A DNA stretch of 64,000 nt from Noviherbaspirillum sp. L7-7A (GTDB lineage: Bacteria > Pseudomonadota > Gammaproteobacteria > Burkholderiales > Burkholderiaceae_D). The notes below the pieces were generated by a model. The model did not search any database. It was given only the letters and a program-made list of their open reading frames with translations, and was not told where the DNA came from. Where the stretch lies: contig NZ_JAHQRJ010000003.1 in NCBI RefSeq assembly GCF_019052805.1, positions 62,001 through 126,000 on the forward strand. The letters are read 5' to 3'. Below, in pieces: positions 1 through 64,000 of the stretch; positions within the stretch are counted from its first letter, which is position 1, and the number at the start of each line of letters is the position of its first letter. The position numbers were made by a program, and so were the translations under genes.

Positions 1-2
1 CA

Positions 3-221
3 ACGCCAGGCAGTCCGGACAGCGGCGCCGCAAGAAGCACACAACCGCAAACATCCGGCTCCAGCGCCACCGGAAACACGCTCACAGGCGGCGCCGAAGG
101 CACGACGACGGACCGTGGCACGCCTCAAAGCCCTGCCACGAGCGGCAGCGCCGCGACGCCGGCCGGCTCGGCGGCAGGCGGCATGCCGCAGCAGGAAGGC
201 ATGGGCACGCAGCAGAAATAA
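3..221 (+). CDS. C-terminal end of a low-complexity Thr/Gly/Ser/Ala-rich protein (partial)
   Basis: An open frame enters from the left edge and ends at the TAA at 219-221, giving 72 residues of a protein whose start lies outside the window. The peptide is dominated by Thr, Gly, Ser, Ala and Pro, with clustered Gln near the end (PQQEGMGTQQK). I recognise no domain. The composition would fit a disordered tail of an envelope or secreted protein, but this is inference. High GC can keep false frames open, so the call is only moderate. Confidence 0.45.
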   Translation, partial: TPGSPDSGAARSTQPQTSGSSATGNTLTGGAEGTTTDRGTPQSPATSGSAATPAGSAAGGMPQQEGMGTQQK

Positions 222-257
222 CCCTGGAAGCCAAGCTTGCGAAGCAGGATGGCGGGA

Positions 258-671
258 CTAGCCAAGCACCGTCACGACCACGCGCCGGCGCTGCCCGCCG
301 GTGCGGTGCTCCCACAGGTAGATGCCCTGCCATGTTCCTAGCAGAAGGCGTCCGGCGCCGATCGGCACCATGAGGCCGGTATCGGTCAGCACGCTGCGGG
401 CATGCGCAGCCATGTCGTCCGGCCCTTCGGCGTCATGCCGGTAGCCAGGGTCGGCGTCGGGCGCCAGCCGCGACAGGACCGTGTCGAGATCGCGCAGCAC
501 GTCGGGATCGGCATTCTCGGTAATGGTCAGGGAACAGCTCGTATGCTGAACAAAGACATGTGCCAGCCCGCACTGCACGCGGGAATCCGCGACAACGCCT
601 GCCACCGCGTCGCTGATGTCCTGCAAGCCACGCCCGGAAGTGGCAAACGTAAGAATGGACTGTTGTGCCAT
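258..671 (-). CDS. YjbQ/UPF0047 family protein
   Basis: A 137-residue protein of the YjbQ (UPF0047) family, whose members are small single-domain proteins of about 130-140 residues; some have thiamine-phosphate synthase activity in vitro. Family signatures are the central HTSCSLTITENADPDV segment and the C-terminal LGTWQGIYLWEHR segment, which supply the conserved His, Glu and Trp residues. The frame is open 30 codons further upstream. I chose the ATG at 671 because the homologous region begins at MAQQSILTF and an AGGAG lies about 10 bases before it. It stands alone; the physiological role is not shown by the context. Confidence 0.85.
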   Translation of the reverse strand: MAQQSILTFATSGRGLQDISDAVAGVVADSRVQCGLAHVFVQHTSCSLTITENADPDVLRDLDTVLSRLAPDADPGYRHDAEGPDDMAAHARSVLTDTGLMVPIGAGRLLLGTWQGIYLWEHRTGGQRRRVVVTVLG

Positions 672-1086
672 GGAGGATGCTCCTGTCGATGTATTGGGCC
701 AGCCTGTTTGATACCCGAATAATGACCTGATGGCGAGGGCTGCCGTTGCCTTCATCGGCATGGGCCTGTACGAAGATGGCCAAAGGACTACACGGCGGCC
801 TGCTAAAAGGCCCGCGCCTGGAAAGTTCGGATTGCCGCAAGCTGTCGCGCAATCTGACCCGCTACAATCCGGAAACGATTACAGGATTCTCCGCCCTCTA
901 TGTCCAGGGCATGCGGTCACTGAAGGAAACAATGATGGCCCCAAGCGCATTCCGCGCCGGGCCGGAGCCCATGGGAAGGACGGTGGCAACAGCGCCTGAC
1001 TGCCCTGCCAGCTGCGCACAGTCTTGGCTTGAGCCGCACAGGCAGTCCAGCGTCTCCCGACTTTTTCAACCTTTCGAAAGCTGCCA
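672..1086. other. Intergenic stretch between the YjbQ gene and the antiporter gene
   Basis: About 415 bases between two divergently oriented genes, so promoters for both should lie here. Overlapping short frames exist on both strands but none has a convincing ribosome-binding site or recognisable protein. I see no RNA gene, repeat or strong hairpin. Confidence 0.4.
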
Positions 1087-2178
1087 TTGAAACTGAGCGC
1101 CTCCCTGCCTGCATGGTCCGTCGCCGCACCGGCGCTTGCCTGGGCCCTTCTTGCTGCATCCTATTTCGGGCTGGGTCAGATGCTCGGCGTCTTCTTTACG
1201 CTGTTGCTGGTCATTGGCCTGTTTGCCGGCGTGATTGCCGCCGTGTTCCATGCCGAGGTGGTGGCGCATCGGGTCGGCGAGCCCTACGGCACGTTGGTGC
1301 TGGCCATAGCCGTGACGGCCATTGAAGTCGCATTGATCGTCTCGCTGATGCTTGCCGGCGGTCCGGAAACGACGGGGCTGGCGCGCGACACCGTGTTCGC
1401 CGCGGTGATGATCATCCTCAACGGCATGGTGGGCCTGTGCCTGCTGGCAGGCGGGCGCAAGCACGGCGAGCAGACCTTCGGCCTGTATGGCGTGTCGGCT
1501 GCGCTCGCCACGCTGACCGCGATCTCGGTGCTGACGATGGTGCTGCCCAACTATACGACCACGACGCCGGGGCCGGTCTACAGCAGCAGCCAGCTCGCCT
1601 TCATCGCCATCGTGTCGCTCGTGCTGTACGGTACCTTCGTGCTGGTGCAGACCGTGCGTCATCGCGATTACTTTCTGCCGGAAGCCGCAGCCGACGAGGA
1701 AACCCATGCCGCACCGCCGTCGAGAAAAATGGCGGCCATGAGCGCTGGACTGCTGATCGTCTGCCTGGTGAGCGTTGTGTTGCTGGCAAAGTCCCTTTCG
1801 CCGACCGTGGAGGCGGCGGTGGCGGCCGCAGGTGCGCCAAAGGCACTGGTGGGCATCATCATTGCCGCCGTGGTGCTGCTGCCGGAAAGCATCGCTGCCT
1901 ACCAGGCCGCACGCGCCAACCGGCTGCAGACCAGCCTCAATCTGGCCCTGGGCTCTGCGCTGGCCAGCATCGGACTGACCATCCCCGCCGTTGCCATCGT
2001 CTCGCTGATGACAGGCTGGACGCTGTCGCTGGGCATCGACATCAAATCCACCGTGCTGCTGCTGCTGTCCATCATCGTTGCCACGCTCTCGCTCGGCACC
2101 GGCCGCACCACAGTCATGCAGGGCACGGTTCATCTGGTGATCTTTGCGGTTTACCTGTTCACCACGATTGTTCCCTGA
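1087..2178 (+). CDS. ChaA-like calcium/proton (cation/H+) antiporter
   Basis: A 363-residue polytopic membrane protein resembling ChaA and the Ca2+/cation antiporter (CaCA) superfamily, which exports Ca2+, Na+ or K+ in exchange for protons. About ten to eleven hydrophobic helices are visible. The two family repeats carry their acidic signatures: AIAVTAIEVALIVSLM near residues 75-90, and VVLLPESIAAYQAARANRLQTS near 260-285. A hydrophilic loop near residues 195-215 separates the halves. The start is a TTG at 1087 with a weak GAAAG before it; no better start is in frame. It reads alone and ends close to the convergent VOC gene. The exact ion cannot be decided from sequence. Confidence 0.85.
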   Translation: MKLSASLPAWSVAAPALAWALLAASYFGLGQMLGVFFTLLLVIGLFAGVIAAVFHAEVVAHRVGEPYGTLVLAIAVTAIEVALIVSLMLAGGPETTGLARDTVFAAVMIILNGMVGLCLLAGGRKHGEQTFGLYGVSAALATLTAISVLTMVLPNYTTTTPGPVYSSSQLAFIAIVSLVLYGTFVLVQTVRHRDYFLPEAAADEETHAAPPSRKMAAMSAGLLIVCLVSVVLLAKSLSPTVEAAVAAAGAPKALVGIIIAAVVLLPESIAAYQAARANRLQTSLNLALGSALASIGLTIPAVAIVSLMTGWTLSLGIDIKSTVLLLLSIIVATLSLGTGRTTVMQGTVHLVIFAVYLFTTIVP

Positions 2179-2239
2179 GCCGGGCTGAGCCTGCCATACG
2201 CATGAATCGGCAGCCTGTCGCTGACGCTGCATGCATGCC

Positions 2240-2632
2240 TTATTTGCCGCGATAGATGGCGCAGAGCTTATGGCCATCCGGGTCCCGCACATAAGCCAGG
2301 TGCAACGGTCCCATGCTGCCGTCACGCAGGCCTGGCGGGTCCTCGATCGACTTGCCGCCATGGGCAACGGCAACGTCATGGAATTGCCTGACCTGTTCTG
2401 GCGAGCTGCACTTGAAGCCGATGGTGCTGCCGTTGGCGGGCATGGCCTCTTCGCCATTGATTGGCTCGCTGATGGAAAAGGTACTGCCGTCATGCCGGTA
2501 GAACAGCCGGGTATGGCCGGAATCGGCCTTGTGGCGCATGGGTTCTCCGGCACCCAGCACGCCGAGCACCGCGTCGTAGAAACGCTTTGAGCGTTCAATA
2601 TCGTTTGATCCAACCATGATGTGATTGAGCAT
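2240..2632 (-). CDS. VOC-superfamily (glyoxalase/bleomycin-resistance-like) protein
   Basis: A 130-residue single-domain protein of the vicinal oxygen chelate fold. It opens with MLNHIMVGSNDIERSKRFYDAVLG, the usual first beta-alpha unit of glyoxalase I-like proteins, and ends with YVRDPDGHKLCAIYR, the usual last strand with its DPDGH motif. Candidate metal ligands are the early His and the acidic residues of these strands. Members include lyases, dioxygenases and resistance proteins, so the substrate cannot be named. An AAAGGAG seven bases before the ATG supports the start. It is convergent with the antiporter gene and not in an operon. Confidence 0.85.
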   Translation of the reverse strand: MLNHIMVGSNDIERSKRFYDAVLGVLGAGEPMRHKADSGHTRLFYRHDGSTFSISEPINGEEAMPANGSTIGFKCSSPEQVRQFHDVAVAHGGKSIEDPPGLRDGSMGPLHLAYVRDPDGHKLCAIYRGK

Positions 2633-3042
2633 CCGCTATCTCCTTTGATGCGCCGGCAGGTAGCCGGGCTGAATTATTAACGTGTATCGTGGCTTACCGG
2701 GACTGGCGTGGCACGGCGTTCCTGCCTTGCCCAGCTTCGCGACATATTGACCTGTCGTTCAGGGGTAAGCGGCACAGTGTAAGGAACAATGTTCCAGCTT
2801 GCAATGAATGTGGCTCGCAATGGGGCGCCGCTGCCAACGACTTCGGCAAAAGCAGCCGATGCATTTTTCCCGCCGTTGACACCTGAAGAAGCGAGGCAAG
2901 TAACGGCTGTCATGCCGGTCAGGCAGCAGTACGACCCGCTCATCCTGCGCTTCAAAATGACACGCGGTCCAAGTCATCAAGCCTGATCGAATTCGCTGCA
3001 AAGGCGCTGTGAAAGGTTTGCCGGCCGTGTATCACCATTACT
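2633..3042. other. Intergenic stretch without a convincing gene
   Basis: About 410 bases. Short frames exist on both strands (2789-2986 plus, 2677-2955 minus), but neither shows a good ribosome-binding site, a known motif or clear coding character. The promoter of the VOC gene should lie at the left end. Confidence 0.35.
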
Positions 3043-3828
3043 TTAGAACGAATAGCGTACGAACAGGGTGGCGGCATGGCGTACATGCTCCGGCTGGGCC
3101 AGCGTGCCGCTAGGCTGCACCTGACGATAGGCGGTGACTTCTGCACTGCGGGGCACCTTGATCGACTCCAGGCGCATGCCCAGCGAAAGCGGGACCGCTG
3201 CCCACGGGTAATAAAGCAAATCCGCGGCGAAGCCGGTTGCGCTGCGGGTACGGAAGGATGCATCGTCGAGCAAGCCCGAAAAGCTGACCTTCAGGCGTTC
3301 CGGTGCGGCCCGTACGATCGCCAGGCTCGCCTCAACCCGACCGCCGCTGCCGACAAGCCAGCGCTGCTCCAGGCCCAACGCCAGGCGCGGCGACCAGCTC
3401 CTTTCCCGCAAGCCCACGACATTACCGCTACCCTCGATATCGCGTCGCCAGTGATCCAGCTCGGCATAGCTCACAAGGCGTGCTGACCCATGCAGCCGGT
3501 AGCGCGCGCCAAGACGGACCTGCGCCAGCGTGGTACGAGTCTGGCTCCGATAGGCATGCCCGTTTTGCAGGCGGCCGTCATAGTCGAGATCAGCATCGAA
3601 AATGCTGGCTGCGGCAAACAGGTCAGTGTCCTCGCCACGATAGTCCAATGCAAGGCCCAGGCCTGGTAGCCAGCCCCGCTCGACCACGAGGCGCTGACCG
3701 CGCTCGTTGTACTCGGCAACCCTTGTGCGCCGCAGGCCCAGGTCAACCGCCGCTTGCCACTGTGCCGCCGCGGCGAGCGGCAGCATGGCAGCGAACATGG
3801 CCGCCGCATTCGAAATAATTTTGTGCAT
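3043..3828 (-). CDS. Outer-membrane beta-barrel protein, function unknown
   Basis: A 261-residue exported protein. It begins with a clear signal peptide (about residues 1-22, cleavage after AAAAA) and continues with alternating amphipathic strands typical of a small outer-membrane barrel. It ends in RYSF, so the last residue is the aromatic that the BAM assembly machinery recognises. Several stretches are arginine/tyrosine-rich strands joined by short turns. No enzymatic motif is seen. It lies 53 bases downstream of a lipoprotein gene on the same strand, and the two may be co-transcribed and work together at the outer membrane. No strong ribosome-binding site precedes the ATG; the nearest AGGTGG sits inside a hairpin. 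Confidence 0.7.
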   Translation of the reverse strand: MHKIISNAAAMFAAMLPLAAAAQWQAAVDLGLRRTRVAEYNERGQRLVVERGWLPGLGLALDYRGEDTDLFAAASIFDADLDYDGRLQNGHAYRSQTRTTLAQVRLGARYRLHGSARLVSYAELDHWRRDIEGSGNVVGLRERSWSPRLALGLEQRWLVGSGGRVEASLAIVRAAPERLKVSFSGLLDDASFRTRSATGFAADLLYYPWAAVPLSLGMRLESIKVPRSAEVTAYRQVQPSGTLAQPEHVRHAATLFVRYSF

Positions 3829-3837
3829 GAAAAGGAT

Positions 3838-3859
3838 GGCGCCACCTGAAGGTGGCGCC
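3838..3859 (-). other. Perfect stem-loop between the lipoprotein and barrel genes
   Basis: GGCGCCACC and GGTGGCGCC form a 9-bp perfect stem around a 4-base loop. In the minus-strand transcript it lies ten bases before the start codon at 3828. No run of U follows, so it is not a standard terminator. It could protect the mRNA end or limit translation of the downstream gene. Confidence 0.5.
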
Positions 3860-3881
3860 TGGTACGCGGTGGGTCGGAAGA

Positions 3882-4940
3882 TTAATTTAGCGTATCAAAC
3901 TCGGTCCAGGCCAGTGTGCGGGTCGCGCTGACCGTGCCATCGCCGTTGTCGCTGTAATCCAGGCGTACCGAACTGCTGTTGATGGCGGTGACAGTCACGC
4001 TTGCCGGGGCACCGCGAACAATCAGCACACCAGAAGAAGGATGGTCGCTGGAACTGCCGACGACGATAGGCTGAAGAGTCTCCACCGCGAAGGCGTACTG
4101 GCCGCCAAGCTTCGGCGAGGTGCCGCTCACGCCGTATTTGCCGGACAGGGAAACAGCGCCATTCGCGTCCGTGCCGCTGAAGCTGTAGTCGCTGAGCCGA
4201 TAGCTGCCAGTGGTTACGCCGCTCTGGACGACGGAAAATCCAAGCGCGTTGCCTCGTATGCCGATGTTGACCGTATCTGACCCATTCTGGCTTGCCGAGA
4301 TCGCTATATCGCCGTTGATAGACACGCTCTCATTACCAGTGATAAAGGTGAAATTATCGTACAGGCCCGCCAACGTCATGCTGTAGCGGGTGGAATTGAC
4401 CGGGTCGCCGGACACTGCAGTGACCTTCAAGCTCAACTTGCCATTAAATGTGGGCAAGCCCGATTCCTTGCAGTTGATGGCCGTGATCGAGGCACTGTCG
4501 CCGACGGTCACGCTCTGGTCGCTAGCACTGGATTCGTTGATCGTGATGGAACCGCCGCCGCTGCAATTTTCGGTGTAGGCAGCGCCGGTAATTAATTGGC
4601 CGTTCCTGCCACGGAAGCGGGAATAGATAGCAAGCGTTGCATCGCCAAGGCCGAATCGCGTTCCCCTGATCTCGACCCCGCTTGTCAGCGAGCCAGTGAC
4701 CTGATCCAGGTTCAGCAATTCGCCGACCGGGTCGACTGCAATCGACGCGACTTCCGAATAGTTTGCTTTTGTTATGGCGGCAACCGTCGTGTTCGTGCCA
4801 TTGGACGTGTTGGGGTTGGCATTGGCCGTGCCGGCATTGCTGCCGTCATTGCCTCCACCGCCTCCGCCGCCGCAGGCGGAAAAGACTAGGGAAAGCATCA
4901 GTGCGGCCGGGGCCGTGGCGGCCCAGTTTTTAGTTGTCAT
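3882..4940 (-). CDS. Surface lipoprotein, function unknown
   Basis: A 352-residue predicted lipoprotein. The N-terminus has a hydrophobic signal ending in the lipobox LVFSAC (Cys at about residue 23), followed by a poly-glycine run and an Asn/Thr/Gly-rich linker, a layout common in betaproteobacterial lipoproteins. The rest is rich in Ser, Thr, Gly and Val and looks all-beta, with repeated short strands (for example SITINESSASDQSVTVGDSAS). I recognise no domain. It probably heads a two-gene unit with the beta-barrel gene just downstream. The 200 bases upstream are AT-rich and hold a small TAGCGA/TCGCTA hairpin at 5010-5025. Confidence 0.7.
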   Translation of the reverse strand: MTTKNWAATAPAALMLSLVFSACGGGGGGGNDGSNAGTANANPNTSNGTNTTVAAITKANYSEVASIAVDPVGELLNLDQVTGSLTSGVEIRGTRFGLGDATLAIYSRFRGRNGQLITGAAYTENCSGGGSITINESSASDQSVTVGDSASITAINCKESGLPTFNGKLSLKVTAVSGDPVNSTRYSMTLAGLYDNFTFITGNESVSINGDIAISASQNGSDTVNIGIRGNALGFSVVQSGVTTGSYRLSDYSFSGTDANGAVSLSGKYGVSGTSPKLGGQYAFAVETLQPIVVGSSSDHPSSGVLIVRGAPASVTVTAINSSSVRLDYSDNGDGTVSATRTLAWTEFDTLN

Positions 4941-5141
4941 GGAATACGGTCAGATGGACATGTATTATTTTTTCCGCGCAATTGAGTTGGTTCTCCAGCG
5001 CGGCTCCCTTAGCGATTTTTCGCTATAGAAATTATAATTATCTAGTGACAATTTAGCCATAGCAGTATTGCAAAAAATAAATACTAATTGCCTATGCAAA
5101 GACGGTGGTGCTGACGACTATGCCGACAAAGCCCCTAACAC

Positions 5142-6314
5142 CTAACGCCCCGCAAGCCGGCTTTCGTACAGCGCGGCCACCAGGTCTGACTGGGTGACGA
5201 TGCCGACGAAGCGGTCATCCTCATCCACCACTGGCATGTGATGCAAGCCGAGGTCGGCCATCAGCGGTACCAAGTCGACGATGGGCAGGTCGGCCGGCGC
5301 GGTCTTCACCGGCCGTGTCATGATTTGCCCCGCCACTTCCGGCTTTTCCGAATGCAGCATCGGCACCGGACGCAGCAGGCTGCGCAGGCTGTCGCGCAGG
5401 TGGTGGAAGTCGACTGGGTCGCTGTGGCGCAAGAAGTCGGAATGGGTGACGATGCCGATCACCCGCCGTGCCCGGTCCAGCACAGGCAGCGCATGCACCC
5501 GGTGCTCCTGCATCAGGTGCCAGGCATCGGCCAGTGGCGTGCCGAACTCCACCGTGATGCCGTCGCGCGACATGATGTCGGCGCAGCGGATGATGCCGAA
5601 GCGACGGCTGTAGGCCTGCATCTCGGTTTGCACGAACAGCGCTTCGAGGTCGTCGCGGCTCACGTCCAGCACCTGGTTATAGTTGCGCAGCACCGTGTCG
5701 AGGTCTTCGGCGGTGAAGCCCAGGCGCTGGGTCGGCGCGATGTCGGCAGTCTTGTGCGGATGCGCCGGCGCCGCGGTCTGGCGGTGCGGGTAGCGCCTGC
5801 CGGTGGCATTGTTGTAGAACAGCGCGGTGGCCAGCATCAGCGCCGAGTTCAGCGCCACTGGCGTCAGTGCAAACTGGTAACCCATCGCATGGATGGCTGG
5901 ACCGCCGAGCACGGCAGTCAGCGCCACGGCGCCGGCCGGAGGATGCAGGCAGCGCATGATGAACATCGCCGAGATCGCCAGGCAGCCGGCAATGGCTGCG
6001 GCCAGCGCGATGTCGTCCACCAGCTTCACGCAGGTGACGCCGATCAGCGCCGATATCAGGTTGCCGCCGATGACGGACCAGGGCTGGGCCAGCGGACTGG
6101 CCGGCAAGCAGAACAGGAGCACCGCCGAAGCGCCCATTGGCGCGATCATGAAGGCCGCGCCGCTTTTGCCCAGCAGGCCATAACTGACGATAGCCGTCAG
6201 CACCAGGCCAAACAGCGCGCCGAGCGCGGCACGCATCTGCTCGAAACGGTTGCCGGCATTGGGCGCGGGCAGGAAGTGGGCCAGATAGGAAAGAAGGCGG
6301 CTGAACATGGGCAT
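5142..6314 (-). CDS. HPP-family membrane protein with two C-terminal CBS domains (copy 1)
   Basis: A 390-residue protein. The N-terminal half (about residues 20-165) is the HPP domain, four to five hydrophobic helices including the signature CLHPPAGAVALTAVLGG. HPP-only proteins have been linked to nitrite transport in plastids and cyanobacteria, but the role of the CBS-fused bacterial form is not settled. The C-terminal half (about 225-385) has a CBS pair, seen as CADIMSRDGITV...HRVHALPVLDRARRVIGIVTHSDFLR and QIMTRPVKT...HMPVVDEDDRFVGIVTQSDLVAALYE. CBS pairs usually bind adenosine nucleotides. A close paralog is at 50784-51986. The start has no clear Shine-Dalgarno, and the ATG at 6308 is an alternative. 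Confidence 0.85.
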   Translation of the reverse strand: MPMFSRLLSYLAHFLPAPNAGNRFEQMRAALGALFGLVLTAIVSYGLLGKSGAAFMIAPMGASAVLLFCLPASPLAQPWSVIGGNLISALIGVTCVKLVDDIALAAAIAGCLAISAMFIMRCLHPPAGAVALTAVLGGPAIHAMGYQFALTPVALNSALMLATALFYNNATGRRYPHRQTAAPAHPHKTADIAPTQRLGFTAEDLDTVLRNYNQVLDVSRDDLEALFVQTEMQAYSRRFGIIRCADIMSRDGITVEFGTPLADAWHLMQEHRVHALPVLDRARRVIGIVTHSDFLRHSDPVDFHHLRDSLRSLLRPVPMLHSEKPEVAGQIMTRPVKTAPADLPIVDLVPLMADLGLHHMPVVDEDDRFVGIVTQSDLVAALYESRLAGR

Positions 6315-6415
6315 GAGCGGACGAGACCCGTGACTGGGCGCGCCATTACATCATGCCCGGCCTTGACTTTCAGTTAGCCGGCCGGGCGCGGGTTGATTCG
6401 GGTCAGTGATACGGC

Positions 6416-9400
6416 TCAGTCGATCGCGCGGTGCCAGTAGGTGCGGTAGCGCCGGTTCAAACCTGGCGATGGCGGCGTGATCACCTTGGTGCCGCTAATG
6501 GCTGCCTGGTAGCTCTTGCCGTTGATCCTTACCGAGATCGGGATCGGCGTCGGCGGATAGCCGCCGCCGGCGCGCACCTGGTAACGGTCCACCAGGGTCA
6601 TGGTGCCACTCTGGTTGATGTCGAAGGTGGAAGAACCGTCGAGGTAGCTCAGCATGTAGAGCCGGGCCTCGCCAAGATTGGCCGTGCAGCTGTTGGCCAC
6701 CGTGGCAGCTGGCGTGTTGGTGCCGAAGATGACCGAACCTGACAGCGTGGTTGAGCCGCTGACGACTTTCTCGCCGGCGGCGAGCCGGATGTACCAGCCG
6801 CTCGCCGTCTGCAGCGCCGCCTTGGCCGCTGCCTGCTGGGCAGCATTGCCCACCTGCACCAAGTCGGCGCTGGCGTCGTAGAGCTGGCCTGCAACGCCGG
6901 TCGCGCTGTCCACCGCGCCTTCGACAATGGACGTAGCGCGAACCGCGTTGAGCGCGTGGTCGTCCTTGATCATGTAATAGCGGTTCTGGACGTTAGTCTC
7001 GAAGGGATGCTCGCGGTCACCTGAGCCGAGCAGCAGAGTGTCGAAGGGATTGGCGGAGGATGCCAGGATCACGTCCGGGGCATAGAGGAACTTGCGGGCG
7101 TTGACGCCGCTGCCGCCGAGGGCGGCCAGCTTAGTGACGGTCCAGTTGGCTGGAGAGGAATCGTCGACATTGATGCGCCACAAGTTGGCGCCGCTATCAG
7201 CGGCATAGATGCGGTCGACGTAGCGATCGCCGTTCGAGTCCAGTGTCACCACGTTGGCCGGGATGGCGTAGTTCATTCCGGCCACGGTGCTGTTGTACAG
7301 CGCCCCGGAAGGTGCGGGGCCGGCTTGCCAGATCGGGTTGCCGGTAACGGCGTCAGCCACCATCACGCCTCGGCCCATGGTAGCAGTCCCCTGAATGGTC
7401 GGGTCATTGGCGGCGGAATCGTAACCCAGGCCAAAGATGAGGACCGGATTGGCCTGGTAGCGCAGCTTCGCCACCTTCAGGTCAGACCAGCTTTCGCCCA
7501 GCTCGGCATAGCCGCCGCTGGCCTGGCTGCGCTTCCACATGAAGCGCGGATCGTTTGGGTTGCTGATGTCAAGCGCGTAGATCAGGCGGCCGCCGCGCCG
7601 CATGGTGATGAACAGGTAAGCCTTGTCGCCGCGAGTGTAATCGATGATGCCGTCGCTGGCGGTAGATTCGGTATAGACCGTGGTCGATCCGTCAACGAAA
7701 TACGGCTTGGCATTGCTATTCGTGATAACCGGCAGATGGTCGCGCATGCGCTTGAACTTGCTGAAATGCTCGGGTGGAATGAAGGTCCACAACTCGTTGC
7801 CGGAGCCGGTGGCCACATCCTGCCCACCCTTGACCGCATGCAGCATGCCGTCATTGGCGCCGTAGAACACCACGATGTCGTTCGCCGTTCTGCCGTAGTT
7901 GACGACCGCTGGCCGCGAGTGCAGCACGTCGCCATGGGCAAAGCCCCTGACTGCCGCCGTGCTGACCGGCACTACGGGATTGTCGTCCGACATGGTGTTA
8001 GCGCCGCGCACCCAATTAATGATGGCGTCGCGCTCGGCCGAGCTGCCGGCGCCCAGCAGCGATGTGGTAATGCCGGCGTTGCCGGTGGCAAAGGGCGTCA
8101 CCGACAGTTGTGTGCCGCTGGCGCAGCTGCCGGTGCAGGTGTAGACCTTGCGCGCGTCCAGGCTGGATGGGAAGGTGGTGCGGATATATTGCGCGGCACC
8201 GCCCTTTTCCACGAGCTGCCCGTCCGGCGAATCGGAGGCGCCGCCGGCTTCCTGTGAATCAACGTAGTAGCTTGGATCCCAGAAGGTGGATGGCTTGCTC
8301 CAGAAGCTGACCGCGGTCGGCAGCACGAAACCGTTCGCCGGATTTTCAGCCGGGTTGCCCAGGCTGTCAGCGAGGAATAGGCTGGGCGGCGTGGTAGCAT
8401 TATCCACGCCCAGCTGGTATTGCTTCATGTTGCCCACCCAGTTCGGCGCGGCTGTCGCGTCTGGGCGGAACAGGCCGAGGTACACCTGGTTCAGGTAAGT
8501 GCCGCGAACGCTGACCGACACGGGCAGCGAGGCCGAAGCGAAGACCGAGTTCACCGCCTCGATGCGGTAGAGGATGTTTTGCAGGGCCAGGGCAAGCGCG
8601 CTGTCGCTACCGGCTTGGTAATACTCTCCGCCCCCGTTCCTGGCCATGTTCTTCATCATGCTCGTGAAATCGGTGTTCTGCTGCGCGTTCCAGGCATCGA
8701 TGGTGAACGTGGTCACGGAGCCTGCCGCGGCGGCGGTGCTGCCGGGCGCGAGGTCGGGCCGCAGGTGCAGGAAGCGAGCCCAAGCCGACTGCACGTCCGG
8801 CAACGAGTTGTAGCGATAGGTGGTAAGCGTGGTTGCGGCCGGGTCGGTTGCGGCCGGCACTGGCGGCAGCTGGCCCTGGCGGTTGTTGCCGATGAAGATG
8901 ATGTAGGTCTTGCCGCAGCTGCCGTCGAGTATTGGACTGTTGTAGCGCGAGCGGTTCGCCGAACCCTGGTATGCAAACCCGCTTCCCAGGCCCTTGGCCG
9001 AAGCAGTCAGACTGTTGCTGTTGCCGGCGTAGTCGGCATTGTCGGCCATGCCGGCCCAGCTTTGCTGCCCCGTGATGTATAGCCACGCCTCATACAGCGT
9101 ATTGGCATAGTTACCGGATGATTGATTGATCTTCTCGTCCGGAGAATTGACATCGATCGCACCGACAATGCGCTGCAGGGCCTGGTTGTTGGCGGCTACG
9201 CTCATGTCGCGCATGCCAAAGCGCACGTAGCCGCCATCCCGGGTCTTTGTATCGAACATCATCAGCGACACATTGGTTGGCTTGGTCAGGCCGGCGACGA
9301 AATTTTTGATCGCCAGCAGTTCCGCCTCGCCTTGGGTGGATGAACCCGACCAGTGCTGCGACGCCTTGGACCAGTTGGCGGTGTTATCTAGAATGAAGAT

Positions 9401-9529
9401 GATGTTGGAAGCTGGGGCCGTGTTGCCGGTCGGCACATTGAAGATTTCCGTGTCGTCTGCCGCGCAAGCGAACGACAGGGTTGCTAGGATGGCACATGCC
9501 AGCAGGTGAATTAGCTTTATTGATTTCAT
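6416..9529 (-). CDS. pilY1: PilY1-type type IV pilus tip/biogenesis protein
   Basis: A 1037-residue exported protein, the last gene of the minor-pilin operon. After a signal peptide (about residues 1-23) comes a von Willebrand A-like region beginning IIFILDNTANWSK. The MIDAS-type motif is DNTAN rather than the classic DxSxS. The C-terminal part (from about residue 530) is the PilY1 beta-propeller, with HSRPAVV...VFYGANDGMLHAVKGG and a calcium-binding loop DSNGDRYVD near residue 765. PilY1 proteins sit at the pilus tip and help assembly, adhesion and surface sensing. The start is supported by CGGAG six bases before the ATG. It lies 72 bases after pilX. Confidence 0.93.
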   Translation of the reverse strand: MKSIKLIHLLACAILATLSFACAADDTEIFNVPTGNTAPASNIIFILDNTANWSKASQHWSGSSTQGEAELLAIKNFVAGLTKPTNVSLMMFDTKTRDGGYVRFGMRDMSVAANNQALQRIVGAIDVNSPDEKINQSSGNYANTLYEAWLYITGQQSWAGMADNADYAGNSNSLTASAKGLGSGFAYQGSANRSRYNSPILDGSCGKTYIIFIGNNRQGQLPPVPAATDPAATTLTTYRYNSLPDVQSAWARFLHLRPDLAPGSTAAAAGSVTTFTIDAWNAQQNTDFTSMMKNMARNGGGEYYQAGSDSALALALQNILYRIEAVNSVFASASLPVSVSVRGTYLNQVYLGLFRPDATAAPNWVGNMKQYQLGVDNATTPPSLFLADSLGNPAENPANGFVLPTAVSFWSKPSTFWDPSYYVDSQEAGGASDSPDGQLVEKGGAAQYIRTTFPSSLDARKVYTCTGSCASGTQLSVTPFATGNAGITTSLLGAGSSAERDAIINWVRGANTMSDDNPVVPVSTAAVRGFAHGDVLHSRPAVVNYGRTANDIVVFYGANDGMLHAVKGGQDVATGSGNELWTFIPPEHFSKFKRMRDHLPVITNSNAKPYFVDGSTTVYTESTASDGIIDYTRGDKAYLFITMRRGGRLIYALDISNPNDPRFMWKRSQASGGYAELGESWSDLKVAKLRYQANPVLIFGLGYDSAANDPTIQGTATMGRGVMVADAVTGNPIWQAGPAPSGALYNSTVAGMNYAIPANVVTLDSNGDRYVDRIYAADSGANLWRINVDDSSPANWTVTKLAALGGSGVNARKFLYAPDVILASSANPFDTLLLGSGDREHPFETNVQNRYYMIKDDHALNAVRATSIVEGAVDSATGVAGQLYDASADLVQVGNAAQQAAAKAALQTASGWYIRLAAGEKVVSGSTTLSGSVIFGTNTPAATVANSCTANLGEARLYMLSYLDGSSTFDINQSGTMTLVDRYQVRAGGGYPPTPIPISVRINGKSYQAAISGTKVITPPSPGLNRRYRTYWHRAID

Positions 9530-9601
9530 GAATGCTCCGGAATGCTCAATGCGGACTCTATGTGGGTGCCATGGCAGCTCGGCTCATACCTATCCGGACT
9601 T

Positions 9602-10081
9602 TCACCCCGGACAATTGGCGGTGGAATCGAGCCGCACCTTGGCGCCCTGGTGCGCGGTGGCGGTGGCGCCGGTGCGCGTGTCAGTTACCTGCACCGCGAT
9701 ATCCCAGTAGGAATCCTTGGGCGCCGAGTCGGCGAAATCGACGCTGTAGCCGTCCACCGTCACGAGCTTCAGGCATACCGGTGCCGATACCACCACCGTG
9801 TACTCGGCGCTGCCGTCGCCGTCGGCATCGACTGACCTGGTTCTTGGCACCGGCGTATAGAAATTGTTGACATCGCTGAGCACGTCTTCCAGCGCCTGCT
9901 GGGCCTGGGCGGCGGCCTCATCTTTAGCCTGGACGTTGCCAACGATCTTCAGGTTGGCATTGCTGGTGCGGATGCCCGATATCACCAGCAGCGTGAGCAC
10001 CAAAAGCATGATCAAGCCCACCAGCAGGGTCGCGCCCTGCTGCCGGCGCGCGGTGTCGGGTCGGATTGACGGCGCCATCAT
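9602..10081 (-). CDS. pilX: Minor pilin PilX
   Basis: A 159-residue minor pilin. A short positive leader ends at QQG, followed by the hydrophobic helix ATLLVGLIMLLVLTLLVISG. This is the PilX form of the pilin N-terminus, without the usual Phe-Thr-Leu-Ile-Glu. The ATG at 10081 overlaps the stop of pilW by four bases (ATGA), indicating translational coupling. The same frame is open far upstream, but that extension is a shadow of pilW. PilX with the other minor pilins primes type IV pilus assembly and places PilY1 at the tip. Confidence 0.88.
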   Translation of the reverse strand: MMAPSIRPDTARRQQGATLLVGLIMLLVLTLLVISGIRTSNANLKIVGNVQAKDEAAAQAQQALEDVLSDVNNFYTPVPRTRSVDADGDGSAEYTVVVSAPVCLKLVTVDGYSVDFADSAPKDSYWDIAVQVTDTRTGATATAHQGAKVRLDSTANCPG

Positions 10082-11151
10082 TCCCTCCGGCTGCTCGGGT
10101 TCACCACGCGCGCCAGTGCGGTGTAGACATGGCGCTTGTAGGCATCGGAAAACGGGCCGACCGAACCGGCCGCGCCCATGCTGTAGGTCTTGGCATCGAC
10201 CTTGCCGGCGCTGGTTTCGCTGGAACGGGCCAGCAGGTTGATCTGCACCGCCATCACATTGGGCCAGTCGGCCACCGCCGGCGCGGTCACATAAGTGTCG
10301 CCCGGCACCGCGCTGGTGGCGGCCGCCACGCCATAGTCCAGCTGCATGTTCTGGATGCCATCCACCAGCGGCGTCTCGGTGGCCACCACCAGGCCGCCCG
10401 ACACGCTGAGGTCCAGGCGCTTCAGGGTCGGCACCGGGCGGCCATTGTCGGCGGCGGCGCTGCAGGCAGTGGCACCGGCCGCATAGACATTGCACGGGCT
10501 GATGTAGAAGATGCGGGCGACATAGCGGCGCAGCTCGGCCGGCGTGGTGTTGTTCTTCTGGACCAGGGTATAGACCGTGGGCGTGGCCGGCGTGGGGTCG
10601 GGGCCGACGCCGGTCTTCAGCGCATCCGGCGTGGTCTGCAAGTAGAGTTGCCCGGCCTGCGCGTTGGTCACCGTCGCCGGCGTGTTGGTCGCTTCGGCGC
10701 GGCGCACCACCAGGATGTCGGTGCCAGCCACGAAGTTGGCGGCCGGCAGGCAGTTGGTCAGCTCGGCAGGCACCGTGGCTGGCGCGTTATAGCCCTGCAG
10801 CGGCAGTGCCAGCGACGATTCCAGCAGTGTCAGGATGGCGGCATTGGCGGCGCTGTTGCAAGGCAGGGAGGGCAATGCCGACAGCGCTGCCATGGCACCA
10901 GAATACTGGCCGAAGTAGCCGGCATGCTGGATCTCGTCCTGCATCAGGGTCAGTGCATAGCGTCCGTTCTCGATCTGCCGGGCCGACTTCTCCAGTTCAC
11001 CGCGGGCACCGCTTTGCGCTGCGATCAGTGAGCTGATGCCGGCCAGCAGCAACAGGCCGATCACGATGGAAATCATCAACTCGACCAGCGACAGGCCGGC
11101 CTGGCGGCGGCGGGCCAGGGTAGGAGATGTCCGGGCGGAGGTGGCGGTCAT
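10078..11151 (-). CDS. pilW: Minor pilin PilW
   Basis: A 357-residue minor pilin. The prepilin-peptidase site is QAG/LSLVELMISIVIGLLLLAG near residue 19, with the conserved Glu at +5. The large C-terminal region has typical PilW features such as SARQIENGRYALTLMQDEIQHAGYFGQY just after the helix and Cys residues near 155 and 225. It ends in a four-base overlap with pilX and starts 12 bases after pilV. PilW is a large minor pilin of the initiation complex that caps type IV pili. Confidence 0.9.
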   Translation of the reverse strand: MTATSARTSPTLARRRQAGLSLVELMISIVIGLLLLAGISSLIAAQSGARGELEKSARQIENGRYALTLMQDEIQHAGYFGQYSGAMAALSALPSLPCNSAANAAILTLLESSLALPLQGYNAPATVPAELTNCLPAANFVAGTDILVVRRAEATNTPATVTNAQAGQLYLQTTPDALKTGVGPDPTPATPTVYTLVQKNNTTPAELRRYVARIFYISPCNVYAAGATACSAAADNGRPVPTLKRLDLSVSGGLVVATETPLVDGIQNMQLDYGVAAATSAVPGDTYVTAPAVADWPNVMAVQINLLARSSETSAGKVDAKTYSMGAAGSVGPFSDAYKRHVYTALARVVNPSSRRE

Positions 11152-11163
11152 GGCAGGTTGCGC

Positions 11164-11745
11164 TTAATTGAGGTTGGCAATCTTCAGCGACGCGCTGACC
11201 ACGCGCCGCTTGGCTTCGCTGCCATAGAGGCCGGCGCCGCAGTTGAGGCTGGCCGTGGGCGCGGCGCTGTCGGCCAGGCCCTGCCAGGCCACGCTGACCA
11301 GGTAGACGCCGGTGGCAGCGGTATAGGTGACGCAGCCGCGCGCGCCGATCATGGCGCCGACCCGGTTGCCGCTAATGGTTTCGGCCGCGCCCTTGAGCAG
11401 GTTGTCCCAAGCGGCAAGGTCGCTGTTGGCGGTGGTGTAGGCCTGCACCGTGCCCAGCGAGCAGGCCGGCAGCGTCGCCGAACCGGTGCCGATGTAGGGC
11501 GTGCCGGCGGCCGCGTCGGTAATGGCATAGCAACCGGCCGCGGTGCGGTTGGCATTGATGCGGCCCACCATATCCTGCAGCAGCACCAGCGCCTGGCCGC
11601 GCTGGTAGGACTCCATCTCGCTGCGCTGGCTGTGGGCCATCAGCTTGACCAGGCCGAGCAGGCCGGTCAGCAGGATGACCATCGTCACCAGCACTTCAAC
11701 CATGCCGAAGCCGCGTGCCAGGCGTGGAATGCGTGGCGCGCTCAT
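11164..11745 (-). CDS. pilV: Minor pilin PilV
   Basis: A 193-residue minor pilin with leader and helix RGFGMVEVLVTMVILLTGLLGLVKL. Cleavage would follow the glycine before MVEVLV, and the Glu at +4/+5 is conserved. The following SEMESYQRGQALVLLQDMVGRINANR is typical of PilV. Its start codon overlaps the stop of the FimT-like gene by four bases, so the two are translationally coupled. It belongs to the set that nucleates type IV pilus assembly. Confidence 0.88.
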   Translation of the reverse strand: MSAPRIPRLARGFGMVEVLVTMVILLTGLLGLVKLMAHSQRSEMESYQRGQALVLLQDMVGRINANRTAAGCYAITDAAAGTPYIGTGSATLPACSLGTVQAYTTANSDLAAWDNLLKGAAETISGNRVGAMIGARGCVTYTAATGVYLVSVAWQGLADSAAPTASLNCGAGLYGSEAKRRVVSASLKIANLN

Positions 11746-12236
11746 GAGCAGGCTCCGCTGTGGCTGGCCGGCAGGCCGCCCAGGCTGACGGTGATGCAGC
11801 GGCTGGCCGTGGCGGCAGCACCGCTGGCACTCAGGGAAAACGAGGCCGTGCTGGTGTTCGGGCGGCCATTGCCGCGATAGACCAGGCTGTCGGTCGCCGC
11901 GGTCACGGCAAGGCCCGGGAATGCCTCATGGCTGCTGATCACCGTGGTGCCAGCGGTCATGGTCCAGCCGTTCTGCCAGCCGCCGGTGGCAGCGTTGACG
12001 GTAACGTCGGCATTGCGCTTTAAGGCCTCGCTGCGCGCGTGGTACAGCACGGCGGTGAAATCAAAGGCCGCGGTTTTGATGCGCTGTCCAGCGACGAAAC
12101 TGCGATAGGAAGGCAGGGCTACCGCCGCCAGGATGCCGGCAATCACGATGGTGATCATCAGCTCGATCAGCGTGAAGCCGCTGTGCGCATGGCGCGGCGC
12201 GGGCTTGCGCTGGCTGGGGAGGATGGCAGCCCGCAT
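11742..12236 (-). CDS. FimT/GspH-like minor pseudopilin
   Basis: A 164-residue pseudopilin of the FimT/FimU/GspH type. The cleavage site is HSG/FTLIELMITIVIAGILAAVALPSY. The body continues with FTAVLYHARSEALKRNADVTV, the motif of the GspH/FimT family, and ends with a Cys pair near the C-terminus. FimT-like proteins are minor pilins; in some species they bind DNA and aid uptake. The frame stays open upstream because of a shadow of pilE. I placed the start at the ATG at 12236, directly ahead of the pilin leader. It overlaps pilV by four bases and follows pilE by eight. Confidence 0.85.
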   Translation of the reverse strand: MRAAILPSQRKPAPRHAHSGFTLIELMITIVIAGILAAVALPSYRSFVAGQRIKTAAFDFTAVLYHARSEALKRNADVTVNAATGGWQNGWTMTAGTTVISSHEAFPGLAVTAATDSLVYRGNGRPNTSTASFSLSASGAAATASRCITVSLGGLPASHSGACS

Positions 12237-12244
12237 GTCCGTTC

Positions 12245-12697
12245 CTACCAGCAGTCGGCCACCGAGCCGGCGCCGCTCTTGCCTTTGGCGCCGGCCTGGT
12301 TGTAGGTCAGGGTGCCGCACTTGCCGTCCTGGCTCAGCTGGCTGCCCCTGGGCGTGGCGGTGACGACATGGGTCGGCGGTGTTTGGGTATTGTCGGCGCT
12401 GACGGTCACCGTGTAATAGGAAGCCACTTCGGTCGGTGTGCTCACGCCGAGCGTGGTATTGCTGTCGGCATAGCGCCGGGCGTCGAGCAGGTATTGCTCC
12501 TGCCGGCTCGCCAGTTCCATCATGAAGCTCTCGACGGCGGCGCGCCGGGCCTTGACCGTGTGCTGGATATAGGACGGATAGGCGACGGCGGCCAGGATGC
12601 CGGCGATCACCATGGCAATCAGCAGCTCGATGAGCGTGAAACCCGCGTGCAACATGTAGGCGCGGTGGGCTGGTCGGCGGCAAGGGAGCTGGGCCAT
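12245..12697 (-). CDS. pilE: PilE-like minor type IV pilin
   Basis: A 150-residue type IV pilin. The processing site is HAG/FTLIELLIAMVIAGILAAVAYPSYIQHTVKARR, giving a mature protein of about 131 residues. The C-terminal part has the two Cys residues that usually close a D-loop in minor pilins. It is the first gene of the six-gene pilus operon, ahead of the FimT-like gene. In many species pilE comes last, after pilY1. The ATG at 12697 gives a long leader and has only a weak GAGAA upstream; the ATG at 12655 would give a short conventional leader. Confidence 0.85.
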   Translation of the reverse strand: MAQLPCRRPAHRAYMLHAGFTLIELLIAMVIAGILAAVAYPSYIQHTVKARRAAVESFMMELASRQEQYLLDARRYADSNTTLGVSTPTEVASYYTVTVSADNTQTPPTHVVTATPRGSQLSQDGKCGTLTYNQAGAKGKSGAGSVADCW

Positions 12698-12846
12698 GAT
12701 AAATGTTTCTCTACGTCATTGTTTATTTGTGGAAATATACACCAGTTAAAGGGAAAGCGCGCAATAGTTGCGAACTCTCCAACGAGAAATGTCGGGGAAA
12801 GGGGCGGGAAGTGTCGGAAAGCGGTGAACGCGGGCCTGCAGGCGGG

Positions 12847-13749
12847 TCAGTCTTCCGCCCTTGCCGCTAGATAATCCAGCATGCGCCGCGCGGCCGGCTG
12901 CAGTAGCGCCTGGTCGCGCAGGCACACCGCGAAGCGCCGGCTGGCCCAGTCATCCGTCAGCGGCACCAGCTTCACATTGGCAAAGGCCGTATAGACCGAG
13001 CCGACCTGCATCGGGATCACGCTCACGCCCAGCCCGGCCGCCACGGCGCGGAAGGCGGCATCAAAATTGGATACGATCACGCGGTAATCGAGGCTGCCGC
13101 CGGCCTGGGCCGCGGCGCGCTGCAGCATCCGGTGCACCGCGGAATTGGCCTGCAGGCCCACATGCTCCAGTTCCAGCGTGTCGCACAGGGCGATGCTGTC
13201 GCGGCCGGCCAGCGGGTGGCCGGCCTGCACTGCCAAGGCCAGCTGGTCGCGGCGGTAGGCGCGCCGCTGCAGCCCTTCGAAGTCGGCGGTGTCCCACAGC
13301 ACGCCAAGCGCGGCCCGGCCGTCGCGCACCGCCAGCACGATATCGCGCGACAGCGCCTCCTCGATATCCACCTTCACGTTGCGATTGGATTCCTCGCGCA
13401 TGAAGGCGGCGACATCGTCCAGCAGCGCTTCCGCAATCGCCGAGGCGCTAGCCACGAGTCGCACATGGCCGCGCACGCCGCCGCTGAAGGCGGCGATGTC
13501 GCTTTCCATGCGTTCGATCGTGAAGAGCACCGTGCGCGCATGTTCCAGCAGCGCCACGCCGGCCTGCGTGGGCTGCACACCGCGGCGGCTGCGCACCAGC
13601 AGCGGCGTGCCGAGCGCGGCCTCAAGCTGGGCGATGCGCTTGCTGATGGCCGACGGCTCGATATGCTCCTGTACAGCGGCGCGCTTGATGTTCTGCAGGT
13701 CGCATACTGCCACCAGCAGGCGCAGCGTCTTGATGTCGATGTCGCGCAT
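12847..13749 (-). CDS. LysR-family transcriptional regulator (beside the HMG-CoA lyase-like gene)
   Basis: A 300-residue LysR-type regulator. The N-terminal winged helix-turn-helix (residues about 4-62) reads LRLLVAVCDLQNIKRAAVQEHIEPSAISKRIAQLEAALGTPLLVRSRRG. The effector-binding domain covers about residues 90-295. It diverges from the HMG-CoA-lyase-like gene at 13905 across 155 bases that contain a perfect inverted repeat, the usual layout for a LysR protein controlling the neighbouring catabolic operon. AGGGGG upstream of the ATG supports the start. The inducer is unknown. Confidence 0.88.
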   Translation of the reverse strand: MRDIDIKTLRLLVAVCDLQNIKRAAVQEHIEPSAISKRIAQLEAALGTPLLVRSRRGVQPTQAGVALLEHARTVLFTIERMESDIAAFSGGVRGHVRLVASASAIAEALLDDVAAFMREESNRNVKVDIEEALSRDIVLAVRDGRAALGVLWDTADFEGLQRRAYRRDQLALAVQAGHPLAGRDSIALCDTLELEHVGLQANSAVHRMLQRAAAQAGGSLDYRVIVSNFDAAFRAVAAGLGVSVIPMQVGSVYTAFANVKLVPLTDDWASRRFAVCLRDQALLQPAARRMLDYLAARAED

Positions 13750-13786
13750 GGCTGTGTCCCCCTATCAGTCTTCTAGACTCCATGTG

Positions 13787-13805
13787 AGATTCCAGACCGG
13801 AATCT
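13787..13805. promoter_or_regulatory. Candidate LysR operator (inverted repeat)
   Basis: AGATTCC-N5-GGAATCT is a perfect 7-bp inverted repeat in the divergent LysR/lyase intergenic region. A further GAATCT (13841-13846) and GAATCC (13851-13856) sit about 40 bases on. Spacing and position fit a LysR recognition site with an additional activation site; binding itself is inferred. Confidence 0.55.
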
Positions 13806-13904
13806 AAAGGCTGGCAATATACCACTTGTGATCCGGATGCGAATCTCTAGAATCCATTCATCCGGAGGCTGCGCCATGCGGCCCCGCTCAGACAAGGACA
13901 CTCC

Positions 13905-14849
13905 ATGAGCCAGTTACCCCAGCGCGTCACGGTGCGCGAAGTCGGCCTGCGTGACGGCCTGCAAAGCATTGCCGTCGTCGTGCCCACCGAACGCAAGATC
14001 GAATGGATACGCCGCGAATACGAAGCCGGCGTGCGGGAAATCGAGGTCGGTTCCTTCGTGCCAGCGCGGCTGCTGCCGCAGCTGGCCGACACCGCCGAAC
14101 TGCTGGCCTATGCCCGCAGCCTGCCCGGCCTGTCGGCCTCGGTGCTGGTGCCCAATTTCAAGGGCGCCGAGCGCGCCATTGAAGGCGGCGCCGACCTGAT
14201 GATCGTGCCGCTGTCGGCCAGCCATGCCCACAGCCTAGCCAACCTGCGCAAGACGCCGGACGAAGTCGTGGCCGAAGTAGCGAAGATCCGCGCCGCGCGC
14301 GACGCGGCCGGCGCCAAAACCATCATCGAGGGCGGCATTGGTACCGCCTTCGGCTGCACCCTGCAGGGCGAGGTCAAGGCCGAGGAAGTGCTGCGCCTGA
14401 TGCAGGCGCTGCTGGACGCCGGCGCTGACCGCGTCAGCCTAGCCGACACCGTGGGCTATGCCGATCCGCGCATAGTGCGCGAGCTGTTCGGCCGGGCGCT
14501 GGCGATTGCCGAGGATCGACTCTGGTGCGGTCATTTCCACGACACCCGCGGCATGGCGCTGGCCAATGTGTATGCCGCGCTGGAAGCCGGCCTGAACCGC
14601 TTCGACGCCTCGCTGGCTGGCATCGGCGGCTGTCCACATGCGCCAGGCGCATCCGGCAACGCCGCCACCGAAGACGTGGCCTACATGCTGGCCAGCATGG
14701 GCCTCGACACCGGCATTGACCTGCTTGCGCTGCTAGCGCTGCGCGCAGACGTGGCCGGCTGGCTGGAAGGCCAGTCCCTGCACGGCACCTTGTGGCGCGC
14801 CGGCCTGCCGCAGACATTTACCAACCATCACGCCGCACGCGCGGCATAA
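13905..14849 (+). CDS. Hydroxymethylglutaryl-CoA lyase family protein
   Basis: A 314-residue TIM-barrel protein of the HMGL-like family. It opens with VTVREVGLRDGLQSIAVVVPTERKIEWI, where Arg-Asp is the metal/catalytic pair and Gln follows. It keeps HFHDTRGMALANVYAALEAGLNRFDASLAGIGGCPHAPGASGNAATED, which has the metal-binding His-x-His and the catalytic Cys loop. Such enzymes cleave HMG-CoA or related 3-hydroxy-3-methylacyl-CoAs (for example citramalyl-CoA-like substrates) to acetyl-CoA and a keto acid. It is followed by a class III CoA-transferase gene 11 bases on, suggesting a two-step activation and cleavage. AAGGA precedes the ATG. Confidence 0.88.
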   Translation: MSQLPQRVTVREVGLRDGLQSIAVVVPTERKIEWIRREYEAGVREIEVGSFVPARLLPQLADTAELLAYARSLPGLSASVLVPNFKGAERAIEGGADLMIVPLSASHAHSLANLRKTPDEVVAEVAKIRAARDAAGAKTIIEGGIGTAFGCTLQGEVKAEEVLRLMQALLDAGADRVSLADTVGYADPRIVRELFGRALAIAEDRLWCGHFHDTRGMALANVYAALEAGLNRFDASLAGIGGCPHAPGASGNAATEDVAYMLASMGLDTGIDLLALLALRADVAGWLEGQSLHGTLWRAGLPQTFTNHHAARAA

Positions 14850-14860
14850 GGAAGCAAGCA

Positions 14861-16033
14861 ATGAACGAATCCAACGACGCCGGCGCCGCCCTGCCTCTGG
14901 CCGGCCTGCGCGTGATCGAATTCACCCACATGGTGATGGGCCCGACCTGCGGCATGATCCTGGCTGATCTCGGTGCCGAAGTGATCAAGATCGAGCCGCC
15001 GGAAGGCGACAAGACCCGCAAGCTGCCCGGCCTGGGCATTGGCTTTTTCCGCAGCTTCAACCGCAACAAGAAGAGCGTGGTGCTGGACCTGAACCAGCCT
15101 GACGGCCTGGCCGCCGCGGTCGAGTTGATCGGCGGCTGCGACGTGATGCTGGAAAACTTCCGGCCCGGCATGATGGCCTCGCTGGGACTGGACTACGCGA
15201 CGCTGTCGGCGAAGTATCCGCACCTGATCTATGTGTCGCACAAGGGCTTCCTGCCCGGCCCGTATGAAAAGCGCCTGGCACTGGATGAAGTGGTGCAGAT
15301 GATGGGCGGCCTGTCCTACATGACCGGTCCGGAAGGCCGTCCGCTGCGCGCCGGTACCTCGGTCAACGACATCATGGGCGGCATGTTCGGCGCCATCGGC
15401 GTGCTGGCGGCGCTGCGCGAGCGCGACCGCACAGGCCGCGGCCAGGAAATCCAGAGCGCACTGTTCGAGAACTGCGTCTTCCTCGTCTCGCAGCACATGC
15501 AGCAGTACTCGATGACGGGCGAAGCGCCACCGCCGATGCCGTCGCGGGTCTCGGCCTGGAGCGTCTACGATGTGTTTACCCTGACCGGCGGCGACCAGCT
15601 ATTCATCGGCGCCGTCAGCGACAAGCAGTTCCGCACCCTGTGCCAGCTGCTGGAGCGCAGTGATCTGCTCGACGTGCCGGCATATGCTACCAATGCGCAG
15701 CGGGTAGCGGTGCGGCCGCAACTCCTGGCGCAGCTCGGCGAAATCCTCGCCAATCATCGCATCGACGCCTTGTCTTCCAAACTGGAAGCAGCCGGCCTGC
15801 CCTATGCACCCATCGTGCGTCCTGACCAGCTGTTGGATGACCCGCACCTGAAGGCCAGCGGCGGCCTGGCGCCGATGCAGACCGATGAAGGCGGCAGCAC
15901 CGACGTCGTGCTGCTGCCGCTGTTGATGGGCGGCCGTCGTCCCGGCGTGCGTCAGGCCTTGCCCAGGATAGGGGAACACACCGCGGAAGTCCTGGCCACC
16001 GTCGGCCGCGGCAGTCTGGGCGAAGGGAAATAA
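14861..16033 (+). CDS. CaiB/BaiF (class III) CoA-transferase
   Basis: A 390-residue class III CoA-transferase. The N-terminus LPLAGLRVIEFTHMVMGPTCGMILADLGAEVIKIEPPEGDKTR is standard for the family. The catalytic Asp is expected in the TSVNDIMGGMFGAIGVLAALRERDRTGRG region near residue 169. Members move CoA between carboxylic acids through aspartyl-CoA anhydride intermediates. The frame opens earlier inside the upstream gene, but the ATG at 14861 with AAGGA before it is the better start. With the lyase it likely activates an organic acid that the lyase then splits; the substrate is not shown. Confidence 0.88.
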   Translation: MNESNDAGAALPLAGLRVIEFTHMVMGPTCGMILADLGAEVIKIEPPEGDKTRKLPGLGIGFFRSFNRNKKSVVLDLNQPDGLAAAVELIGGCDVMLENFRPGMMASLGLDYATLSAKYPHLIYVSHKGFLPGPYEKRLALDEVVQMMGGLSYMTGPEGRPLRAGTSVNDIMGGMFGAIGVLAALRERDRTGRGQEIQSALFENCVFLVSQHMQQYSMTGEAPPPMPSRVSAWSVYDVFTLTGGDQLFIGAVSDKQFRTLCQLLERSDLLDVPAYATNAQRVAVRPQLLAQLGEILANHRIDALSSKLEAAGLPYAPIVRPDQLLDDPHLKASGGLAPMQTDEGGSTDVVLLPLLMGGRRPGVRQALPRIGEHTAEVLATVGRGSLGEGK

Positions 16034-16037
16034 GCAC

Positions 16038-16562
16038 ATGGCGATATACAGCATAGGCGAGCGCGCGCCGCAGATCGACAATAACGCCTTCGTGGCACAG
16101 GAAGCCACGTTGATTGGCGACGTGCGCCTCGCCGCAGGCGCCAGCGTGTGGCCGGGCGCAACGCTGCGCGGCGACAATGAGCCCATCACAATAGGCGCCG
16201 GCAGCAATATCCAGGAAGGCGCGGTGCTGCATGCCGATCCGGGCTTTCCCCTGACCCTACATGAGCAAGTATCGGTGGGACACCAGGCCATGCTGCATGG
16301 CTGCACCGTGCATGAAGGCACCCTGGTGGGCATACAGGCGGTGATCCTGAACGGCGCCGTCATCGGCCGCAACTGCCTGGTCGGCGCCGGCGCGCTGGTC
16401 ACCGAGGGCAAGGTCTTTCCCGACAACAGCCTAATCATCGGCGCGCCAGCCAAGGTCGTGCGCGAGCTCAGCCCCGAAGCGATCACCGACCTGCGCCGCA
16501 ACGCAGCCGACTATGCGGAGAAAGGCGCCTACTACCGCAAAGCGTTGAAGCGCATCGGCTAG
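16038..16562 (+). CDS. Gamma-class carbonic anhydrase-like hexapeptide-repeat protein
   Basis: A 174-residue left-handed beta-helix protein of the gamma carbonic anhydrase (YrdA/CaiE-like) family. The hexapeptide repeats are visible from residue 12 to about 140 (for example GDVRLAAGASVWPGATLRGD, VIGRNCLVGAGALVTEG), followed by a C-terminal helix. His residues for zinc are in VLHAD, VGHQAML and LHGCTVHEG. Some relatives are true carbonic anhydrases and others serve as acyl-CoA-pathway helpers such as CaiE. It starts four bases after the CoA-transferase, so it belongs to that operon. Confidence 0.85.
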   Translation: MAIYSIGERAPQIDNNAFVAQEATLIGDVRLAAGASVWPGATLRGDNEPITIGAGSNIQEGAVLHADPGFPLTLHEQVSVGHQAMLHGCTVHEGTLVGIQAVILNGAVIGRNCLVGAGALVTEGKVFPDNSLIIGAPAKVVRELSPEAITDLRRNAADYAEKGAYYRKALKRIG

Positions 16563-16611
16563 GCGCCTGCGCCTTCCAGGGCGCAGATTCCCGCAGGTTC
16601 GTGAAGCGTCA

Positions 16612-18246
16612 TCAGTCGCCCCTGGCAGCGTGTGACCAAGCCAGGCCAGGCACCGTTGCCGGGTGCTGGCCATTCTGTTCGCTCCAGGCATCTCCCTCGT
16701 CCAGCGTAAAGGTAGCCACCGTTCTCGCCAGCTCTGCCGCCTGGGCGCGCAGCTCGCTGGCCGCCGCGGCCGCCTGTTCCACTCGCGCCGCATTGCGCTG
16801 GGTGGACTGGTCAATCTGGCTGATTGCCGTAGTGGCCTGGCCGACGCCGGCGCTCTGCTCGCGGCTGGCCGCGCTGATGCGCGCCATGATGCCGCTTAGC
16901 TGTTCCACGTCCGTCGCAATCTCCCGCATGCCGGCGCCAGCCTGGCGCACCAGCGCGCCGCCCTCTTCCACTTGCCGGGCTGACGCGCCGATGAGTCCCT
17001 TGATCTGGCGCGCCGCCGCCGCCGAGCGCTGCGCTAGGCCACGCACCTCGGTGGCCACCACCGCAAAGCCCCTGCCCTGCTCGCCGGCCCGGGCCGCCTC
17101 CACCGCCGCATTCAGCGCCAGGAGGTTGGTCTGGAACGCAATCGCATCGATCAAGTTGACGATGTCCGCGATGTTGCGCGACGACTGGCCAACCCGCTCC
17201 ATGCTGTCGACCGCCTGTCGCATCAGGTCGGCGCCGCGGCTGGCCAACAGCGCCGCGTCGTTGGCCAGGACACCGGCTTCGGCCGCGCCGTCGGCATTCT
17301 GCCGCACCGTCTGCGCCAGCTGCGCCATCGATGTCGCGGTCTGCTGCAGCGACGCGGCCTGCGACTCGGTATGCCCGGCCAGGTCGGCATTGCCCTCGGC
17401 AATCCGGCGCGACGCCGCCGCGATCGCTTCGGCCCCGCCACGCACCTGTTGCACTATGCGCGCTAGGCTAGCATGCATCGTCTGTTGCGCGCCCAGCAGC
17501 TGGCCAACCTCGTCGGCACCAGGCATCGTCATGTCGCACGCGCGCAGGTCGCCCTGCGACACCCGCAGCGCGATGTCGCGCGCCTGTCGCAGCGGCGGCA
17601 CCAGCCCATGCGACAGGCGCCAGGCCAGCAGTACACCCAGCGCCAGCGATAGCGCGCCCAGGCCGCCCAGCATCACGATGCTGGCATCGTAGGCGCGGGA
17701 AGCCGACGTCGACATCGCGCCAGCGGCCTCGGCTTGGTAGGCCAGCAGCGCGGCGATGCCCTGCCGGTAATGCTCGAAGCGCGGCGTCATGCTGTCGGCA
17801 AACAACCGCTCCGCATCCGGAATGCGGCCGCCTTCCTTGTACCGGAAGACTTCCGCCCGGCTTTGCAGGTAAGCGCTACGCCGTTTGGCGACGTCCGCCA
17901 CCAGCGCCGCTTCGCGCGCATCCAGTGCCCGGGCGCGCATGCGCCCGTCCAGCGCCTGCGCCAGCGCCTCGCTGCGCGACAGCAGCGCTTCGAAGTGCTG
18001 TGCCAGTTCCATGCTGTCGCTCCTGGCAATCGATACCGCATAGGCGCCGCCGAGGTCGACCGCGTTGAGCCAGTCCGATGCCAGTTGCTGACGCACCAGC
18101 CGGTCGTCTACTAGCAGGCGCGCAGTCTGGTGCGTGGCGCGCAATTGCGCCAGGGCGACGATGGTCATACAGGCCATCAGCAGCAGCAGGAAGGCAAAAC
18201 AGGCGAGCAGGCGCGCGCCGATGGTCTTGGGGAGTATGCGAGGCAT
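16612..18246 (-). CDS. Methyl-accepting chemotaxis protein
   Basis: A 544-residue chemoreceptor. A first membrane helix (about residues 12-33) and a second (about 190-212) bracket a roughly 155-residue helical periplasmic ligand domain of the four-helix-bundle type. A HAMP domain follows (about 212-265), then the long signalling coiled coil. The signalling tip reads [39 protein letters not shown], the most conserved part of the family. The ligand cannot be predicted. No other chemotaxis gene lies nearby. The ATG has no Shine-Dalgarno but is preceded by an inverted repeat. Confidence 0.92.
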
Positions 18247-18276
18247 GGCACCAACGTTTTAATTATGTTGGCGCCA
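18246..18276 (-). promoter_or_regulatory. Inverted repeat directly upstream of the chemoreceptor start codon
   Basis: TGGCACCAAC and GTTGGCGCCA form a 10-bp inverted repeat with one mismatch and an 11-base AT-rich loop. In the transcript the stem abuts the start codon at 18246 and occupies the place of the ribosome-binding site. It may control translation or bind a protein in DNA form. Confidence 0.4.
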
Positions 18277-18355
18277 TGGTAGAAAGGAAATGTGACGGCG
18301 ATATTACTTTTAAGAAATATCAAGGAGCGGCAATCTGACTCCCGCCTTTCTCGGC

Positions 18356-19333
18356 TTATTCCAGCGTCGCACCCGATTCCTTGACGATCTTCGCGTAACG
18401 CGCCAGCTCGTGCTGGAACAACTGCGCCGTGGCTTCGGGCGTGGTGCCGCGTGGCGTCATGCCCTGCTGCGCCATGGCTTCCTGCACTTCCTTCGTCTGC
18501 AAAGCGCTGCGCACGTCGGCATAGAGCTTGTCGACCACCTGCTGCGGCACGCCAGCCGGCGCGATCAGCGCGATCCAACCTTCCATGTCGTAGTTGGGCA
18601 GCCCCTGCTCGGCCAGCGTCGGCACATCGGGCAGGAGGGATGAGCGGGCCTTGGTGGTTACGCCAATGGCGCGCAGCTTGCCGGCCTTGATGTGCTGCGC
18701 CACGCCGGTCACGCCCAGCACCGCCAACTGCACCTGGCCGCCGAGCAGGTCGGTGGTCAGCTGGCCGGTACCCTTATAGGGCACATGCTTGATATCCAGG
18801 CCGCCGGCATCGCTCTTGAAGGCTTCCGCTGCCAGATGCAGGATGGTGCCATTACCCGACGAGCCGTAATTGAGTTCGCCTGGCTTCCTCTTGGCCAGCG
18901 CGATCAGTTCCTTCACGTCCTTCGCAGCCACCGAGGGATGCGCCACCAGCACGAACGGCGAGCCGCCCACGACCGAGATCGGCCTGATGTCCTTGAGGGT
19001 ATCGAAAGGCATGGACTTGTAGATGCTGGGGTTGACGACATGGTTGTTCGACACCATGCCGATCACTGTGCCGTCCTTGGCGCCGCGCACGATCTGGCTG
19101 GTGCCGGTTACGCCGCCGGCGCCCGGCAGGTTTTCGATCACCACCGGCTGGCCCAGCAGCCTGGCCAGCGGATTGCCGATGGTGCGCGCCAGCGCGTCGA
19201 CGCTGGAGCCGGGCGCATGAGGTACGATCATCTTGACCGGCTTGCCGTCGGCCATCGCTGGCAACGCGGGAAAGACCAGGGAAAGGACCAGCGCGGCCGC
19301 CGTGGCCCGCCGCTTTGGACTGCAAGTGCTCAT
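18356..19333 (-). CDS. Bug/TctC-family periplasmic binding protein (copy 1)
   Basis: A 325-residue exported solute-binding protein of the Bug family, expanded in Burkholderiales. A signal peptide (about residues 1-28, ending ALPAMA) is followed by KPVKMIVPHAPGSSVDALARTIGNPLARLLGQPVVIENLPGAGG, the family's first lobe. Later come GELNYGSSGNGTILHLAAEAFK and HVPYKGTGQLTTDLLGGQVQ. Members bind carboxylates and similar small acids, often without an adjacent tripartite transporter, as here. The start at 19333 has GGAGA before it and places the signal peptide at the N-terminus. An Lrp/AsnC gene diverges from it across 255 bases. Confidence 0.9.
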   Translation of the reverse strand: MSTCSPKRRATAAALVLSLVFPALPAMADGKPVKMIVPHAPGSSVDALARTIGNPLARLLGQPVVIENLPGAGGVTGTSQIVRGAKDGTVIGMVSNNHVVNPSIYKSMPFDTLKDIRPISVVGGSPFVLVAHPSVAAKDVKELIALAKRKPGELNYGSSGNGTILHLAAEAFKSDAGGLDIKHVPYKGTGQLTTDLLGGQVQLAVLGVTGVAQHIKAGKLRAIGVTTKARSSLLPDVPTLAEQGLPNYDMEGWIALIAPAGVPQQVVDKLYADVRSALQTKEVQEAMAQQGMTPRGTTPEATAQLFQHELARYAKIVKESGATLE

Positions 19334-19588
19334 GTCATGTCTCCGTGATGGAATGGCCCCGCCTGCGCGCCAGATGCAGCGCTGGTTGCTTGCAGCATGG
19401 CGCGGCGCGCAGCATGCCGCGCCAAGGGTGTTTATCGGTGGAGCCGATTTTTCAACATTCCGCAAAGGCAGGCAAGTGATATCTCGGCAGCCCTTCGATT
19501 CCGGTCCGGAACTCCTGATCCATAGACAAGCTGGCCGGAACGATGGTACGTTCCGGGCCATCGCCTATGGCCATCGACATTTCTACCC

Positions 19589-20056
19589 GTGGAAAACTTT
19601 TCTCTGGATGCAAGCGCAAGGAAGATCCTGCGTGCCCTGCAGGACAACTGCCGCATATCGGTGGCGGAACTGGCCGGTAAGCTCGGCATGTCCACTACGC
19701 CCTGCTGGCGGCGCCAGAAGGAACTGGAAGAACAGGGCTATATCAAGCGCTATGCGGCTATCGTCGACCGCCGCAAGGTGGGACTGGATGTCTGCTGCTA
19801 TGCCAGCATCTCGCTGGCGCGGCATGCGGAAGGCGTGGTGGCCAATTTCGAGGCAACGATGAAGATGCGGCCGGAGGTGGTGGACTGCTACGAGACCACC
19901 GGCACCTCGGATTACCTGGTGAAGATTGTCGTGGCCGACATGGACGCCTATCACGACTTCCTGCACAACGTGCTGTTCCGGCTGGACGGCGTGGCCCAGG
20001 TCAGCACCAGCGTAACGCTGCGCGAGGTCAAGAGCGATACGGCGCTGCCATTCTGA
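19589..20056 (+). CDS. Lrp/AsnC-family transcriptional regulator (copy 1)
   Basis: A 155-residue Lrp/AsnC regulator starting at a GTG. The helix-turn-helix is LDASARKILRALQDNCRISVAELAGKLGMSTTPCWRRQKELEEQGYIKRY. The C-terminal RAM domain (about residues 65-150) includes ETTGTSDYLVKIVVADMDAYHDFLHNVL. Lrp-type proteins form octamers or higher oligomers and respond to amino acids or related metabolites. It faces the Bug gene at 18356-19333 and may regulate it. A strong hairpin lies just after its stop codon. Confidence 0.88.
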   Translation: MENFSLDASARKILRALQDNCRISVAELAGKLGMSTTPCWRRQKELEEQGYIKRYAAIVDRRKVGLDVCCYASISLARHAEGVVANFEATMKMRPEVVDCYETTGTSDYLVKIVVADMDAYHDFLHNVLFRLDGVAQVSTSVTLREVKSDTALPF

Positions 20057-20070
20057 AGAGTGCTTCGTAA

Positions 20071-20109
20071 CCCGTGACGGACCGGAAACAGCATGCGGTC
20101 CATCACGGG
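20071..20109 (+). terminator. Strong hairpin after the Lrp-type gene
   Basis: CCCGTGACGGACC and GGTCCATCACGGG pair over 13 positions with one G-U-type mismatch around a 13-base loop, 15 bases after the stop of the Lrp gene. No T-run follows, so it may stabilise the 3' end or act in rho-dependent termination rather than be a classic intrinsic terminator. Confidence 0.45.
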
Positions 20110-20165
20110 CGCTGGCGGCACGCTGCCGTGTTACGACAGCCGGCGCCGCCTTACCTGCTTCTGCG

Positions 20166-20375
20166 TTATCTGTTCTGGCGGCCCCTGGCTCCGCGGTCCG
20201 GCGTGGCCGAACGGCTTTCGGAACTCTGCTGTTTGTTGAGGCTCCTGCTGGTCATGCCGTTGGGCATGGCTTCATCTTCCATATCAGCGCGGTAACTGCT
20301 GCCATACAGTTCATCATCCTTGCTTGCAGCTGCAGCCGCCACTTTGTAGCCTCGGTGTCCAGCACTGTGGGTCAT
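20166..20375 (-). CDS. Small Ser/Arg/Ala-rich protein, function unknown
   Basis: A 69-residue hydrophilic protein with no recognisable domain. It reads MTHSAGHRGYKVAAAAAS at the start and ends in an Arg/Gly-rich tail. It is called because AAGGAG lies seven bases before the ATG, a good ribosome-binding site. A perfect FNR-type box lies about 200 bases upstream. Its composition suggests a disordered cytoplasmic peptide. No function can be assigned. Confidence 0.5.
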   Translation of the reverse strand: MTHSAGHRGYKVAAAAASKDDELYGSSYRADMEDEAMPNGMTSRSLNKQQSSESRSATPDRGARGRQNR

Positions 20376-20706
20376 GTCTTTCTCCTTGATGGTTTATGCA
20401 AAGGTGTAGGCATGCTCAGCAACGGGCGCACCCCTGCGGACACCCGCTGATTCCTTGATGACAAACGATGCAACAAGCCGCGCGACAGGCCTGCAGTCAC
20501 GCCACGGCAAAGGTGTCTGGTTTGACCCGTTGCGAATTGTCAGTTGCAAAAGGCTGCTCGACAGTAGGCCGCAGGCTTGATACGGATCAAACGTAGAGCG
20601 TCTTGCAAACAGATCTGTTGTAATAAGCCCAAGAACAAATGATTTGCAACAAGCCGCTGCTCAGCTTGCAGCTTTCAAAAAAGCCAAGACAAGCTAAGCA
20701 TGGCAA
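20376..20706. other. Regulatory intergenic region
   Basis: About 330 bases between two minus-strand genes. It holds an FNR-type box (listed separately) and a stretch with several TTGCAA and CTTGCA words around 20540-20700. No coding frame is convincing. Confidence 0.4.
20577..20590. promoter_or_regulatory. Perfect FNR-type box TTGAT-N4-ATCAA
   Basis: TTGATACGGATCAA matches the classical FNR/anaerobox consensus exactly. The nearest gene it could serve is the small minus-strand gene starting at 20375, 208 bases from the site centre. No FNR protein with an N-terminal cysteine cluster is in the window, so the regulator would be encoded elsewhere. Confidence 0.55.
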
Positions 20707-21615
20707 CTACTTCGCGTCCGGCCGTGCCAGGGCTGCGCGCAGTATGTCCATCAACGCTACCGCGGTCGGGTGCAACTGGCTGCCCTTGCGCCTGATCAGT
20801 CCCATCTTCCGGGTGATGCGCGGACCATGCAGCGCAATTCCTACCAGGTCGGGATAGGTATTCCCGGCGAAGGCCAGGCCGGGCACCGCGGCCACGCCCA
20901 AGCCGGCCCTGACCATGGCCATCGCGCCGGCAATGTGGCTGGCCTCGTAGAAGATCGCCGGCCGCTTGGACGCTTTGGCGAGCGCATTGTCAATCAGGGC
21001 ACGGTTGCCACTGGTGCCCGCCACAGCAATGAAACTTTCCGTAACGAGGTCATCCCAACTGACCGCGGCCCTTCCCGCCAGGCGGTGGCCGCGTGGCATC
21101 GCCAGCCGGAAGTGTTCGCTGCGTATGCCTTCAAATTCGATATCGGCCGCCTGCGCGCCGGTGAAGCTAACACCGAAATCGGCCATGCCCGACACCACGC
21201 TGTCGAGTACCTGCGCTGCACCCTCGTCGATCATTTTCACCCGCGCATTCGGATAGACTGACGAGAAGGCTCTCAGCACCGAAGGCAGCAGATGCGACGC
21301 GACGGTGGGCACGCAAGCCACCGTCACCAGCGCGCCGCGCTGGACCGTGGTTTCGGACACGCTGCGCACCGCCAGTTCCAGCGCTTCCAGGGCCGCATGC
21401 GCATGCGGCAGAAACTGCTGGCCTGCAGCTGTCAGCGAAACGCGCCGCGTGGTCCGTTCCAGCAGCTGGGTGCCAATGGCGGTTTCCAGCCTTTCAATGC
21501 GGCGGCTCAGCGCCGGCTGCGAAACGAACAGTTGCTCGGCGGCCGCCTTGAAGCTGCACTTCTCGGCGATACACAGGAAGGCAATGATTTCATCTATCTG
21601 AAGAGCGATGCGCAT
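20707..21615 (-). CDS. LysR-family transcriptional regulator (beside Bug copy 2)
   Basis: A 302-residue LysR-type regulator. The N-terminal domain reads IDEIIAFLCIAEKCSFKAAAEQLFVSQPALSRRIERLETAIGTQLLERTTRRVSLT, and the effector domain covers about residues 90-295. It diverges from the Bug/ModA-like pair at 21799-23638 across an AT-rich region with several ATTAAT repeats, so it probably controls those genes. No clear Shine-Dalgarno precedes its ATG. Confidence 0.9.
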   Translation of the reverse strand: MRIALQIDEIIAFLCIAEKCSFKAAAEQLFVSQPALSRRIERLETAIGTQLLERTTRRVSLTAAGQQFLPHAHAALEALELAVRSVSETTVQRGALVTVACVPTVASHLLPSVLRAFSSVYPNARVKMIDEGAAQVLDSVVSGMADFGVSFTGAQAADIEFEGIRSEHFRLAMPRGHRLAGRAAVSWDDLVTESFIAVAGTSGNRALIDNALAKASKRPAIFYEASHIAGAMAMVRAGLGVAAVPGLAFAGNTYPDLVGIALHGPRITRKMGLIRRKGSQLHPTAVALMDILRAALARPDAK

Positions 21616-21618
21616 CGT

Positions 21619-21658
21619 GCATTAATTTATAAAAATTAATCAATTTACTTATTAATGC
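21619..21658. promoter_or_regulatory. Nested inverted repeats, candidate LysR operator
   Basis: GCATTAAT (21619-21626) pairs with ATTAATGC (21651-21658), and ATTAATTT (21621-21628) pairs with AAATTAAT (21633-21640). The repeats start four bases from the start codon of the LysR gene and lie in the divergent promoter. The T-rich/A-rich arms fit LysR-type sites. Confidence 0.5.
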
Positions 21659-21798
21659 GCATTGTGCATGATGCGCCTGCTTTTGGCTTGCCCAAGGCGC
21701 AAGCTCCTATTTGGGACACGTATCCAGCCGCCGGCGCTCGCGCGACGCAACTGTGGCAGGGAAGCAGAACCGCTCACGACAAATTTTCCAGGCTCATC

Positions 21799-22788
21799 AT
21801 GAATCCAAGCAAGCGACTCACACTTTGCGCCGGCGCTCTTGCCGTCGTCTCAGCCCTCGGCGCCATGCCTTCCGCGCACGCCGAGCAATGGCCGGGCAAG
21901 CAGCCGATCCGGCTGGTGGTGCCTTATGCGGCAGGCGGCTTCGCCGACCTGCGTGCAAGACAGGTGGCTACCAGGCTCGGACAGGCGCTCGGCGCTAATG
22001 TGATCGTCGACAACAAGCCGGGCGCCGGCGGCGTGATCGGCACTGACTTCGTGGCCAAGGCAGCGCCGGATGGCAACACGATAGGCATGGGCAACCTGGC
22101 GCCGCTGTCCGTCAATCCGACCCTAATGAAGACTGTGCCCTACAACGTGGCGAAGAACCTGCAGCCGGTGGTACTGATCGAGAAGGCGCCACTGTTTCTG
22201 ACCACCCAATCCGATTCGGGCATCGCCAGCGTGGCCGACCTGATTGCCAAGGCCCGCGCCAATCCGGGCAAGCTCGGCTTTGCTTCGTCCGGCGTCGGCG
22301 GCGCGCATCACCTGTCGGGCGAGATGCTCAACATGCTGGCCGGCATCCAGCTCACCCATGTTCCCTATAAGGGCGGCGCGCCAGCCACCACCGACCTGCT
22401 GGCAGGCCATGTGCCGCTGATGTTCGAGATGGGTTATTCGGCGCTTCCCAACCTGCGCTCGGGCAAGCTCAAGGCGCTGGCCGTTAGCAGCACCAAGCGT
22501 TTGGCAGTGGCGCCGGAGGTGATGACCATGCAGGAAGCCGGCGTCAAGAACTTCGTGTCCTATAACTGGCAGGGCCTGGTCGTCCCCGCGGGCACGCCAT
22601 CAGCCATCGTCAACCGGCTCAACAAGGAGGTCAATGCCATCCTGGCCTCGCCGGAGATCAAGAAAAGCATCGAGGATACTGGCGCTGAAGTCGGTGGCGG
22701 CAGCCCGGAAGATTTTGCCAGGCTGATCCAGCAGGAGACCGCGACCTGGGCCAATGTAATCAAGACCGCCAAGATCGAAGCGCAATAA
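21799..22788 (+). CDS. Bug/TctC-family periplasmic binding protein (copy 2)
   Basis: A 329-residue exported binding protein. The signal peptide (about 1-25, ending PSAHA) is followed by WPGKQPIRLVVPYAAGGFADLRARQVATRLGQALGANVIVDNKPGAGGVIGTDFVAKA, the first lobe of Bug proteins. Later come GKLGFASSGVGGAHHLSGEMLNMLAGIQLTHVPYKGG and a typical C-terminal helix. The frame is open upstream, but the ATG at 21799 gives the proper signal peptide. It is followed after 43 bases by a ModA-like binding protein gene, with no permease in reach. Confidence 0.9.
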   Translation: MNPSKRLTLCAGALAVVSALGAMPSAHAEQWPGKQPIRLVVPYAAGGFADLRARQVATRLGQALGANVIVDNKPGAGGVIGTDFVAKAAPDGNTIGMGNLAPLSVNPTLMKTVPYNVAKNLQPVVLIEKAPLFLTTQSDSGIASVADLIAKARANPGKLGFASSGVGGAHHLSGEMLNMLAGIQLTHVPYKGGAPATTDLLAGHVPLMFEMGYSALPNLRSGKLKALAVSSTKRLAVAPEVMTMQEAGVKNFVSYNWQGLVVPAGTPSAIVNRLNKEVNAILASPEIKKSIEDTGAEVGGGSPEDFARLIQQETATWANVIKTAKIEAQ

Positions 22789-22831
22789 GGCAGCGCGCCG
22801 GTCGATACCAACGATAACAGGAGACAAGCAA

Positions 22832-23638
22832 ATGATTCGAACGATGCTCAAGGGGGTGCGCCAGGCAGTGGCATTTTCCTTTCTCGCGTCCATGCTGGCG
22901 ACGGCGCCGGCCCATGCCCAGGCTACGCAGGAAGTGAAGGTCATGATTTCGGGTGGCTTCAGCGCCGCCTATGACGCGCTGGTGCCGCAGTTTGAAGCCG
23001 GCCATGGCTACAAGGTCGTCACCGTACACGGGCCTTCAATGGGCGCGACACCGCAGGCCATTCCCAACCGGCTGGCGCGCGGCGAGGCGGCAGATGTGGT
23101 CATCCTTGCCGACTCGGCCCTGGGCCAGCTGATCGAGCAGAACCGGGTGCTGCCCGCCTCCCGCACCGACCTGGTCCGTTCCGTCATTGCGATGGCGGTC
23201 AGGGAAGGCGCGCCAGTGCCGCCGCTGCAGACCAGGGATGATCTGGTCAGGGCAGTGCTGAATGCGAAATCCATCGCGGTATCGGATAGCGCCAGCGGCG
23301 TCTACATCTCCACGCAGATGTACAGGAAGCTGGGCGTGGAGGAACAGGTCAAGGACAAGAGCCGCATGATCCCCGCCGAGCCGGTCGGCAAGGTGGTGGC
23401 ACGCGGCGATGCCGAGATCGGCTTCCAGCAGCTCAGCGAATTAAAGCCCATTAAGGGCATCACCATCGTGGGCCCGATCCCGGCGGAGGCTCAGAAGGTG
23501 ACGGTGTTCTCGGCCGGCATCGTCAAGGGTGCGCAGAACGAGAAAGGCGCGCAGGAACTGATACGCTTTCTGGCTTCCGGCGAGGCGCATGCAACCATAC
23601 GCGACAGCGGCCTGGAACCGGCTGCAACGGGCAAGTAG
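22832..23638 (+). CDS. ModA-like periplasmic substrate-binding protein
   Basis: A 268-residue exported protein of the molybdate-binding (ModA, type II periplasmic binding) group. A signal peptide (residues about 1-28, ending AHA) is followed by EVKVMISGGFSAAYDALVPQFEAGHGYKVVTVHGPSMGATPQAIPNRLARGEAADVVILAD, the ModA first lobe. GDAEIGFQQLSELKPIKGI lies near the C-terminus. Proteins annotated this way in Burkholderiales often lack the ModBC partners and may bind other anions or organic ligands. Good AGGAG before the ATG. It probably forms an operon with the preceding Bug gene. Confidence 0.85.
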   Translation: MIRTMLKGVRQAVAFSFLASMLATAPAHAQATQEVKVMISGGFSAAYDALVPQFEAGHGYKVVTVHGPSMGATPQAIPNRLARGEAADVVILADSALGQLIEQNRVLPASRTDLVRSVIAMAVREGAPVPPLQTRDDLVRAVLNAKSIAVSDSASGVYISTQMYRKLGVEEQVKDKSRMIPAEPVGKVVARGDAEIGFQQLSELKPIKGITIVGPIPAEAQKVTVFSAGIVKGAQNEKGAQELIRFLASGEAHATIRDSGLEPAATGK

Positions 23639-23691
23639 CTTGCTCTGCCCTGGCCGGTGCAAGGCTTATGCCGCAGACTCAGGCTGCGGCT

Positions 23692-24396
23692 TTATCCCCG
23701 CCCCACTACCGGGATCGCGGCGCCGTTGATGGCGCGCGCGCCGTCCGATGCCAGAAAGGCGATCACCTCGGCCAGCGCATCGGGACTAACCCAGCGGCCG
23801 GGATCCGCATCAGGCATGGCGGCGCGGTTTTCCGGCGTATCGATTACGCCGGGCAGCACGCAGTTCACATTGACCCCCTTGTCCTTCAGCTCGGCCGCCA
23901 TGGCTTCGGTGATGCGGATCACCGCATCCTTGGACGCGCAGTAGGCCGCCATGCCGGCCACGCCCTTCAGCGCGGAATTGGCGGCGACACTGACGATCCT
24001 GCCGCCGCCGGATGCAATCATGCCCGGCACCACCGCGCGTACGGCATGCACCACGCTTTTCGTGTTCAGCGCGAACAGGAAGTCCCAGTCTTCATCCGGC
24101 GTCTCGTGCACCGGCGGGCCCATGCGAAAGCCGCCGGCGACATTGCACAGCACGTCGATGCCGCCAAACCGTGCCTGGGCCGCGCTGACCGCGGCATCCA
24201 CCGCGCCCTGCACCAGCAGATCTGCCTGCAGCAGCAGCTGGCGCTCATTGTCACTGCCATATACCCGGCGCAGATGCGCGCCGTCACGTTCAAGCAATAC
24301 CAGCCGGGCGCCGCGCTGCGCAAACAGTTGCGCCAGCGCGCGGCCGAGATTGCCTCCCGCGCCTGTTACCAGCACGGTCTGATTACTGTGGTCCAT
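23692..24396 (-). CDS. Short-chain dehydrogenase/reductase
   Basis: A 234-residue classical SDR. The nucleotide-binding motif is VTGAGGNLGRALAQLFAQRG (TGxxxGxG). NVAGG is the NAG-type motif. The catalytic Ser is in IVSVAANSALKG and the Tyr-x-x-x-Lys pair is YCASK. It ends with a short loop rather than a large substrate lid. The start at 24396 follows GAGGAG by a few bases; an ATG 15 codons earlier is less likely. It is the last gene of the phhB-phhA-SDR run and could reduce quinonoid dihydropterin or a ring-catabolic product; this is inferred from position only. Confidence 0.88.
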   Translation of the reverse strand: MDHSNQTVLVTGAGGNLGRALAQLFAQRGARLVLLERDGAHLRRVYGSDNERQLLLQADLLVQGAVDAAVSAAQARFGGIDVLCNVAGGFRMGPPVHETPDEDWDFLFALNTKSVVHAVRAVVPGMIASGGGRIVSVAANSALKGVAGMAAYCASKDAVIRITEAMAAELKDKGVNVNCVLPGVIDTPENRAAMPDADPGRWVSPDALAEVIAFLASDGARAINGAAIPVVGRG

Positions 24397-24437
24397 GTGG
24401 TCTCCTCGATAGATGATGGGGATGCCTGCCGCAGCCA

Positions 24438-25307
24438 TCACGCACCGGCCGCACGCCTGGCGCGATGGTAGGCGCCGGTGCCGCGGGCGAGCACGCGGTC
24501 GCTGGGCAGCACGGTGCCCGGCTCCAGCTCGGGCTGGCCGCGCACGGCCTTGTACAGCGGCGTGAAATCGATTTTCGCCAGGTCCAGCAACGCATCGAAG
24601 CTGGGAATGACGAAATAGGTTTCCTGGAAATCGTCGATGCGGTAGCGGGTGCGCATCACCCGTTCGAGATCGAAGCCGATGCGGTTGGGCGAAGCATCAT
24701 CCACCGCAAACAGCGACTCGGCATGGGAAGACGCAATGCCCGCGCCGTAGATGCGCAGGCCATCACCCTGCTGCACCAGGCCGAACTCGACGGTGTACCA
24801 GTAGACCCGCGCCAGCTGGTCCAGCACGCCCAGCTGCCTTGCCTTCAGACCGCCCTCGCCATAGGCCTGGATATAGTCGGCAATGACCGGGTTCATCAGC
24901 ATCGGCACATGGCCGAATACATCATGGAAGACGTCCGGTTCCTCCAGATAATCGAGCTGGTCGGCCCGGCGTATGAACTGGCCGGCCGGAAAGCGCCGGT
25001 TGGCCAAATGCTCGAAGAAAACTTCATCCGGCACCAGGCCGGGCACTGCCACTACCTGCCAGCCGGTATGCCGCATCAGCACCTCGCTCAATGCGCGGAA
25101 ATCCGGAATTTGCTCCGGGCCGATCGGCAGGGCGCGCATGCCGGCGACGAACTCGTCACAGGCCCGCTCGGGCAGCAATGCGGTCTGCCGCTCAAACAGC
25201 GTCTTCCACACCGCATGTTCCTGCGCGGTATAGTTTTCCCAGCCCTGGTCTATCACCCAGTCGGCGCGCTCCGGCTTTGCTTGAACGGCTTGGTCCATCG
25301 TTTCCAT
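24438..25307 (-). CDS. phhA: Phenylalanine 4-monooxygenase
   Basis: A 289-residue iron- and tetrahydropterin-dependent enzyme that converts L-phenylalanine to L-tyrosine, the bacterial single-domain form. The iron ligands are visible in DVFHDVFGHVPMLMNP (two His) and in the Glu of YWYTVEFGLVQQ. Family motifs include FFEHLANRRFPAGQFIRRADQLDYLEEPD. AGGAG precedes the ATG by eight to nine bases. It sits 12 bases downstream of phhB, whose product recycles the pterin cofactor, and upstream of an SDR. Confidence 0.95.
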   Translation of the reverse strand: METMDQAVQAKPERADWVIDQGWENYTAQEHAVWKTLFERQTALLPERACDEFVAGMRALPIGPEQIPDFRALSEVLMRHTGWQVVAVPGLVPDEVFFEHLANRRFPAGQFIRRADQLDYLEEPDVFHDVFGHVPMLMNPVIADYIQAYGEGGLKARQLGVLDQLARVYWYTVEFGLVQQGDGLRIYGAGIASSHAESLFAVDDASPNRIGFDLERVMRTRYRIDDFQETYFVIPSFDALLDLAKIDFTPLYKAVRGQPELEPGTVLPSDRVLARGTGAYHRARRAAGA

Positions 25308-25319
25308 GGTCGTGTCTCC

Positions 25320-25652
25320 TCAGGCAGGCTGCTCTGAAACGCCTGCGGCCGGCTGCGCGGCGAAGCGGGCATAAACGGCATCGGCATAGCCTGCAAGGTC
25401 GATGTCGTTCTGCGTCAGGCCGTTGGCGTCATGGGTGGTGTAGGTAATGCTCACCCGGTTGTAGACATTGGACCACTCCGGGTGATGGTTGCGCTTTTCT
25501 GCCATGATGGCCAGTTGCGTCATGAAGGCAAAGGCCTGAGGGAAATCCTGAAAGTGAAAGGTGCGGTTGATGGCGTCGCGCTGGCTGTCATGTGCCCAGT
25601 CAGGCAGTGTGGCCAGCAGGGTCGCGGCGCGGGTCGAATCGAGTTTGTCCAT
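25320..25652 (-). CDS. phhB: Pterin-4a-carbinolamine dehydratase
   Basis: A 110-residue dehydratase that recycles the 4a-hydroxy-tetrahydropterin formed by phenylalanine hydroxylase. The active-site signature is [35 protein letters not shown], with its His-His pair and the later His. AAGGAGG lies a few bases before the ATG. It heads the phhB-phhA-SDR operon. An inverted repeat GATCAT-N5-ATGATC lies 60 bases upstream. Confidence 0.94.
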
Positions 25653-26022
25653 GGTGCCTCCTTGTCGGGCAAAACGGCGGCGCCCGTATTAGCGTCGCGC
25701 GCTTGCATTGCGATCATTCATGATGATCCTTTTTCGGGCCCGGCGTTGCAGGCCGGGCAGCAAGCAAAATCATATGCCAGGCATGCGGGAAAATTATTCC
25801 TGCTTTCTCCGAAAACCGGGCCGCAAAGTACCACCTATTCCTCCAGCCAGCATAAACAGGAAGATTTTTCCAACCTTCGCTGACATGCCGAAAAGAGCAT
25901 CCCAACAGGATGCGGGCGGATGGCATGCCGGTATCGTCCCATGTCAGCCCAGCATGCGCTGTGCAACGGCGGCAGGCGAAAAAAAACGCGCCCGCAGGCG
26001 CGTTCAGGCTGGAAAGCCCGGC
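25653..26022. other. Intergenic region upstream of phhB
   Basis: About 370 bases separating phhB from hppD, both on the minus strand. It contains the inverted repeat GATCAT-N5-ATGATC at 25712-25728, a second dyad GCCCGGC/GCCGGGC at 25738-25758, and the hppD terminator at the right end. No gene is seen. The first repeat is a plausible operator for the phh promoter. Confidence 0.45.
25979..26004 (-). terminator. Intrinsic terminator of hppD
   Basis: AACGCGCC-CGCA-GGCGCGTT forms an 8-bp stem. In the minus-strand transcript it is followed by a run of U (complement of the A-run at 25979-25986), 19 bases after the hppD stop. Confidence 0.85.
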
Positions 26023-27099
26023 TTACTGCACTTCCAGCACGCCGCGCCGGATCTGGTCGCGTTCCAAGGATTCGAACAGGGCCTTGAAGTTGCCTTCGCC
26101 GAATCCCTCGTCGCCCTTGCGCTGGATAAACTCGAAGAACACCGGGCCAAGCACCGGCTGCGAAAAGATCTGCAGAAGGAGGCGTTTCTCGCCGCCCGTG
26201 GTGCTGCCGTCGAGCAGGATGCCGCGGGTCTGCAGTTCCGGCACCGATTCACCATGGCCCGGCAGACGGCTCTCCAGCATCTCGTAATAAGTCGACGGCG
26301 GCGCAGTATTCAACGGCACGCCGGCCATTTTCAGCTCGTCCAGCGTCGACACCAGGTCGTCGGTGATCAGCGCGATATGCTGTATGCCTTCGCCATTGAA
26401 CTGCATTAGGAATTCCTCGATCTGTCCGCCGCCCTGCTTCGATTCCTCGTTCAGCGGAATGCGGATCTTGCCGTCAGGCGCCGTCATGGCCTTGGAAGTC
26501 AGGCCGGTATATTCGCCGGAGATATCGAAGTAGCGGATCTCGCGGAAGTTGAACAGCTTCTCGTAGAAGCCGGCCCAGTACGACATGCGGCCGCGGTAGA
26601 CGTTATGGGTCAGGTGATCGATCAGCTTCAGGCCATGGCCGCGCGGATGTCGATCTACGCCTTCCAGGAATTCGAAGTCGATGTCATAGATCGACTTGCC
26701 TTCCTCGAAACGGTCGATCAAGTAAAGCGGCGCGCCGCCGATGCCCTTGACCGCGGGCAGCCGCAATTCCATCGGTCCAGTCGGGATGTCGACCGGCTGG
26801 GCGCCGAGCGCCAGCGCTGCCTTGTAAGCCTTGTGCGCATCCTTCACGCGGAAGGCCATGCCGCATGCCGATGGGCCGTGTTCCGCGGCGAAATAGGAAG
26901 CAATGCTGTTGGGCTCGTTGTTGATGATGAAATTGATCTGGCCCTGCCGGTACAGCACCACATCCTTGGAGCGATGCTTGGCGACCTTGGTGAAACCCAT
27001 CATCTCGAACACCGGCTCCAGCACATTCGGCGTAGGCGAGGCGAACTCGACGAATTCGAAGCCCATGAGGCCCATGGGATTGTCAAAGAGATCGGACAT
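26023..27099 (-). CDS. hppD: 4-Hydroxyphenylpyruvate dioxygenase
   Basis: A 358-residue iron-dependent dioxygenase that converts 4-hydroxyphenylpyruvate to homogentisate, the next committed stage after tyrosine transamination. It has two VOC-type halves. The C-terminal half holds iron ligands in [20 protein letters not shown] and [29 protein letters not shown], where the Glu is the third ligand. Length matches the family. The frame extends upstream, but the ATG at 27099 follows CCAGGAA and begins at [16 protein letters not shown], where homologs begin. A divergent Lrp-type regulator and a palindrome lie upstream. The homogentisate dioxygenase gene is not in the window. Confidence 0.95.
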
Positions 27100-27193
27100 G
27101 GCGGTTTCCTGGAAAAGAAGTTGTACTGTTAGGCATGAACTGACTGTCCATGCCCGGCTGCGACGATGCAATCCTTAAAGTGTAGTGGGTATC

Positions 27194-27212
27194 TCGCGCA
27201 TTATTTGCGCGA
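27194..27212. promoter_or_regulatory. Perfect palindrome between hppD and the Lrp-type gene
   Basis: TCGCGCA-TTATT-TGCGCGA is a perfect 7-bp inverted repeat with a 5-base spacer, located midway between the two divergent start codons (27099 and 27278). Its place makes it a good operator candidate for the Lrp-type regulator acting on hppD and on itself. Confidence 0.65.
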
Positions 27213-27277
27213 TTTTGCTGCTATATTTCGATTTTCATGCACAAATTTCGCGTCAAACTTCATATCTGGGAGAAATC

Positions 27278-27802
27278 TTGACGACAATTACCGTAGACCG
27301 CTTCGACGTCGAGCTGCTGGCCAGCCTGCAGCGCGATGGCAAGGCAACCAATAGCGCGCTGGGCGAAAGGGTTCATCTGTCGACATCGCAGGTCAGCCGC
27401 CGCGTCCAGCGCCTTGAGGAGTCTGGCGTGATCAGCCAGTTTGCGGCGATCCTCAACCCGGAAATCCTTGGCCTGGGCGTGATCGCCTTCACCTCGGTTA
27501 CGCTGGAGCGGCATGGGGAAGCGCGCAGCGAGGCGTTCGAAAGCGCCGTGGCAGACATGCCCGAGGTCCTGGAGTGCCTTTCCGTTACCGGCGAGGCAGA
27601 CTATGTGTTGCGGGTGCTGGCACCCGACCTGGCCTCCTTTTCCAGCTTCATGATGAAACGCCTGCTGCGCCTGCCAGGCGTGGCGAACGTGAAATCCAAT
27701 ATCGCACTCAAAAAGATCAAGCAGACGCATGTGCTGCCGCTGGACCATATCAAGCAGCCGGAACAGGCCAGCCCGAAGCTGGTTTATTTAAGCCAGGCAT
27801 AG
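27278..27802 (+). CDS. Lrp/AsnC-family transcriptional regulator (copy 2, beside hppD)
   Basis: A 174-residue Lrp/AsnC regulator. The winged helix is VDRFDVELLASLQRDGKATNSALGERVHLSTSQVSRRVQRLEESGVISQF. The RAM ligand domain has VTGEADYVLRVLAPDLASFSSFMMKRLLRLPGV. I chose the TTG at 27278 because GGGAGA precedes it and homologous sequence begins there. The frame itself opens at 27185, but that would run through the palindrome. It likely senses an aromatic amino acid or its keto acid and controls hppD; this is inferred from the divergent layout. Confidence 0.87.
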   Translation: MTTITVDRFDVELLASLQRDGKATNSALGERVHLSTSQVSRRVQRLEESGVISQFAAILNPEILGLGVIAFTSVTLERHGEARSEAFESAVADMPEVLECLSVTGEADYVLRVLAPDLASFSSFMMKRLLRLPGVANVKSNIALKKIKQTHVLPLDHIKQPEQASPKLVYLSQA

Positions 27803-28021
27803 TCAGGCCAGCCTTAACTTTCTGTTATGCAAGCAGAGGGAATCCGCGGTTATTCTGGGAAAACTACGCTTTTTCCGCAGAAACCTCTCGAAAAAACTGA
27901 TGTTGTCTGGTGCTATAGTCGGCCCCATTGGCTCCCGGCTATGCAGAAAAACGCCTCGGCGCAACGGTGTGCCCGGCACCGCACTATTCCTCCACCAACT
28001 CTTAACAGTCAGGTAAACAAC

Positions 28022-28762
28022 ATGGACTTCACCAATCCCGCATTCTGGATGGCGGTACTGCAGATCGTCGCCATCGATATCGTTCTCGGCGGCGACAACG
28101 CCGTGGTCATCGGACTGGCATGCCGCCGTCTTCCCGAACGCCAGCGCAAGCTGGGCATCATCTGGGGCATGGCCGGGGCTATCGGCCTGCGCGTGGTCCT
28201 GATTCTGTTTGCAGTCACCCTGCTTGCCGTGCCTTATCTAAAGCTGGTTGGTGCGGCACTGCTGCTGTGGATCGGCATCAAGCTGCTGCTGCCCGAGCAG
28301 GAGGAAGGCCATAACATCGAAGCCGGCACCACGCTTGCCGCAGCCATCAAGACCATCATCGTGGCCGACGCGGTGATGAGCCTGGACAACGTGATCGCCA
28401 TTGCGGGCGCCGCCGGCGACAGCAAATTCCTGATCATCTTCGGTCTGCTGCTGAGCATCCCGATCATCATGCTGGGCAGCCAGCTGGTGATCAAGCTGAT
28501 GGACCGCTTCCCGATCGTCATCGTGCTGGGCGGCGCCCTGCTGGGGTGGATTGCCGGCGGCATGGTTGTTACCGACGTCGCCACCAAGGACTGGGTTGCC
28601 GCCAATATGCCGACCGCCACTTGGATAGGACCGGTAGTGGGTGCGATACTGGTGGTCGTTGTCGGCAAGATGCTGGCGGCGCGGGCCCAGGCTCGTGCCC
28701 CGGCAATGGAAGACCTGGCTGCTTCGCATGACAAGCCTTCCGCAAGTTCTGGCAACAAGTAA
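28022..28762 (+). CDS. TerC-family integral membrane protein (YjbE-like)
   Basis: A 246-residue membrane protein of the TerC family. Signature segments are AIDIVLGGDNAVVIGLACRRLP near residue 18 and VADAVMSLDNVIAIAGAAGD near residue 115. These place two acidic Asp-Asn motifs inside membrane helices, as in the Mn2+-exporting members (YkoY, MeeF/Alx type). About seven helices are visible and the C-terminus is hydrophilic. Many relatives sit behind a Mn2+ riboswitch; I looked and did not recognise one in the 219-base leader. Ion specificity is inferred. CAGGT precedes the ATG. Confidence 0.87.
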   Translation: MDFTNPAFWMAVLQIVAIDIVLGGDNAVVIGLACRRLPERQRKLGIIWGMAGAIGLRVVLILFAVTLLAVPYLKLVGAALLLWIGIKLLLPEQEEGHNIEAGTTLAAAIKTIIVADAVMSLDNVIAIAGAAGDSKFLIIFGLLLSIPIIMLGSQLVIKLMDRFPIVIVLGGALLGWIAGGMVVTDVATKDWVAANMPTATWIGPVVGAILVVVVGKMLAARAQARAPAMEDLAASHDKPSASSGNK

Positions 28763-28787
28763 GACAATGCAGATGTAAAAACAGGAC

Positions 28788-28812
28788 AGGCGTGCGACAG
28801 CACGCCTTTCCT
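28788..28812 (+). terminator. Terminator-like hairpin after the TerC gene
   Basis: AGGCGTGC-GACA-GCACGCCT makes an 8-bp stem followed by TTCCTT, 25 bases after the stop. The U-run is short, so some read-through into the universal stress gene is possible. Confidence 0.65.
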
Positions 28813-28846
28813 TGCTTATGACGACTCATTACTGCGGAGAAGATCA

Positions 28847-29272
28847 ATGCTGAAAATACTGTTGGCCATCGACGGATCGGAAAATGCCCTGCGCGCCGTT
28901 TCCTACCTGATCAAGCGCGCCTCCGCCACCAAGGACCAGTACCAGGTGTCACTGGTCAATGTGCAATATCCGCTGCATGGCACCGTCGCTACCTTCATCA
29001 ACGGCGCCCAGGTCAAGCAGTACCACCATGATGAAGGCGTGAAAACCCTGGCGCCCGCGCAGGCCTTGCTGGATGGCGCTGGCATTGCCCATAGCGAGCA
29101 TCTGTTTGTGGGCGAGCCGGCAGGAGTCATTTCGCGTTTTGCCCGCGAGCAGGGATGCGATGAAATCATGATTGGCAATCGCGGCCTCGGCAATATCGGC
29201 AGCCTGCTGGTTGGCTCGGTGGCGAGCAAGATCATTCACCTGTCGGAAGTGCCAGTTGTCCTGGTGAAGTAA
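28847..29272 (+). CDS. Universal stress protein (UspA family)
   Basis: A 141-residue single-domain USP. It begins MLKILLAIDGSENALRAVSYLI, with the Asp that starts the ATP-binding fold. It ends with the nucleotide loop GNRGLGNIGSLLVGSVASKIIHLSEVPVVLVK, where Gly-x2-Gly-x9-Gly-Ser is complete. It is therefore likely an ATP-binding type rather than a UspA-type non-binder. CGGAGA precedes the ATG. USP proteins support survival in stasis, stress or low oxygen. Confidence 0.92.
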   Translation: MLKILLAIDGSENALRAVSYLIKRASATKDQYQVSLVNVQYPLHGTVATFINGAQVKQYHHDEGVKTLAPAQALLDGAGIAHSEHLFVGEPAGVISRFAREQGCDEIMIGNRGLGNIGSLLVGSVASKIIHLSEVPVVLVK

Positions 29273-29320
29273 AATCCCGGCGCAGCGGCCGGTTTCCCGG
29301 TCGCATCACCGGAGATTCCC

Positions 29321-29917
29321 ATGCAAGCCAGCCCGCCCGAACGCGCCCGTCTTATCGTAGGCATCAGCGGCGCTTCCGGCGTTATCTATGGCGTGCGCAT
29401 GCTGCAGATGCTGCGTGCCTTGGGCGTAGAAACCCATCTGGTCATGAGCAAGTCCGCCCAGCTCACCCTCACCCACGAAACAGACATGAGCGTTGCCGAG
29501 GTCAAGGCCCTGGCCGATGTCACCTATTCCAATGCCGACATCGGCGCATCAATCGCGAGCGGTTCATTCCGCGTGAGCGGCATGGTCATCGCGCCATGCT
29601 CGATCAAGACCTTGTCGGAAATTGCCAGCGGCATCACCGGCAGCCTGCTGTCCCGTGCAGCAGATGTGACCCTCAAGGAACGGCGGCGCCTGGTGCTGAT
29701 GCTGAGGGAAACGCCGCTGCATCTCGGCCACCTGCGCAGCATGGTGGCAGTCACCGAAGCCGGCGCCATCGTCAGCCCGCCGGTGCCGGCCTTCTATGCA
29801 AAGCCGGCTTCCATTGACGAGATGGTCGACCATAGCGTGGGACGGGTGCTCGATCTGTTCGGCATCGCGTCGGGCGCGGTCCGGCGCTGGAATCCGGGCA
29901 ACGACACTCTTGCCTGA
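29321..29917 (+). CDS. ubiX: Flavin prenyltransferase UbiX
   Basis: A 198-residue enzyme that attaches dimethylallyl phosphate to FMN to make the prenylated flavin cofactor of UbiD-type decarboxylases. The FMN-binding start is IVGISGASGVIYGVRMLQML, and VIAPCSIKTLSEIASGI with KERRRLVLMLRETPLHLGHLRSM is diagnostic. Length matches the family. It is used in ubiquinone synthesis; the ubiD gene is not nearby. CCGGAGA precedes the ATG, and a strong terminator follows. Confidence 0.94.
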   Translation: MQASPPERARLIVGISGASGVIYGVRMLQMLRALGVETHLVMSKSAQLTLTHETDMSVAEVKALADVTYSNADIGASIASGSFRVSGMVIAPCSIKTLSEIASGITGSLLSRAADVTLKERRRLVLMLRETPLHLGHLRSMVAVTEAGAIVSPPVPAFYAKPASIDEMVDHSVGRVLDLFGIASGAVRRWNPGNDTLA

Positions 29918-29941
29918 CCTCGTTCAGGAATAACGCCCAAG

Positions 29942-29976
29942 AAAAAACCCGCCTCCGGTAAGGAGGCGGGTTTTTT
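29942..29976. terminator. Bidirectional intrinsic terminator between ubiX and ftsH
   Basis: A perfect 15-bp inverted repeat (stem core ACCCGCCTCC/GGAGGCGGGT, 5-base loop) flanked by six A on one side and six T on the other. It serves the convergent ubiX and ftsH genes. Confidence 0.93.
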
Positions 29977-30001
29977 ATTTTCCCGCGGAGGCTTGCCTGC
30001 C

Positions 30002-31876
<1,875 letters not shown>

Positions 31877-32398
31877 TCGGATTCCTTGTCGTAAATAATT
31901 TACCGGCTTTCCCGAGGCACGCTGTCGTTAAGGACGGCACAGACCCAGGCACTTGCCAATACATGCAACATAAGGGATTGACGCCCCTTTTCAAACCGAT
32001 GTTTTCAGCGTGATTACTTCGAAAAAAACGCTAACAACACTATGTCTTGCGTCAGGGGTCCGGTTGGCAAGCAACACCGGACTTTCTTGCAGACGTCAAT
32101 ACACCACAATTACACCAGAATTTGCGTCGTTTGATTTGATCTGTGGCCGCCCTGCGCAATTTAAAGAGCGATTGCGGGGATTTTTCTGCGTTTTAAGTGT
32201 CAATTAGCGTAAAAAGCATTGGCCTTTTTATAAAGGACCCGCCATTTCCGAAAAACGCCGCTTGAACAATGGGTAAGGTGGTCGGGAATGCCTGGCGGCT
32301 GTGGCGGCTAATAGGCACTGCTTACGCAGCAGTTTGCCAGGCATGATGGCAGAACGCCTCTGCGCATTGGAGCAATCGGCCTGGCAGCGCCAGCAGTC
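31877..32398. other. Long intergenic region upstream of ftsH
   Basis: About 520 bases, more AT-rich than the genes around it. The ftsH promoter must lie at the left. A perfect 13-bp palindrome GTAAATAATTTAC sits at 31891-31903, just before the ftsH ribosome-binding site. A short plus-strand frame at 32010-32207 has no support. Nothing else is recognised. Confidence 0.4.
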
Positions 32399-32680
32399 TT
32401 ACCAATGCCTTGGCGATACCTGGAACGCATCCCTCTCAAGCCGTCCCATCAGTTCCGCAGCGACATCGGGCGGCGTGGCCCTGCTTTCTTTCCTGATATG
32501 GTACACATCGCGGGGCAGCGCCCCCCCGAATGCGGGATTGGGCGTGACCAGCCACCGTTCCAGCCAAGTCTTCGCATCCAGCCTGTCGGCACAGCCAGCC
32601 GCATCGATCCTGGCCCGCACCTCGACCAGCAAATGGTGAAACAGGACGTCATCCTCAAGTACAACCGAAGCTCTGTTCAC
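32399..32680 (-). CDS. Small protein with an MbcA/ParS/Xre-type toxin-binding-like motif
   Basis: A 93-residue protein starting at a GTG with AAGGAG seven bases upstream. The central part contains LDAKTWLERWL followed by TPNPAFGGALPRDVY, which closely resembles the C-terminal (DUF2384) domain of Xre/MbcA/ParS antitoxins that pair with RES-type toxins. The usual N-terminal helix-turn-helix is not evident in this short chain, and no RES-domain gene is adjacent. It may be a solitary remnant, a regulator, or an unrelated protein that shares the motif. Confidence 0.55.
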   Translation of the reverse strand: MNRASVVLEDDVLFHHLLVEVRARIDAAGCADRLDAKTWLERWLVTPNPAFGGALPRDVYHIRKESRATPPDVAAELMGRLERDAFQVSPRHW

Positions 32681-32938
32681 ATCAGTCTCCTTAGAATCGC
32701 AACGAACCAGGCCAACACGTCGAACGCAATGGCCAGTGCAAGCGGATTGAGGCAGCCTGTGCGGGTTCGTTTGTCTCCTGCCAATCGGGTGTGGTAACCG
32801 TTGGCCTTATTAAATTAAAGGTGATGCAAGCGCAATGCCCCGTCAAGCGAGGGCACCGCGGTCGGCTGTTCGGCTGCGTGGCAGTGACAACCGTTTATGA
32901 AATAGCCAGCGCCTGATAAGCAGGTCGCCGGCAGCAGC

Positions 32939-33154
32939 TCAGTGCAGGGTGGGCATTCTGTCGTCGGTACGAGGCAATACGCCTTGCTCGTTCAGCATCA
33001 GCAAGGGCGTGCCGTCAAGGTCGCAACCATCGCTCAGAAAAGCCATCAGTATTTCGTCGTCACTCAATTGCGCGTCGTAGATATCGTCATCAACTTCATC
33101 GATCGCGCGGTGGTCGGCAAAGGGAAAAACAGCAACGGTCTCATTTGTGTTCAT
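32939..33154 (-). CDS. Small acidic protein, function unknown
   Basis: A 71-residue protein rich in Asp and Glu (for example AIDEVDDDIYDAQLSDDEILMAFLSDG). No domain is recognised. The ribosome-binding site is weak (CCCGGAT). The strongly acidic bias and clean frame favour a real gene, but the call is tentative. It lies between two other small minus-strand genes. Confidence 0.4.
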   Translation of the reverse strand: MNTNETVAVFPFADHRAIDEVDDDIYDAQLSDDEILMAFLSDGCDLDGTPLLMLNEQGVLPRTDDRMPTLH

Positions 33155-33356
33155 GCCAGATCCGGGTAAAAACGCTTTTAAACAGAATAGCGATTTCCAG
33201 GGATTCCGACCAGCGTGCGTGCGTCAAACCTTGCATTGAAGCGCGGCCACTGTTGTATATCGGGTGAAGGTTTCCAGAATTCATTTACTACAGGAAATTA
33301 TTAATTAACTTGCAGTTAATAATCTCCAGTCACCAAATGGATTGTGCCCATAGGTC

Positions 33357-33713
33357 CTATGCCTTGGCCCGTACTTCCATGATCTCGTACTCGATTGCTT
33401 CCCGATAGATATTCTTGTCACGCGTGGCAAGATGCAGAAGCAGTTCCGGCGCGCGCTTACGTATGATTCTTGGAATCAGCACGCCAATTAGAACCAGTGC
33501 CAGGCCGGCCCACAGATAACCCGAGATGCCGAGCGCCACGCCTATGCCCAGCACCGGGAGCAACAGAAGCTTGATCCAGAGCCGGTGTTGGACATACTTG
33601 GGCGCAAGCGCCGGGTTGATGATGACGCGAAAGCGTCCATGAAGAAGTCCGGCCCGGAATTCCTCATGCGAGACATTGACCGTCTCGAACGGGGCTTCAT
33701 TGTTGTCGCTCAT
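33357..33713 (-). CDS. Small membrane protein, function unknown
   Basis: A 118-residue protein. Residues 1-45 are soluble, and two closely spaced hydrophobic helices follow (about 46-64 and 65-82, WIKLLLLPVLGIGVALGISGYL...). A soluble C-terminal tail ends in EYEIMEVRAKA. I chose the ATG at 33713 because AGGAGA lies about nine bases upstream; the frame is open for 30 more codons. It is upstream of nothing on the same strand within 200 bases, so it is probably monocistronic. Confidence 0.6.
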   Translation of the reverse strand: MSDNNEAPFETVNVSHEEFRAGLLHGRFRVIINPALAPKYVQHRLWIKLLLLPVLGIGVALGISGYLWAGLALVLIGVLIPRIIRKRAPELLLHLATRDKNIYREAIEYEIMEVRAKA

Positions 33714-33828
33714 GCAGCGTGTCTCCTGTTGTCCGCAAATGCTACCTGCTTTGCAAGACGAGGTCGAGACTGCACAGGGCCAGGACGGTAGCAAACGAAG
33801 CAAACGACGCCCCGTCTGCCGTGAACGG

Positions 33829-34722
33829 TCAGGACTGCGACTGAGCGATCTGATGGTTGGACATCATTTCGATGGCCTGGCACAGGGCCGAATGATCGAG
33901 CCCACTCATGCCATGCGCTGCGCATGAATTCATCAGTTCCTGCGCAGTGGCGGTATTGGGCAATGAGACGCCCAGCGCCTTGGCACCCTGCAATGCCAGG
34001 TTCAGGTCCTTCTGATGCAACTCGATGCGAAAGCCCGGATTAAAGGTGCGCTTGACCATGCGCTCCCCGTGCACCTCCAGGATGCGCGAGGAAGCAAAGC
34101 CGCCCATCAGGGCCTCGCGTACCTTGGCCGGGTCGGCACCGGCCTTGGAGGCGAACAGCAACGCTTCCGCGACCGCCTGGATATTCAGCGCCACGATGAT
34201 CTGGTTGGCGACCTTGGTGGTCTGGCCGTCGCCGTTGCCACCCACCAGCGTGATGTTCTTGCCCATCAGCTCAAACAGCGGCTTGACGATGCCGAATGCC
34301 TCCTTCGAGCCGCCGACCATGATGGTCAGCGAAGCCGCCTTGGCGCCAACCTCGCCGCCCGACACTGGCGCATCCAGGTATTCGCAGCTCAGCGCATTGA
34401 TGCGCTGGGCAAAGGTCTTGGTAGCAATGGGCGAGATCGAGCTCATGTCCACTACGATCTTGCCCGGCGTGAGGCCTTTTGCCACTCCGTCTTCTTCAAA
34501 CAGCACCGCTTCCACATGCGGCGTGTCAGGCACCATGACAATGATGACGTCGGCGCGCTTGGCCACCTCGGCAGCCGACGTGCACACCGTTGCGCCGCCT
34601 TCGATCAATGCCGCCGGCGGGTTCTTTCTGTCATGCAGATAGAGTTTGTGCCCGCCAGCCTGCAGGTTGGCTGCCATTGGCGCACCCATGATGCCCAGTC
34701 CGATAAATCCGATTTTTGTCAT
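33829..34722 (-). CDS. glxR: 2-Hydroxy-3-oxopropionate (tartronate semialdehyde) reductase
   Basis: A 297-residue beta-hydroxyacid dehydrogenase that reduces tartronate semialdehyde to D-glycerate with NAD(P)H. The cofactor motif is KIGFIGLGIMGAPMAANLQAGG. The substrate loop is DAPVSGGEVGAKAASLTIMVGG, and the catalytic Lys is in GDGQTTKVANQIIVALN. It is the last gene of the gcl-hyi-glxR operon, the glycerate route for glyoxylate. GGAGA precedes the ATG. Confidence 0.93.
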   Translation of the reverse strand: MTKIGFIGLGIMGAPMAANLQAGGHKLYLHDRKNPPAALIEGGATVCTSAAEVAKRADVIIVMVPDTPHVEAVLFEEDGVAKGLTPGKIVVDMSSISPIATKTFAQRINALSCEYLDAPVSGGEVGAKAASLTIMVGGSKEAFGIVKPLFELMGKNITLVGGNGDGQTTKVANQIIVALNIQAVAEALLFASKAGADPAKVREALMGGFASSRILEVHGERMVKRTFNPGFRIELHQKDLNLALQGAKALGVSLPNTATAQELMNSCAAHGMSGLDHSALCQAIEMMSNHQIAQSQS

Positions 34723-34777
34723 GCTCAGTCTCCGTGATCGTGTTCAGTAGGCCTCTGCCTCATCCATGTGGCGAAGG

Positions 34778-35557
34778 TTACAGGCCATGTTCGGCACGCC
34801 AGGCCAGGCCTTCCAGGGTGCCCGCCCTGGGCTTGTATTCGCACCCGACCCAGCCGTCATAGCCCATGGCATCCAGCCGTGACAGCACAACCCGGTAATT
34901 GATCTCGCCGGTGCCCGGTTCGAAGCGCCCCGGGTTATCCGCCAGCTGCACATGGCGTATCTGCGGGAGGTTGGCCTGCAGGGTGTTGATCAGCTCGCCC
35001 TCCATCCGCTGCATGTGATAGATGTCGTACTGGATGAACACGTTATCCGAGCCGGTGTCACGGATCAGCTTCGCCGCCTGCGCAGTGCGTGACAGGAAGA
35101 AGCCCGGGATGTCAAAGGTATTGATTGGCTCGATCAACAGACGTATCCCCGCGTCCTTGAGCTTGCCGGCGGCATAGCCGAGATTGGACACCGCGGTCTC
35201 ATGCGCCTGTTCCCGATGCACGCCTGGCGGCGTGATGCCGAGCAGGCAATTCACCTGCTTCACCCCGAGTCCGCGGGCATACAGGATGGCTTCGTCCACC
35301 CCTTCGCGGAATTCGCTGACCCGGTCGGGATGGCAGGCGATGCCGCGCTCGCCCGCATCCCAGTCGCCAGACGGCAGGTTGTGCAGCACCAGCTCAAGCT
35401 GATAAAGCGCAAGCTTGTCGGCCAGCTGGTCGATGTGGAACGAGTATGGCGACAGAAATTCAACACCGCGAAACCCCGCGCGGGCGGCTGCTTCGAAGCG
35501 GTCCATGAAGGGATATTCATTGAACAGCATAGTCAGGTTGGCTGCGAGTCTTGTCAT
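34778..35557 (-). CDS. hyi: Hydroxypyruvate isomerase
   Basis: A 259-residue TIM-barrel enzyme of the xylose-isomerase-like fold that interconverts hydroxypyruvate and tartronate semialdehyde. The N-terminus TRLAANLTMLFNEYPFMDRFEAAARAGFRGVEFLSPY and the metal-site segments LLIEPINTFDIPGFFL, NVFIQYDIYHMQRMEGEL and HVQLADNPGRFEPGTGEINY match the family. CAGGAG precedes the ATG at 35557; a frame extension of seven codons is unlikely. It lies 17 bases after gcl and 55 before glxR. Confidence 0.94.
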   Translation of the reverse strand: MTRLAANLTMLFNEYPFMDRFEAAARAGFRGVEFLSPYSFHIDQLADKLALYQLELVLHNLPSGDWDAGERGIACHPDRVSEFREGVDEAILYARGLGVKQVNCLLGITPPGVHREQAHETAVSNLGYAAGKLKDAGIRLLIEPINTFDIPGFFLSRTAQAAKLIRDTGSDNVFIQYDIYHMQRMEGELINTLQANLPQIRHVQLADNPGRFEPGTGEINYRVVLSRLDAMGYDGWVGCEYKPRAGTLEGLAWRAEHGL

Positions 35558-35574
35558 TATTGGTCTCCTGTTCT

Positions 35575-37356
<1,782 letters not shown>

Positions 37357-37474
37357 GATTAAGTCTCCAATGTTTTAGCTTGCATGCAAAATTAAAATTC
37401 CTTGAGAAGCATGGTAGCCACAAAGGCCCGCCGCGATAAGACGACGAAACGTCGCTTTACTCGATACTCACGGT

Positions 37475-38401
37475 ATGGAACAATCGTTGGCCATGGACAA
37501 GCTAAAACAGATCGAGACGTTCATTGAAGTCGCCGAGAAAGGCAGCCTGGCCCGCGCCGGCCTTGCGCAGAAGATCAGTCCGGCCATGCTGGGCAGGCGC
37601 ATTGATGCCCTAGAGAAAAGGCTGGGCGTGAAGCTGATGCATCGCACCACCAGGCATCTGACGCTAACCGAGGAAGGCAATGCCTATCTCGAACAATGCA
37701 CACGCCTGCTGGCTGATCTCGACAAGGCAGAGCAGATGATCGCCGAGGGCCGGCACAAGGCAACCGGCCATCTTGTGGTGTCGGCGCCAGCAGCCTTCGG
37801 GCGCAAGCACGTGGCCTCGCATGCGCCCGAGTTCGTGCGCACCAATCCCGAGGTCAGGCTGTCATTCAATCTCACCGACCAAGTCGTGGACCTGGTGCGT
37901 GAAGGCTATGACCTAGGCATCCGTATCGGGGGCACCATCGATCCCAGCTTCGTCGCCATCAAGCTGGCCAGCAACCGCCGCGTGGTATGCGGCACGCCTG
38001 ACTACTTCGCGCGCCACGGCACACCGACCACGCTGGAAGACCTTGCCAAGCATAACTGTCTCGCGTTCAATCTGCAGGGCGGCCAGAACCGCGGCTGGTA
38101 TTTCCAGAAAGGCGGCAAGCCGGTAACGGTCAAGGTGGATGGCAATCTCGACTGCAATGATGGCGAGCTGTTGCACAGCTGGGCCAGCGAAGGCCTGGGC
38201 GTGGGTTGGCGCTCTACCTGGGAAATACAGTCCCAGCTTGCCAGCGGCCAGCTGATCACGGTATTGGACGAATTCGCGCTGCCTGACTACGACATCATGG
38301 CGGTGTATCCGCAGCAACGGCATCTGCCGATACGTGTCAGGCTGTTCATCAACATGCTCAAGGAAAATTATGCGCAGCCGGACTACTGGCTGCGCGCATG
38401 A
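37475..38401 (+). CDS. LysR-family transcriptional regulator (beside gcl)
   Basis: A 308-residue LysR regulator, close in layout to those with the KLMHRTTRHLTLTEEG wing. The helix-turn-helix is IETFIEVAEKGSLARAGLAQKISPAMLGRRIDALEKRLGVKL. It diverges from gcl across 118 bases and is the natural candidate to control the glyoxylate operon. The start could be 37475 or the Met at 37493; neither has a clear Shine-Dalgarno. The C-terminal effector domain is complete. Confidence 0.9.
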   Translation: MEQSLAMDKLKQIETFIEVAEKGSLARAGLAQKISPAMLGRRIDALEKRLGVKLMHRTTRHLTLTEEGNAYLEQCTRLLADLDKAEQMIAEGRHKATGHLVVSAPAAFGRKHVASHAPEFVRTNPEVRLSFNLTDQVVDLVREGYDLGIRIGGTIDPSFVAIKLASNRRVVCGTPDYFARHGTPTTLEDLAKHNCLAFNLQGGQNRGWYFQKGGKPVTVKVDGNLDCNDGELLHSWASEGLGVGWRSTWEIQSQLASGQLITVLDEFALPDYDIMAVYPQQRHLPIRVRLFINMLKENYAQPDYWLRA

Positions 38402-38442
38402 ATAGGTATACCGTCGAGTCCAACGCAACGAGATCAAACATC

Positions 38443-38559
38443 GTAGGGTGCAATACCCGAAGGGCATTGCACCGCTTTCGCAGTGCCCGAACAGATCCAT
38501 AGGGCAGAGCCCTTGCGCAGGAATGCGGTGCAATGCCCCTGCGGGGTAGTGCACCCTAC
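38443..38559. repeat. Paired REP-like hairpins in inverted orientation
   Basis: A left arm (38443-38475) starting GTAGGGTGCAATACCC and ending GCATTGCACCGC is repeated in inverse as a right arm (38525-38559). Each arm is itself a hairpin (GGTGCAAT/ATTGCACC with an inner CCC/GGG). The two units face each other over 49 bases, as in REPIN/BIME elements. It fills the space between the LysR and pntB genes. Confidence 0.75.
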
Positions 38560-38577
38560 AACCGTCGTGCATGCATG

Positions 38578-38610
38578 AAAAAACGCCGGTCCGTTTTGCG
38601 GGCCGGCGTT
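38578..38610 (-). terminator. Intrinsic terminator of the pnt operon
   Basis: AACGCCGGTCC and GGGCCGGCGTT form an 11-bp stem with one G-U pair and a 7-base loop. In the minus-strand transcript it is followed by six U. It lies 21 bases after the pntB stop. Confidence 0.88.
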
Positions 38611-38630
38611 GTTCCATATGGCTAAGGCTG

Positions 38631-40085
38631 CTACTCCACCGCCTTGACCATGTCCTCGATCACCTTCTTCGCATCGCCAAACACCATCATGGTCTTGTCC
38701 ATGTAGAACAGCTCGTTGTCCAGGCCCGCATAGCCCGCCGCCATCGAGCGCTTGTTCACGATCACCGTCTTGGCCTTGTACGCCTCCAGGATCGGCATGC
38801 CCGCGATCGGCGACTTCGGGTCCTTCGCCGCCGGGTTCACCACGTCGTTGGCGCCCAGCACCAGCACCACGTCGGCCTGGCCGAATTCGCTGTTGATGTC
38901 TTCCATCTCGAACACCTGGTCGTACGGCACCTCGGCCTCGGCCAGCAGCACGTTCATGTGCCCCGGCATGCGCCCCGCCACCGGGTGGATCGCGTACTTC
39001 ACCGTCACGCCCTTGTGGGTGAGCTTCTCGGTCAGCTCCTTCAGCGCATGCTGCGCCCGCGCCACCGCCAGGCCATAGCCCGGCACGATGATCACCGTCT
39101 CGGCATTGCCCATCAGGAAGGCCGCATCATCGGCCGAGCCCGACTTCACGTTGCGCTGCTGCTGCGCGCCGCCGCCGGCGGTCGCGGCCTCGCCGCCGAA
39201 GCCGCCCAGGATCACGTTGAAGAACGACCGGTTCATCGCGCGGCACATGATGTAGGACAGGATCGCGCCGGAGGAGCCCACCAGCGAGCCGGCAATGATG
39301 AGCATCGAGTTGTTCAGCGAGAAGCCAATGCCCGCCGCCGCCCAGCCCGAATAGCTGTTCAACATCGACACCACCACCGGCATGTCCGCGCCGCCGATCG
39401 GGATGATGATCAGCACGCCCAGCACGAAGGCGATCGCCGTCATCAGGATGAACGGCGTCCAGTCCTGCGTCATCGTGAACACGATGCCCAGGCCCAGCAT
39501 CAGCACCGCCAGCACCAGGTTGACCATGTGCTGCCCCGGAAAGCTCACCGGCGCGCCCTGGAACAGCCGGAACTTGTACTTGCCGGCCAGCTTGCCGAAC
39601 GCAATCACCGAGCCCGAGAAGGTGATGGCGCCGACGAAGGTGCCGATGAACAGCTCGATGCGGTTGCCGATCGGGATCGGCGCATTGCGCGCCGAGATGC
39701 CGAAGGCCCAGGGCTCGGAGACTGCCGCCACCGCAATGGCCACCGCCGCCAGGCCGATCAGCGAGTGCATCGCCGCCACCAGCTCGGGCATCTTGGTCAT
39801 TTCCACCCGCCTGGCCAGGGTGGCGCCGATCACGCCGCCGGCGATCACGCCCACCAGCACGCCCCACATGCCCAGCCCGCTGCCGGCCGCGGCTTCCTGC
39901 TGCAGCTTGATCATCAGCATGATGGTCGTGAGCGTGGCAATGGCCATGCCGGTCATGCCGAAGGTGTTGCCGCGGCGCGCCGTGGACGGATGCGACAGGC
40001 CCTTCAGCGCCTGGATGAAGCACACCGAGGCGACCAGGTACAGCATCGTCACCAGGTTCATCGATACAAAGGCCATGTTCATCAT
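38631..40085 (-). CDS. pntB: NAD(P) transhydrogenase, beta subunit
   Basis: A 484-residue membrane subunit. The first 280 or so residues form about nine helices of the proton channel. The C-terminal domain III binds NADP(H), with [22 protein letters not shown] and [31 protein letters not shown] as hallmarks. Proton-driven transhydrogenase makes NADPH from NADH. Its start codon overlaps the stop of the preceding subunit by four bases (ATGA). Confidence 0.95.
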
Positions 40086-40426
40086 TTCGCGCCCTCCTTG
40101 GCCAGCGCCGGCGCCGTGTCGGCAGTCTTGACCGCCTTGGGCTCCTTCTTCCTGAACATCTCCAGCATGCGCTGCGTCACCAGGAAGCCGCCGAACACAT
40201 TGACCGCGGCCAGCGCCACGGCCAAGACGCCCATGACCTGGCCAAGCCGGCCTTCGGTCAGGCCGGCGGCCAGCATGGCGCCGACGATGATGATGGCCGA
40301 GATCGCATTGGTGACGGCCATGAGCGGCGTATGCAGCGCCGGCGTGACCGTCCAGACCACGTGGTAGCCGACGTAGATGGCCAGCACGAAGATGATGAGG
40401 TTGATGATGGTGTGACTGACTTCCAT
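40082..40426 (-). CDS. pntAB: NAD(P) transhydrogenase, small alpha subunit (membrane part)
   Basis: A 114-residue protein with three hydrophobic helices, equal to the C-terminal membrane part of E. coli PntA, encoded separately as in many alpha- and betaproteobacteria. The motif [21 protein letters not shown] is typical. CAGGAG precedes the ATG at 40426; the frame extends 14 codons further without support. It is translationally coupled to pntB. Confidence 0.93.
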
Positions 40427-40439
40427 GATGTCTCCTGCC

Positions 40440-41558
40440 TTATTGTTTGCGAAGGATGTCGCCGCCATGGCACAGCAGCGTGGCCGCGACGATCTCGTCT
40501 TCCCGGTCGATGGCCAGGCCGGCGTCCTTGTCGACGATGAGCTTCAAAAAGTCCAGCACGTTGCGCGCATACAGCGCCGAGGCGTCGGCCGCCACCAGCG
40601 TGGCCAGGTTGGGCTCGCCGATGATGTGCACGCCGTGCTTCGTGACCGTTTTGCCCAGTTCCGACAGCGGGCAGTTGCCGCCCTGCTCCACCGCCATGTC
40701 GACGATGACCGAGCCGGGCTTCATGGACCGTACCGTGTCCTCGCCGATCAGCACCGGCGCGCGGCGGCCGGGGATGAGCGCGGTGGTGATGACGATGTCG
40801 GCCTGCCTGGCGCGCTCGTGCACCAGCTCGGCCTGGCGGCGCATCCAGTCGGCCGGCATCGGGCGGGCATAGCCGCCCGAACCCTGGGCGATCTCGCGTT
40901 CTTCATCGGTGAGGAAAGGCACGTCGATGAACTTCGCGCCGAGCGACTCGACCTGTTCCTTGACCGGCGGGCGCACGTCGGAAGCCTCGATGACCGCGCC
41001 CAGGCGCTTGGCCGTGGCGATGGCCTGCAGGCCGGCCACGCCCACGCCCATGATCAGCACGCGGGCGGCCTTGACGGTGCCGGCGGCGGTCATGAGCATG
41101 GGCATGAAGCGCTGGTAGGTGTTGGCGGCGAGCATGACGGCCTTGTAGCCGGCGATGTTGGCCTGGGAAGACAGCACGTCCATGGACTGGGCGCGGGTGA
41201 TGCGGGGCGCGGCTTCGAGCGCGAAGGCCGACAGGCCGCGCTGGGCCATGACGGCGATGTTCTCGGCGTCGAAGGGGTTGAGCATGCCGATGACGACGGT
41301 GCCGGGGCGCAGCAGGCCGAGTTCCTCGGGATTGGGGGCGCGCACCTTGAGCACCATGTCGGCGCCGAAGGCATCGGCTGCGCTGCCGACCTGCGCGCCG
41401 GCGGCGGCATAGGCCTCGTCGTTGATGCTGGAGGTGATGCCGGCGCCGGCCTGGACCACCAGCTCATGTTTGGCCGCCACCAGCTTCTTGACGGTCTCGG
41501 GGGTGGCGGCGACGCGCGTCTCCCCCTCCCTCGTTTCAATGGGAATGCCTATACGCAT
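40440..41558 (-). CDS. pntAA: NAD(P) transhydrogenase, large alpha subunit (NAD-binding part)
   Basis: A 372-residue soluble subunit that binds NAD(H). It has [27 protein letters not shown] at the start and the Rossmann motif [18 protein letters not shown] near residue 172. This matches the split-alpha form of the enzyme. AGGAAG precedes the ATG by six bases. Order pntAA-pntAB-pntB with gaps of 13 and minus 4 bases shows one operon, which could turn NADH from formate oxidation into NADPH for glyoxylate reduction. Confidence 0.94.
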
Positions 41559-41771
41559 ACAATCTTCCTGTCATTAAAGTAAAACCTTTACGCGGTCGCG
41601 GCACAAATGTGGCGGTCCGTGCAGACGAATCCTTTCTACAACGCCTGCTGGAACGATGCATGACGCCTGACCAAGTGAACGCGGCGATCTTTGGCTGGAC
41701 GCGCTGGCAAAAACGGTCCGCGCGACACGGCAAGCCAGCGCTGTCACGCTGGATACATCCTTCGCGCGGGT

Positions 41772-42506
41772 TTAATTCTCGTCAGCCAGGATCGTGGCGC
41801 CGCTCAGATAGGCATGCTCCGATTCCGGATCCCGCAAATGCAGCACATGAACAAGCAACGCCGCATGAAGGGGCAGCATGCACGGCGCTGGAATATGCAA
41901 CCTGTATTGCACCTTGCCTTCCCGGTCGAGCTGCTCGATCTCTGCTTGTTCCCTTGCCCTTAGCCGGTACACCGTGCCACTCGCGGCACCGCGCAATTCG
42001 ATGCAGGCGGACTGGCGAAGACTGCGTCGCTGGTCGTCACTGAGCATGGCAAGCAGGATGCATAATGCCTGCCGTTTGCCGCGCCGCTTCGGGCCCTGCT
42101 GCGCCGGACCAGTTCTTGCGGCAGGCCTCATACCCGTGATGTAGGCCATCGCCGACCGCAGCAATCCGCGCGCATCCATTGTAGATGCCCGCCACGCCGC
42201 CAGGCCACAATCTTCCCAGCCCTCACTCTGCCCCGGCGTCAATATCACCTCGCCCAGGGCTGGGCTGAACGCATCGATGCGGCGCGCGCTGTGTCCGCCA
42301 CACAAGGCGAATGCGTGATAGCTTTTGCCGTACAGCTGCGCAAAAAGCCTGGCTGCGGTCTGACTGTCTTCATGGCTGCCGCGCTGCCAGGCAAGCTGCG
42401 CGGATACGCCATCCTCGCCCAGCACCGAGATGCGCCCTGCCAGCCGGTTTCTTTTTCTCGGTACGGTTTTTTCCTTGCGCTGCGAGCTGGCAAGCATGGC
42501 GGTCAT
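41772..42506 (-). CDS. Conserved-looking protein of unknown function
   Basis: A 244-residue protein. The N-terminus is basic (ASSQRKEKTVPRKRNR). The middle contains AQLYGKSYHAFALCGGHSARRIDAF. The C-terminal part has GTVYRLRAREQAEIEQLDREGKVQYRLHIPAPCMLPLHAALLVHVLHLRD. I recognise no family. The frame opens 73 codons further upstream but runs across the neighbouring small gene, so I start at the ATG at 42506; 42497 is also possible. No good Shine-Dalgarno is present. It is just downstream of the 64-residue gene and may be co-transcribed. Confidence 0.55.
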   Translation of the reverse strand: MTAMLASSQRKEKTVPRKRNRLAGRISVLGEDGVSAQLAWQRGSHEDSQTAARLFAQLYGKSYHAFALCGGHSARRIDAFSPALGEVILTPGQSEGWEDCGLAAWRASTMDARGLLRSAMAYITGMRPAARTGPAQQGPKRRGKRQALCILLAMLSDDQRRSLRQSACIELRGAASGTVYRLRAREQAEIEQLDREGKVQYRLHIPAPCMLPLHAALLVHVLHLRDPESEHAYLSGATILADEN

Positions 42507-42534
42507 TTTCGGATCAGGAGCCGATGCCGCTTGC

Positions 42535-42729
42535 TTAATGGGTGCGCAAGAACTGGCACGCCGCCGAATGGTCCTTCTTGTTCTTGGCGACAGGCGCCAC
42601 CTTGCCGGCTGCCGCCGCCTCGCCAACGGTGCGGGCATAGCGCAGGAATTCCCGCGCGCGCGACTCGCTGGAAAAGTGGTACACGCTGCGCTCGGTCTCG
42701 ACAATGCGTCCGTTTGAAAAAGCATTCAT
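42535..42729 (-). CDS. Small basic protein of unknown function behind a Crp/Fnr-type box
   Basis: A 64-residue protein (MNAFSNGRIVETERSVYHF... CQFLRTH). The segment SSESRAREFLRYARTVGEAA looks helical. No family is recognised. GAGGTGG lies four to five bases before the ATG at 42729. A near-consensus TGAC-N4-GTCA box is centred 68 bases upstream of the start, well placed for activation. Confidence 0.55.
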   Translation of the reverse strand: MNAFSNGRIVETERSVYHFSSESRAREFLRYARTVGEAAAAGKVAPVAKNKKDHSAACQFLRTH

Positions 42730-42789
42730 GATCCACCTCGACAATCGTTGATTGATGGTTTCAGTATCGACGCCGATGTTTTGATTACA

Positions 42790-42805
42790 AATGACTACGG
42801 TCAAT
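42790..42805. promoter_or_regulatory. Near-consensus Crp/Fnr-type box
   Basis: AATGACTACGGTCAAT matches ATTGACC-N2-GGTCAAT at 12 of 14 fixed positions. Its centre lies 68 bases upstream of the small gene's ATG at 42729, which would give a transcript with a leader of about 27 bases if activation is at -41.5. Confidence 0.45.
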
Positions 42806-42859
42806 TTTCGCTCAACTGCAGCAAAGGGAAAAGCAGGTCGAGCCTGGCACGCAGGGCAT

Positions 42860-42893
42860 AAAAAAGACCAGTTTCCGCAAGGGATACTGGTCT
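42860..42893 (-). terminator. Intrinsic terminator of the PanE-like/FAH operon
   Basis: AGACCAGT and ACTGGTCT form an 8-bp stem with a 13-base loop. On the minus strand six U follow. It is 60 bases after the stop of the PanE-like gene. Confidence 0.85.
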
Positions 42894-42952
42894 GCCCACT
42901 GCGGCTGCATGTGCCGCCGATGTCAGCTGGGATCAGCTTGCCGCTCGGGTCC

Positions 42953-43963
42953 TCATGCCGCCTTCTGCAGGCGCACTTGGCCGGCCTCGTCCGCCACGGT
43001 GCGATCCAGCAGCTTTACCAGCGCATAAGCCGTGTCGATATGCGGCGTTGGCGTATCGGTCAGCCTTCCCAGTTCGACCACCGAGCCGACCAGTGCATCC
43101 ACCTCGGACTCGCGTCCGGCCTCCACATCCTGCAGCATCGACGTCTTGTGCTTGCCCACCTTCTCCGCGCCGGCAATTCGCTTGTCCAGCGTGACCCTGA
43201 ACTCGATGCCGAGCTTGTTGGCGATCGTTTGCGCTTCCGTCATCATATTGGCGGCAAGCGCGCGGGTCAGCGGGAACTGGCAGATATCAACCAGCGTCGA
43301 ATGGGTCAGCGCGCTGATGGGATTAAAGGTGAGATTGCCCCACAGCTTGAGCCAGATCTCGGAACGGATATTGTCCAGCACCGGTGCCTTGAAACCGGCG
43401 TTGGTGAAGCAGTCCGCTATCCTGGTTACGCGCTCGCTGACGGAACCGTCCAGTTCACCCAGCGGGAAACGGTCTCCCTCGATGTGCCGCACAACGCCCG
43501 GCGCGATCAGCTCGGAAGCCGGATAGACCACGCAGCCTATCACCTGGTCCACCGGGATCTTACCGGCCAGGGTGCCGGTAGGATCGACTGTCTGCACCTG
43601 GCGGCCTTCCAGCTCGCCGCCATGCTTGTGGAAATACCAATACGGGATGCCGTTCTGCATCGTCACGATGGCAGTGTCCGGCCCGACCAGCTTGCCGACC
43701 TCATCCGCCACTGCATCGAGCTGATGCGCCTTCAGCGCAAGGATCACGAGATCCTGCACTCCGGCCTCGCTGTAGCTGTCCGTTGCCTTGACATTGGACG
43801 CGACATGCTCGGTGCCATCCTGCATGATGAGCTTCATGCCATTGCTGCGTATGGCCCGCAGATTGGCGCCCCTGACGATGAACGTCAGGTCTTCCCCTGC
43901 CAGGGCGAGTTTCACGCCGACATAGCCGCCAATGGCGCCTGCCCCTATGATTGCTATCTTCAT
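42953..43963 (-). CDS. 2-Dehydropantoate 2-reductase-like (PanE/ApbA family) oxidoreductase
   Basis: A 336-residue NADP-dependent reductase of the PanE/ApbA family. It begins MKIAIIGAGAIGGYVGVKLALAG, the Rossmann motif. It keeps the family Lys in LWGNLTFNPISALTHSTL. True PanE makes pantoate, but this family also includes reductases of other 2-keto acids. The operon partner is a fumarylacetoacetate-hydrolase-family gene rather than a pantothenate gene, so I do not assign panE. It lies 17 bases after that gene. Confidence 0.8.
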   Translation of the reverse strand: MKIAIIGAGAIGGYVGVKLALAGEDLTFIVRGANLRAIRSNGMKLIMQDGTEHVASNVKATDSYSEAGVQDLVILALKAHQLDAVADEVGKLVGPDTAIVTMQNGIPYWYFHKHGGELEGRQVQTVDPTGTLAGKIPVDQVIGCVVYPASELIAPGVVRHIEGDRFPLGELDGSVSERVTRIADCFTNAGFKAPVLDNIRSEIWLKLWGNLTFNPISALTHSTLVDICQFPLTRALAANMMTEAQTIANKLGIEFRVTLDKRIAGAEKVGKHKTSMLQDVEAGRESEVDALVGSVVELGRLTDTPTPHIDTAYALVKLLDRTVADEAGQVRLQKAA

Positions 43964-43980
43964 TGCTGTTACCCCAAGGT

Positions 43981-44748
43981 TTACTCGAAACGGTTACGCA
44001 GCTTTCCGATGCCGCCGATCTCGACCTCGACGATGCTGCCGGGCTTCATCGAACCCACGCCGACAGAGGTGCCGCACAGGATCATGTCGCCGGGATAGAG
44101 CGTCATGTCGCGTGAAATCATGCTGACCAATTTTTGTACCGGAAACACCATGTCATTGACCGGGTAGTCCTGCCGCACCTCGCTGTTGAGCATGGTGCGT
44201 ACAACCAGCATGGCGGGGTCGAGGCCGGTGGCCACCACCGGGCCGAACGGACAGAAGGTATCGAAGCCCTTGGCGCGCGCCCACTGGGGGAAAGTTGGGT
44301 CACGCTGAATGATGTCGGCCACGGTAACGTCATTGGCGCAGGTGTAGCCAAACACATGGGCGAGCGCATCTTCCTCGGCAACGTCGCTGCAGGTCTTGCC
44401 AATGATGACGCCCAGTTCGCCTTCGTAGACGACCTTGCCTTCATCGCGCGGCTTCCTGATGGTCTCGCCGGGATTGAGGTAGGAATTGGACGACTTGATC
44501 AGATAAAGCGGCTCCTTAGGCGGCGGCAGTTCAAGCTTGCGGCCAAGTGCATGGAAGTTGTTCCAGAGCGCGATGACCTTGCCCGGCACGACGGGGGTGA
44601 GCAACTTGACGTCGTTCATCGTCGTCGAGAGATCGGTCGGGATGGGGTCGACCATCATGTCGCCTTCGAAGATCCGGATTTTCTCGCCTTCCAGCGTACC
44701 GAAGCAGACTTGACCTTGATGCTGAAACCGCAGCCAGCGTTGAATCAT
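43981..44748 (-). CDS. Fumarylacetoacetate hydrolase-family protein
   Basis: A 255-residue protein of the FAH superfamily. The metal site is visible as VVYEGELGVIIGKTCSDV (Glu-x-Glu) and CANDVTVADIIQRD (Asp). SSNSYLNPGETI and GDMILCGTSVGVGSMKPGSIVEVEIGGIGKLRNRF are typical. Members hydrolyse or decarboxylate beta-dicarbonyl and oxaloacetate-like acids. AGGGGA precedes the ATG. It heads a two-gene unit with the PanE-like gene. A weak match to the Crp/Fnr-type box lies about 170 bases upstream. Confidence 0.88.
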   Translation of the reverse strand: MIQRWLRFQHQGQVCFGTLEGEKIRIFEGDMMVDPIPTDLSTTMNDVKLLTPVVPGKVIALWNNFHALGRKLELPPPKEPLYLIKSSNSYLNPGETIRKPRDEGKVVYEGELGVIIGKTCSDVAEEDALAHVFGYTCANDVTVADIIQRDPTFPQWARAKGFDTFCPFGPVVATGLDPAMLVVRTMLNSEVRQDYPVNDMVFPVQKLVSMISRDMTLYPGDMILCGTSVGVGSMKPGSIVEVEIGGIGKLRNRFE

Positions 44749-44912
44749 TTGATTGTCCCCTAATAAGCCGGCAGAGAGCTACGCATGGCACGGATGCGAT
44801 GCGCTCGACCTTTAATGATGGTGCTGGGCACGGAGCGGACTCAGGGTCCGCTGCAACAGGCCCAAGCATGAATGAGCATGCTTTTATTGTGTGAGAAGGC
44901 CCTGTCCAGTGC

Positions 44913-44928
44913 CTTGACCACGGTTAAG
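44913..44928. promoter_or_regulatory. Degenerate Crp/Fnr-type box
   Basis: CTTGACCACGGTTAAG matches the ATTGACC-N2-GGTCAAT pattern at 11 of 14 fixed positions. It lies in the promoter region of the FAH-family gene, centred 172 bases from its start. Alone it would not be persuasive. Confidence 0.3.
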
Positions 44929-44973
44929 TTTCCAAATTTCCTCTCCCGTGGTGCAGCATGGACGAGCTCCGGC

Positions 44974-45303
44974 TCAATGCCCGACCTGTGGCTGCTGTAT
45001 TTCCGCCCAGTTGACGGTGTGTCTGGTACTGCCCGGGATCAGCAGGGTCTCGTAGCAGCGGCCCTTCGCGGCAGTGATGGCTTCGACGAGGAAGTCGGCG
45101 TCATAGGCCTTGAGCAGGTGGGCCTGGTGCTGGCGCAGATAGGAAAGCAGATGGGCCTTTTCCTGGCTGGCCGGCAGCGCGCTTTCGTAGTGGTCGGCAT
45201 CCCAATGCCATTTGAGGCCAAGTTCATGGAATGCGGCGTTGTAGGCGCTGCGGTGGATGTCGGCTTCCTGTGCGGTCGTGTCGGTGATGTGAGCGGTGAT
45301 CAT
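44974..45303 (-). CDS. Unknown-family protein, paralog A of a tandem pair
   Basis: A 109-residue soluble protein of a family I do not recognise. Its core motif is SAYNAAFHELGLKWHWDAD at about residues 19-37, followed by a helical part (EKAHLLSYLRQHQAHLLKAYDADFLVEAITAAK) and a Trp-containing end (VNWAEIQQ). The same architecture occurs in the next gene upstream, so the pair is a tandem duplication. AAGGAGA precedes the ATG at 45303. The frame opens 12 codons earlier without support. Location beside the oxalate cluster and a divergent LysR gene suggests a linked role, but the function is unknown. Confidence 0.75.
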   Translation of the reverse strand: MITAHITDTTAQEADIHRSAYNAAFHELGLKWHWDADHYESALPASQEKAHLLSYLRQHQAHLLKAYDADFLVEAITAAKGRCYETLLIPGSTRHTVNWAEIQQPQVGH

Positions 45304-45371
45304 TGATGTCTCCTTATAGAATTTCTGATTTCTGGCCATGCCGCGGGTTCAGCGGCCGAATGGCTCGGGTT

Positions 45372-45707
45372 CTAGACGCCGATCTCGTGCTTGTGCACTT
45401 CCGCCCAGTCGACCATGCAGGCATCATGGCGACCGCAGGCGAGAATCAGTTCGACGCGACGGTCCTTTGCCGCCTGTATTGCGTTGACCAGGAAATCCAC
45501 GTCATAGGCAGTCAGCAAGTGCGGCTGGTGGTTCTCGATATAGCGGCGGATATGGGCACGCTCTTCTTCCCTTGGAATCGGCGCATGGTAAATGTCGGCG
45601 TCCCAGTGCCAGCGCAGGCCCAGCTCGTAGAAGGCGGCGTTGTAGGCGCTGCGTTGCACCTCTACAGGGGTAGGCATGGCAACGGTGCTGCAAGTGATAT
45701 CGGTCAT
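45372..45707 (-). CDS. Unknown-family protein, paralog B of a tandem pair
   Basis: A 111-residue protein homologous to its downstream neighbour. Shared features in order are SAYNAAFYELGLRWHWDAD, a helix with HLLTAYDVDFLVNAIQAAKDRR, and the ending MVDWAEVHKHEIGV. The conserved His, Trp and Asp residues could bind a metal or ligand. AAGGAGC precedes the ATG at 45707. It is the first gene of the pair and faces the LysR gene across 151 bases that hold an inverted repeat. Confidence 0.75.
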   Translation of the reverse strand: MTDITCSTVAMPTPVEVQRSAYNAAFYELGLRWHWDADIYHAPIPREEERAHIRRYIENHQPHLLTAYDVDFLVNAIQAAKDRRVELILACGRHDACMVDWAEVHKHEIGV

Positions 45708-45814
45708 GGCTTGCTCCTTGTGATCTGCAATGGGTTGTAGGGCAACGTCGCGATATCGACGTCGTTGAAGCGCATCGTAGAGCCAGCGATGCATTAGGTA
45801 TAGTTAAAGTTTTT

Positions 45815-45844
45815 ATGCATAATGATTAACGATCATTTATACAT
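45815..45844. promoter_or_regulatory. Candidate LysR operator between paralog B and the LysR gene
   Basis: ATGCATAATGAT and ATCATTTATACAT form an imperfect inverted repeat around TAACG, in an AT-rich stretch 15 bases before the LysR start. The arrangement fits an autoregulatory LysR recognition site. Confidence 0.5.
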
Positions 45845-45858
45845 GGACGTTGGCCGCT

Positions 45859-46788
45859 ATGAAGAACGCTACCCTGCGACAGTTGAAAATCTTTGAAACG
45901 GTGGCGCGTCACCTGAGTTTTTCGCGTGCTGCGGAGGAGCTGCACCTGACGCAGCCCGCGGTATCGACCCAGGTTAAGACGCTACAGGGCCATGTTGGCC
46001 TGGTGTTGTTCGAGCACCTGGGCAAGCGGACTTACCTCACGCCTGCGGGTGAGGAACTGCTGCGCTACAGCCGCGAGATCATTCGCCAGTTCGAAGAGGC
46101 GGAAGAAGCGCTGACCCAGTTCAAGGGCGTTACCGGCGGCAAGCTCAATGTCGCCGTCATTAGCGCCGGGGATTATTTCTTCCCACGGCTGCTAGTTGAG
46201 TTTGCGCGCCGGCATGCCGGTGTCACGCTCAACCTGAGCGTTCATAACCGGGAAAAACTGCTGGGCGACATCGCCAACAACATGACCGATCTGGCGATCA
46301 TGGTCAGGCCGCCCGAAGACATGGACACCCTCAATGAAGCATTCGCGCCGCACCCGTACGTGATCGTGGCGCCGCCCGATCATCCGTATGCGAAGCGCAA
46401 GAGGATCACGATGGCGATGATCAAGCGCGAGCCTTTCGTGGTCAGGGAAAAGGGCTCAGACACCTGGAACTCCATGGTCGAAAGCTTTGGCAAGCACATC
46501 GATGACCTCAACATCGCGATGGAAATCCAGAGCATCGAGACCATCAAGCAGGCAGTGATTGCGGGCATGGGTATCAGCTTCCTGTCCGCGCACACTATCA
46601 GCTTGGAATTGCAGGCGGGAAGCCTGACAGTGCTCGACGTGCAAGGCTTCCCGATGATGCTGAACTGGTATGTGGTGCACCGCCGCGGCAAGCGCTTGCC
46701 CCCGGTCGCACAGGCCTTCCGCGATTTCCTGATGAGCGATGGCGCGGCGTTGATACAGCGTTTCATCGGCTATGCGCCCGGCCGATGA
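45859..46788 (+). CDS. LysR-family transcriptional regulator (upstream of oxc)
   Basis: A 309-residue LysR regulator of the CbbR-like type. It begins MKNATLRQLKIFETVARHLSFSRAAEELHLTQPAVSTQVKTLQGHVGLVLFEHLGKRTYLT, and the effector domain covers about residues 90-300. It lies 275 bases before oxc on the same strand and diverges from the unknown paralog pair. It is therefore a candidate regulator of either. I chose the ATG at 45859; the frame opens three codons earlier at a TTG. No strong Shine-Dalgarno is seen. Confidence 0.9.
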   Translation: MKNATLRQLKIFETVARHLSFSRAAEELHLTQPAVSTQVKTLQGHVGLVLFEHLGKRTYLTPAGEELLRYSREIIRQFEEAEEALTQFKGVTGGKLNVAVISAGDYFFPRLLVEFARRHAGVTLNLSVHNREKLLGDIANNMTDLAIMVRPPEDMDTLNEAFAPHPYVIVAPPDHPYAKRKRITMAMIKREPFVVREKGSDTWNSMVESFGKHIDDLNIAMEIQSIETIKQAVIAGMGISFLSAHTISLELQAGSLTVLDVQGFPMMLNWYVVHRRGKRLPPVAQAFRDFLMSDGAALIQRFIGYAPGR

Positions 46789-46870
46789 AGACATGCTACG
46801 AAGCAGCTTTTCCCATGCCGAGTCCATGCTGCTGACTGCCGGAAAGTGCCGATTTATTCATCTTGTGGAA

Positions 46871-46886
46871 ATTGACCTCGGTCAAT
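46871..46886. promoter_or_regulatory. Perfect ATTGACC-N2-GGTCAAT box upstream of oxc
   Basis: ATTGACCTCGGTCAAT is a complete palindrome in the LysR-oxc intergenic region, centred 185 bases before the oxc start. The same 16-mer pattern recurs, perfect or nearly so, upstream of the Crp/Fnr gene and the second HPP gene. It fits a Crp/Fnr (FixK/FNR-like) site. Confidence 0.65.
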
Positions 46887-47063
46887 GAGAAGGAAATGGC
46901 CTCATCGCTATGATGCGGCTACTTAATCGGGGCATGCAGGCAGCCAAGCAAGGCCTGCACCGACGAGTCGACACGGGCATGCGTTCAAGAATAGCCTGCG
47001 AACACCTAGTGCGCGACCTAATCGAGCGCGCCAACTTTTCGACCGAATCCCACAGGAGCAAGC

Positions 47064-48869
47064 ATGTCTTCAGTACTGAAAAAGACCGAGACCGACGAGA
47101 CCACCCTGCTGAAAGAGCAGAGCCAGGAGGCAGGCCAGGCGCAGGGCGCGGACGTTGCCGAGCAGACCGACGGCTTCCACGTGCTTCTCGATGCATTGAA
47201 AGCCAATGACGTCGAGACCATTTACGGCCTGGTCGGCATCCCCATCACTGACCTGGCCCGCCTGGCGCAGGCCGAGGGCTTTCGCTTCATCGGCTTCCGC
47301 CATGAAGCCAATGCCGTCAATGCCGCCGCCATCGCCGGCTACCTGACCAAAAAGCCCGGCATCGCCATGACCGTTTCCGCACCCGGCTTCCTCAACGGCC
47401 TGGTCGCGCTGGCCAATGCCACCGTGAACTGCTTCCCCATGATCATGATCTCCGGCTCCTCCGAGCGCGAGATCGTTGACCTGGCCCAGGGCGACTATGA
47501 AGAGCTCGACCAGCTCAATGCCGCCAAGCCTTATGTGAAGGCCTCCTACCGCATCAACCATATCGAGGACATCGGCATCGGCGTGGCGCGCGCCATCCGC
47601 GCTGCCGTCTCCGGCCGTCCCGGCGGCGTCTATCTCGACGTGCCGGCCAAGCTGCTCGGCCAAGCCATGGATGCCGCCGCCGCCCAGCGCTCCATCGTCA
47701 AGGTGGTCGACCCGGCACCGGCCCAGCTGCCCGCACCCGACGCCATCGCCCGCGCGCTGGACGTGCTGAAGAAGGCCAAGCGCCCGGTCATCATGCTCGG
47801 CAAGGGCGCCGCCTATGCCCAGGCCGATGCCGACATCCGCGCCTTTGTCGAGCGCACCGGCATCCCGTATCTGGCCATGTCCATGGCCAAGGGCCTGCTG
47901 CCCGACAACCATCCGCAGGCTGCCATCGCCGCCCGCTCTTACGCCCTGAAGGAAGCCGACTGCGTCATGCTCATCGGCGCGCGCCTGAACTGGCTGCTCT
48001 CGCATGGCAAGGGCCCGACCTGGGGCGGCAAGGACCACAAGGACTGGGCACAGAAGAGCTTCGTGCAGATCGATATCTCGGCACAGGAGATGGACTCCAA
48101 CGTGCCCATCGATGCACCCCTGGCCGGCGACATCGGCTCCACCGTCTCGGCACTGCTGGCCGCGATCGACCAGACCGGCTTCGACAAGCCCGATGCTGCC
48201 TGGACCGGCGCCATTGCCGAAAAGCGCGATGCCAACGTCGCCAAGATGGCCAAGACCCTGTCGGCCAAGTCCGCGCCGATGAACTTCATGACCGCGCTGT
48301 CGGCCATGCGCGATGTGCTCAAGGACAAGCCCGATGTCTACCTCGTCAATGAAGGCGCCAACACGCTGGATCTTGCGCGCAGCGTGATCGACATGATGGA
48401 GCCGCGCAAGCGCCTGGACTCCGGCACCTGGGGCGTCATGGGCATCGGCATGGGCTATGCCATCGGCGCGGCGGTGACCAGCGGCAAGCCGGTGGTGGCG
48501 CTCGAAGGCGACTCGGCGTTTGGCTTCTCGGGCATGGAAGTCGAGACCATCTGCCGCTACAACCTGCCGGTGACGGTGGTGATCTTCAACAACAACGGCG
48601 TCTACAAGGGTTGCGATGTCAACCCCACCGGCGGCGCCGACCCGGCCCCCACCGTGTTCGTCAAGGGCGCGCGCTACGACATGCTGATGCAGGCCTTTGG
48701 CGGCGAGGGTTCGACCGTGAACACGCCCGAGGAACTGTCGGCGGCGCTGGCGCAGGGCATCAGTTCGGGCAAGCCCACGCTGATCAATGTGGTCATCGAC
48801 GAGAACGCCGGCACCGAGAGCGGACGCATCACCCATCTGAACCCGCAGAGCGCAGCCAAGAAGAAGTAA
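47064..48869 (+). CDS. oxc: Oxalyl-CoA decarboxylase
   Basis: A 601-residue ThDP enzyme that converts oxalyl-CoA to formyl-CoA and CO2. The N-terminal ThDP part has [15 protein letters not shown] and the catalytic Glu81 in GFRHEANAV. The middle domain has [20 protein letters not shown]. The C-terminal ThDP motif runs from [31 protein letters not shown]. It resembles the Oxalobacter formigenes enzyme throughout but has about 28 extra Glu/Gln/Thr-rich residues at the N-terminus. AGGAG six bases before the ATG supports that start. It is followed after 58 bases by frc. Confidence 0.97.
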
Positions 48870-48927
48870 GCACGCAACGCATCCGAGCACACCAGAGAAC
48901 AACCGAGACACTCAAGGAGATAGACAC

Positions 48928-50196
48928 ATGGACAAACCGCTGCAAGGACTCAAGATCATCGACTTCACCCACGTCCAGGCCGGCCCGGCCTGCACCCAGA
49001 TGCTGGCCTGGTTTGGCGCGGACGTGATCAAGGTCGAGCGCCCCGGCGCCGGCGACGTTACCCGCAGCCAGCTGCGCGACATTCCCGATGCCGACGCGCT
49101 GTACTTCACGATGCTCAACTCCAACAAGCGCTCGCTGACGCTGGACACGAAGAAGCAAGAAGGCAAGGACGTGCTGGAGAAGCTGATCAAGGAGTCCGAC
49201 GTGATGGTGGAGAACTTCGGTCCCGGCGCGCTGGACCGCATGGGCTTTACCTGGGAGCGCATCCAGGAACTGAACCCGAAGATGATCCTGGCTTCGGTCA
49301 AGGGCTTCTCCGAAGGCCATCACTATGAAGACCTGAAGGTCTACGAGAACGTGGCGCAGTGCGCCGGCGGCGCAGCCTCGACCACCGGCTGGTGGAAGGG
49401 CGAGAATTCCGAGCCGACGATTTCGTCGGCGGCGCTGGGCGACTCCAACACCGGCATGCACCTGGCCATCGGCATCCTGACGGCCTACATCGGCCGCCAG
49501 AAGACGGGCCGTGGCCAGAAAGTGGCGGTATCGATGCAGGACGCGGTGCTGAACCTGTGCCGGGTCAAGATGCGCGACCAGCAGCGGCTGGAGCGGGTGG
49601 GCTACCTGGAAGAGTATCCACAGTATCCGCACGAGATGGAAGCCTTTGCCGACAAGGTCACGCCGCGCGGCGGCAATGCCGGCGGCGGCGGCCAGCCGGG
49701 CTGGATCCTGAAGTGCAAGGGCTGGGAGACCGACCCGAACGCGTACATCTACTTCACGGTGCAGGGCCATGCCTGGGAGCCGATCTGCGACGCGCTGGGC
49801 AAGCCGGAATGGAAGACCGACCCGGCCTATACGACGCCGAAGGCTCGCCAGCCGCACATCAACGAGATCTTTGCCACGATCGAGGACTTCATCAAGGACA
49901 AGACCAAGTTTGAGGCGGTGAACGTGTTCCGCAAGTTCGACATCCCGTGCGCGCCGGTGCTGTCGATGAAGGAACTGCTGGTGGACGAGTCGCTGCGCAA
50001 GTCGGGCTCGATCGTGGAAGTGGAGCATCCGGTGCGCGGCTCGTACTTCACCATTGGCAGCCCGATCAAGTTCTCGGACCTGAAGCCGGAAGTGACGGCG
50101 TCACCGCTGCTGGGCCAGCACACCGACGAAGTGCTGGAAGAGCTGGGCTACAGCACGCAGCAGATCGCTGCGATGCATGAGGCCAAGGCGGTGTAA
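48928..50196 (+). CDS. frc: Formyl-CoA:oxalate CoA-transferase (copy 1)
   Basis: A 422-residue class III CoA-transferase that moves CoA from formyl-CoA to oxalate. The catalytic Asp is Asp172 in [16 protein letters not shown]. The flexible glycine loop typical of Frc is intact (GGGGQPGW, residues 252-259). The start is marked by AAGGAGA. Together with oxc it forms a two-gene operon closed by a terminator and completes the oxalate-to-formate cycle. Confidence 0.96.
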
Positions 50197-50224
50197 GCAG
50201 CACCCTGCCCTATCTCCAGAATCG

Positions 50225-50259
50225 CGTCCGGCTTCCAACCAGGGGCCGGACGTTTTTTT
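50225..50259 (+). terminator. Intrinsic terminator of oxc-frc
   Basis: CGTCCGGC and GCCGGACG form an 8-bp stem with a 12-base loop followed by seven T, 28 bases after the frc stop. Confidence 0.9.
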
Positions 50260-50285
50260 ATGACTAAAACTACGGGAGGGACGCC

Positions 50286-50723
50286 ATGGAAACATCCATC
50301 GACTTTGAGCAATTGCTCAAGGCCATAGGCGACGGCGTGGTCGTGGCTGACGCCAGGGGCAACATCATATTCTGGAATGCGGCGGCCGAGCGGATCTTCG
50401 GCTTCACCGAGCAGGAAGCCATCGGCAAATCGCTCGACCTGATCATCCCGGAACGGCAGCGACAGCGTCACTGGGATGGCTATCAAAAGACCATGGACAC
50501 CGGGCAAACCCGCTATGGCCATGATTTGCTGCGGGTGCCTGCCCTGCACAAGGAAGGGCGGCCGCTATCGATTGCGTTCACGGTGGCGATGCTCTACACG
50601 CCGGATCATAAAGTGTCGGCCATCGTCGCTGTCGTGCGTGATGAGACTGCGCGCTGGACGGATGAGCGCGACATGCGCAAGCGCATCGCGGAGCTGGAAG
50701 CGAGTCAGAAGCAGGCCGTTTGA
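50286..50723 (+). CDS. Single-domain PAS protein
   Basis: A 145-residue protein made of one PAS domain (about residues 8-120): LLKAIGDGVVVADARGNIIFWNAAAERIFGFTEQEAIGKSLDLIIPERQRQRHWDGY, then a PAC-like end with VVRDETARWTDERDMR and a short helical tail. No kinase, cyclase or DNA-binding output domain is present. It may bind heme, flavin or another small ligand and signal by contact. GGGAGGG precedes the ATG. It lies between two terminators, so it is expressed separately from oxc-frc. Confidence 0.88.
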   Translation: METSIDFEQLLKAIGDGVVVADARGNIIFWNAAAERIFGFTEQEAIGKSLDLIIPERQRQRHWDGYQKTMDTGQTRYGHDLLRVPALHKEGRPLSIAFTVAMLYTPDHKVSAIVAVVRDETARWTDERDMRKRIAELEASQKQAV

Positions 50724-50739
50724 GGAAATTACCGTAATT

Positions 50740-50769
50740 AAAAAAGCCCGCAGCAAGCGGGCGTTTTTT
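50740..50769. terminator. Bidirectional intrinsic terminator between the PAS and HPP genes
   Basis: GCCCGC-AGCAA-GCGGGC with an A-run on the left and six T on the right; it serves the convergent PAS and HPP genes. Confidence 0.9.
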
Positions 50770-50783
50770 CCGAAAGGCCAGGG

Positions 50784-51986
50784 TTAGACGCCTGAACCCG
50801 ATACCGCAGCAAGCCTGGCGCTGCGCACCGGCCGGCCCAGGTTCTTCTCGTACAGGGTAGCAATCATGTCGGACTGGGTGACCATGCCCACCAGGCGGCG
50901 CTCCTCGTCCACAACAGGAATCGAATGCAGGCCGGCGTCGGACATCAGCGGCACCAGTTCAACCACAGGCTGTTTCTCATAGGCGGTGCGCACATCTGTG
51001 TGCATGATCTGTCCCACGACTTCAGGCTTGATCGAATGGGTATGGCGTATCGGCTGCAGCAGGCGCTGCAGGCCATGCCCGAGCCGCGCATATTTCCCGG
51101 CCTTGGCATGCGCGATGAAGTCCGCTTTGGTGATAATGCCTATGACGCGATTGCCACGGTCAACGACAGGCAATGCGGTCAGCCGGTGCTTGTGCAGCAT
51201 GTCCCACGCCTCCTGCAACTCGCTGCCGAACATCACGCTGCGCACATCGCGCGACATCACATCGGCGCAGCGGGTAATGCCGAAGCGCCGCTGATAGGCC
51301 TGCATCTCGGTTTCGACCAGAATGGTCTGCAGATCTTCCCGGCTGATGTCGAGCACCTGGTTATAGCGCGCCAGCACGGCGTCCAGGTCTTCACTCGTGA
51401 TGCCAAGGCGGGCGGTCGGGATCGGATCCCGGGTCTCATGCCGAGTGGCCGGGTCAGCTTGCACCCGATGGGGGTAGCGCCTGCCGGTGGCATTGTTGTA
51501 GAACAGTGCCGTACCCAGCAACAGCAGCGAATTCAGGGCAACCGGATAAAGGATGAACTGGTAGCCCATCGCATGGATCGCAGGGCCACCCAACACCGCG
51601 GTCAGCGCCACGGCGCCACTGGGAGGATGCAGGCAGCGCAGCATGAACATGGCGGCGATGGCAAGCGATGCGGCCAGCGCGGCGGCCAGCAGCGGCGTGC
51701 CGATCAGCTTGGCGCAGGTCACGCCGATCAAGGCGGCCACCAGATTGCCGCCGATGATGGACCATGGCTGCGCCAGCGGACTAGCTGGCACGGCGAACAG
51801 CAACACGGCGGATGCGCCCATCGGCGCTATCAGCAACATCGCATTGGCGGGATCGGGAAGGATGACATAGGTGCACAGGCCGGTAAGGATGAGGCCGAAC
51901 AAGGCGCCCGCGCAGGCGCGCATCCGCTCGAAGCGGTCAGTGGTTCCGGGAGCGGGCAAGAGGCTGGACAGGAATTCGATTTTCAT
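50784..51986 (-). CDS. HPP-family membrane protein with two C-terminal CBS domains (copy 2)
   Basis: A 400-residue paralog of the gene at 5142-6314 with the same order of parts. The HPP membrane domain is at about residues 20-160, with CLHPPSGAVALTAVLGGPAIHAMGYQF. A linker follows, then a CBS pair with HRLTALPVVDRGNRVIGIITKADFIAH and HSIPVVDEERRLVGMVTQSDMIATLYE. The product may be a transporter gated by nucleotides binding the CBS pair. A 13-of-14 match to the Crp/Fnr-type palindrome lies 250 bases upstream, which copy 1 does not have. The Shine-Dalgarno is weak (AAAGAA). Confidence 0.86.
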   Translation of the reverse strand: MKIEFLSSLLPAPGTTDRFERMRACAGALFGLILTGLCTYVILPDPANAMLLIAPMGASAVLLFAVPASPLAQPWSIIGGNLVAALIGVTCAKLIGTPLLAAALAASLAIAAMFMLRCLHPPSGAVALTAVLGGPAIHAMGYQFILYPVALNSLLLLGTALFYNNATGRRYPHRVQADPATRHETRDPIPTARLGITSEDLDAVLARYNQVLDISREDLQTILVETEMQAYQRRFGITRCADVMSRDVRSVMFGSELQEAWDMLHKHRLTALPVVDRGNRVIGIITKADFIAHAKAGKYARLGHGLQRLLQPIRHTHSIKPEVVGQIMHTDVRTAYEKQPVVELVPLMSDAGLHSIPVVDEERRLVGMVTQSDMIATLYEKNLGRPVRSARLAAVSGSGV

Positions 51987-52231
51987 TCGTATTCTTTGAA
52001 AGACGTGGCTTCGAGGCTGGCGGACAGGCTGAAGATGTCATGCCGGCCGCCTGCAGCTTGTCGCCGAGGGAAACCCTGCACACGGCAAGCGGCGGAGCAG
52101 GTTTGTGGCCGTCGCAGCCCAGGACCTATGCGATTGCCATCCCTGACTGCAACGCCGGCGTCGGCCAGGGAGGCTGCGGCCGTTTCCTTCACTGGCGGAA
52201 TTCATTGTATGAAATCAGGGCTGTTTGTCAC

Positions 52232-52247
52232 ATTGACCATGGTCAAG
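52232..52247. promoter_or_regulatory. ATTGACC-N2-GGTCAA box upstream of HPP copy 2
   Basis: ATTGACCATGGTCAAG matches the palindrome at 13 of 14 fixed positions. It lies between the terminator at 52294-52324 and the HPP gene, so its target is most likely the HPP gene, from which it is centred about 253 bases. Confidence 0.55.
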
Positions 52248-52293
52248 CATGAAAAAATTGGGCAGTGACCGCGGGCTTTCGGGCAGCGGCAAG

Positions 52294-52324
52294 TAAAAAG
52301 CCCACGCAGGCAAAGCGTGGGCTT
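52294..52324 (-). terminator. Intrinsic terminator of the zinc-finger peptide gene
   Basis: AAGCCCACGC and GCGTGGGCTT form a 10-bp stem with a 7-base loop. On the minus strand the stem is followed by a short U-rich stretch (complement of AAGTAAAA). Confidence 0.8.
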
Positions 52325-52438
52325 GAACGTGCCCGGCGAGCGGGCACATGAATCTGTGGATCTTTTGCGGACAACGGGCTCGTCGGCCCACACCAGCAAA
52401 CGCAACTGCAGAGGCTGCTGGTATAGGCCAAACGCCCG

Positions 52439-52645
52439 CTAGCAGTGAACCACGCCGGATCCGTCGCAACGGGAACAGGCTTCGGTGCCAACACCGTGGC
52501 AGGAAGGGCACCTGGCCGGCTCAGGGCTTTCGCCTGGCGCCATGTTAACGATCGCCTCGCTGTTTTCCTTTGCGACCTTTCCTGTTCCCTTGCATCTGTG
52601 ACATTGAAGTATGCCGCTGCCATTGCACTTTGGACATGCCGCCAT
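52439..52645 (-). CDS. Stand-alone DnaJ-type zinc-finger peptide
   Basis: A 68-residue protein built from four CxxCxGxG repeats: CPKCNGSG (Cys4/7), CHRCKGTG (Cys15/18), CPSCHGVG (Cys46/49) and CSRCDGSG (Cys57/60), plus a C-terminal Cys68. This is the cysteine-rich module of DnaJ without the J-domain or the substrate-binding domain. The two repeat pairs are separated by a 27-residue linker. It should bind two zinc ions. AAGGAGA lies a few bases before the ATG, and a terminator follows. The role is unknown; a metallochaperone or thiol-redox role is conceivable. Confidence 0.82.
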   Translation of the reverse strand: MAACPKCNGSGILQCHRCKGTGKVAKENSEAIVNMAPGESPEPARCPSCHGVGTEACSRCDGSGVVHC

Positions 52646-52743
52646 GATCGTCTCCTTAATCTAATGTTCGACTACCTACGTCTGATTGCATTCGATGCCG
52701 GCCCGTTCCCGGCCATCGCTCCCCATCCTGCATCCTGAACAGA

Positions 52744-53712
52744 TCAGGCCGCAGCCATAAGCCGCCGCACATGCGCCGCCGTGCCATTGGCCAGGCCTTC
52801 CATGCTATATCCCCCTTCCAGTACTGACACGACGCGGCCCTTGCAAGTGGCATCGGCGATCCGCATCAGCTCATCGGTTATCCAGCGAAAATCATCGTCC
52901 TGCAATTCAAGCGACGCCAGCGGGTCCAGATGGTGGGCATCGAACCCGGCCGAAATGATGAGGAATTCAGGCGCGAAGTCGCGCAATGCCGGCAGGATCT
53001 CGGCCTCGCTCCTGGCCCTGAACTGGGCAGAGTCGCAGCCGCGCGCCAGCGGCAGGTTCACGATGTTATGGTCAACCCCGGTTTCATTGCGGCTTCCAGT
53101 GCCGGGATAGAAGGGCGACTGATGGCTCGACGCGTAGAACATGCCCGGCTTGTTGTAGAAGGCCGCCTGGGTGCCGTTTCCATGGTGAACATCGAAGTCC
53201 ACCACGGCAACCCGCGTCAGGCCATGGCGCTCGGCCGCATAGGCCGCCGCAATCGCGGCCTGGTTGAAGACGCAAAAGCCCATTGCCCGGTCGGGCTCGG
53301 CATGGTGGCCGCATGGCCGGGTTGCGCAGAATACATTGTCGACTTCGCCGGCCATCACCGCGTCGACGCCGGCGCAGGCAGCGCCCACGCAGCGCATGAC
53401 GGCTTCCAGCGAACCGGGCGACATCACGGTGTCGCCGCCGTCCAGCACCAGGTAACCCCGGCTCGGCGCGTTGTCCATGATTTGGTCGATGAAGTCGGCG
53501 TCGTGAATCAGCGCCACCTGGTCCCGCGTGCCCAGCGGCGCGTCCTGCCACTGCAGCGCTTCGAAGCCCGGCGCCTTCAGTGCCGCCAGCACGGCGCGCA
53601 GGCGCTCCGGCGACTCGGGATGCCCTGGCCCGGGCTTGTGTTCCATGCAGGCGGCATGGGTATAGATACGTGTGGTCATGGCGATGCATGCCGGCGCTTG
53701 CGCGACCGGCAT
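52744..53712 (-). CDS. Histone deacetylase-family (acetoin utilization/AphA-type) protein
   Basis: A 322-residue zinc-dependent deacylase of the class II HDAC-like family. The active-site segments are HAEPDRAMGFCVFNQAAIAA, VAVVDFDVHHGNGTQAAFY and LIISAGFDAHHLDPLA, with His and Asp ligands intact. Bacterial members deacetylate polyamines or other small amides or lysines. I favour the start at 53712, preceded by AAAGGAGG, though the ATG at 53679 fits homologs. It follows fdhD on the same strand after 87 bases, so it could be read with the formate dehydrogenase genes. Confidence 0.88.
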   Translation of the reverse strand: MPVAQAPACIAMTTRIYTHAACMEHKPGPGHPESPERLRAVLAALKAPGFEALQWQDAPLGTRDQVALIHDADFIDQIMDNAPSRGYLVLDGGDTVMSPGSLEAVMRCVGAACAGVDAVMAGEVDNVFCATRPCGHHAEPDRAMGFCVFNQAAIAAAYAAERHGLTRVAVVDFDVHHGNGTQAAFYNKPGMFYASSHQSPFYPGTGSRNETGVDHNIVNLPLARGCDSAQFRARSEAEILPALRDFAPEFLIISAGFDAHHLDPLASLELQDDDFRWITDELMRIADATCKGRVVSVLEGGYSMEGLANGTAAHVRRLMAAA

Positions 53713-53799
53713 TGCCTCCTTTCAGCTAACCGGTCCAGGGCATGGGGTGCCGGAGTGGCTAGTCCCATCGCTGGCCGGAGAAAACAGAAAATACGAAAC

Positions 53800-54645
53800 T
53801 CAATGGGCATGCGCGGCCAGCTCTAGCAATTCGGGCTCGAACACCATTCTTTCCTTCCCGGTCAACAGCAGGAAGTGCTTGCCAGTGCAGCGGGTCAGCA
53901 GCGACATGCCCAGCTGCTGCGCCACCATGTGGCCCATCTGGGTCGTTCCCGAGCGCGACAGCAGGAAGGGAATTCCCATCTGCGCGCCCTTGATGACCAT
54001 CTCGGAAGTCAGCCTGCCGGTGGTATAGAAGACCTTGTCATCGCCGTGCACGCCATCGAGCCACATCAGGCCCGAGATCGCATCGACCGCGTTATGGCGG
54101 CCCACGTCCTCGACGAAATAGATCAGTTCGCCTTTCGCCGAAAACAGCGCGCAGCCGTGCACCGAGCCAGCCTGCTTGTAGATCGATTGCTGCAAGCGGA
54201 TGGTGTTGACGATGCTGTACAGCACAGACTGACGCAGCCGCGCATGGGGCGACAGCACGATGCGGTCGACCTCATCCATCAGCCCGCCGAACACCGAGCC
54301 TTGGCCGCAGCCGGTAGTGACCACCTTGCGGGCAGTGCGCTCCTCGATATCAGCGATGCCGTTGACCGTTGTGACGGCCACGGCATCGACGGACCAGTCG
54401 ACCTGCACCGAGCGGATCTCTGAGATGTCCTTCACCAGGCGCTGGTTACGAAGGTAGCCCAGCACCAGCGCCTCGGGCGCGCCGCCCAGCGTCATCAGCG
54501 TGACCAGCTCGCGCTTGTCGACATACACCGTCAACGGCCGCTCGGCCGGTATTGCAATGGTGCTGGCCCTGCCCCGCTCGTCCAGCACGTCGATGTCGTG
54601 GGTCAGCGTGGCGGCGGCATTGGAAAGGAAGGGAAGATGCTTCAT
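53800..54645 (-). CDS. fdhD: Formate dehydrogenase accessory protein FdhD/FdsC
   Basis: A 281-residue protein of the FdhD family, which delivers sulfur to the molybdenum cofactor of formate dehydrogenases. The motif VVTTGCGQGSVFGGLMDEVDRI holds only one Cys, whereas E. coli FdhD uses a Cys-x-x-Cys pair. It has family segments GALFSAKGELIYFVEDVGRHNAVDAISGLMW and FYTTGRLTSEMVIKGAQMGIPFLLSRSG. Its start overlaps the fdsA stop by four bases, so it is translationally coupled to the enzyme it serves. Confidence 0.93.
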   Translation of the reverse strand: MKHLPFLSNAAATLTHDIDVLDERGRASTIAIPAERPLTVYVDKRELVTLMTLGGAPEALVLGYLRNQRLVKDISEIRSVQVDWSVDAVAVTTVNGIADIEERTARKVVTTGCGQGSVFGGLMDEVDRIVLSPHARLRQSVLYSIVNTIRLQQSIYKQAGSVHGCALFSAKGELIYFVEDVGRHNAVDAISGLMWLDGVHGDDKVFYTTGRLTSEMVIKGAQMGIPFLLSRSGTTQMGHMVAQQLGMSLLTRCTGKHFLLLTGKERMVFEPELLELAAHAH

Positions 54646-57536
54646 AGCAGCGAAAGCGGATCCGCTTCCCGGTTACGGACCAGTAGTCCTTCAAGAGGAC
54701 GGCCTTGCCGGCTGGTTTCCACCGCTTCCAGGGCCTGGCCACCGCCATAACTGCTCTGGGCCGGCGCCTCGCCACCCGCCGTGATCCGGATCGCGCAGTA
54801 CTTGAACTCCGGTATCTTGGCGAACGGGTCCAGCGCGGAATTGGTGAGCCGGTTGATTGCGGCCTCGTAATAGCAGAACGGCACGAACACGCCGCCGCGT
54901 GGCGAGCCTTCATCGGCACGGGCATACAAGGACACTTTGCCGCGGCGGGATTCGATCGTGATCAGGTCGCCGGGCAGGATATTCATCTGCGCCAGGTCCA
55001 GCGGATGCACCAGCGCCACCGGGTCCGGCTCGAGTGCGTCAAGCACCGTGGCGCGCCGGGTCATGCTGCCGGTATGCCAGTGCTCCAGCTGGCGGCCAGT
55101 GATCAGAACCATCGGGTAGTCATGGTCCGGCCGCTCGGCCGCCGGAATGATATCCGCCGGCACGAAGCGCGCCCTGCCCGATTCACGCGGGAAGCTGTCG
55201 ACGAACACTACCGGGTCGCCCGCATCGCCTTCCTTGCGGCAGGGATAGGTCACCGCATTGTCGCGTTCCAGCCGCTCCCAGGTAATGCCGGCAATGCTGG
55301 GCATGGTGTGGCGCATCTCGTCGAAGACTTCCGACACATGGCCGTAATTCCAGTCGAGCCCGATGCGGCGCGCCAGTTCCTGGATAATCCACAGGTCGGG
55401 CTTGGCCTGGCCCGGCGGATCGATGGCCTGGCGTCCCATCTGCACAAGGCGGTCGGTGTTGGTGAAGGTGCCGGTCTTCTCCGAGAAGGCTGTGGCGGGC
55501 AGGATTACGTCAGCCAGGTAGGCAGTCTCGGTCAGAAAGATGTCCTGCACCACCAGGTGGTCGAGCGCGGCCAGCGCTTCGCGGGCATGGTTGGCATCGG
55601 GGTCGGACATTGCCGGGTTCTCGCCCATCACATACATGCCGCGGATATCGCCATGCTTGATCGCATGCATCACTTCCACCACAGTCAGGCCGGGCTTGCT
55701 GTCCAGCGTGCCCGCCGGCACCTTCCAGGCCTGCTCGAAACTGGACTGCACTGCTGGATCGGACACATGCTGGTAGTCCGGATACATCATCGGGATCAGG
55801 CCGGCATCGGACGCGCCCTGCACATTGTTCTGGCCGCGCAGCGGATGCAGGCCCGTGCCGGGACGGCCGATCTGGCCCGTCATCAAGGCCAGCGCAATCA
55901 GGCAGCGGGCATTATCGGTACCATGCACGTGCTGGGATACGCCCATGCCCCACAGGATCATCGACGACTTCGAGGTTGCATACAGCCGCGCCACGTAACG
56001 CAGCGTCTCGGCATCGATGCCGCAGATCGGCGCCATCTTCTCCGGGCTGTATTCCGCCACGTTGGCTTTCAGCTCCTCGTAGCCTATGGTGCGGCTTTCA
56101 ATGAAAGCCTGGTCCACCAGGCCTTCTTCAACGATCACATGCATCATCGCGTTGAGCATGGCCACGTCAGTGTCGGCCTTGAACTGCATGTAGCGGTGAG
56201 CGAAGCGCGCCAGCTCCGAGCGGCGCGGGTCGCAGACGACGAGCTTGCTGCCATTGGCTACCGCATTCTTGATCCAGGTCGCCGCCACCGGATGGTTCAC
56301 GGTCGGGTTGGCGCCGATGATTACGATGACCTCGGCCTTGGTCACATCCATCACCGGGTTCGATACCGCGCCCGAGCCGATGCCTTCGAGCAGCGCCACC
56401 ACCGAGGAGGCATGGCACAGCCGGGTGCAGTGGTCGACGTTGTTGCTGCCAAAGCCGGTGCGCACCAGCTTCTGGAACAGGTAGGCTTCCTCGTTGCTGC
56501 CCTTGGCGGAACCGAAACCGGCCAGCGCGCCCTTGCCATGGGTATCGCGGATGTTGCGCAGGCGGCCGCCGGCGAAGTCCAGCGCTTCTTCCCAGGTCGC
56601 TTCGCGGAACACGTCCATCACCCGGTCCGGGTCCATGGTGAAGTCGCCGGTCTTGGGCACGCCTTCGCGCCGGATCAGCGGCATCGTCAGGCGATGCGGA
56701 TGATGGGCATAGTCGAAACCATAGCGGCCCTTGACGCACAGCCGGCCATGGTTGGCCGGGCCGTCGCGGCCTTCGACATACAGGATCTTGTTGTCCTTGA
56801 CGTTGTAGGTCAGCTGGCAACCCACGCCACAATACGGGCAGACCGAGTCGACCTGCTTGTCCGGCACCGACAGCGCGGCCTCGCGCGCGGGCATCAGTGC
56901 GCCGGTCGGGCAGGCCTGCACGCATTCGCCGCAGGCGACGCAGGTGGAGTTGCCCATCGGGTCGTCCATGTCGAAAACAATCTTTTCCGCCTGGCCGCGC
57001 AGCGCCAGGCCGATCACGTCATTCATCTGCTCGTCGCGGCAGGCGCGCACGCAGCGGGTGCACTGGATGCAGGCATCGAGATTGACGGAAATGGCCGGAT
57101 GCGACAGGTCGGGCGCGACACGGGCCCGCGGCTCGAAGCGCGGCTTGCCGACCGCCAGTTCCTCGGCCCATTCATCGACTTCATTGTGCAGCGTGTAATC
57201 GGCTTCGGGCATGTCCGACTGCAGTAGCTCCAGCACCATGCGCTGGGAGTGTTGGGCGCGCTCGCTGTCGCTGCTGACCTGCATGCCCGGCGTTGGCCGG
57301 CGGCAGCAGGAAGGCGCCAGCGCCCGCTCGCCATTGATCTCCACCATGCAGGCGCGACAGTTGCCGGCCGGGTCCATGCCAGGCTTGTAGCACAGCCGCG
57401 GTATCGATACGCCTTCGCGGTCAGCCACTTCGATGATGGTGTCGGTTACGAAGGCAGTGACTGGCTGGCCATTCAGCGTGAACTCGACCACTGGCGCATC
57501 GAGCTGGGCAATTTCATTACGGGTAATGGCATTCAT
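54642..57536 (-). CDS. fdsA: NAD-dependent formate dehydrogenase, alpha (catalytic) subunit
   Basis: A 964-residue molybdenum enzyme subunit that oxidises formate to CO2. In order: an N-terminal [2Fe-2S] domain (about 15-90); two [4Fe-4S] ferredoxin motifs, CIQCTRCVRAC and CVACGECVQACPTGA; the FDH [4Fe-4S] motif CPYCGVGC near 235; the bis-MGD catalytic domain; and the C-terminal molybdopterin-binding domain. The Mo ligand should be the Cys of HCTRLCHASS near residue 375, so this is not a selenoenzyme. Its start is two bases after the fdsGB stop. A small FdsD subunit is not encoded nearby. Confidence 0.95.
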   Translation of the reverse strand: MNAITRNEIAQLDAPVVEFTLNGQPVTAFVTDTIIEVADREGVSIPRLCYKPGMDPAGNCRACMVEINGERALAPSCCRRPTPGMQVSSDSERAQHSQRMVLELLQSDMPEADYTLHNEVDEWAEELAVGKPRFEPRARVAPDLSHPAISVNLDACIQCTRCVRACRDEQMNDVIGLALRGQAEKIVFDMDDPMGNSTCVACGECVQACPTGALMPAREAALSVPDKQVDSVCPYCGVGCQLTYNVKDNKILYVEGRDGPANHGRLCVKGRYGFDYAHHPHRLTMPLIRREGVPKTGDFTMDPDRVMDVFREATWEEALDFAGGRLRNIRDTHGKGALAGFGSAKGSNEEAYLFQKLVRTGFGSNNVDHCTRLCHASSVVALLEGIGSGAVSNPVMDVTKAEVIVIIGANPTVNHPVAATWIKNAVANGSKLVVCDPRRSELARFAHRYMQFKADTDVAMLNAMMHVIVEEGLVDQAFIESRTIGYEELKANVAEYSPEKMAPICGIDAETLRYVARLYATSKSSMILWGMGVSQHVHGTDNARCLIALALMTGQIGRPGTGLHPLRGQNNVQGASDAGLIPMMYPDYQHVSDPAVQSSFEQAWKVPAGTLDSKPGLTVVEVMHAIKHGDIRGMYVMGENPAMSDPDANHAREALAALDHLVVQDIFLTETAYLADVILPATAFSEKTGTFTNTDRLVQMGRQAIDPPGQAKPDLWIIQELARRIGLDWNYGHVSEVFDEMRHTMPSIAGITWERLERDNAVTYPCRKEGDAGDPVVFVDSFPRESGRARFVPADIIPAAERPDHDYPMVLITGRQLEHWHTGSMTRRATVLDALEPDPVALVHPLDLAQMNILPGDLITIESRRGKVSLYARADEGSPRGGVFVPFCYYEAAINRLTNSALDPFAKIPEFKYCAIRITAGGEAPAQSSYGGGQALEAVETSRQGRPLEGLLVRNREADPLSLL

Positions 57537-57538
57537 GT

Positions 57539-59245
57539 TCAGTTCCCGGTCAGTTCATGGGGAAAGTAGCGGACCACGCAGTCCACCGGATTCGGCGCGG
57601 CCTGGCCCAGGCCGCAGATCGAGGCGTCGCGCATGACCTGCGACAGCTCCGCCAGCAAGGGCACGTCCCATACCGGCTTCTCGATCAGGGTCAGCGCCTT
57701 GGCCGTGCCCACCCGGCACGGCGTGCACTGCCCGCACGACTCGTCCTTGAAGAAGCGCATCAGGTTGCGCGCCGCGCCCTTGGCGCTGTCGGCATCCGAC
57801 AGCACCACCACCGCCGCCGAGCCGATGAAGCAGCCATGCGGCTGCAGCGTGTCGAAGTCCAGCGGGATGTCGTTCATCGTCGCCGGCAATATCCCGCCCG
57901 ACGCGCCGCCCGGCAGGTAGGCATAGAAGGCATGGCCCTGCTGCATGCCGCCGCAGTATTCGTCGATCAGCTCCTGGATCGTGATGCCCGCCGGCGCCAG
58001 CTTCACGCCCGGGTTCTTCACCCGGCCCGACACCGAGTACGAGCGCAGCCCCTTCCTGCCATGCCGGCCATGCGAGGCAAACCAGTCCGCGCCCTTCTCC
58101 AGGATGTCGCGCACCCAGTACAGCGTCTCGAAGTTGTGCTCCAGCGTGGGCCGGCCGAACAGGCCGACCTGGGCCACATACGGCGGGCGCAGCCGCGGCA
58201 TGCCGCGCTTGCCTTCGATGGACTCGATCATGGCCGACTCCTCGCCGCAGATATAGGCGCCGGCGCCGCGCCGCAGCACAATGCGCGGCATGCCGGGCAT
58301 CGGCGCCTGGGCCTGCAGGGCCGCCAGCTCGCGCTGCAGCAGCGCGCGGCAGCCGTGGTACTCGTCGCGCAGGTAGATGTAGATGTCCTCGATGCCCACC
58401 GCCCAGGCGGCAATGAGCATGCCTTCGAGGAAGCGGTGCGGATCGGTTTCGAGGTAGACCCGGTCCTTGAAGGTGCCGGGCTCGCCCTCGTCGATGTTGA
58501 CCGCCATCAGGCGCGGGCCGGCCTCGGCGCGCACGATGCGCCATTTGCGCCCGGCCGGAAAGCCGGCGCCGCCCAGGCCGCGCAGGCCGGACGATTCCAT
58601 CGTGGCCAGCACGCTGTCGACATCGATCTCGCCCGAGATGCACTTTTGCAGCAGCTGGTAGCCGCCCTGCCCGACATAGCCGGCATGGTCGAGATAGCCG
58701 GGCGCGGGCACATCGGTGACCTCGCCTGCCTGGACGGCGGCCTGCACGGTCTCGCACTGCGCCTGGGCGATGGGCTTCTGGCCGACCACGGCCACCGGCG
58801 CCTGTTCGCAGCGGCCCACGCAGGGCGCGGCCAGCACGCGCACGTCGGCGCCGAGGATGGCGGGCAGGCGCTCGATCAGTTCAGCGGCGCCGGCCAGTTC
58901 GCAGGCGATGCCGTCGCAGACGCGCACGGTGAGCGCGGCCGGCGCATCCTCGCCTTCGCGCACGATATCGAAATGGTGATAGAAGCTGGCGACCTCGTAG
59001 ACCTCGGTCTGGGCCATGCGCAGTTCCTGGGCCAGGGCGGCCAGATGCGGTGTCGACAGGCAGCGGTAGCGGTCCTGGATCAGGTGCAGGCACTCGATCA
59101 GCAGGTCGCGCCGGCGCGGCATGTCGCCCAAGAGCGCCTGCACTTCGGACAGGGCCTGCGGATCGACCCGCCGGCCCTTGGGTGCCTGGCGCTTGCGCTG
59201 TTTGCTTGCGCCTTGCACCGCGATCGGAATGATTATCTTGTTCAT
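57539..59245 (-). CDS. Formate dehydrogenase diaphorase subunit, FdsG-FdsB fusion
   Basis: A 568-residue protein that joins two parts usually made separately. Residues about 30-185 are NuoE/FdsG-like: LALAQELRMAQTEVYEVASFYHHF, then a [2Fe-2S] set in VCDGIACEL and APCVGRCEQAP. Residues about 205-560 are NuoF/FdsB-like, with the FMN/NAD sites GLRGLGGAGFPAGRKW and GAGAYICGEESAMIESIEGKRG and the [4Fe-4S] motif ESCGQCTPCRVGTAKAL. It passes electrons from FdsA to NAD+. The start has only a weak upstream purine stretch. Confidence 0.92.
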   Translation of the reverse strand: MNKIIIPIAVQGASKQRKRQAPKGRRVDPQALSEVQALLGDMPRRRDLLIECLHLIQDRYRCLSTPHLAALAQELRMAQTEVYEVASFYHHFDIVREGEDAPAALTVRVCDGIACELAGAAELIERLPAILGADVRVLAAPCVGRCEQAPVAVVGQKPIAQAQCETVQAAVQAGEVTDVPAPGYLDHAGYVGQGGYQLLQKCISGEIDVDSVLATMESSGLRGLGGAGFPAGRKWRIVRAEAGPRLMAVNIDEGEPGTFKDRVYLETDPHRFLEGMLIAAWAVGIEDIYIYLRDEYHGCRALLQRELAALQAQAPMPGMPRIVLRRGAGAYICGEESAMIESIEGKRGMPRLRPPYVAQVGLFGRPTLEHNFETLYWVRDILEKGADWFASHGRHGRKGLRSYSVSGRVKNPGVKLAPAGITIQELIDEYCGGMQQGHAFYAYLPGGASGGILPATMNDIPLDFDTLQPHGCFIGSAAVVVLSDADSAKGAARNLMRFFKDESCGQCTPCRVGTAKALTLIEKPVWDVPLLAELSQVMRDASICGLGQAAPNPVDCVVRYFPHELTGN

Positions 59246-59439
59246 CGTTTTCCAGCCAGCTCAGGGTTTAATGAATTAAAGCCTTCTTCCATGCATTCAA
59301 AGGGCTGCAACGGGGGCACCCGCGGCATCAGGCGCAACAGGCATGCATTCAACGTTTGATCGATGAGGTGGTGGCGTCGAACCGGCCGGGAAGGGCCGAC
59401 CGGCACCCGGTCCCTGCCCTACCCTATGCGCCTTCCGGT

Positions 59440-60690
59440 TCAGATCACGCGTTCTTCACGCAGGGCTGCGATCTGCTGTTCCGAATAACCCAGCTGCGTC
59501 AGCACTTCCTCGGTATGTTCCCCCAGCAGCGGCGAACGCGTCACTTCGGTTAGGCTGTCCGACAGCTTGATCGGATTGCCCACGGTCAGGTACTTGCCGC
59601 GCTTCGGGTGGTCCACCTCGACCACGGTGCCGGTCTTGCGCAGCGACGGCTCCTCGGCGATTTCCTTCATCGACAGGATGGGGCCGCAGGGAATGTCGTA
59701 CTTGTTGAGTATGTCCATGGCCTCGAACTTGGTCATGGTCTTGGTCCACTCCTCGACCGTGGCGAAGATCGTCATCAGGCGCGGCAGGCGCGCGCGTGGC
59801 GTCGCATAGTCAGGGTCGGTAATCCATTCCTCGCGTCCGATGACCTGGCAAATCGATTTCCATACCGGCGCCTGAGCGATGAAATAGATATAGGCATTCG
59901 GATCGGTCTCCCAGCCCTTGCACTTCAGGATCCAGCCCGGCTGTCCGCCACCGGAAGCATTGCCGGCGCGGGGCACTGCGTCGCCGAATTTCCGACCGTC
60001 GGAGAACTGCGGATATTCCTCCATCACGCCGGCATGCTCAAGCCGCTGCTGGTCGCGCAGCTTGACGCGGCACAGGTTCAGCACCGCATCCTGCATGGCG
60101 GTCAGCACCTTTTGGCCACGTCCGGTGCTATTGCGCTGGTACAGCGCGGTGACGATGCCCAGCGCCAGGTGCAGGCCAGTGCCGCTGTCGCCGATCTGCG
60201 CGCCGGTGACCAGCGGCGGGCCGTCGTCGAAGCCGGTGGTGGACGCCGAGCCGCCCGCGCATTGCGCAACGTTCTCGTACACCTTGCAGTCTTCATACGG
60301 TCCTGGGCCAAAGCCCTTCACCGAGGCCACCACCATGCGGGGGTTGAGTTCCTGGATCCGTTCCCAAGTAAAGCCCATGCGGTCCAGCGCGCCAGGCGCG
60401 AAGTTTTCCACCAGCACGTCGCATTGCTTGATCAGGGTTTCCAGCACTTCCTTGCCGGCCTGCTTCTTGGTGTCCAGCGTGATCGAGCGCTTGTTATGGT
60501 TCAGCATCGTGAAGTAGAGGCTGTCGGCATCGGGTACGTCGCGCAACTGTCCACGGGTCGCGTCACCTTCACCGGCACGCTCGACCTTGATCACGTCTGC
60601 TCCGAACCATGCCAGCAACTGCGTACAGGTGGGCCCGGACTGGACATGAGTGAAGTCGAGAATGCGGACGCCGTCGAGGGCTTTACTCAT
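59440..60690 (-). CDS. Formyl-CoA:oxalate CoA-transferase-like protein (copy 2)
   Basis: A 416-residue paralog of the frc at 48928. The opening [36 protein letters not shown] and the catalytic Asp168 in [16 protein letters not shown] are kept. In the glycine loop the first Gly is Ser (ASGGGQPGW, residues 245-253), a change close to the active site. It precedes fdsGB by 194 bases on the same strand and may share its transcript. AGGAG precedes the ATG. It may be a second Frc or accept a different acid. Confidence 0.9.
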
Positions 60691-60931
60691 TGAAGTCTCC
60701 TGATGATGTGTATATACCTGTCAGCATCGGCCGCCTCTGCGGGCTGGCTCGAAAGAATCTACTTGCTGCATCATGTTCCAGCCGGGCGGCATGTCGATGC
60801 CGCTTGCCTTGCTGGCTTACCGTCATTGAAGCACCCATGATGCTATTGCTTATTGACGGTATTTAATGCACTGCTACAGTAAATTCCACTGCTTAATCCT
60901 AATAAACTTTTCCGTTTAATGCGCTTGTAAA

Positions 60932-60960
60932 GTGATTTCATTTATCACATCATGCATGAT
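60932..60960. promoter_or_regulatory. Two adjacent inverted repeats upstream of frc2
   Basis: GTGATTTCATTTATCAC resembles a Crp-type half-site pair, with GTGA and TCAC separated by nine bases. It is followed at once by ATCATGCATGAT, a perfect palindrome. They lie in the frc2/Crp-Fnr divergent promoter and may bind one or two regulators. Confidence 0.4.
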
Positions 60961-61034
60961 AGCTTGCATGCGACTGGGCCCAAACACTGCGCGTCACGTT
61001 GAAGCCATCATAGCCAGCAGGCCTGCTTTTCCTC

Positions 61035-61050
61035 ATTGACCGGGGTCAAT
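61035..61050. promoter_or_regulatory. Perfect ATTGACC-N2-GGTCAAT box upstream of the Crp/Fnr gene
   Basis: ATTGACCGGGGTCAAT is centred 51 bases before the ATG of the Crp/Fnr regulator. It suggests autoregulation. If the box sits at -41.5 the transcript would start about ten bases before the ATG. Confidence 0.65.
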
Positions 61051-61093
61051 TTTCGCCGCATAGTGCCCTACCGACCTGATAACGAAACAAGAC

Positions 61094-61702
61094 ATGTCAT
61101 CTGTTGCAAGCCATCCAGAAAAAAACATTATTCGCGTCCAGCTCAAACAGAATAAAGTCCTGAAAAGCCTCAGGGAAAGCGAAATGGCTGCGCTTGAGCC
61201 CTACCTCACCGTGGTGGATTGCCAGAAGGGCGATGTGCTGCTGCATCAAGGCATCTACGAGATGGAGCAATATTTCATACTCGATGGCATTCTCAAACGG
61301 GCAGTGACCAACCAGAACGCCAAGGAAATGATCCTGCGCTTTGCTGCAGAGCGCGATATCGAAACAAGCTATGCCGCATGGCGGCTCAAGACGCCAACAC
61401 CGTACAGTATCGTATCAGTGACCAAGGCGCGGGTTGCTAAGCTCTCTTTGCCGCAATGGGTGATGTTCATCGAAAGCCATTCGGAAGTGAAACAAACCTT
61501 CGAGTTCGAGGTGATGCAGCTGATGAGCGAAATCATGGCTCATACCATCACACTGCATCTGCTGAACGCGCCTGGACGAGTACACCGGTTCGTGCGCAAG
61601 CATGCCGACCTGTTTGAGCGCCTTCCGAAGAAGGAATTGGCTTCCTATCTGAATTTGTCACCGGAAACATTGAGCCGTCTGAAGAATCAGGGAAAGATTT
61701 AA
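61094..61702 (+). CDS. Crp/Fnr-family transcriptional regulator
   Basis: A 202-residue regulator, slightly short for the family. The N-terminal cyclic-nucleotide-binding-like barrel covers about residues 25-120. A dimer helix follows (about 130-158), and the C-terminal helix-turn-helix ends KKELASYLNLSPETLSRLKNQGKI. The recognition helix keeps Glu191, Ser194 and Arg195, the E-x-x-S-R set with which FNR reads TTGA. It has only Cys43, so no FNR iron-sulfur cluster. It diverges from frc2 and has a matching palindrome upstream. It is the best candidate to bind the ATTGACC-N2-GGTCAAT boxes in this window. Confidence 0.9.
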   Translation: MSSVASHPEKNIIRVQLKQNKVLKSLRESEMAALEPYLTVVDCQKGDVLLHQGIYEMEQYFILDGILKRAVTNQNAKEMILRFAAERDIETSYAAWRLKTPTPYSIVSVTKARVAKLSLPQWVMFIESHSEVKQTFEFEVMQLMSEIMAHTITLHLLNAPGRVHRFVRKHADLFERLPKKELASYLNLSPETLSRLKNQGKI

Positions 61703-61742
61703 GCCGCTTGATAGGCAACAGGAGATGGCGGGAGAACGCGCC

Positions 61743-61779
61743 AAACAAAATGCCGGCTCTGGAAGCCGGCATTTTGTTT
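61743..61779. terminator. Bidirectional intrinsic terminator after the Crp/Fnr gene
   Basis: A perfect 16-bp inverted repeat (core ATGCCGGCT/AGCCGGCAT, 5-base loop) with A-rich left and T-rich right flanks, shared with the convergent small gene. Confidence 0.92.
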
Positions 61780-61805
61780 TACAAACGCGTAGAACGTGTC
61801 AGGCG

Positions 61806-62012
61806 TCAGATACTGTTCGCCATCGCCCGCACTTTCGCCAGTTGACGTGGGCTGATGCGGCCGTTATCCGGAATGGCTTGCATCATGTTCATGCTTTGCT
61901 GCAGGAGACCAAGCAGGCGGCTGAATGGAAGCATCGGAGGGCGGCGGGTCGTCTTCACTGCTCTGGTAGCACGGGGCAGTGTTTCAGTGAAGTTCAGGGC
62001 GGAGGTAGTCAT
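61806..62012 (-). CDS. Small basic protein, function unknown
   Basis: A 68-residue protein with an Arg/Thr-rich first half and a short conserved-looking end (IPDNGRISPRQLAKVRAMANSI). No domain is recognised. AAGGA six bases before the ATG supports it. It ends 26 bases before the shared terminator. Upstream sequence is AT-rich. Confidence 0.5.
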   Translation of the reverse strand: MTTSALNFTETLPRATRAVKTTRRPPMLPFSRLLGLLQQSMNMMQAIPDNGRISPRQLAKVRAMANSI

Positions 62013-62118
62013 GAAAATTCCTTGAATTCAAAATTGCAAGATGGGTTTTCAAGAAATGTATTCTCTGGTGGAATCAATTTCCAATTTCGACTGGTGTTAT
62101 CTGATATATGAAATTTGA

Positions 62119-63123
62119 ATGAATGCCGTACGTGCTCTAGTGCTGGGTTGCGCCGGTCTATCCTTGCTTTTCAGTTCGATTGAAGCGGATGCGAACGAAT
62201 GTGCTAAAACCCTCCCAGACAATGCAGTCGGCAGCCAAATAGTCAGGGCTGCAATAAAGGAATATGCAAGTTTCAACGGACATCGGATTGATACTGCTGG
62301 GCGTCTATGGAAATTTGGCTCGACTGAAACGGAGAATGAGTCATTGCTCAATGCCGTGACCGGCGAGCCCGACTCAAGCGATGCTCGCCATCTTGCATGG
62401 CGGCGGGTGTGGGAATACTGGCTTGTACTAGATCGGCATGTTCCCAGTGTTGCTCTGTCACGCAAGGTGATCGCACACCCGGGTGCGCTTGATGGCGATG
62501 CTGAGGACAGAACTGCAACTGAAAAGACGCTGCGTGAGCTTTTTGCGAGATTGGCCCTCGAGCCATCCGACGTGAATGAAAGCCTGCGCCAGGCTGCCCT
62601 ACGCGCCGCGCTCAGCGATTCGCCGTGGTCGGCGGCATTTATCTCTTATGTGATGCATGAGGCAGGGCTTTCTGATGAACAGTTCCGGTACGCGGCCGCA
62701 CACTGGCAATATGTGAAACAGGCGTTTGGTACTGACTCCCGCCGGATATATCGCGCTTGCGACCCTCGACATACTCCGCCGCGCGAAGGTGATTTACTTT
62801 GCTATTCGCGCGGGTCACGGGCGCCTGAAAACTTTGAGGAGTGGCTAATTGCGGTAACTCGCCCAGGGTTCACGGCAGCATCTCATTGCGAGATCGTGGT
62901 GCTCGTCGACCGGACGGCCAGCAAGATGGAGACCGTAGGCGGGAATGTCTTGCAGTCCATTGCGATGCGCCGATTGAAGTTGAACGGGAATGGCCTTCTT
63001 TCCGCGAGCCATTATACTGGAAACACGATCAGGCGTATGCCATCGGCTTGTGCTAAAGACAAAAGTTGCCGTGAGTGGGACTCCAACACGCAGCGATGGA
63101 GTGTCTTGCTAAAGCTGCGTTGA
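62119..63123 (+). CDS. Exported DUF2272-like protein
   Basis: A 334-residue protein with a signal peptide (about residues 1-26, ending EADA). The middle, PWSAAFISYVMHEAGLSDEQFRYAAAHWQYVKQAF near residues 170-205, matches the DUF2272 pattern, which resembles NlpC/P60- or CHAP-like folds, with a catalytic-type Trp-Ser-Ala-Ala start. PPREGDLLCYSR and SHCEIVVLVD follow, as in that family. A cell-wall hydrolase role is possible but not shown. Codon use and base composition are less GC-rich than in the rest of the window. No clear Shine-Dalgarno. Confidence 0.7.
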   Translation: MNAVRALVLGCAGLSLLFSSIEADANECAKTLPDNAVGSQIVRAAIKEYASFNGHRIDTAGRLWKFGSTETENESLLNAVTGEPDSSDARHLAWRRVWEYWLVLDRHVPSVALSRKVIAHPGALDGDAEDRTATEKTLRELFARLALEPSDVNESLRQAALRAALSDSPWSAAFISYVMHEAGLSDEQFRYAAAHWQYVKQAFGTDSRRIYRACDPRHTPPREGDLLCYSRGSRAPENFEEWLIAVTRPGFTAASHCEIVVLVDRTASKMETVGGNVLQSIAMRRLKLNGNGLLSASHYTGNTIRRMPSACAKDKSCREWDSNTQRWSVLLKLR

Positions 63124-63307
63124 AGATTAAGCACCGTGATGTGCAGTGTTTGAGAGAAAAAGTGCATTATCAATATAGCGATTTAAGGACCGTTTGAGGC
63201 GGGAACAATCTCCACTTTCGTTCAATTTCCAATAAATTCTATTAAATTTCAATGACTTGGGATTGTTAACCGCTTGGGCAGTGGCAAGAGTTCTGTTTAG
63301 GTTGAAA

Positions 63308-63353
63308 TTTTCACCGTGAAAAAATAGCCAAATTTTCACGGTGAAAATTTGGC
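63308..63353. repeat. Pair of TTTTCAC-N-GTGAAAA palindromes beside the ParB-type gene
   Basis: TTTTCACCGTGAAAA (63308-63322) and TTTTCACGGTGAAAA (63333-63347) share the same arms. The second extends to 13-bp arms, GCCAAATTTTCAC and GTGAAAATTTGGC (63327-63353). Their centres are 25 bases apart. They lie 30 bases beyond the stop of the ParB-type gene and could be a centromere-like (parS) or operator site. Confidence 0.6.
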
Positions 63354-63382
63354 CATGTACCGCACAGATTGTGCGCCACTAT

Positions 63383-64000
63383 TTAGTCAGCTAGTTCCAA
63401 AAGTCGCGACAAAATTTCTTCCGGCGCATAACCATTTTTGCAGTTAATGATTAGCCGGCTTCCATCCACTACAACATCACCAAAATGTTGTCCTTTAATT
63501 TTCAAAGCGACAGCAGCTTGGGTGGTTTTGGATAAACGATTGACTTCACCCGTGGCCCAATTCACAGCACCTTGCTCAGATGCGCCATCGTGGCTTATCC
63601 GCCGGAGTGCCTGGATCACAATACGGCTGTGCCCCTTTTTCGCCAAAGTCACAAGACTTGCCGCATTTTTCGCGCCAATCAAATTCGGCTTTTCGTCAAG
63701 CATGGCGATCGCTTCCTGCGGCAAATCAAAGAACGCGAGACAGCGGCTAATAGTTGCGTCCGAAACGCCGATACGCCTAGCCAGTGTTCCCTGCGTCAAT
63801 GGCTTTCCGGCTTCCGTCGACATTGTGAGGGTCCGTCTGTACGCCTTGCCGCGCTCATAGTCACATAAGGACCGCTTGGCTTCATTATCGGCAAGCGCAC
63901 CTATTGCCGCATCTGTTACGGAAATGTTTTCCAGTACGAATGCCGGAATTTGTTGCTTGCCCAGAATCTGATGGGCACGCAAACGGCGTTCGCCGCCGAT
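63383..64000 (-). CDS. ParB/RepB/KorB-family partition protein (N-terminus outside the window)
   Basis: The frame runs off the right edge, leaving the C-terminal 205 residues. The visible start IGGERRLRAHQIL is the GERR box of ParB proteins, which binds and hydrolyses CTP. A helix-turn-helix follows: LTQGTLARRIGVSDATISRCLAFFDLP. The last part is a C-terminal domain with VVVDGSRLIINCKNGYAPEEILSRLLELAD. ParB proteins load on parS sites and segregate replicons. The sequence looks like the plasmid or mobile-element type rather than the chromosomal one; this is a judgement from residues such as the short linker. No ParA is visible inside the window. Confidence 0.85.
   Translation of the reverse strand: MGGERRLRAHQILGKQQIPAFVLENISVTDAAIGALADNEAKRSLCDYERGKAYRRTLTMSTEAGKPLTQGTLARRIGVSDATISRCLAFFDLPQEAIAMLDEKPNLIGAKNAASLVTLAKKGHSRIVIQALRRISHDGASEQGAVNWATGEVNRLSKTTQAAVALKIKGQHFGDVVVDGSRLIINCKNGYAPEEILSRLLELAD

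Follow-up and report, generated by a model that had tools for sequence, protein, structure and literature searches.

What controls the oxalate genes at this locus of Noviherbaspirillum sp. L7-7A? The window, the whole stretch of 64,000 nucleotides that was analyzed, carries oxc, two copies of frc, formate dehydrogenase genes and a gene for a Crp/Fnr-type protein (crp; Table 1). The original prediction was that a 16-bp palindrome, ATTGACC-NN-GGTCAAT (the box), marks an oxalate/formate regulon run by the local Crp/Fnr protein. Sequence matching confirmed the predicted copies, two perfect and one agreeing at 13 of 14 fixed positions. All three lie between recognized genes, as had been claimed; the HPP box shares 5 nt with an ORF of 126 aa (52243-52623) that has no Pfam match.

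Table 1. Genes, boxes and proposed promoter elements of the putative regulon (window coordinates).
Feature	Position	Strand	Evidence
PanE/ApbA-family reductase	42953..43963	-	PF02558, PF08546; relatives near regulator in 38/62 loci
Fumarylacetoacetate-hydrolase family protein (FAH)	43981..44748	-	PF01557; relatives near regulator in 34/62 loci
Proposed FAH-panE −10 CACAAT, 21 nt from variant box	44886..44891	-
Variant box, - strand reading CTTAACCGTGGTCAAG	44913..44928	.	Same 16 bases before FAH in relatives
Box ATTGACCTCGGTCAAT before oxc-frc	46871..46886	.	oxc upstream boxes 65/68
Proposed oxc −10 TATGAT, 22 nt after box (class II)	46909..46914	+	Sequence and spacing count
Oxalyl-CoA decarboxylase (oxc)	47064..48869	+	TIGR03254 967 bits, cut-off 739
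Formyl-CoA transferase copy 1 (frc)	48928..50196	+	TIGR03253 717 bits, cut-off 504
Small PAS-domain protein 3' of frc	50286..50723	+	PF00989; relatives in 26/62 regulator neighbourhoods
HPP membrane protein with CBS domains	50784..51986	-	PF04982, PF00571
Proposed HPP −10 TACAAT, 22 nt from box	52204..52209	-	One-mismatch composite match
Box (13/14) before HPP	52232..52247	.	Pattern match
FdhD	53800..54645	-	PF02634
Formate dehydrogenase molybdenum subunit, FdsA-like	54642..57536	-	PF00384, PF01568, PF04879
NAD-dependent formate dehydrogenase diaphorase part, FdsGB-like fusion	57539..59245	-	PF01257, PF01512, PF10589, PF10531
Formyl-CoA transferase copy 2 (frc2)	59440..60690	-	TIGR03253 741 bits, cut-off 504
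Proposed frc2 −10 TATGAT, 22 nt from box	61007..61012	-	Exact composite match C3:123007-123049
Box ATTGACCGGGGTCAAT between crp (+) and frc2 (-)	61035..61050	.	Regulator upstream boxes 71/74
TTGACC within box, proposed −35 of regulator's own promoter, 17-nt spacer	61036..61041	+
Proposed regulator-gene −10 CATAGT	61059..61064	+
Crp/Fnr-type regulator, proposed oxalate regulator, 202 aa	61094..61702	+	PF00027 and orthologue profile

With up to three mismatches allowed, the window held 11 matches, compared with 1.99 expected (sd 1.53; shuffle maximum 8). A matrix built from relatives, with the own genus excluded, ranked the three boxes top (26.6, 24.4 and 24.0), followed by 16.6 at 42790 and 15.6 at 44913. 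The best score in 30 Markov shuffles, which served as the control, averaged 11.5 and reached 20.5 at most. The ORF that the 42790 site faces, on the minus strand, has no Pfam match.

In the whole genome, up to two mismatches gave 24 places for the box and 3 for the reversed pattern. Only five places had 0 or 1 mismatch. Three are the window boxes, at oxc-frc, frc2/crp and HPP; the other two lie between a TctC gene and a second oxc-frc copy (oxc2-frc). No scatter of equally good matches inside genes was found, with 0/5 of these places in a real gene. Of the 19 two-mismatch places, the 17 outside the window were examined; 12 lay inside predicted ORFs and 5 did not. Over 3,212 bp the two oxc-frc copies show 99.8% identity, but neither copy has its boxes within that stretch. 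Inheritance of the box through this duplication was ruled out, since the near-identical segment begins 3' of both boxes.

Orthologues of the regulator were found in 76 of 392 family genomes, oxc in 66 and both in 61. Thus 61 of the 66 oxc genomes had the regulator (Fisher 9e-51, the genomes not being independent). The box preceded the regulator gene in 71 of the 74 distinct regions (reversed control, 0/74), spread over 22 of 24 genera in our tally, and upstream of oxc in 65 of 68. The latter count takes as a miss L093, whose upstream is covered by 10 bases only; restricted to upstreams of at least 360 bases, it was 57/59. The same minimum length applies to the regulator upstreams and to the upstream counts given below for other genes. 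Position 6 of the 16-mer was C in 67/71 crp boxes and 62/65 oxc boxes.

Relatives with the regulator had nearly always kept the box. In a sample from the phylum, it was found before oxc in 6/6 genomes with the regulator and in 0/23 without. Among the latter were four genomes from the same order whose oxc is 70-74% identical, and each of the 23 had 1 to 16 first-look candidates. The near-constant presence of the box before oxalate genes where the regulator gene is present suggested that the protein is very probably the oxalate switch. Chance origin of the box was ruled out by the whole-genome counts, the relatives and the phylum control. As a genome-level marker in the family, the 16-mer with one mismatch was unspecific (89/137 genomes without the regulator vs 53/58 with it).

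The box was found in 24 of 87 distinct frc upstreams, all 24 with a −10 at N22, and the same count gave 12/12 for TPP-enzyme upstreams. The diaphorase-type formate dehydrogenase gene had its own upstream box in 0/6 regions. HPP, with a box upstream in this genome alone (1/3 HPP upstreams), is a putative member of the regulon. Two Oxalobacter-like genomes had four box copies before oxc with a 24-bp period. In G073, which has the regulator and boxes, Oxc matched the solved structure 2c31, the Oxalobacter formigenes enzyme, over its full length (1285 bits). The relatives with the box before their oxalate genes apparently include the gut oxalate user Oxalobacter.

The spacing of the box to the promoters was nearly constant. 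A −10-like hexamer followed the 16-mer by 22 nt in 63 of 66 oxc promoters (a locus set slightly larger than the 65 used for position 6), with any other offset from 15 to 29 reaching 11/66 at most. This suggested class II Crp/Fnr promoters, in which the site would lie near −41.5. The oxc −10 falls 31 nt after the TTGACC of the box, a gap too long for TTGACC to act as −35, and the oxc promoters share no TTGACA-like hexamer at the normal distance; they therefore look activator-dependent. At the regulator promoters the arrangement was box-N8-(−10) in 64/71 (no other offset in the range 3 to 29 exceeded 21). Their common form is TTGACC-N17-CATnAT, with CATAGT in this genome. Two further one-mismatch composite matches were C1:393581 and C3:108843, the latter being the oxc box read backwards.

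The regulator protein matched PF00027 (E 3e-6, 27.5 bits at a cut-off of 27.5), which placed an N-terminal cyclic-nucleotide-binding-like barrel in it and the protein in the Crp/Fnr superfamily. We collected 73 distinct, full-length, stop-free orthologues, 34 of which, the window's included, formed the profile (alignment A2). Its best match was 3dn7 (E 1.1e-12 over 26-198), a cyclic nucleotide binding regulatory protein with a solved structure, no function given and a similarly short chain (194 residues); it is not known to be linked to oxalate. DNR (3dkw) aligned over 16-199 (E 9.9e-7), and CRP over 36-172, stopping before the HTH (E 2e-5). The sequence profile thus extended, with DNR and 3dn7, over a C-terminal HTH behind a dimerisation helix. 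Pfam HTH_Crp_2 was not reached by the window protein, and by L213 only below the cut-off (19.7 vs 27). The predicted structure (pLDDT 60.1) was too poor to read function from.

E-x-x-S-R is the recognition-helix set of FNR. The predicted Glu191, Ser194 and Arg195 were indeed invariant in 73/73 orthologues, which read E191-T-L-S-R195 throughout. The absence of an iron-sulfur Cys cluster was likewise borne out: none of the orthologues contained C-x-x-C, their Cys numbering 0 to 3, and C43, the single Cys of the window protein, was Cys in 31/73. A motif search for G-E-x...R-S/T-A, the cAMP-pocket motif of CRP, gave 0/73. DNR and CooA are heme sensors; in the orthologues, conserved His were H150 (73/73), H7 and H155 (72/73 each), which would be compatible with heme binding. 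As a guess, the most likely signal is oxalate itself or a CoA thioester derived from it.

The regulator thus resembles the FNR/ANR/DNR branch in its two-part structure by profile and its E-x-x-S-R helix, and the box does so in its TTGA half-site, 14-bp palindrome spacing and class II position. The regulator differs in lacking the cluster cysteines, in ending right after the recognition helix, and in the placement of the detected sites, all before oxalate genes or HPP. The box reads TTGACC-NN-GGTCAA, whereas the FNR consensus is TTGAT-N4-ATCAA. CRP, apart from the profile match, is known for both class II activation and autorepression, but the regulator lacks its cAMP motif and the DNA half-site differs from that of CRP. 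In E. coli, EvgA controls the oxalate genes yfdXWUVE. This too is transcriptional control of oxc/frc homologues, but EvgA is the response regulator of a two-component system linked with acid stress, and neither the protein nor its site is related.

We infer binding, activation and repression from box conservation, from the joint occurrence of box and regulator gene, and from the promoter spacings. Judged by sequence, the Crp/Fnr-type protein is in all likelihood a regulator specific to the oxalate pathway, and the palindrome its operator; activation and autorepression are proposed. A dimer would bind ATTGACC-NN-GGTCAAT. At both copies of oxc-frc, at frc2 with fds behind it and at HPP, the box centre would lie at about −41.5, the class II activator position, which suggests that the regulator activates these genes. 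The box before the regulator gene holds the proposed −35 hexamer; binding would block RNA polymerase, and the bound regulator would limit its own synthesis. The single box at 61035 would thus turn frc2 on and crp down. The original prediction did not assign frc2, which this box faces as well and which is followed by fds. Gene order points to joint transcription of frc2 and the diaphorase gene (194-nt gap), and FdhD, by position, is probably in the same operon as the fds genes.

The same protein and box might act in other directions, with the oxalate genes repressed until an inducer arrives or with the regulator's own gene also activated. Binding sites alone cannot give direction, and one box faces both promoters. 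This is unlikely, as the oxc promoters look activator-dependent, and the TTGACC-N17-CATnAT promoter of crp needs no activator.

Less likely still, the box would belong to a general FNR/ANR/DNR-type regulator, with the neighbouring crp merely a target. The half-site and spacing are like those of FNR boxes, and the genome has 13 stretches with a cyclic-nucleotide-binding-like domain (E 0.001). Such sites also occur in G274 and in four Oxalobacter-like genomes, none of which has a detected orthologue. Five oxc genomes had no detected regulator. Four of them, G006, G123, G136 and G157, were still boxed before oxc, and in one of these unreadable sequence could hide the regulator gene. In the fifth, G274, oxc is not immediately preceded by a box, but a TTGAT-type site at N22 stands before the frc-oxc operon; sites of this sort may thus serve a different Crp/Fnr protein. 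Against a general regulator, the phylum-sample box tracked this orthologue exactly despite the other candidates, and three of the four Oxalobacter-like exceptions had no such domain at E 0.001. A global regulator would be expected to have more than the five genome sites with 0-1 mismatch, which lie at oxalate-linked genes or HPP.

Binding of the palindrome and control of oxc by the adjoining LysR-type protein (45850-46788; CbbR-like, with CbbR as its top NCBIfam hit at 254.7 bits against a cut-off of 450) is hardly credible and was rejected: it is the direct neighbour of oxc and the 16-mer contains T-N11-A, the LysR box pattern, but its relatives occur in just 17/62 regulator neighbourhoods and the box lies upstream of 0/17 of their genes, against 71/74 for the Crp/Fnr gene.

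We therefore keep the Crp/Fnr protein as the owner of the box, with exceptions in the control of its own gene. Four compact genomes of one genus (L336-L339) had the box before oxc and none before the regulator, and L340 had none beside the regulator. This suggested that autorepression is not universal. G024 had the regulator without a box, and G120 the regulator with a degenerate box only.

The regulon appears to reach beyond the window, to oxc2-frc and an oxalate/formate antiporter. A variant box with N21-CACAAT would bring in FAH-panE and the antiporter. The variant 16 bases with N21-CACAAT also stood before FAH in L122, L124, L132, L137 and L180, and FAH-panE probably belongs to the regulon through the site at 44913. 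We take the PanE/ApbA-family reductase to be a candidate oxalyl-CoA reductase. A genome scan with the variant led to the antiporter outside the window (TIGR04259, 559.6 bits, cut-off 335); with up to two mismatches it gave 7 places vs 5 in the control, hardly above it.

Among the matches listed in open-access texts, no paper named such an oxc/frc regulator in Burkholderiales or Oxalobacter. It is conceivable, though we hold this tentatively, that an uncharacterised Crp/Fnr subfamily acts as master switch for oxalate catabolism in several Burkholderiales families and Oxalobacter, sensing oxalate or a CoA thioester directly, with one palindrome acting oppositely on two divergent promoters. If the proposed role of the protein is right, the oxalate-breakdown switch of soil oxalate users, and of a gut bacterium studied in connection with kidney stones, would be accessible through one protein and one 16-bp site.

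The original prediction held that the window carries two perfect copies and one 13-of-14 copy of the box ATTGACC-N2-GGTCAAT, all of them intergenic. A re-check bore out the three positions, and each site lay between recognised genes. The window corresponds to C3:62001-126000. In a scan of the whole genome (5.22 Mb, three contigs), five places had at most one mismatch, and 24 had at most two, versus three for the reversed pattern. Nineteen were two-mismatch places, and 12 of the 17 examined were inside predicted ORFs. A separate site on contig C1 was flanked by genes that by eye resembled a CoA ligase and a universal stress protein; it may be the target of another Crp/Fnr protein.

Sites of the box and its variant, and coordinates of associated genes
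Feature	Position	Context	Detail
Box	C3:108871	before oxc	at most one mismatch
Box	C3:123035	between frc2 and crp	at most one mismatch
Box	C3:114232	before HPP	at most one mismatch
Boxes	C3:477151 and 477774	both between TctC gene and second oxc (oxc2)	at most one mismatch
Variant box	window 44913-44928	before FAH-panE	N21-CACAAT
TTTGACCTGGGTCAAA	L012 1501-1516	between two genes	contig C1
oxc-frc	window 47051-50262		
oxc-frc duplicate	L023 7914-11125		
PAS protein	window 50286-50723	behind frc	single domain
HPP/CBS membrane protein	window 50784-51986		box with N22 and -10
Histone-deacetylase-family protein	window 52744-53712	behind fds	PF00850
Thiamine-pyrophosphate enzyme	L135 6784-8550; L145, L148, L140; also L146, L089		
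Thiamine-pyrophosphate enzyme	L220 and L222, about 5.1-6.9 kb		

Orthologues of the regulator, the Crp/Fnr-type protein encoded by crp, were detected in 76 of 392 family genomes and 24 of 44 genera (E <= 1e-20), and oxc in 66 (E <= 1e-150). Both were present in 61 genomes (Fisher p 9e-51, uncorrected for kinship). The nearest named relatives of the regulator were all from Noviherbaspirillum (soli 99%, suwonense 94%, pedocola 90%). In 70 of 75 distinct regions, the box written as TTGA[CT]N4[AG]TCAA lay no more than 200 nt before the regulator; a wider definition of the box gave 71 of 74, versus 0 of 74 for the reversed control. The box also preceded oxc in 65 of 68 upstream regions. The regulator and oxc were divergent neighbours with one common box in many genomes; in the window, it is frc2 that takes this position of oxc.

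The 62 distinct regulator neighbourhoods, the window included, contained frc (50), panE (38), FAH (34), oxc (34), an oxalate/formate-antiporter relative (28) and a LysR gene (17); many of these loci cover about 6 kb on either side, and some cover less. Small PAS proteins, a group that includes the one in the window, were present in 26, and relatives of the histone-deacetylase-family protein in 15.

A sample of 398 genomes from the phylum served as control (oxc, E <= 1e-120; regulator, E <= 1e-10). Besides our genome, 29 carried oxc, and six of these had the regulator. Exactly these six (L308-L312 and L333) had the box before oxc; it was absent there from all 23 genomes without the regulator, four of which belong to the same order and have an oxc 70-74% identical to the query. 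This links the box to the regulator rather than to oxc as such.

The contrast was less clean in the family sample. G006, G123, G136 and G157 had boxes before oxc and no regulator detected at E 0.001. G274 had no regulator, no box directly before oxc and a TTGAT-type site before frc. No box was found upstream of the regulator in L336-L339, or within the stretch compared beside it in L340. Among 195 genomes, the one-mismatch 16-mer occurred in 53 of 58 with the regulator (mean 2.9 per genome) and in 89 of 137 without it (mean 1.3). By these counts, the specificity of the box lies in its place, not in mere occurrence.

When oxc promoters were aligned on the box, most of the spacer was weakly conserved and was followed by a hexamer resembling a -10, which in 63 of 66 stood 22 nt downstream of the 16-mer (TATGAT in the window). 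The centre of the box thus falls at about -41.5. In 64 of 71 regulator promoters the -10 instead began only 8 nt beyond the box, so that TTGACC of the box would serve as a -35 with a 17-nt spacer. Read towards frc2, the crp box in the window was likewise followed by N22-TATGAT, and the HPP promoter had N22-TACAAT. Scanning the genome for box, N22 and -10 gave three exact matches (oxc, frc2 and oxc2) and three with one mismatch, at HPP, at C1:393581 and at the oxc box in the reverse reading direction. From this promoter geometry we infer that the regulator would activate oxc-frc, frc2 and HPP and repress its own gene. Among three HPP upstream regions compared, the window copy alone had the box; as a guess, the HPP/CBS membrane protein might carry anions for the pathway.

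Two Oxalobacter-like genomes, G073 and G049, stood out. Oxc of G073 matched the solved Oxc structure 2c31 over residues 1-568 of 568 (1285 bits). Both genomes had four boxes before oxc, repeated at a 24-bp period, and N22 and CATACT came after the last of them. Two boxes preceded their regulator gene, and the outer one had the N22 arrangement pointing away from the regulator, towards frc. The oxc-frc duplicate in our genome was 99.8% identical over 3,212 bp with a different promoter, which points to recent conversion or to a copying event that left out the control region.

A thiamine-pyrophosphate enzyme occupied the position that oxc has elsewhere in genus g28 and in a few other genera; Oxalobacter-like genomes had it in addition to oxc. 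It was nearest to acetolactate synthase PRK05858, under the cut-off (448.8 versus 587), and far under the Oxc cut-off (229 versus 739). All 12 of its upstream regions had the oxc-type box and spacing.

The 73 distinct regulator orthologues of 202 aa had no conserved Cys and no cAMP-pocket motif. K68, R69, R82, E90, Y93, W96, R113, W122 and H150 were invariant, a pattern that fits a charged ligand but does not prove one. NCBIfam had no dedicated family; the sole match at E 0.001 was to an encapsulin model (19.6 bits, cut-off 400). No paper on such a regulator was among the matches listed in an open-access full-text search, and the terms regulator, Crp and Fnr were not found in the main texts of PMC9812493, PMC12927642 and PMC9476978.

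The variant box before FAH-panE recurred with identical 16 bases and spacing before FAH in L122, L124, L132, L137 and L180, and in close versions in L140, L145 and L148; the variant type was present in 9 of 28 FAH upstream regions, the window counted. Three places in the genome matched it with up to one mismatch: one before FAH-panE, one in the TctC/oxc2 region and one at C2:658428. The last, overlapped by a dubious 86-aa ORF, is likewise followed by N21-CACAAT and precedes an oxalate/formate antiporter (TIGR04259, 559.6 bits, cut-off 335). Since the scan at up to two mismatches hardly exceeded the control (7 versus 5), it is the spacing and the identity of the genes that carry the case. In Methylobacterium, oxalyl-CoA reductase is a relative of panE. 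Such a function for panE here would place oxalate dissimilation and assimilation under one regulator.
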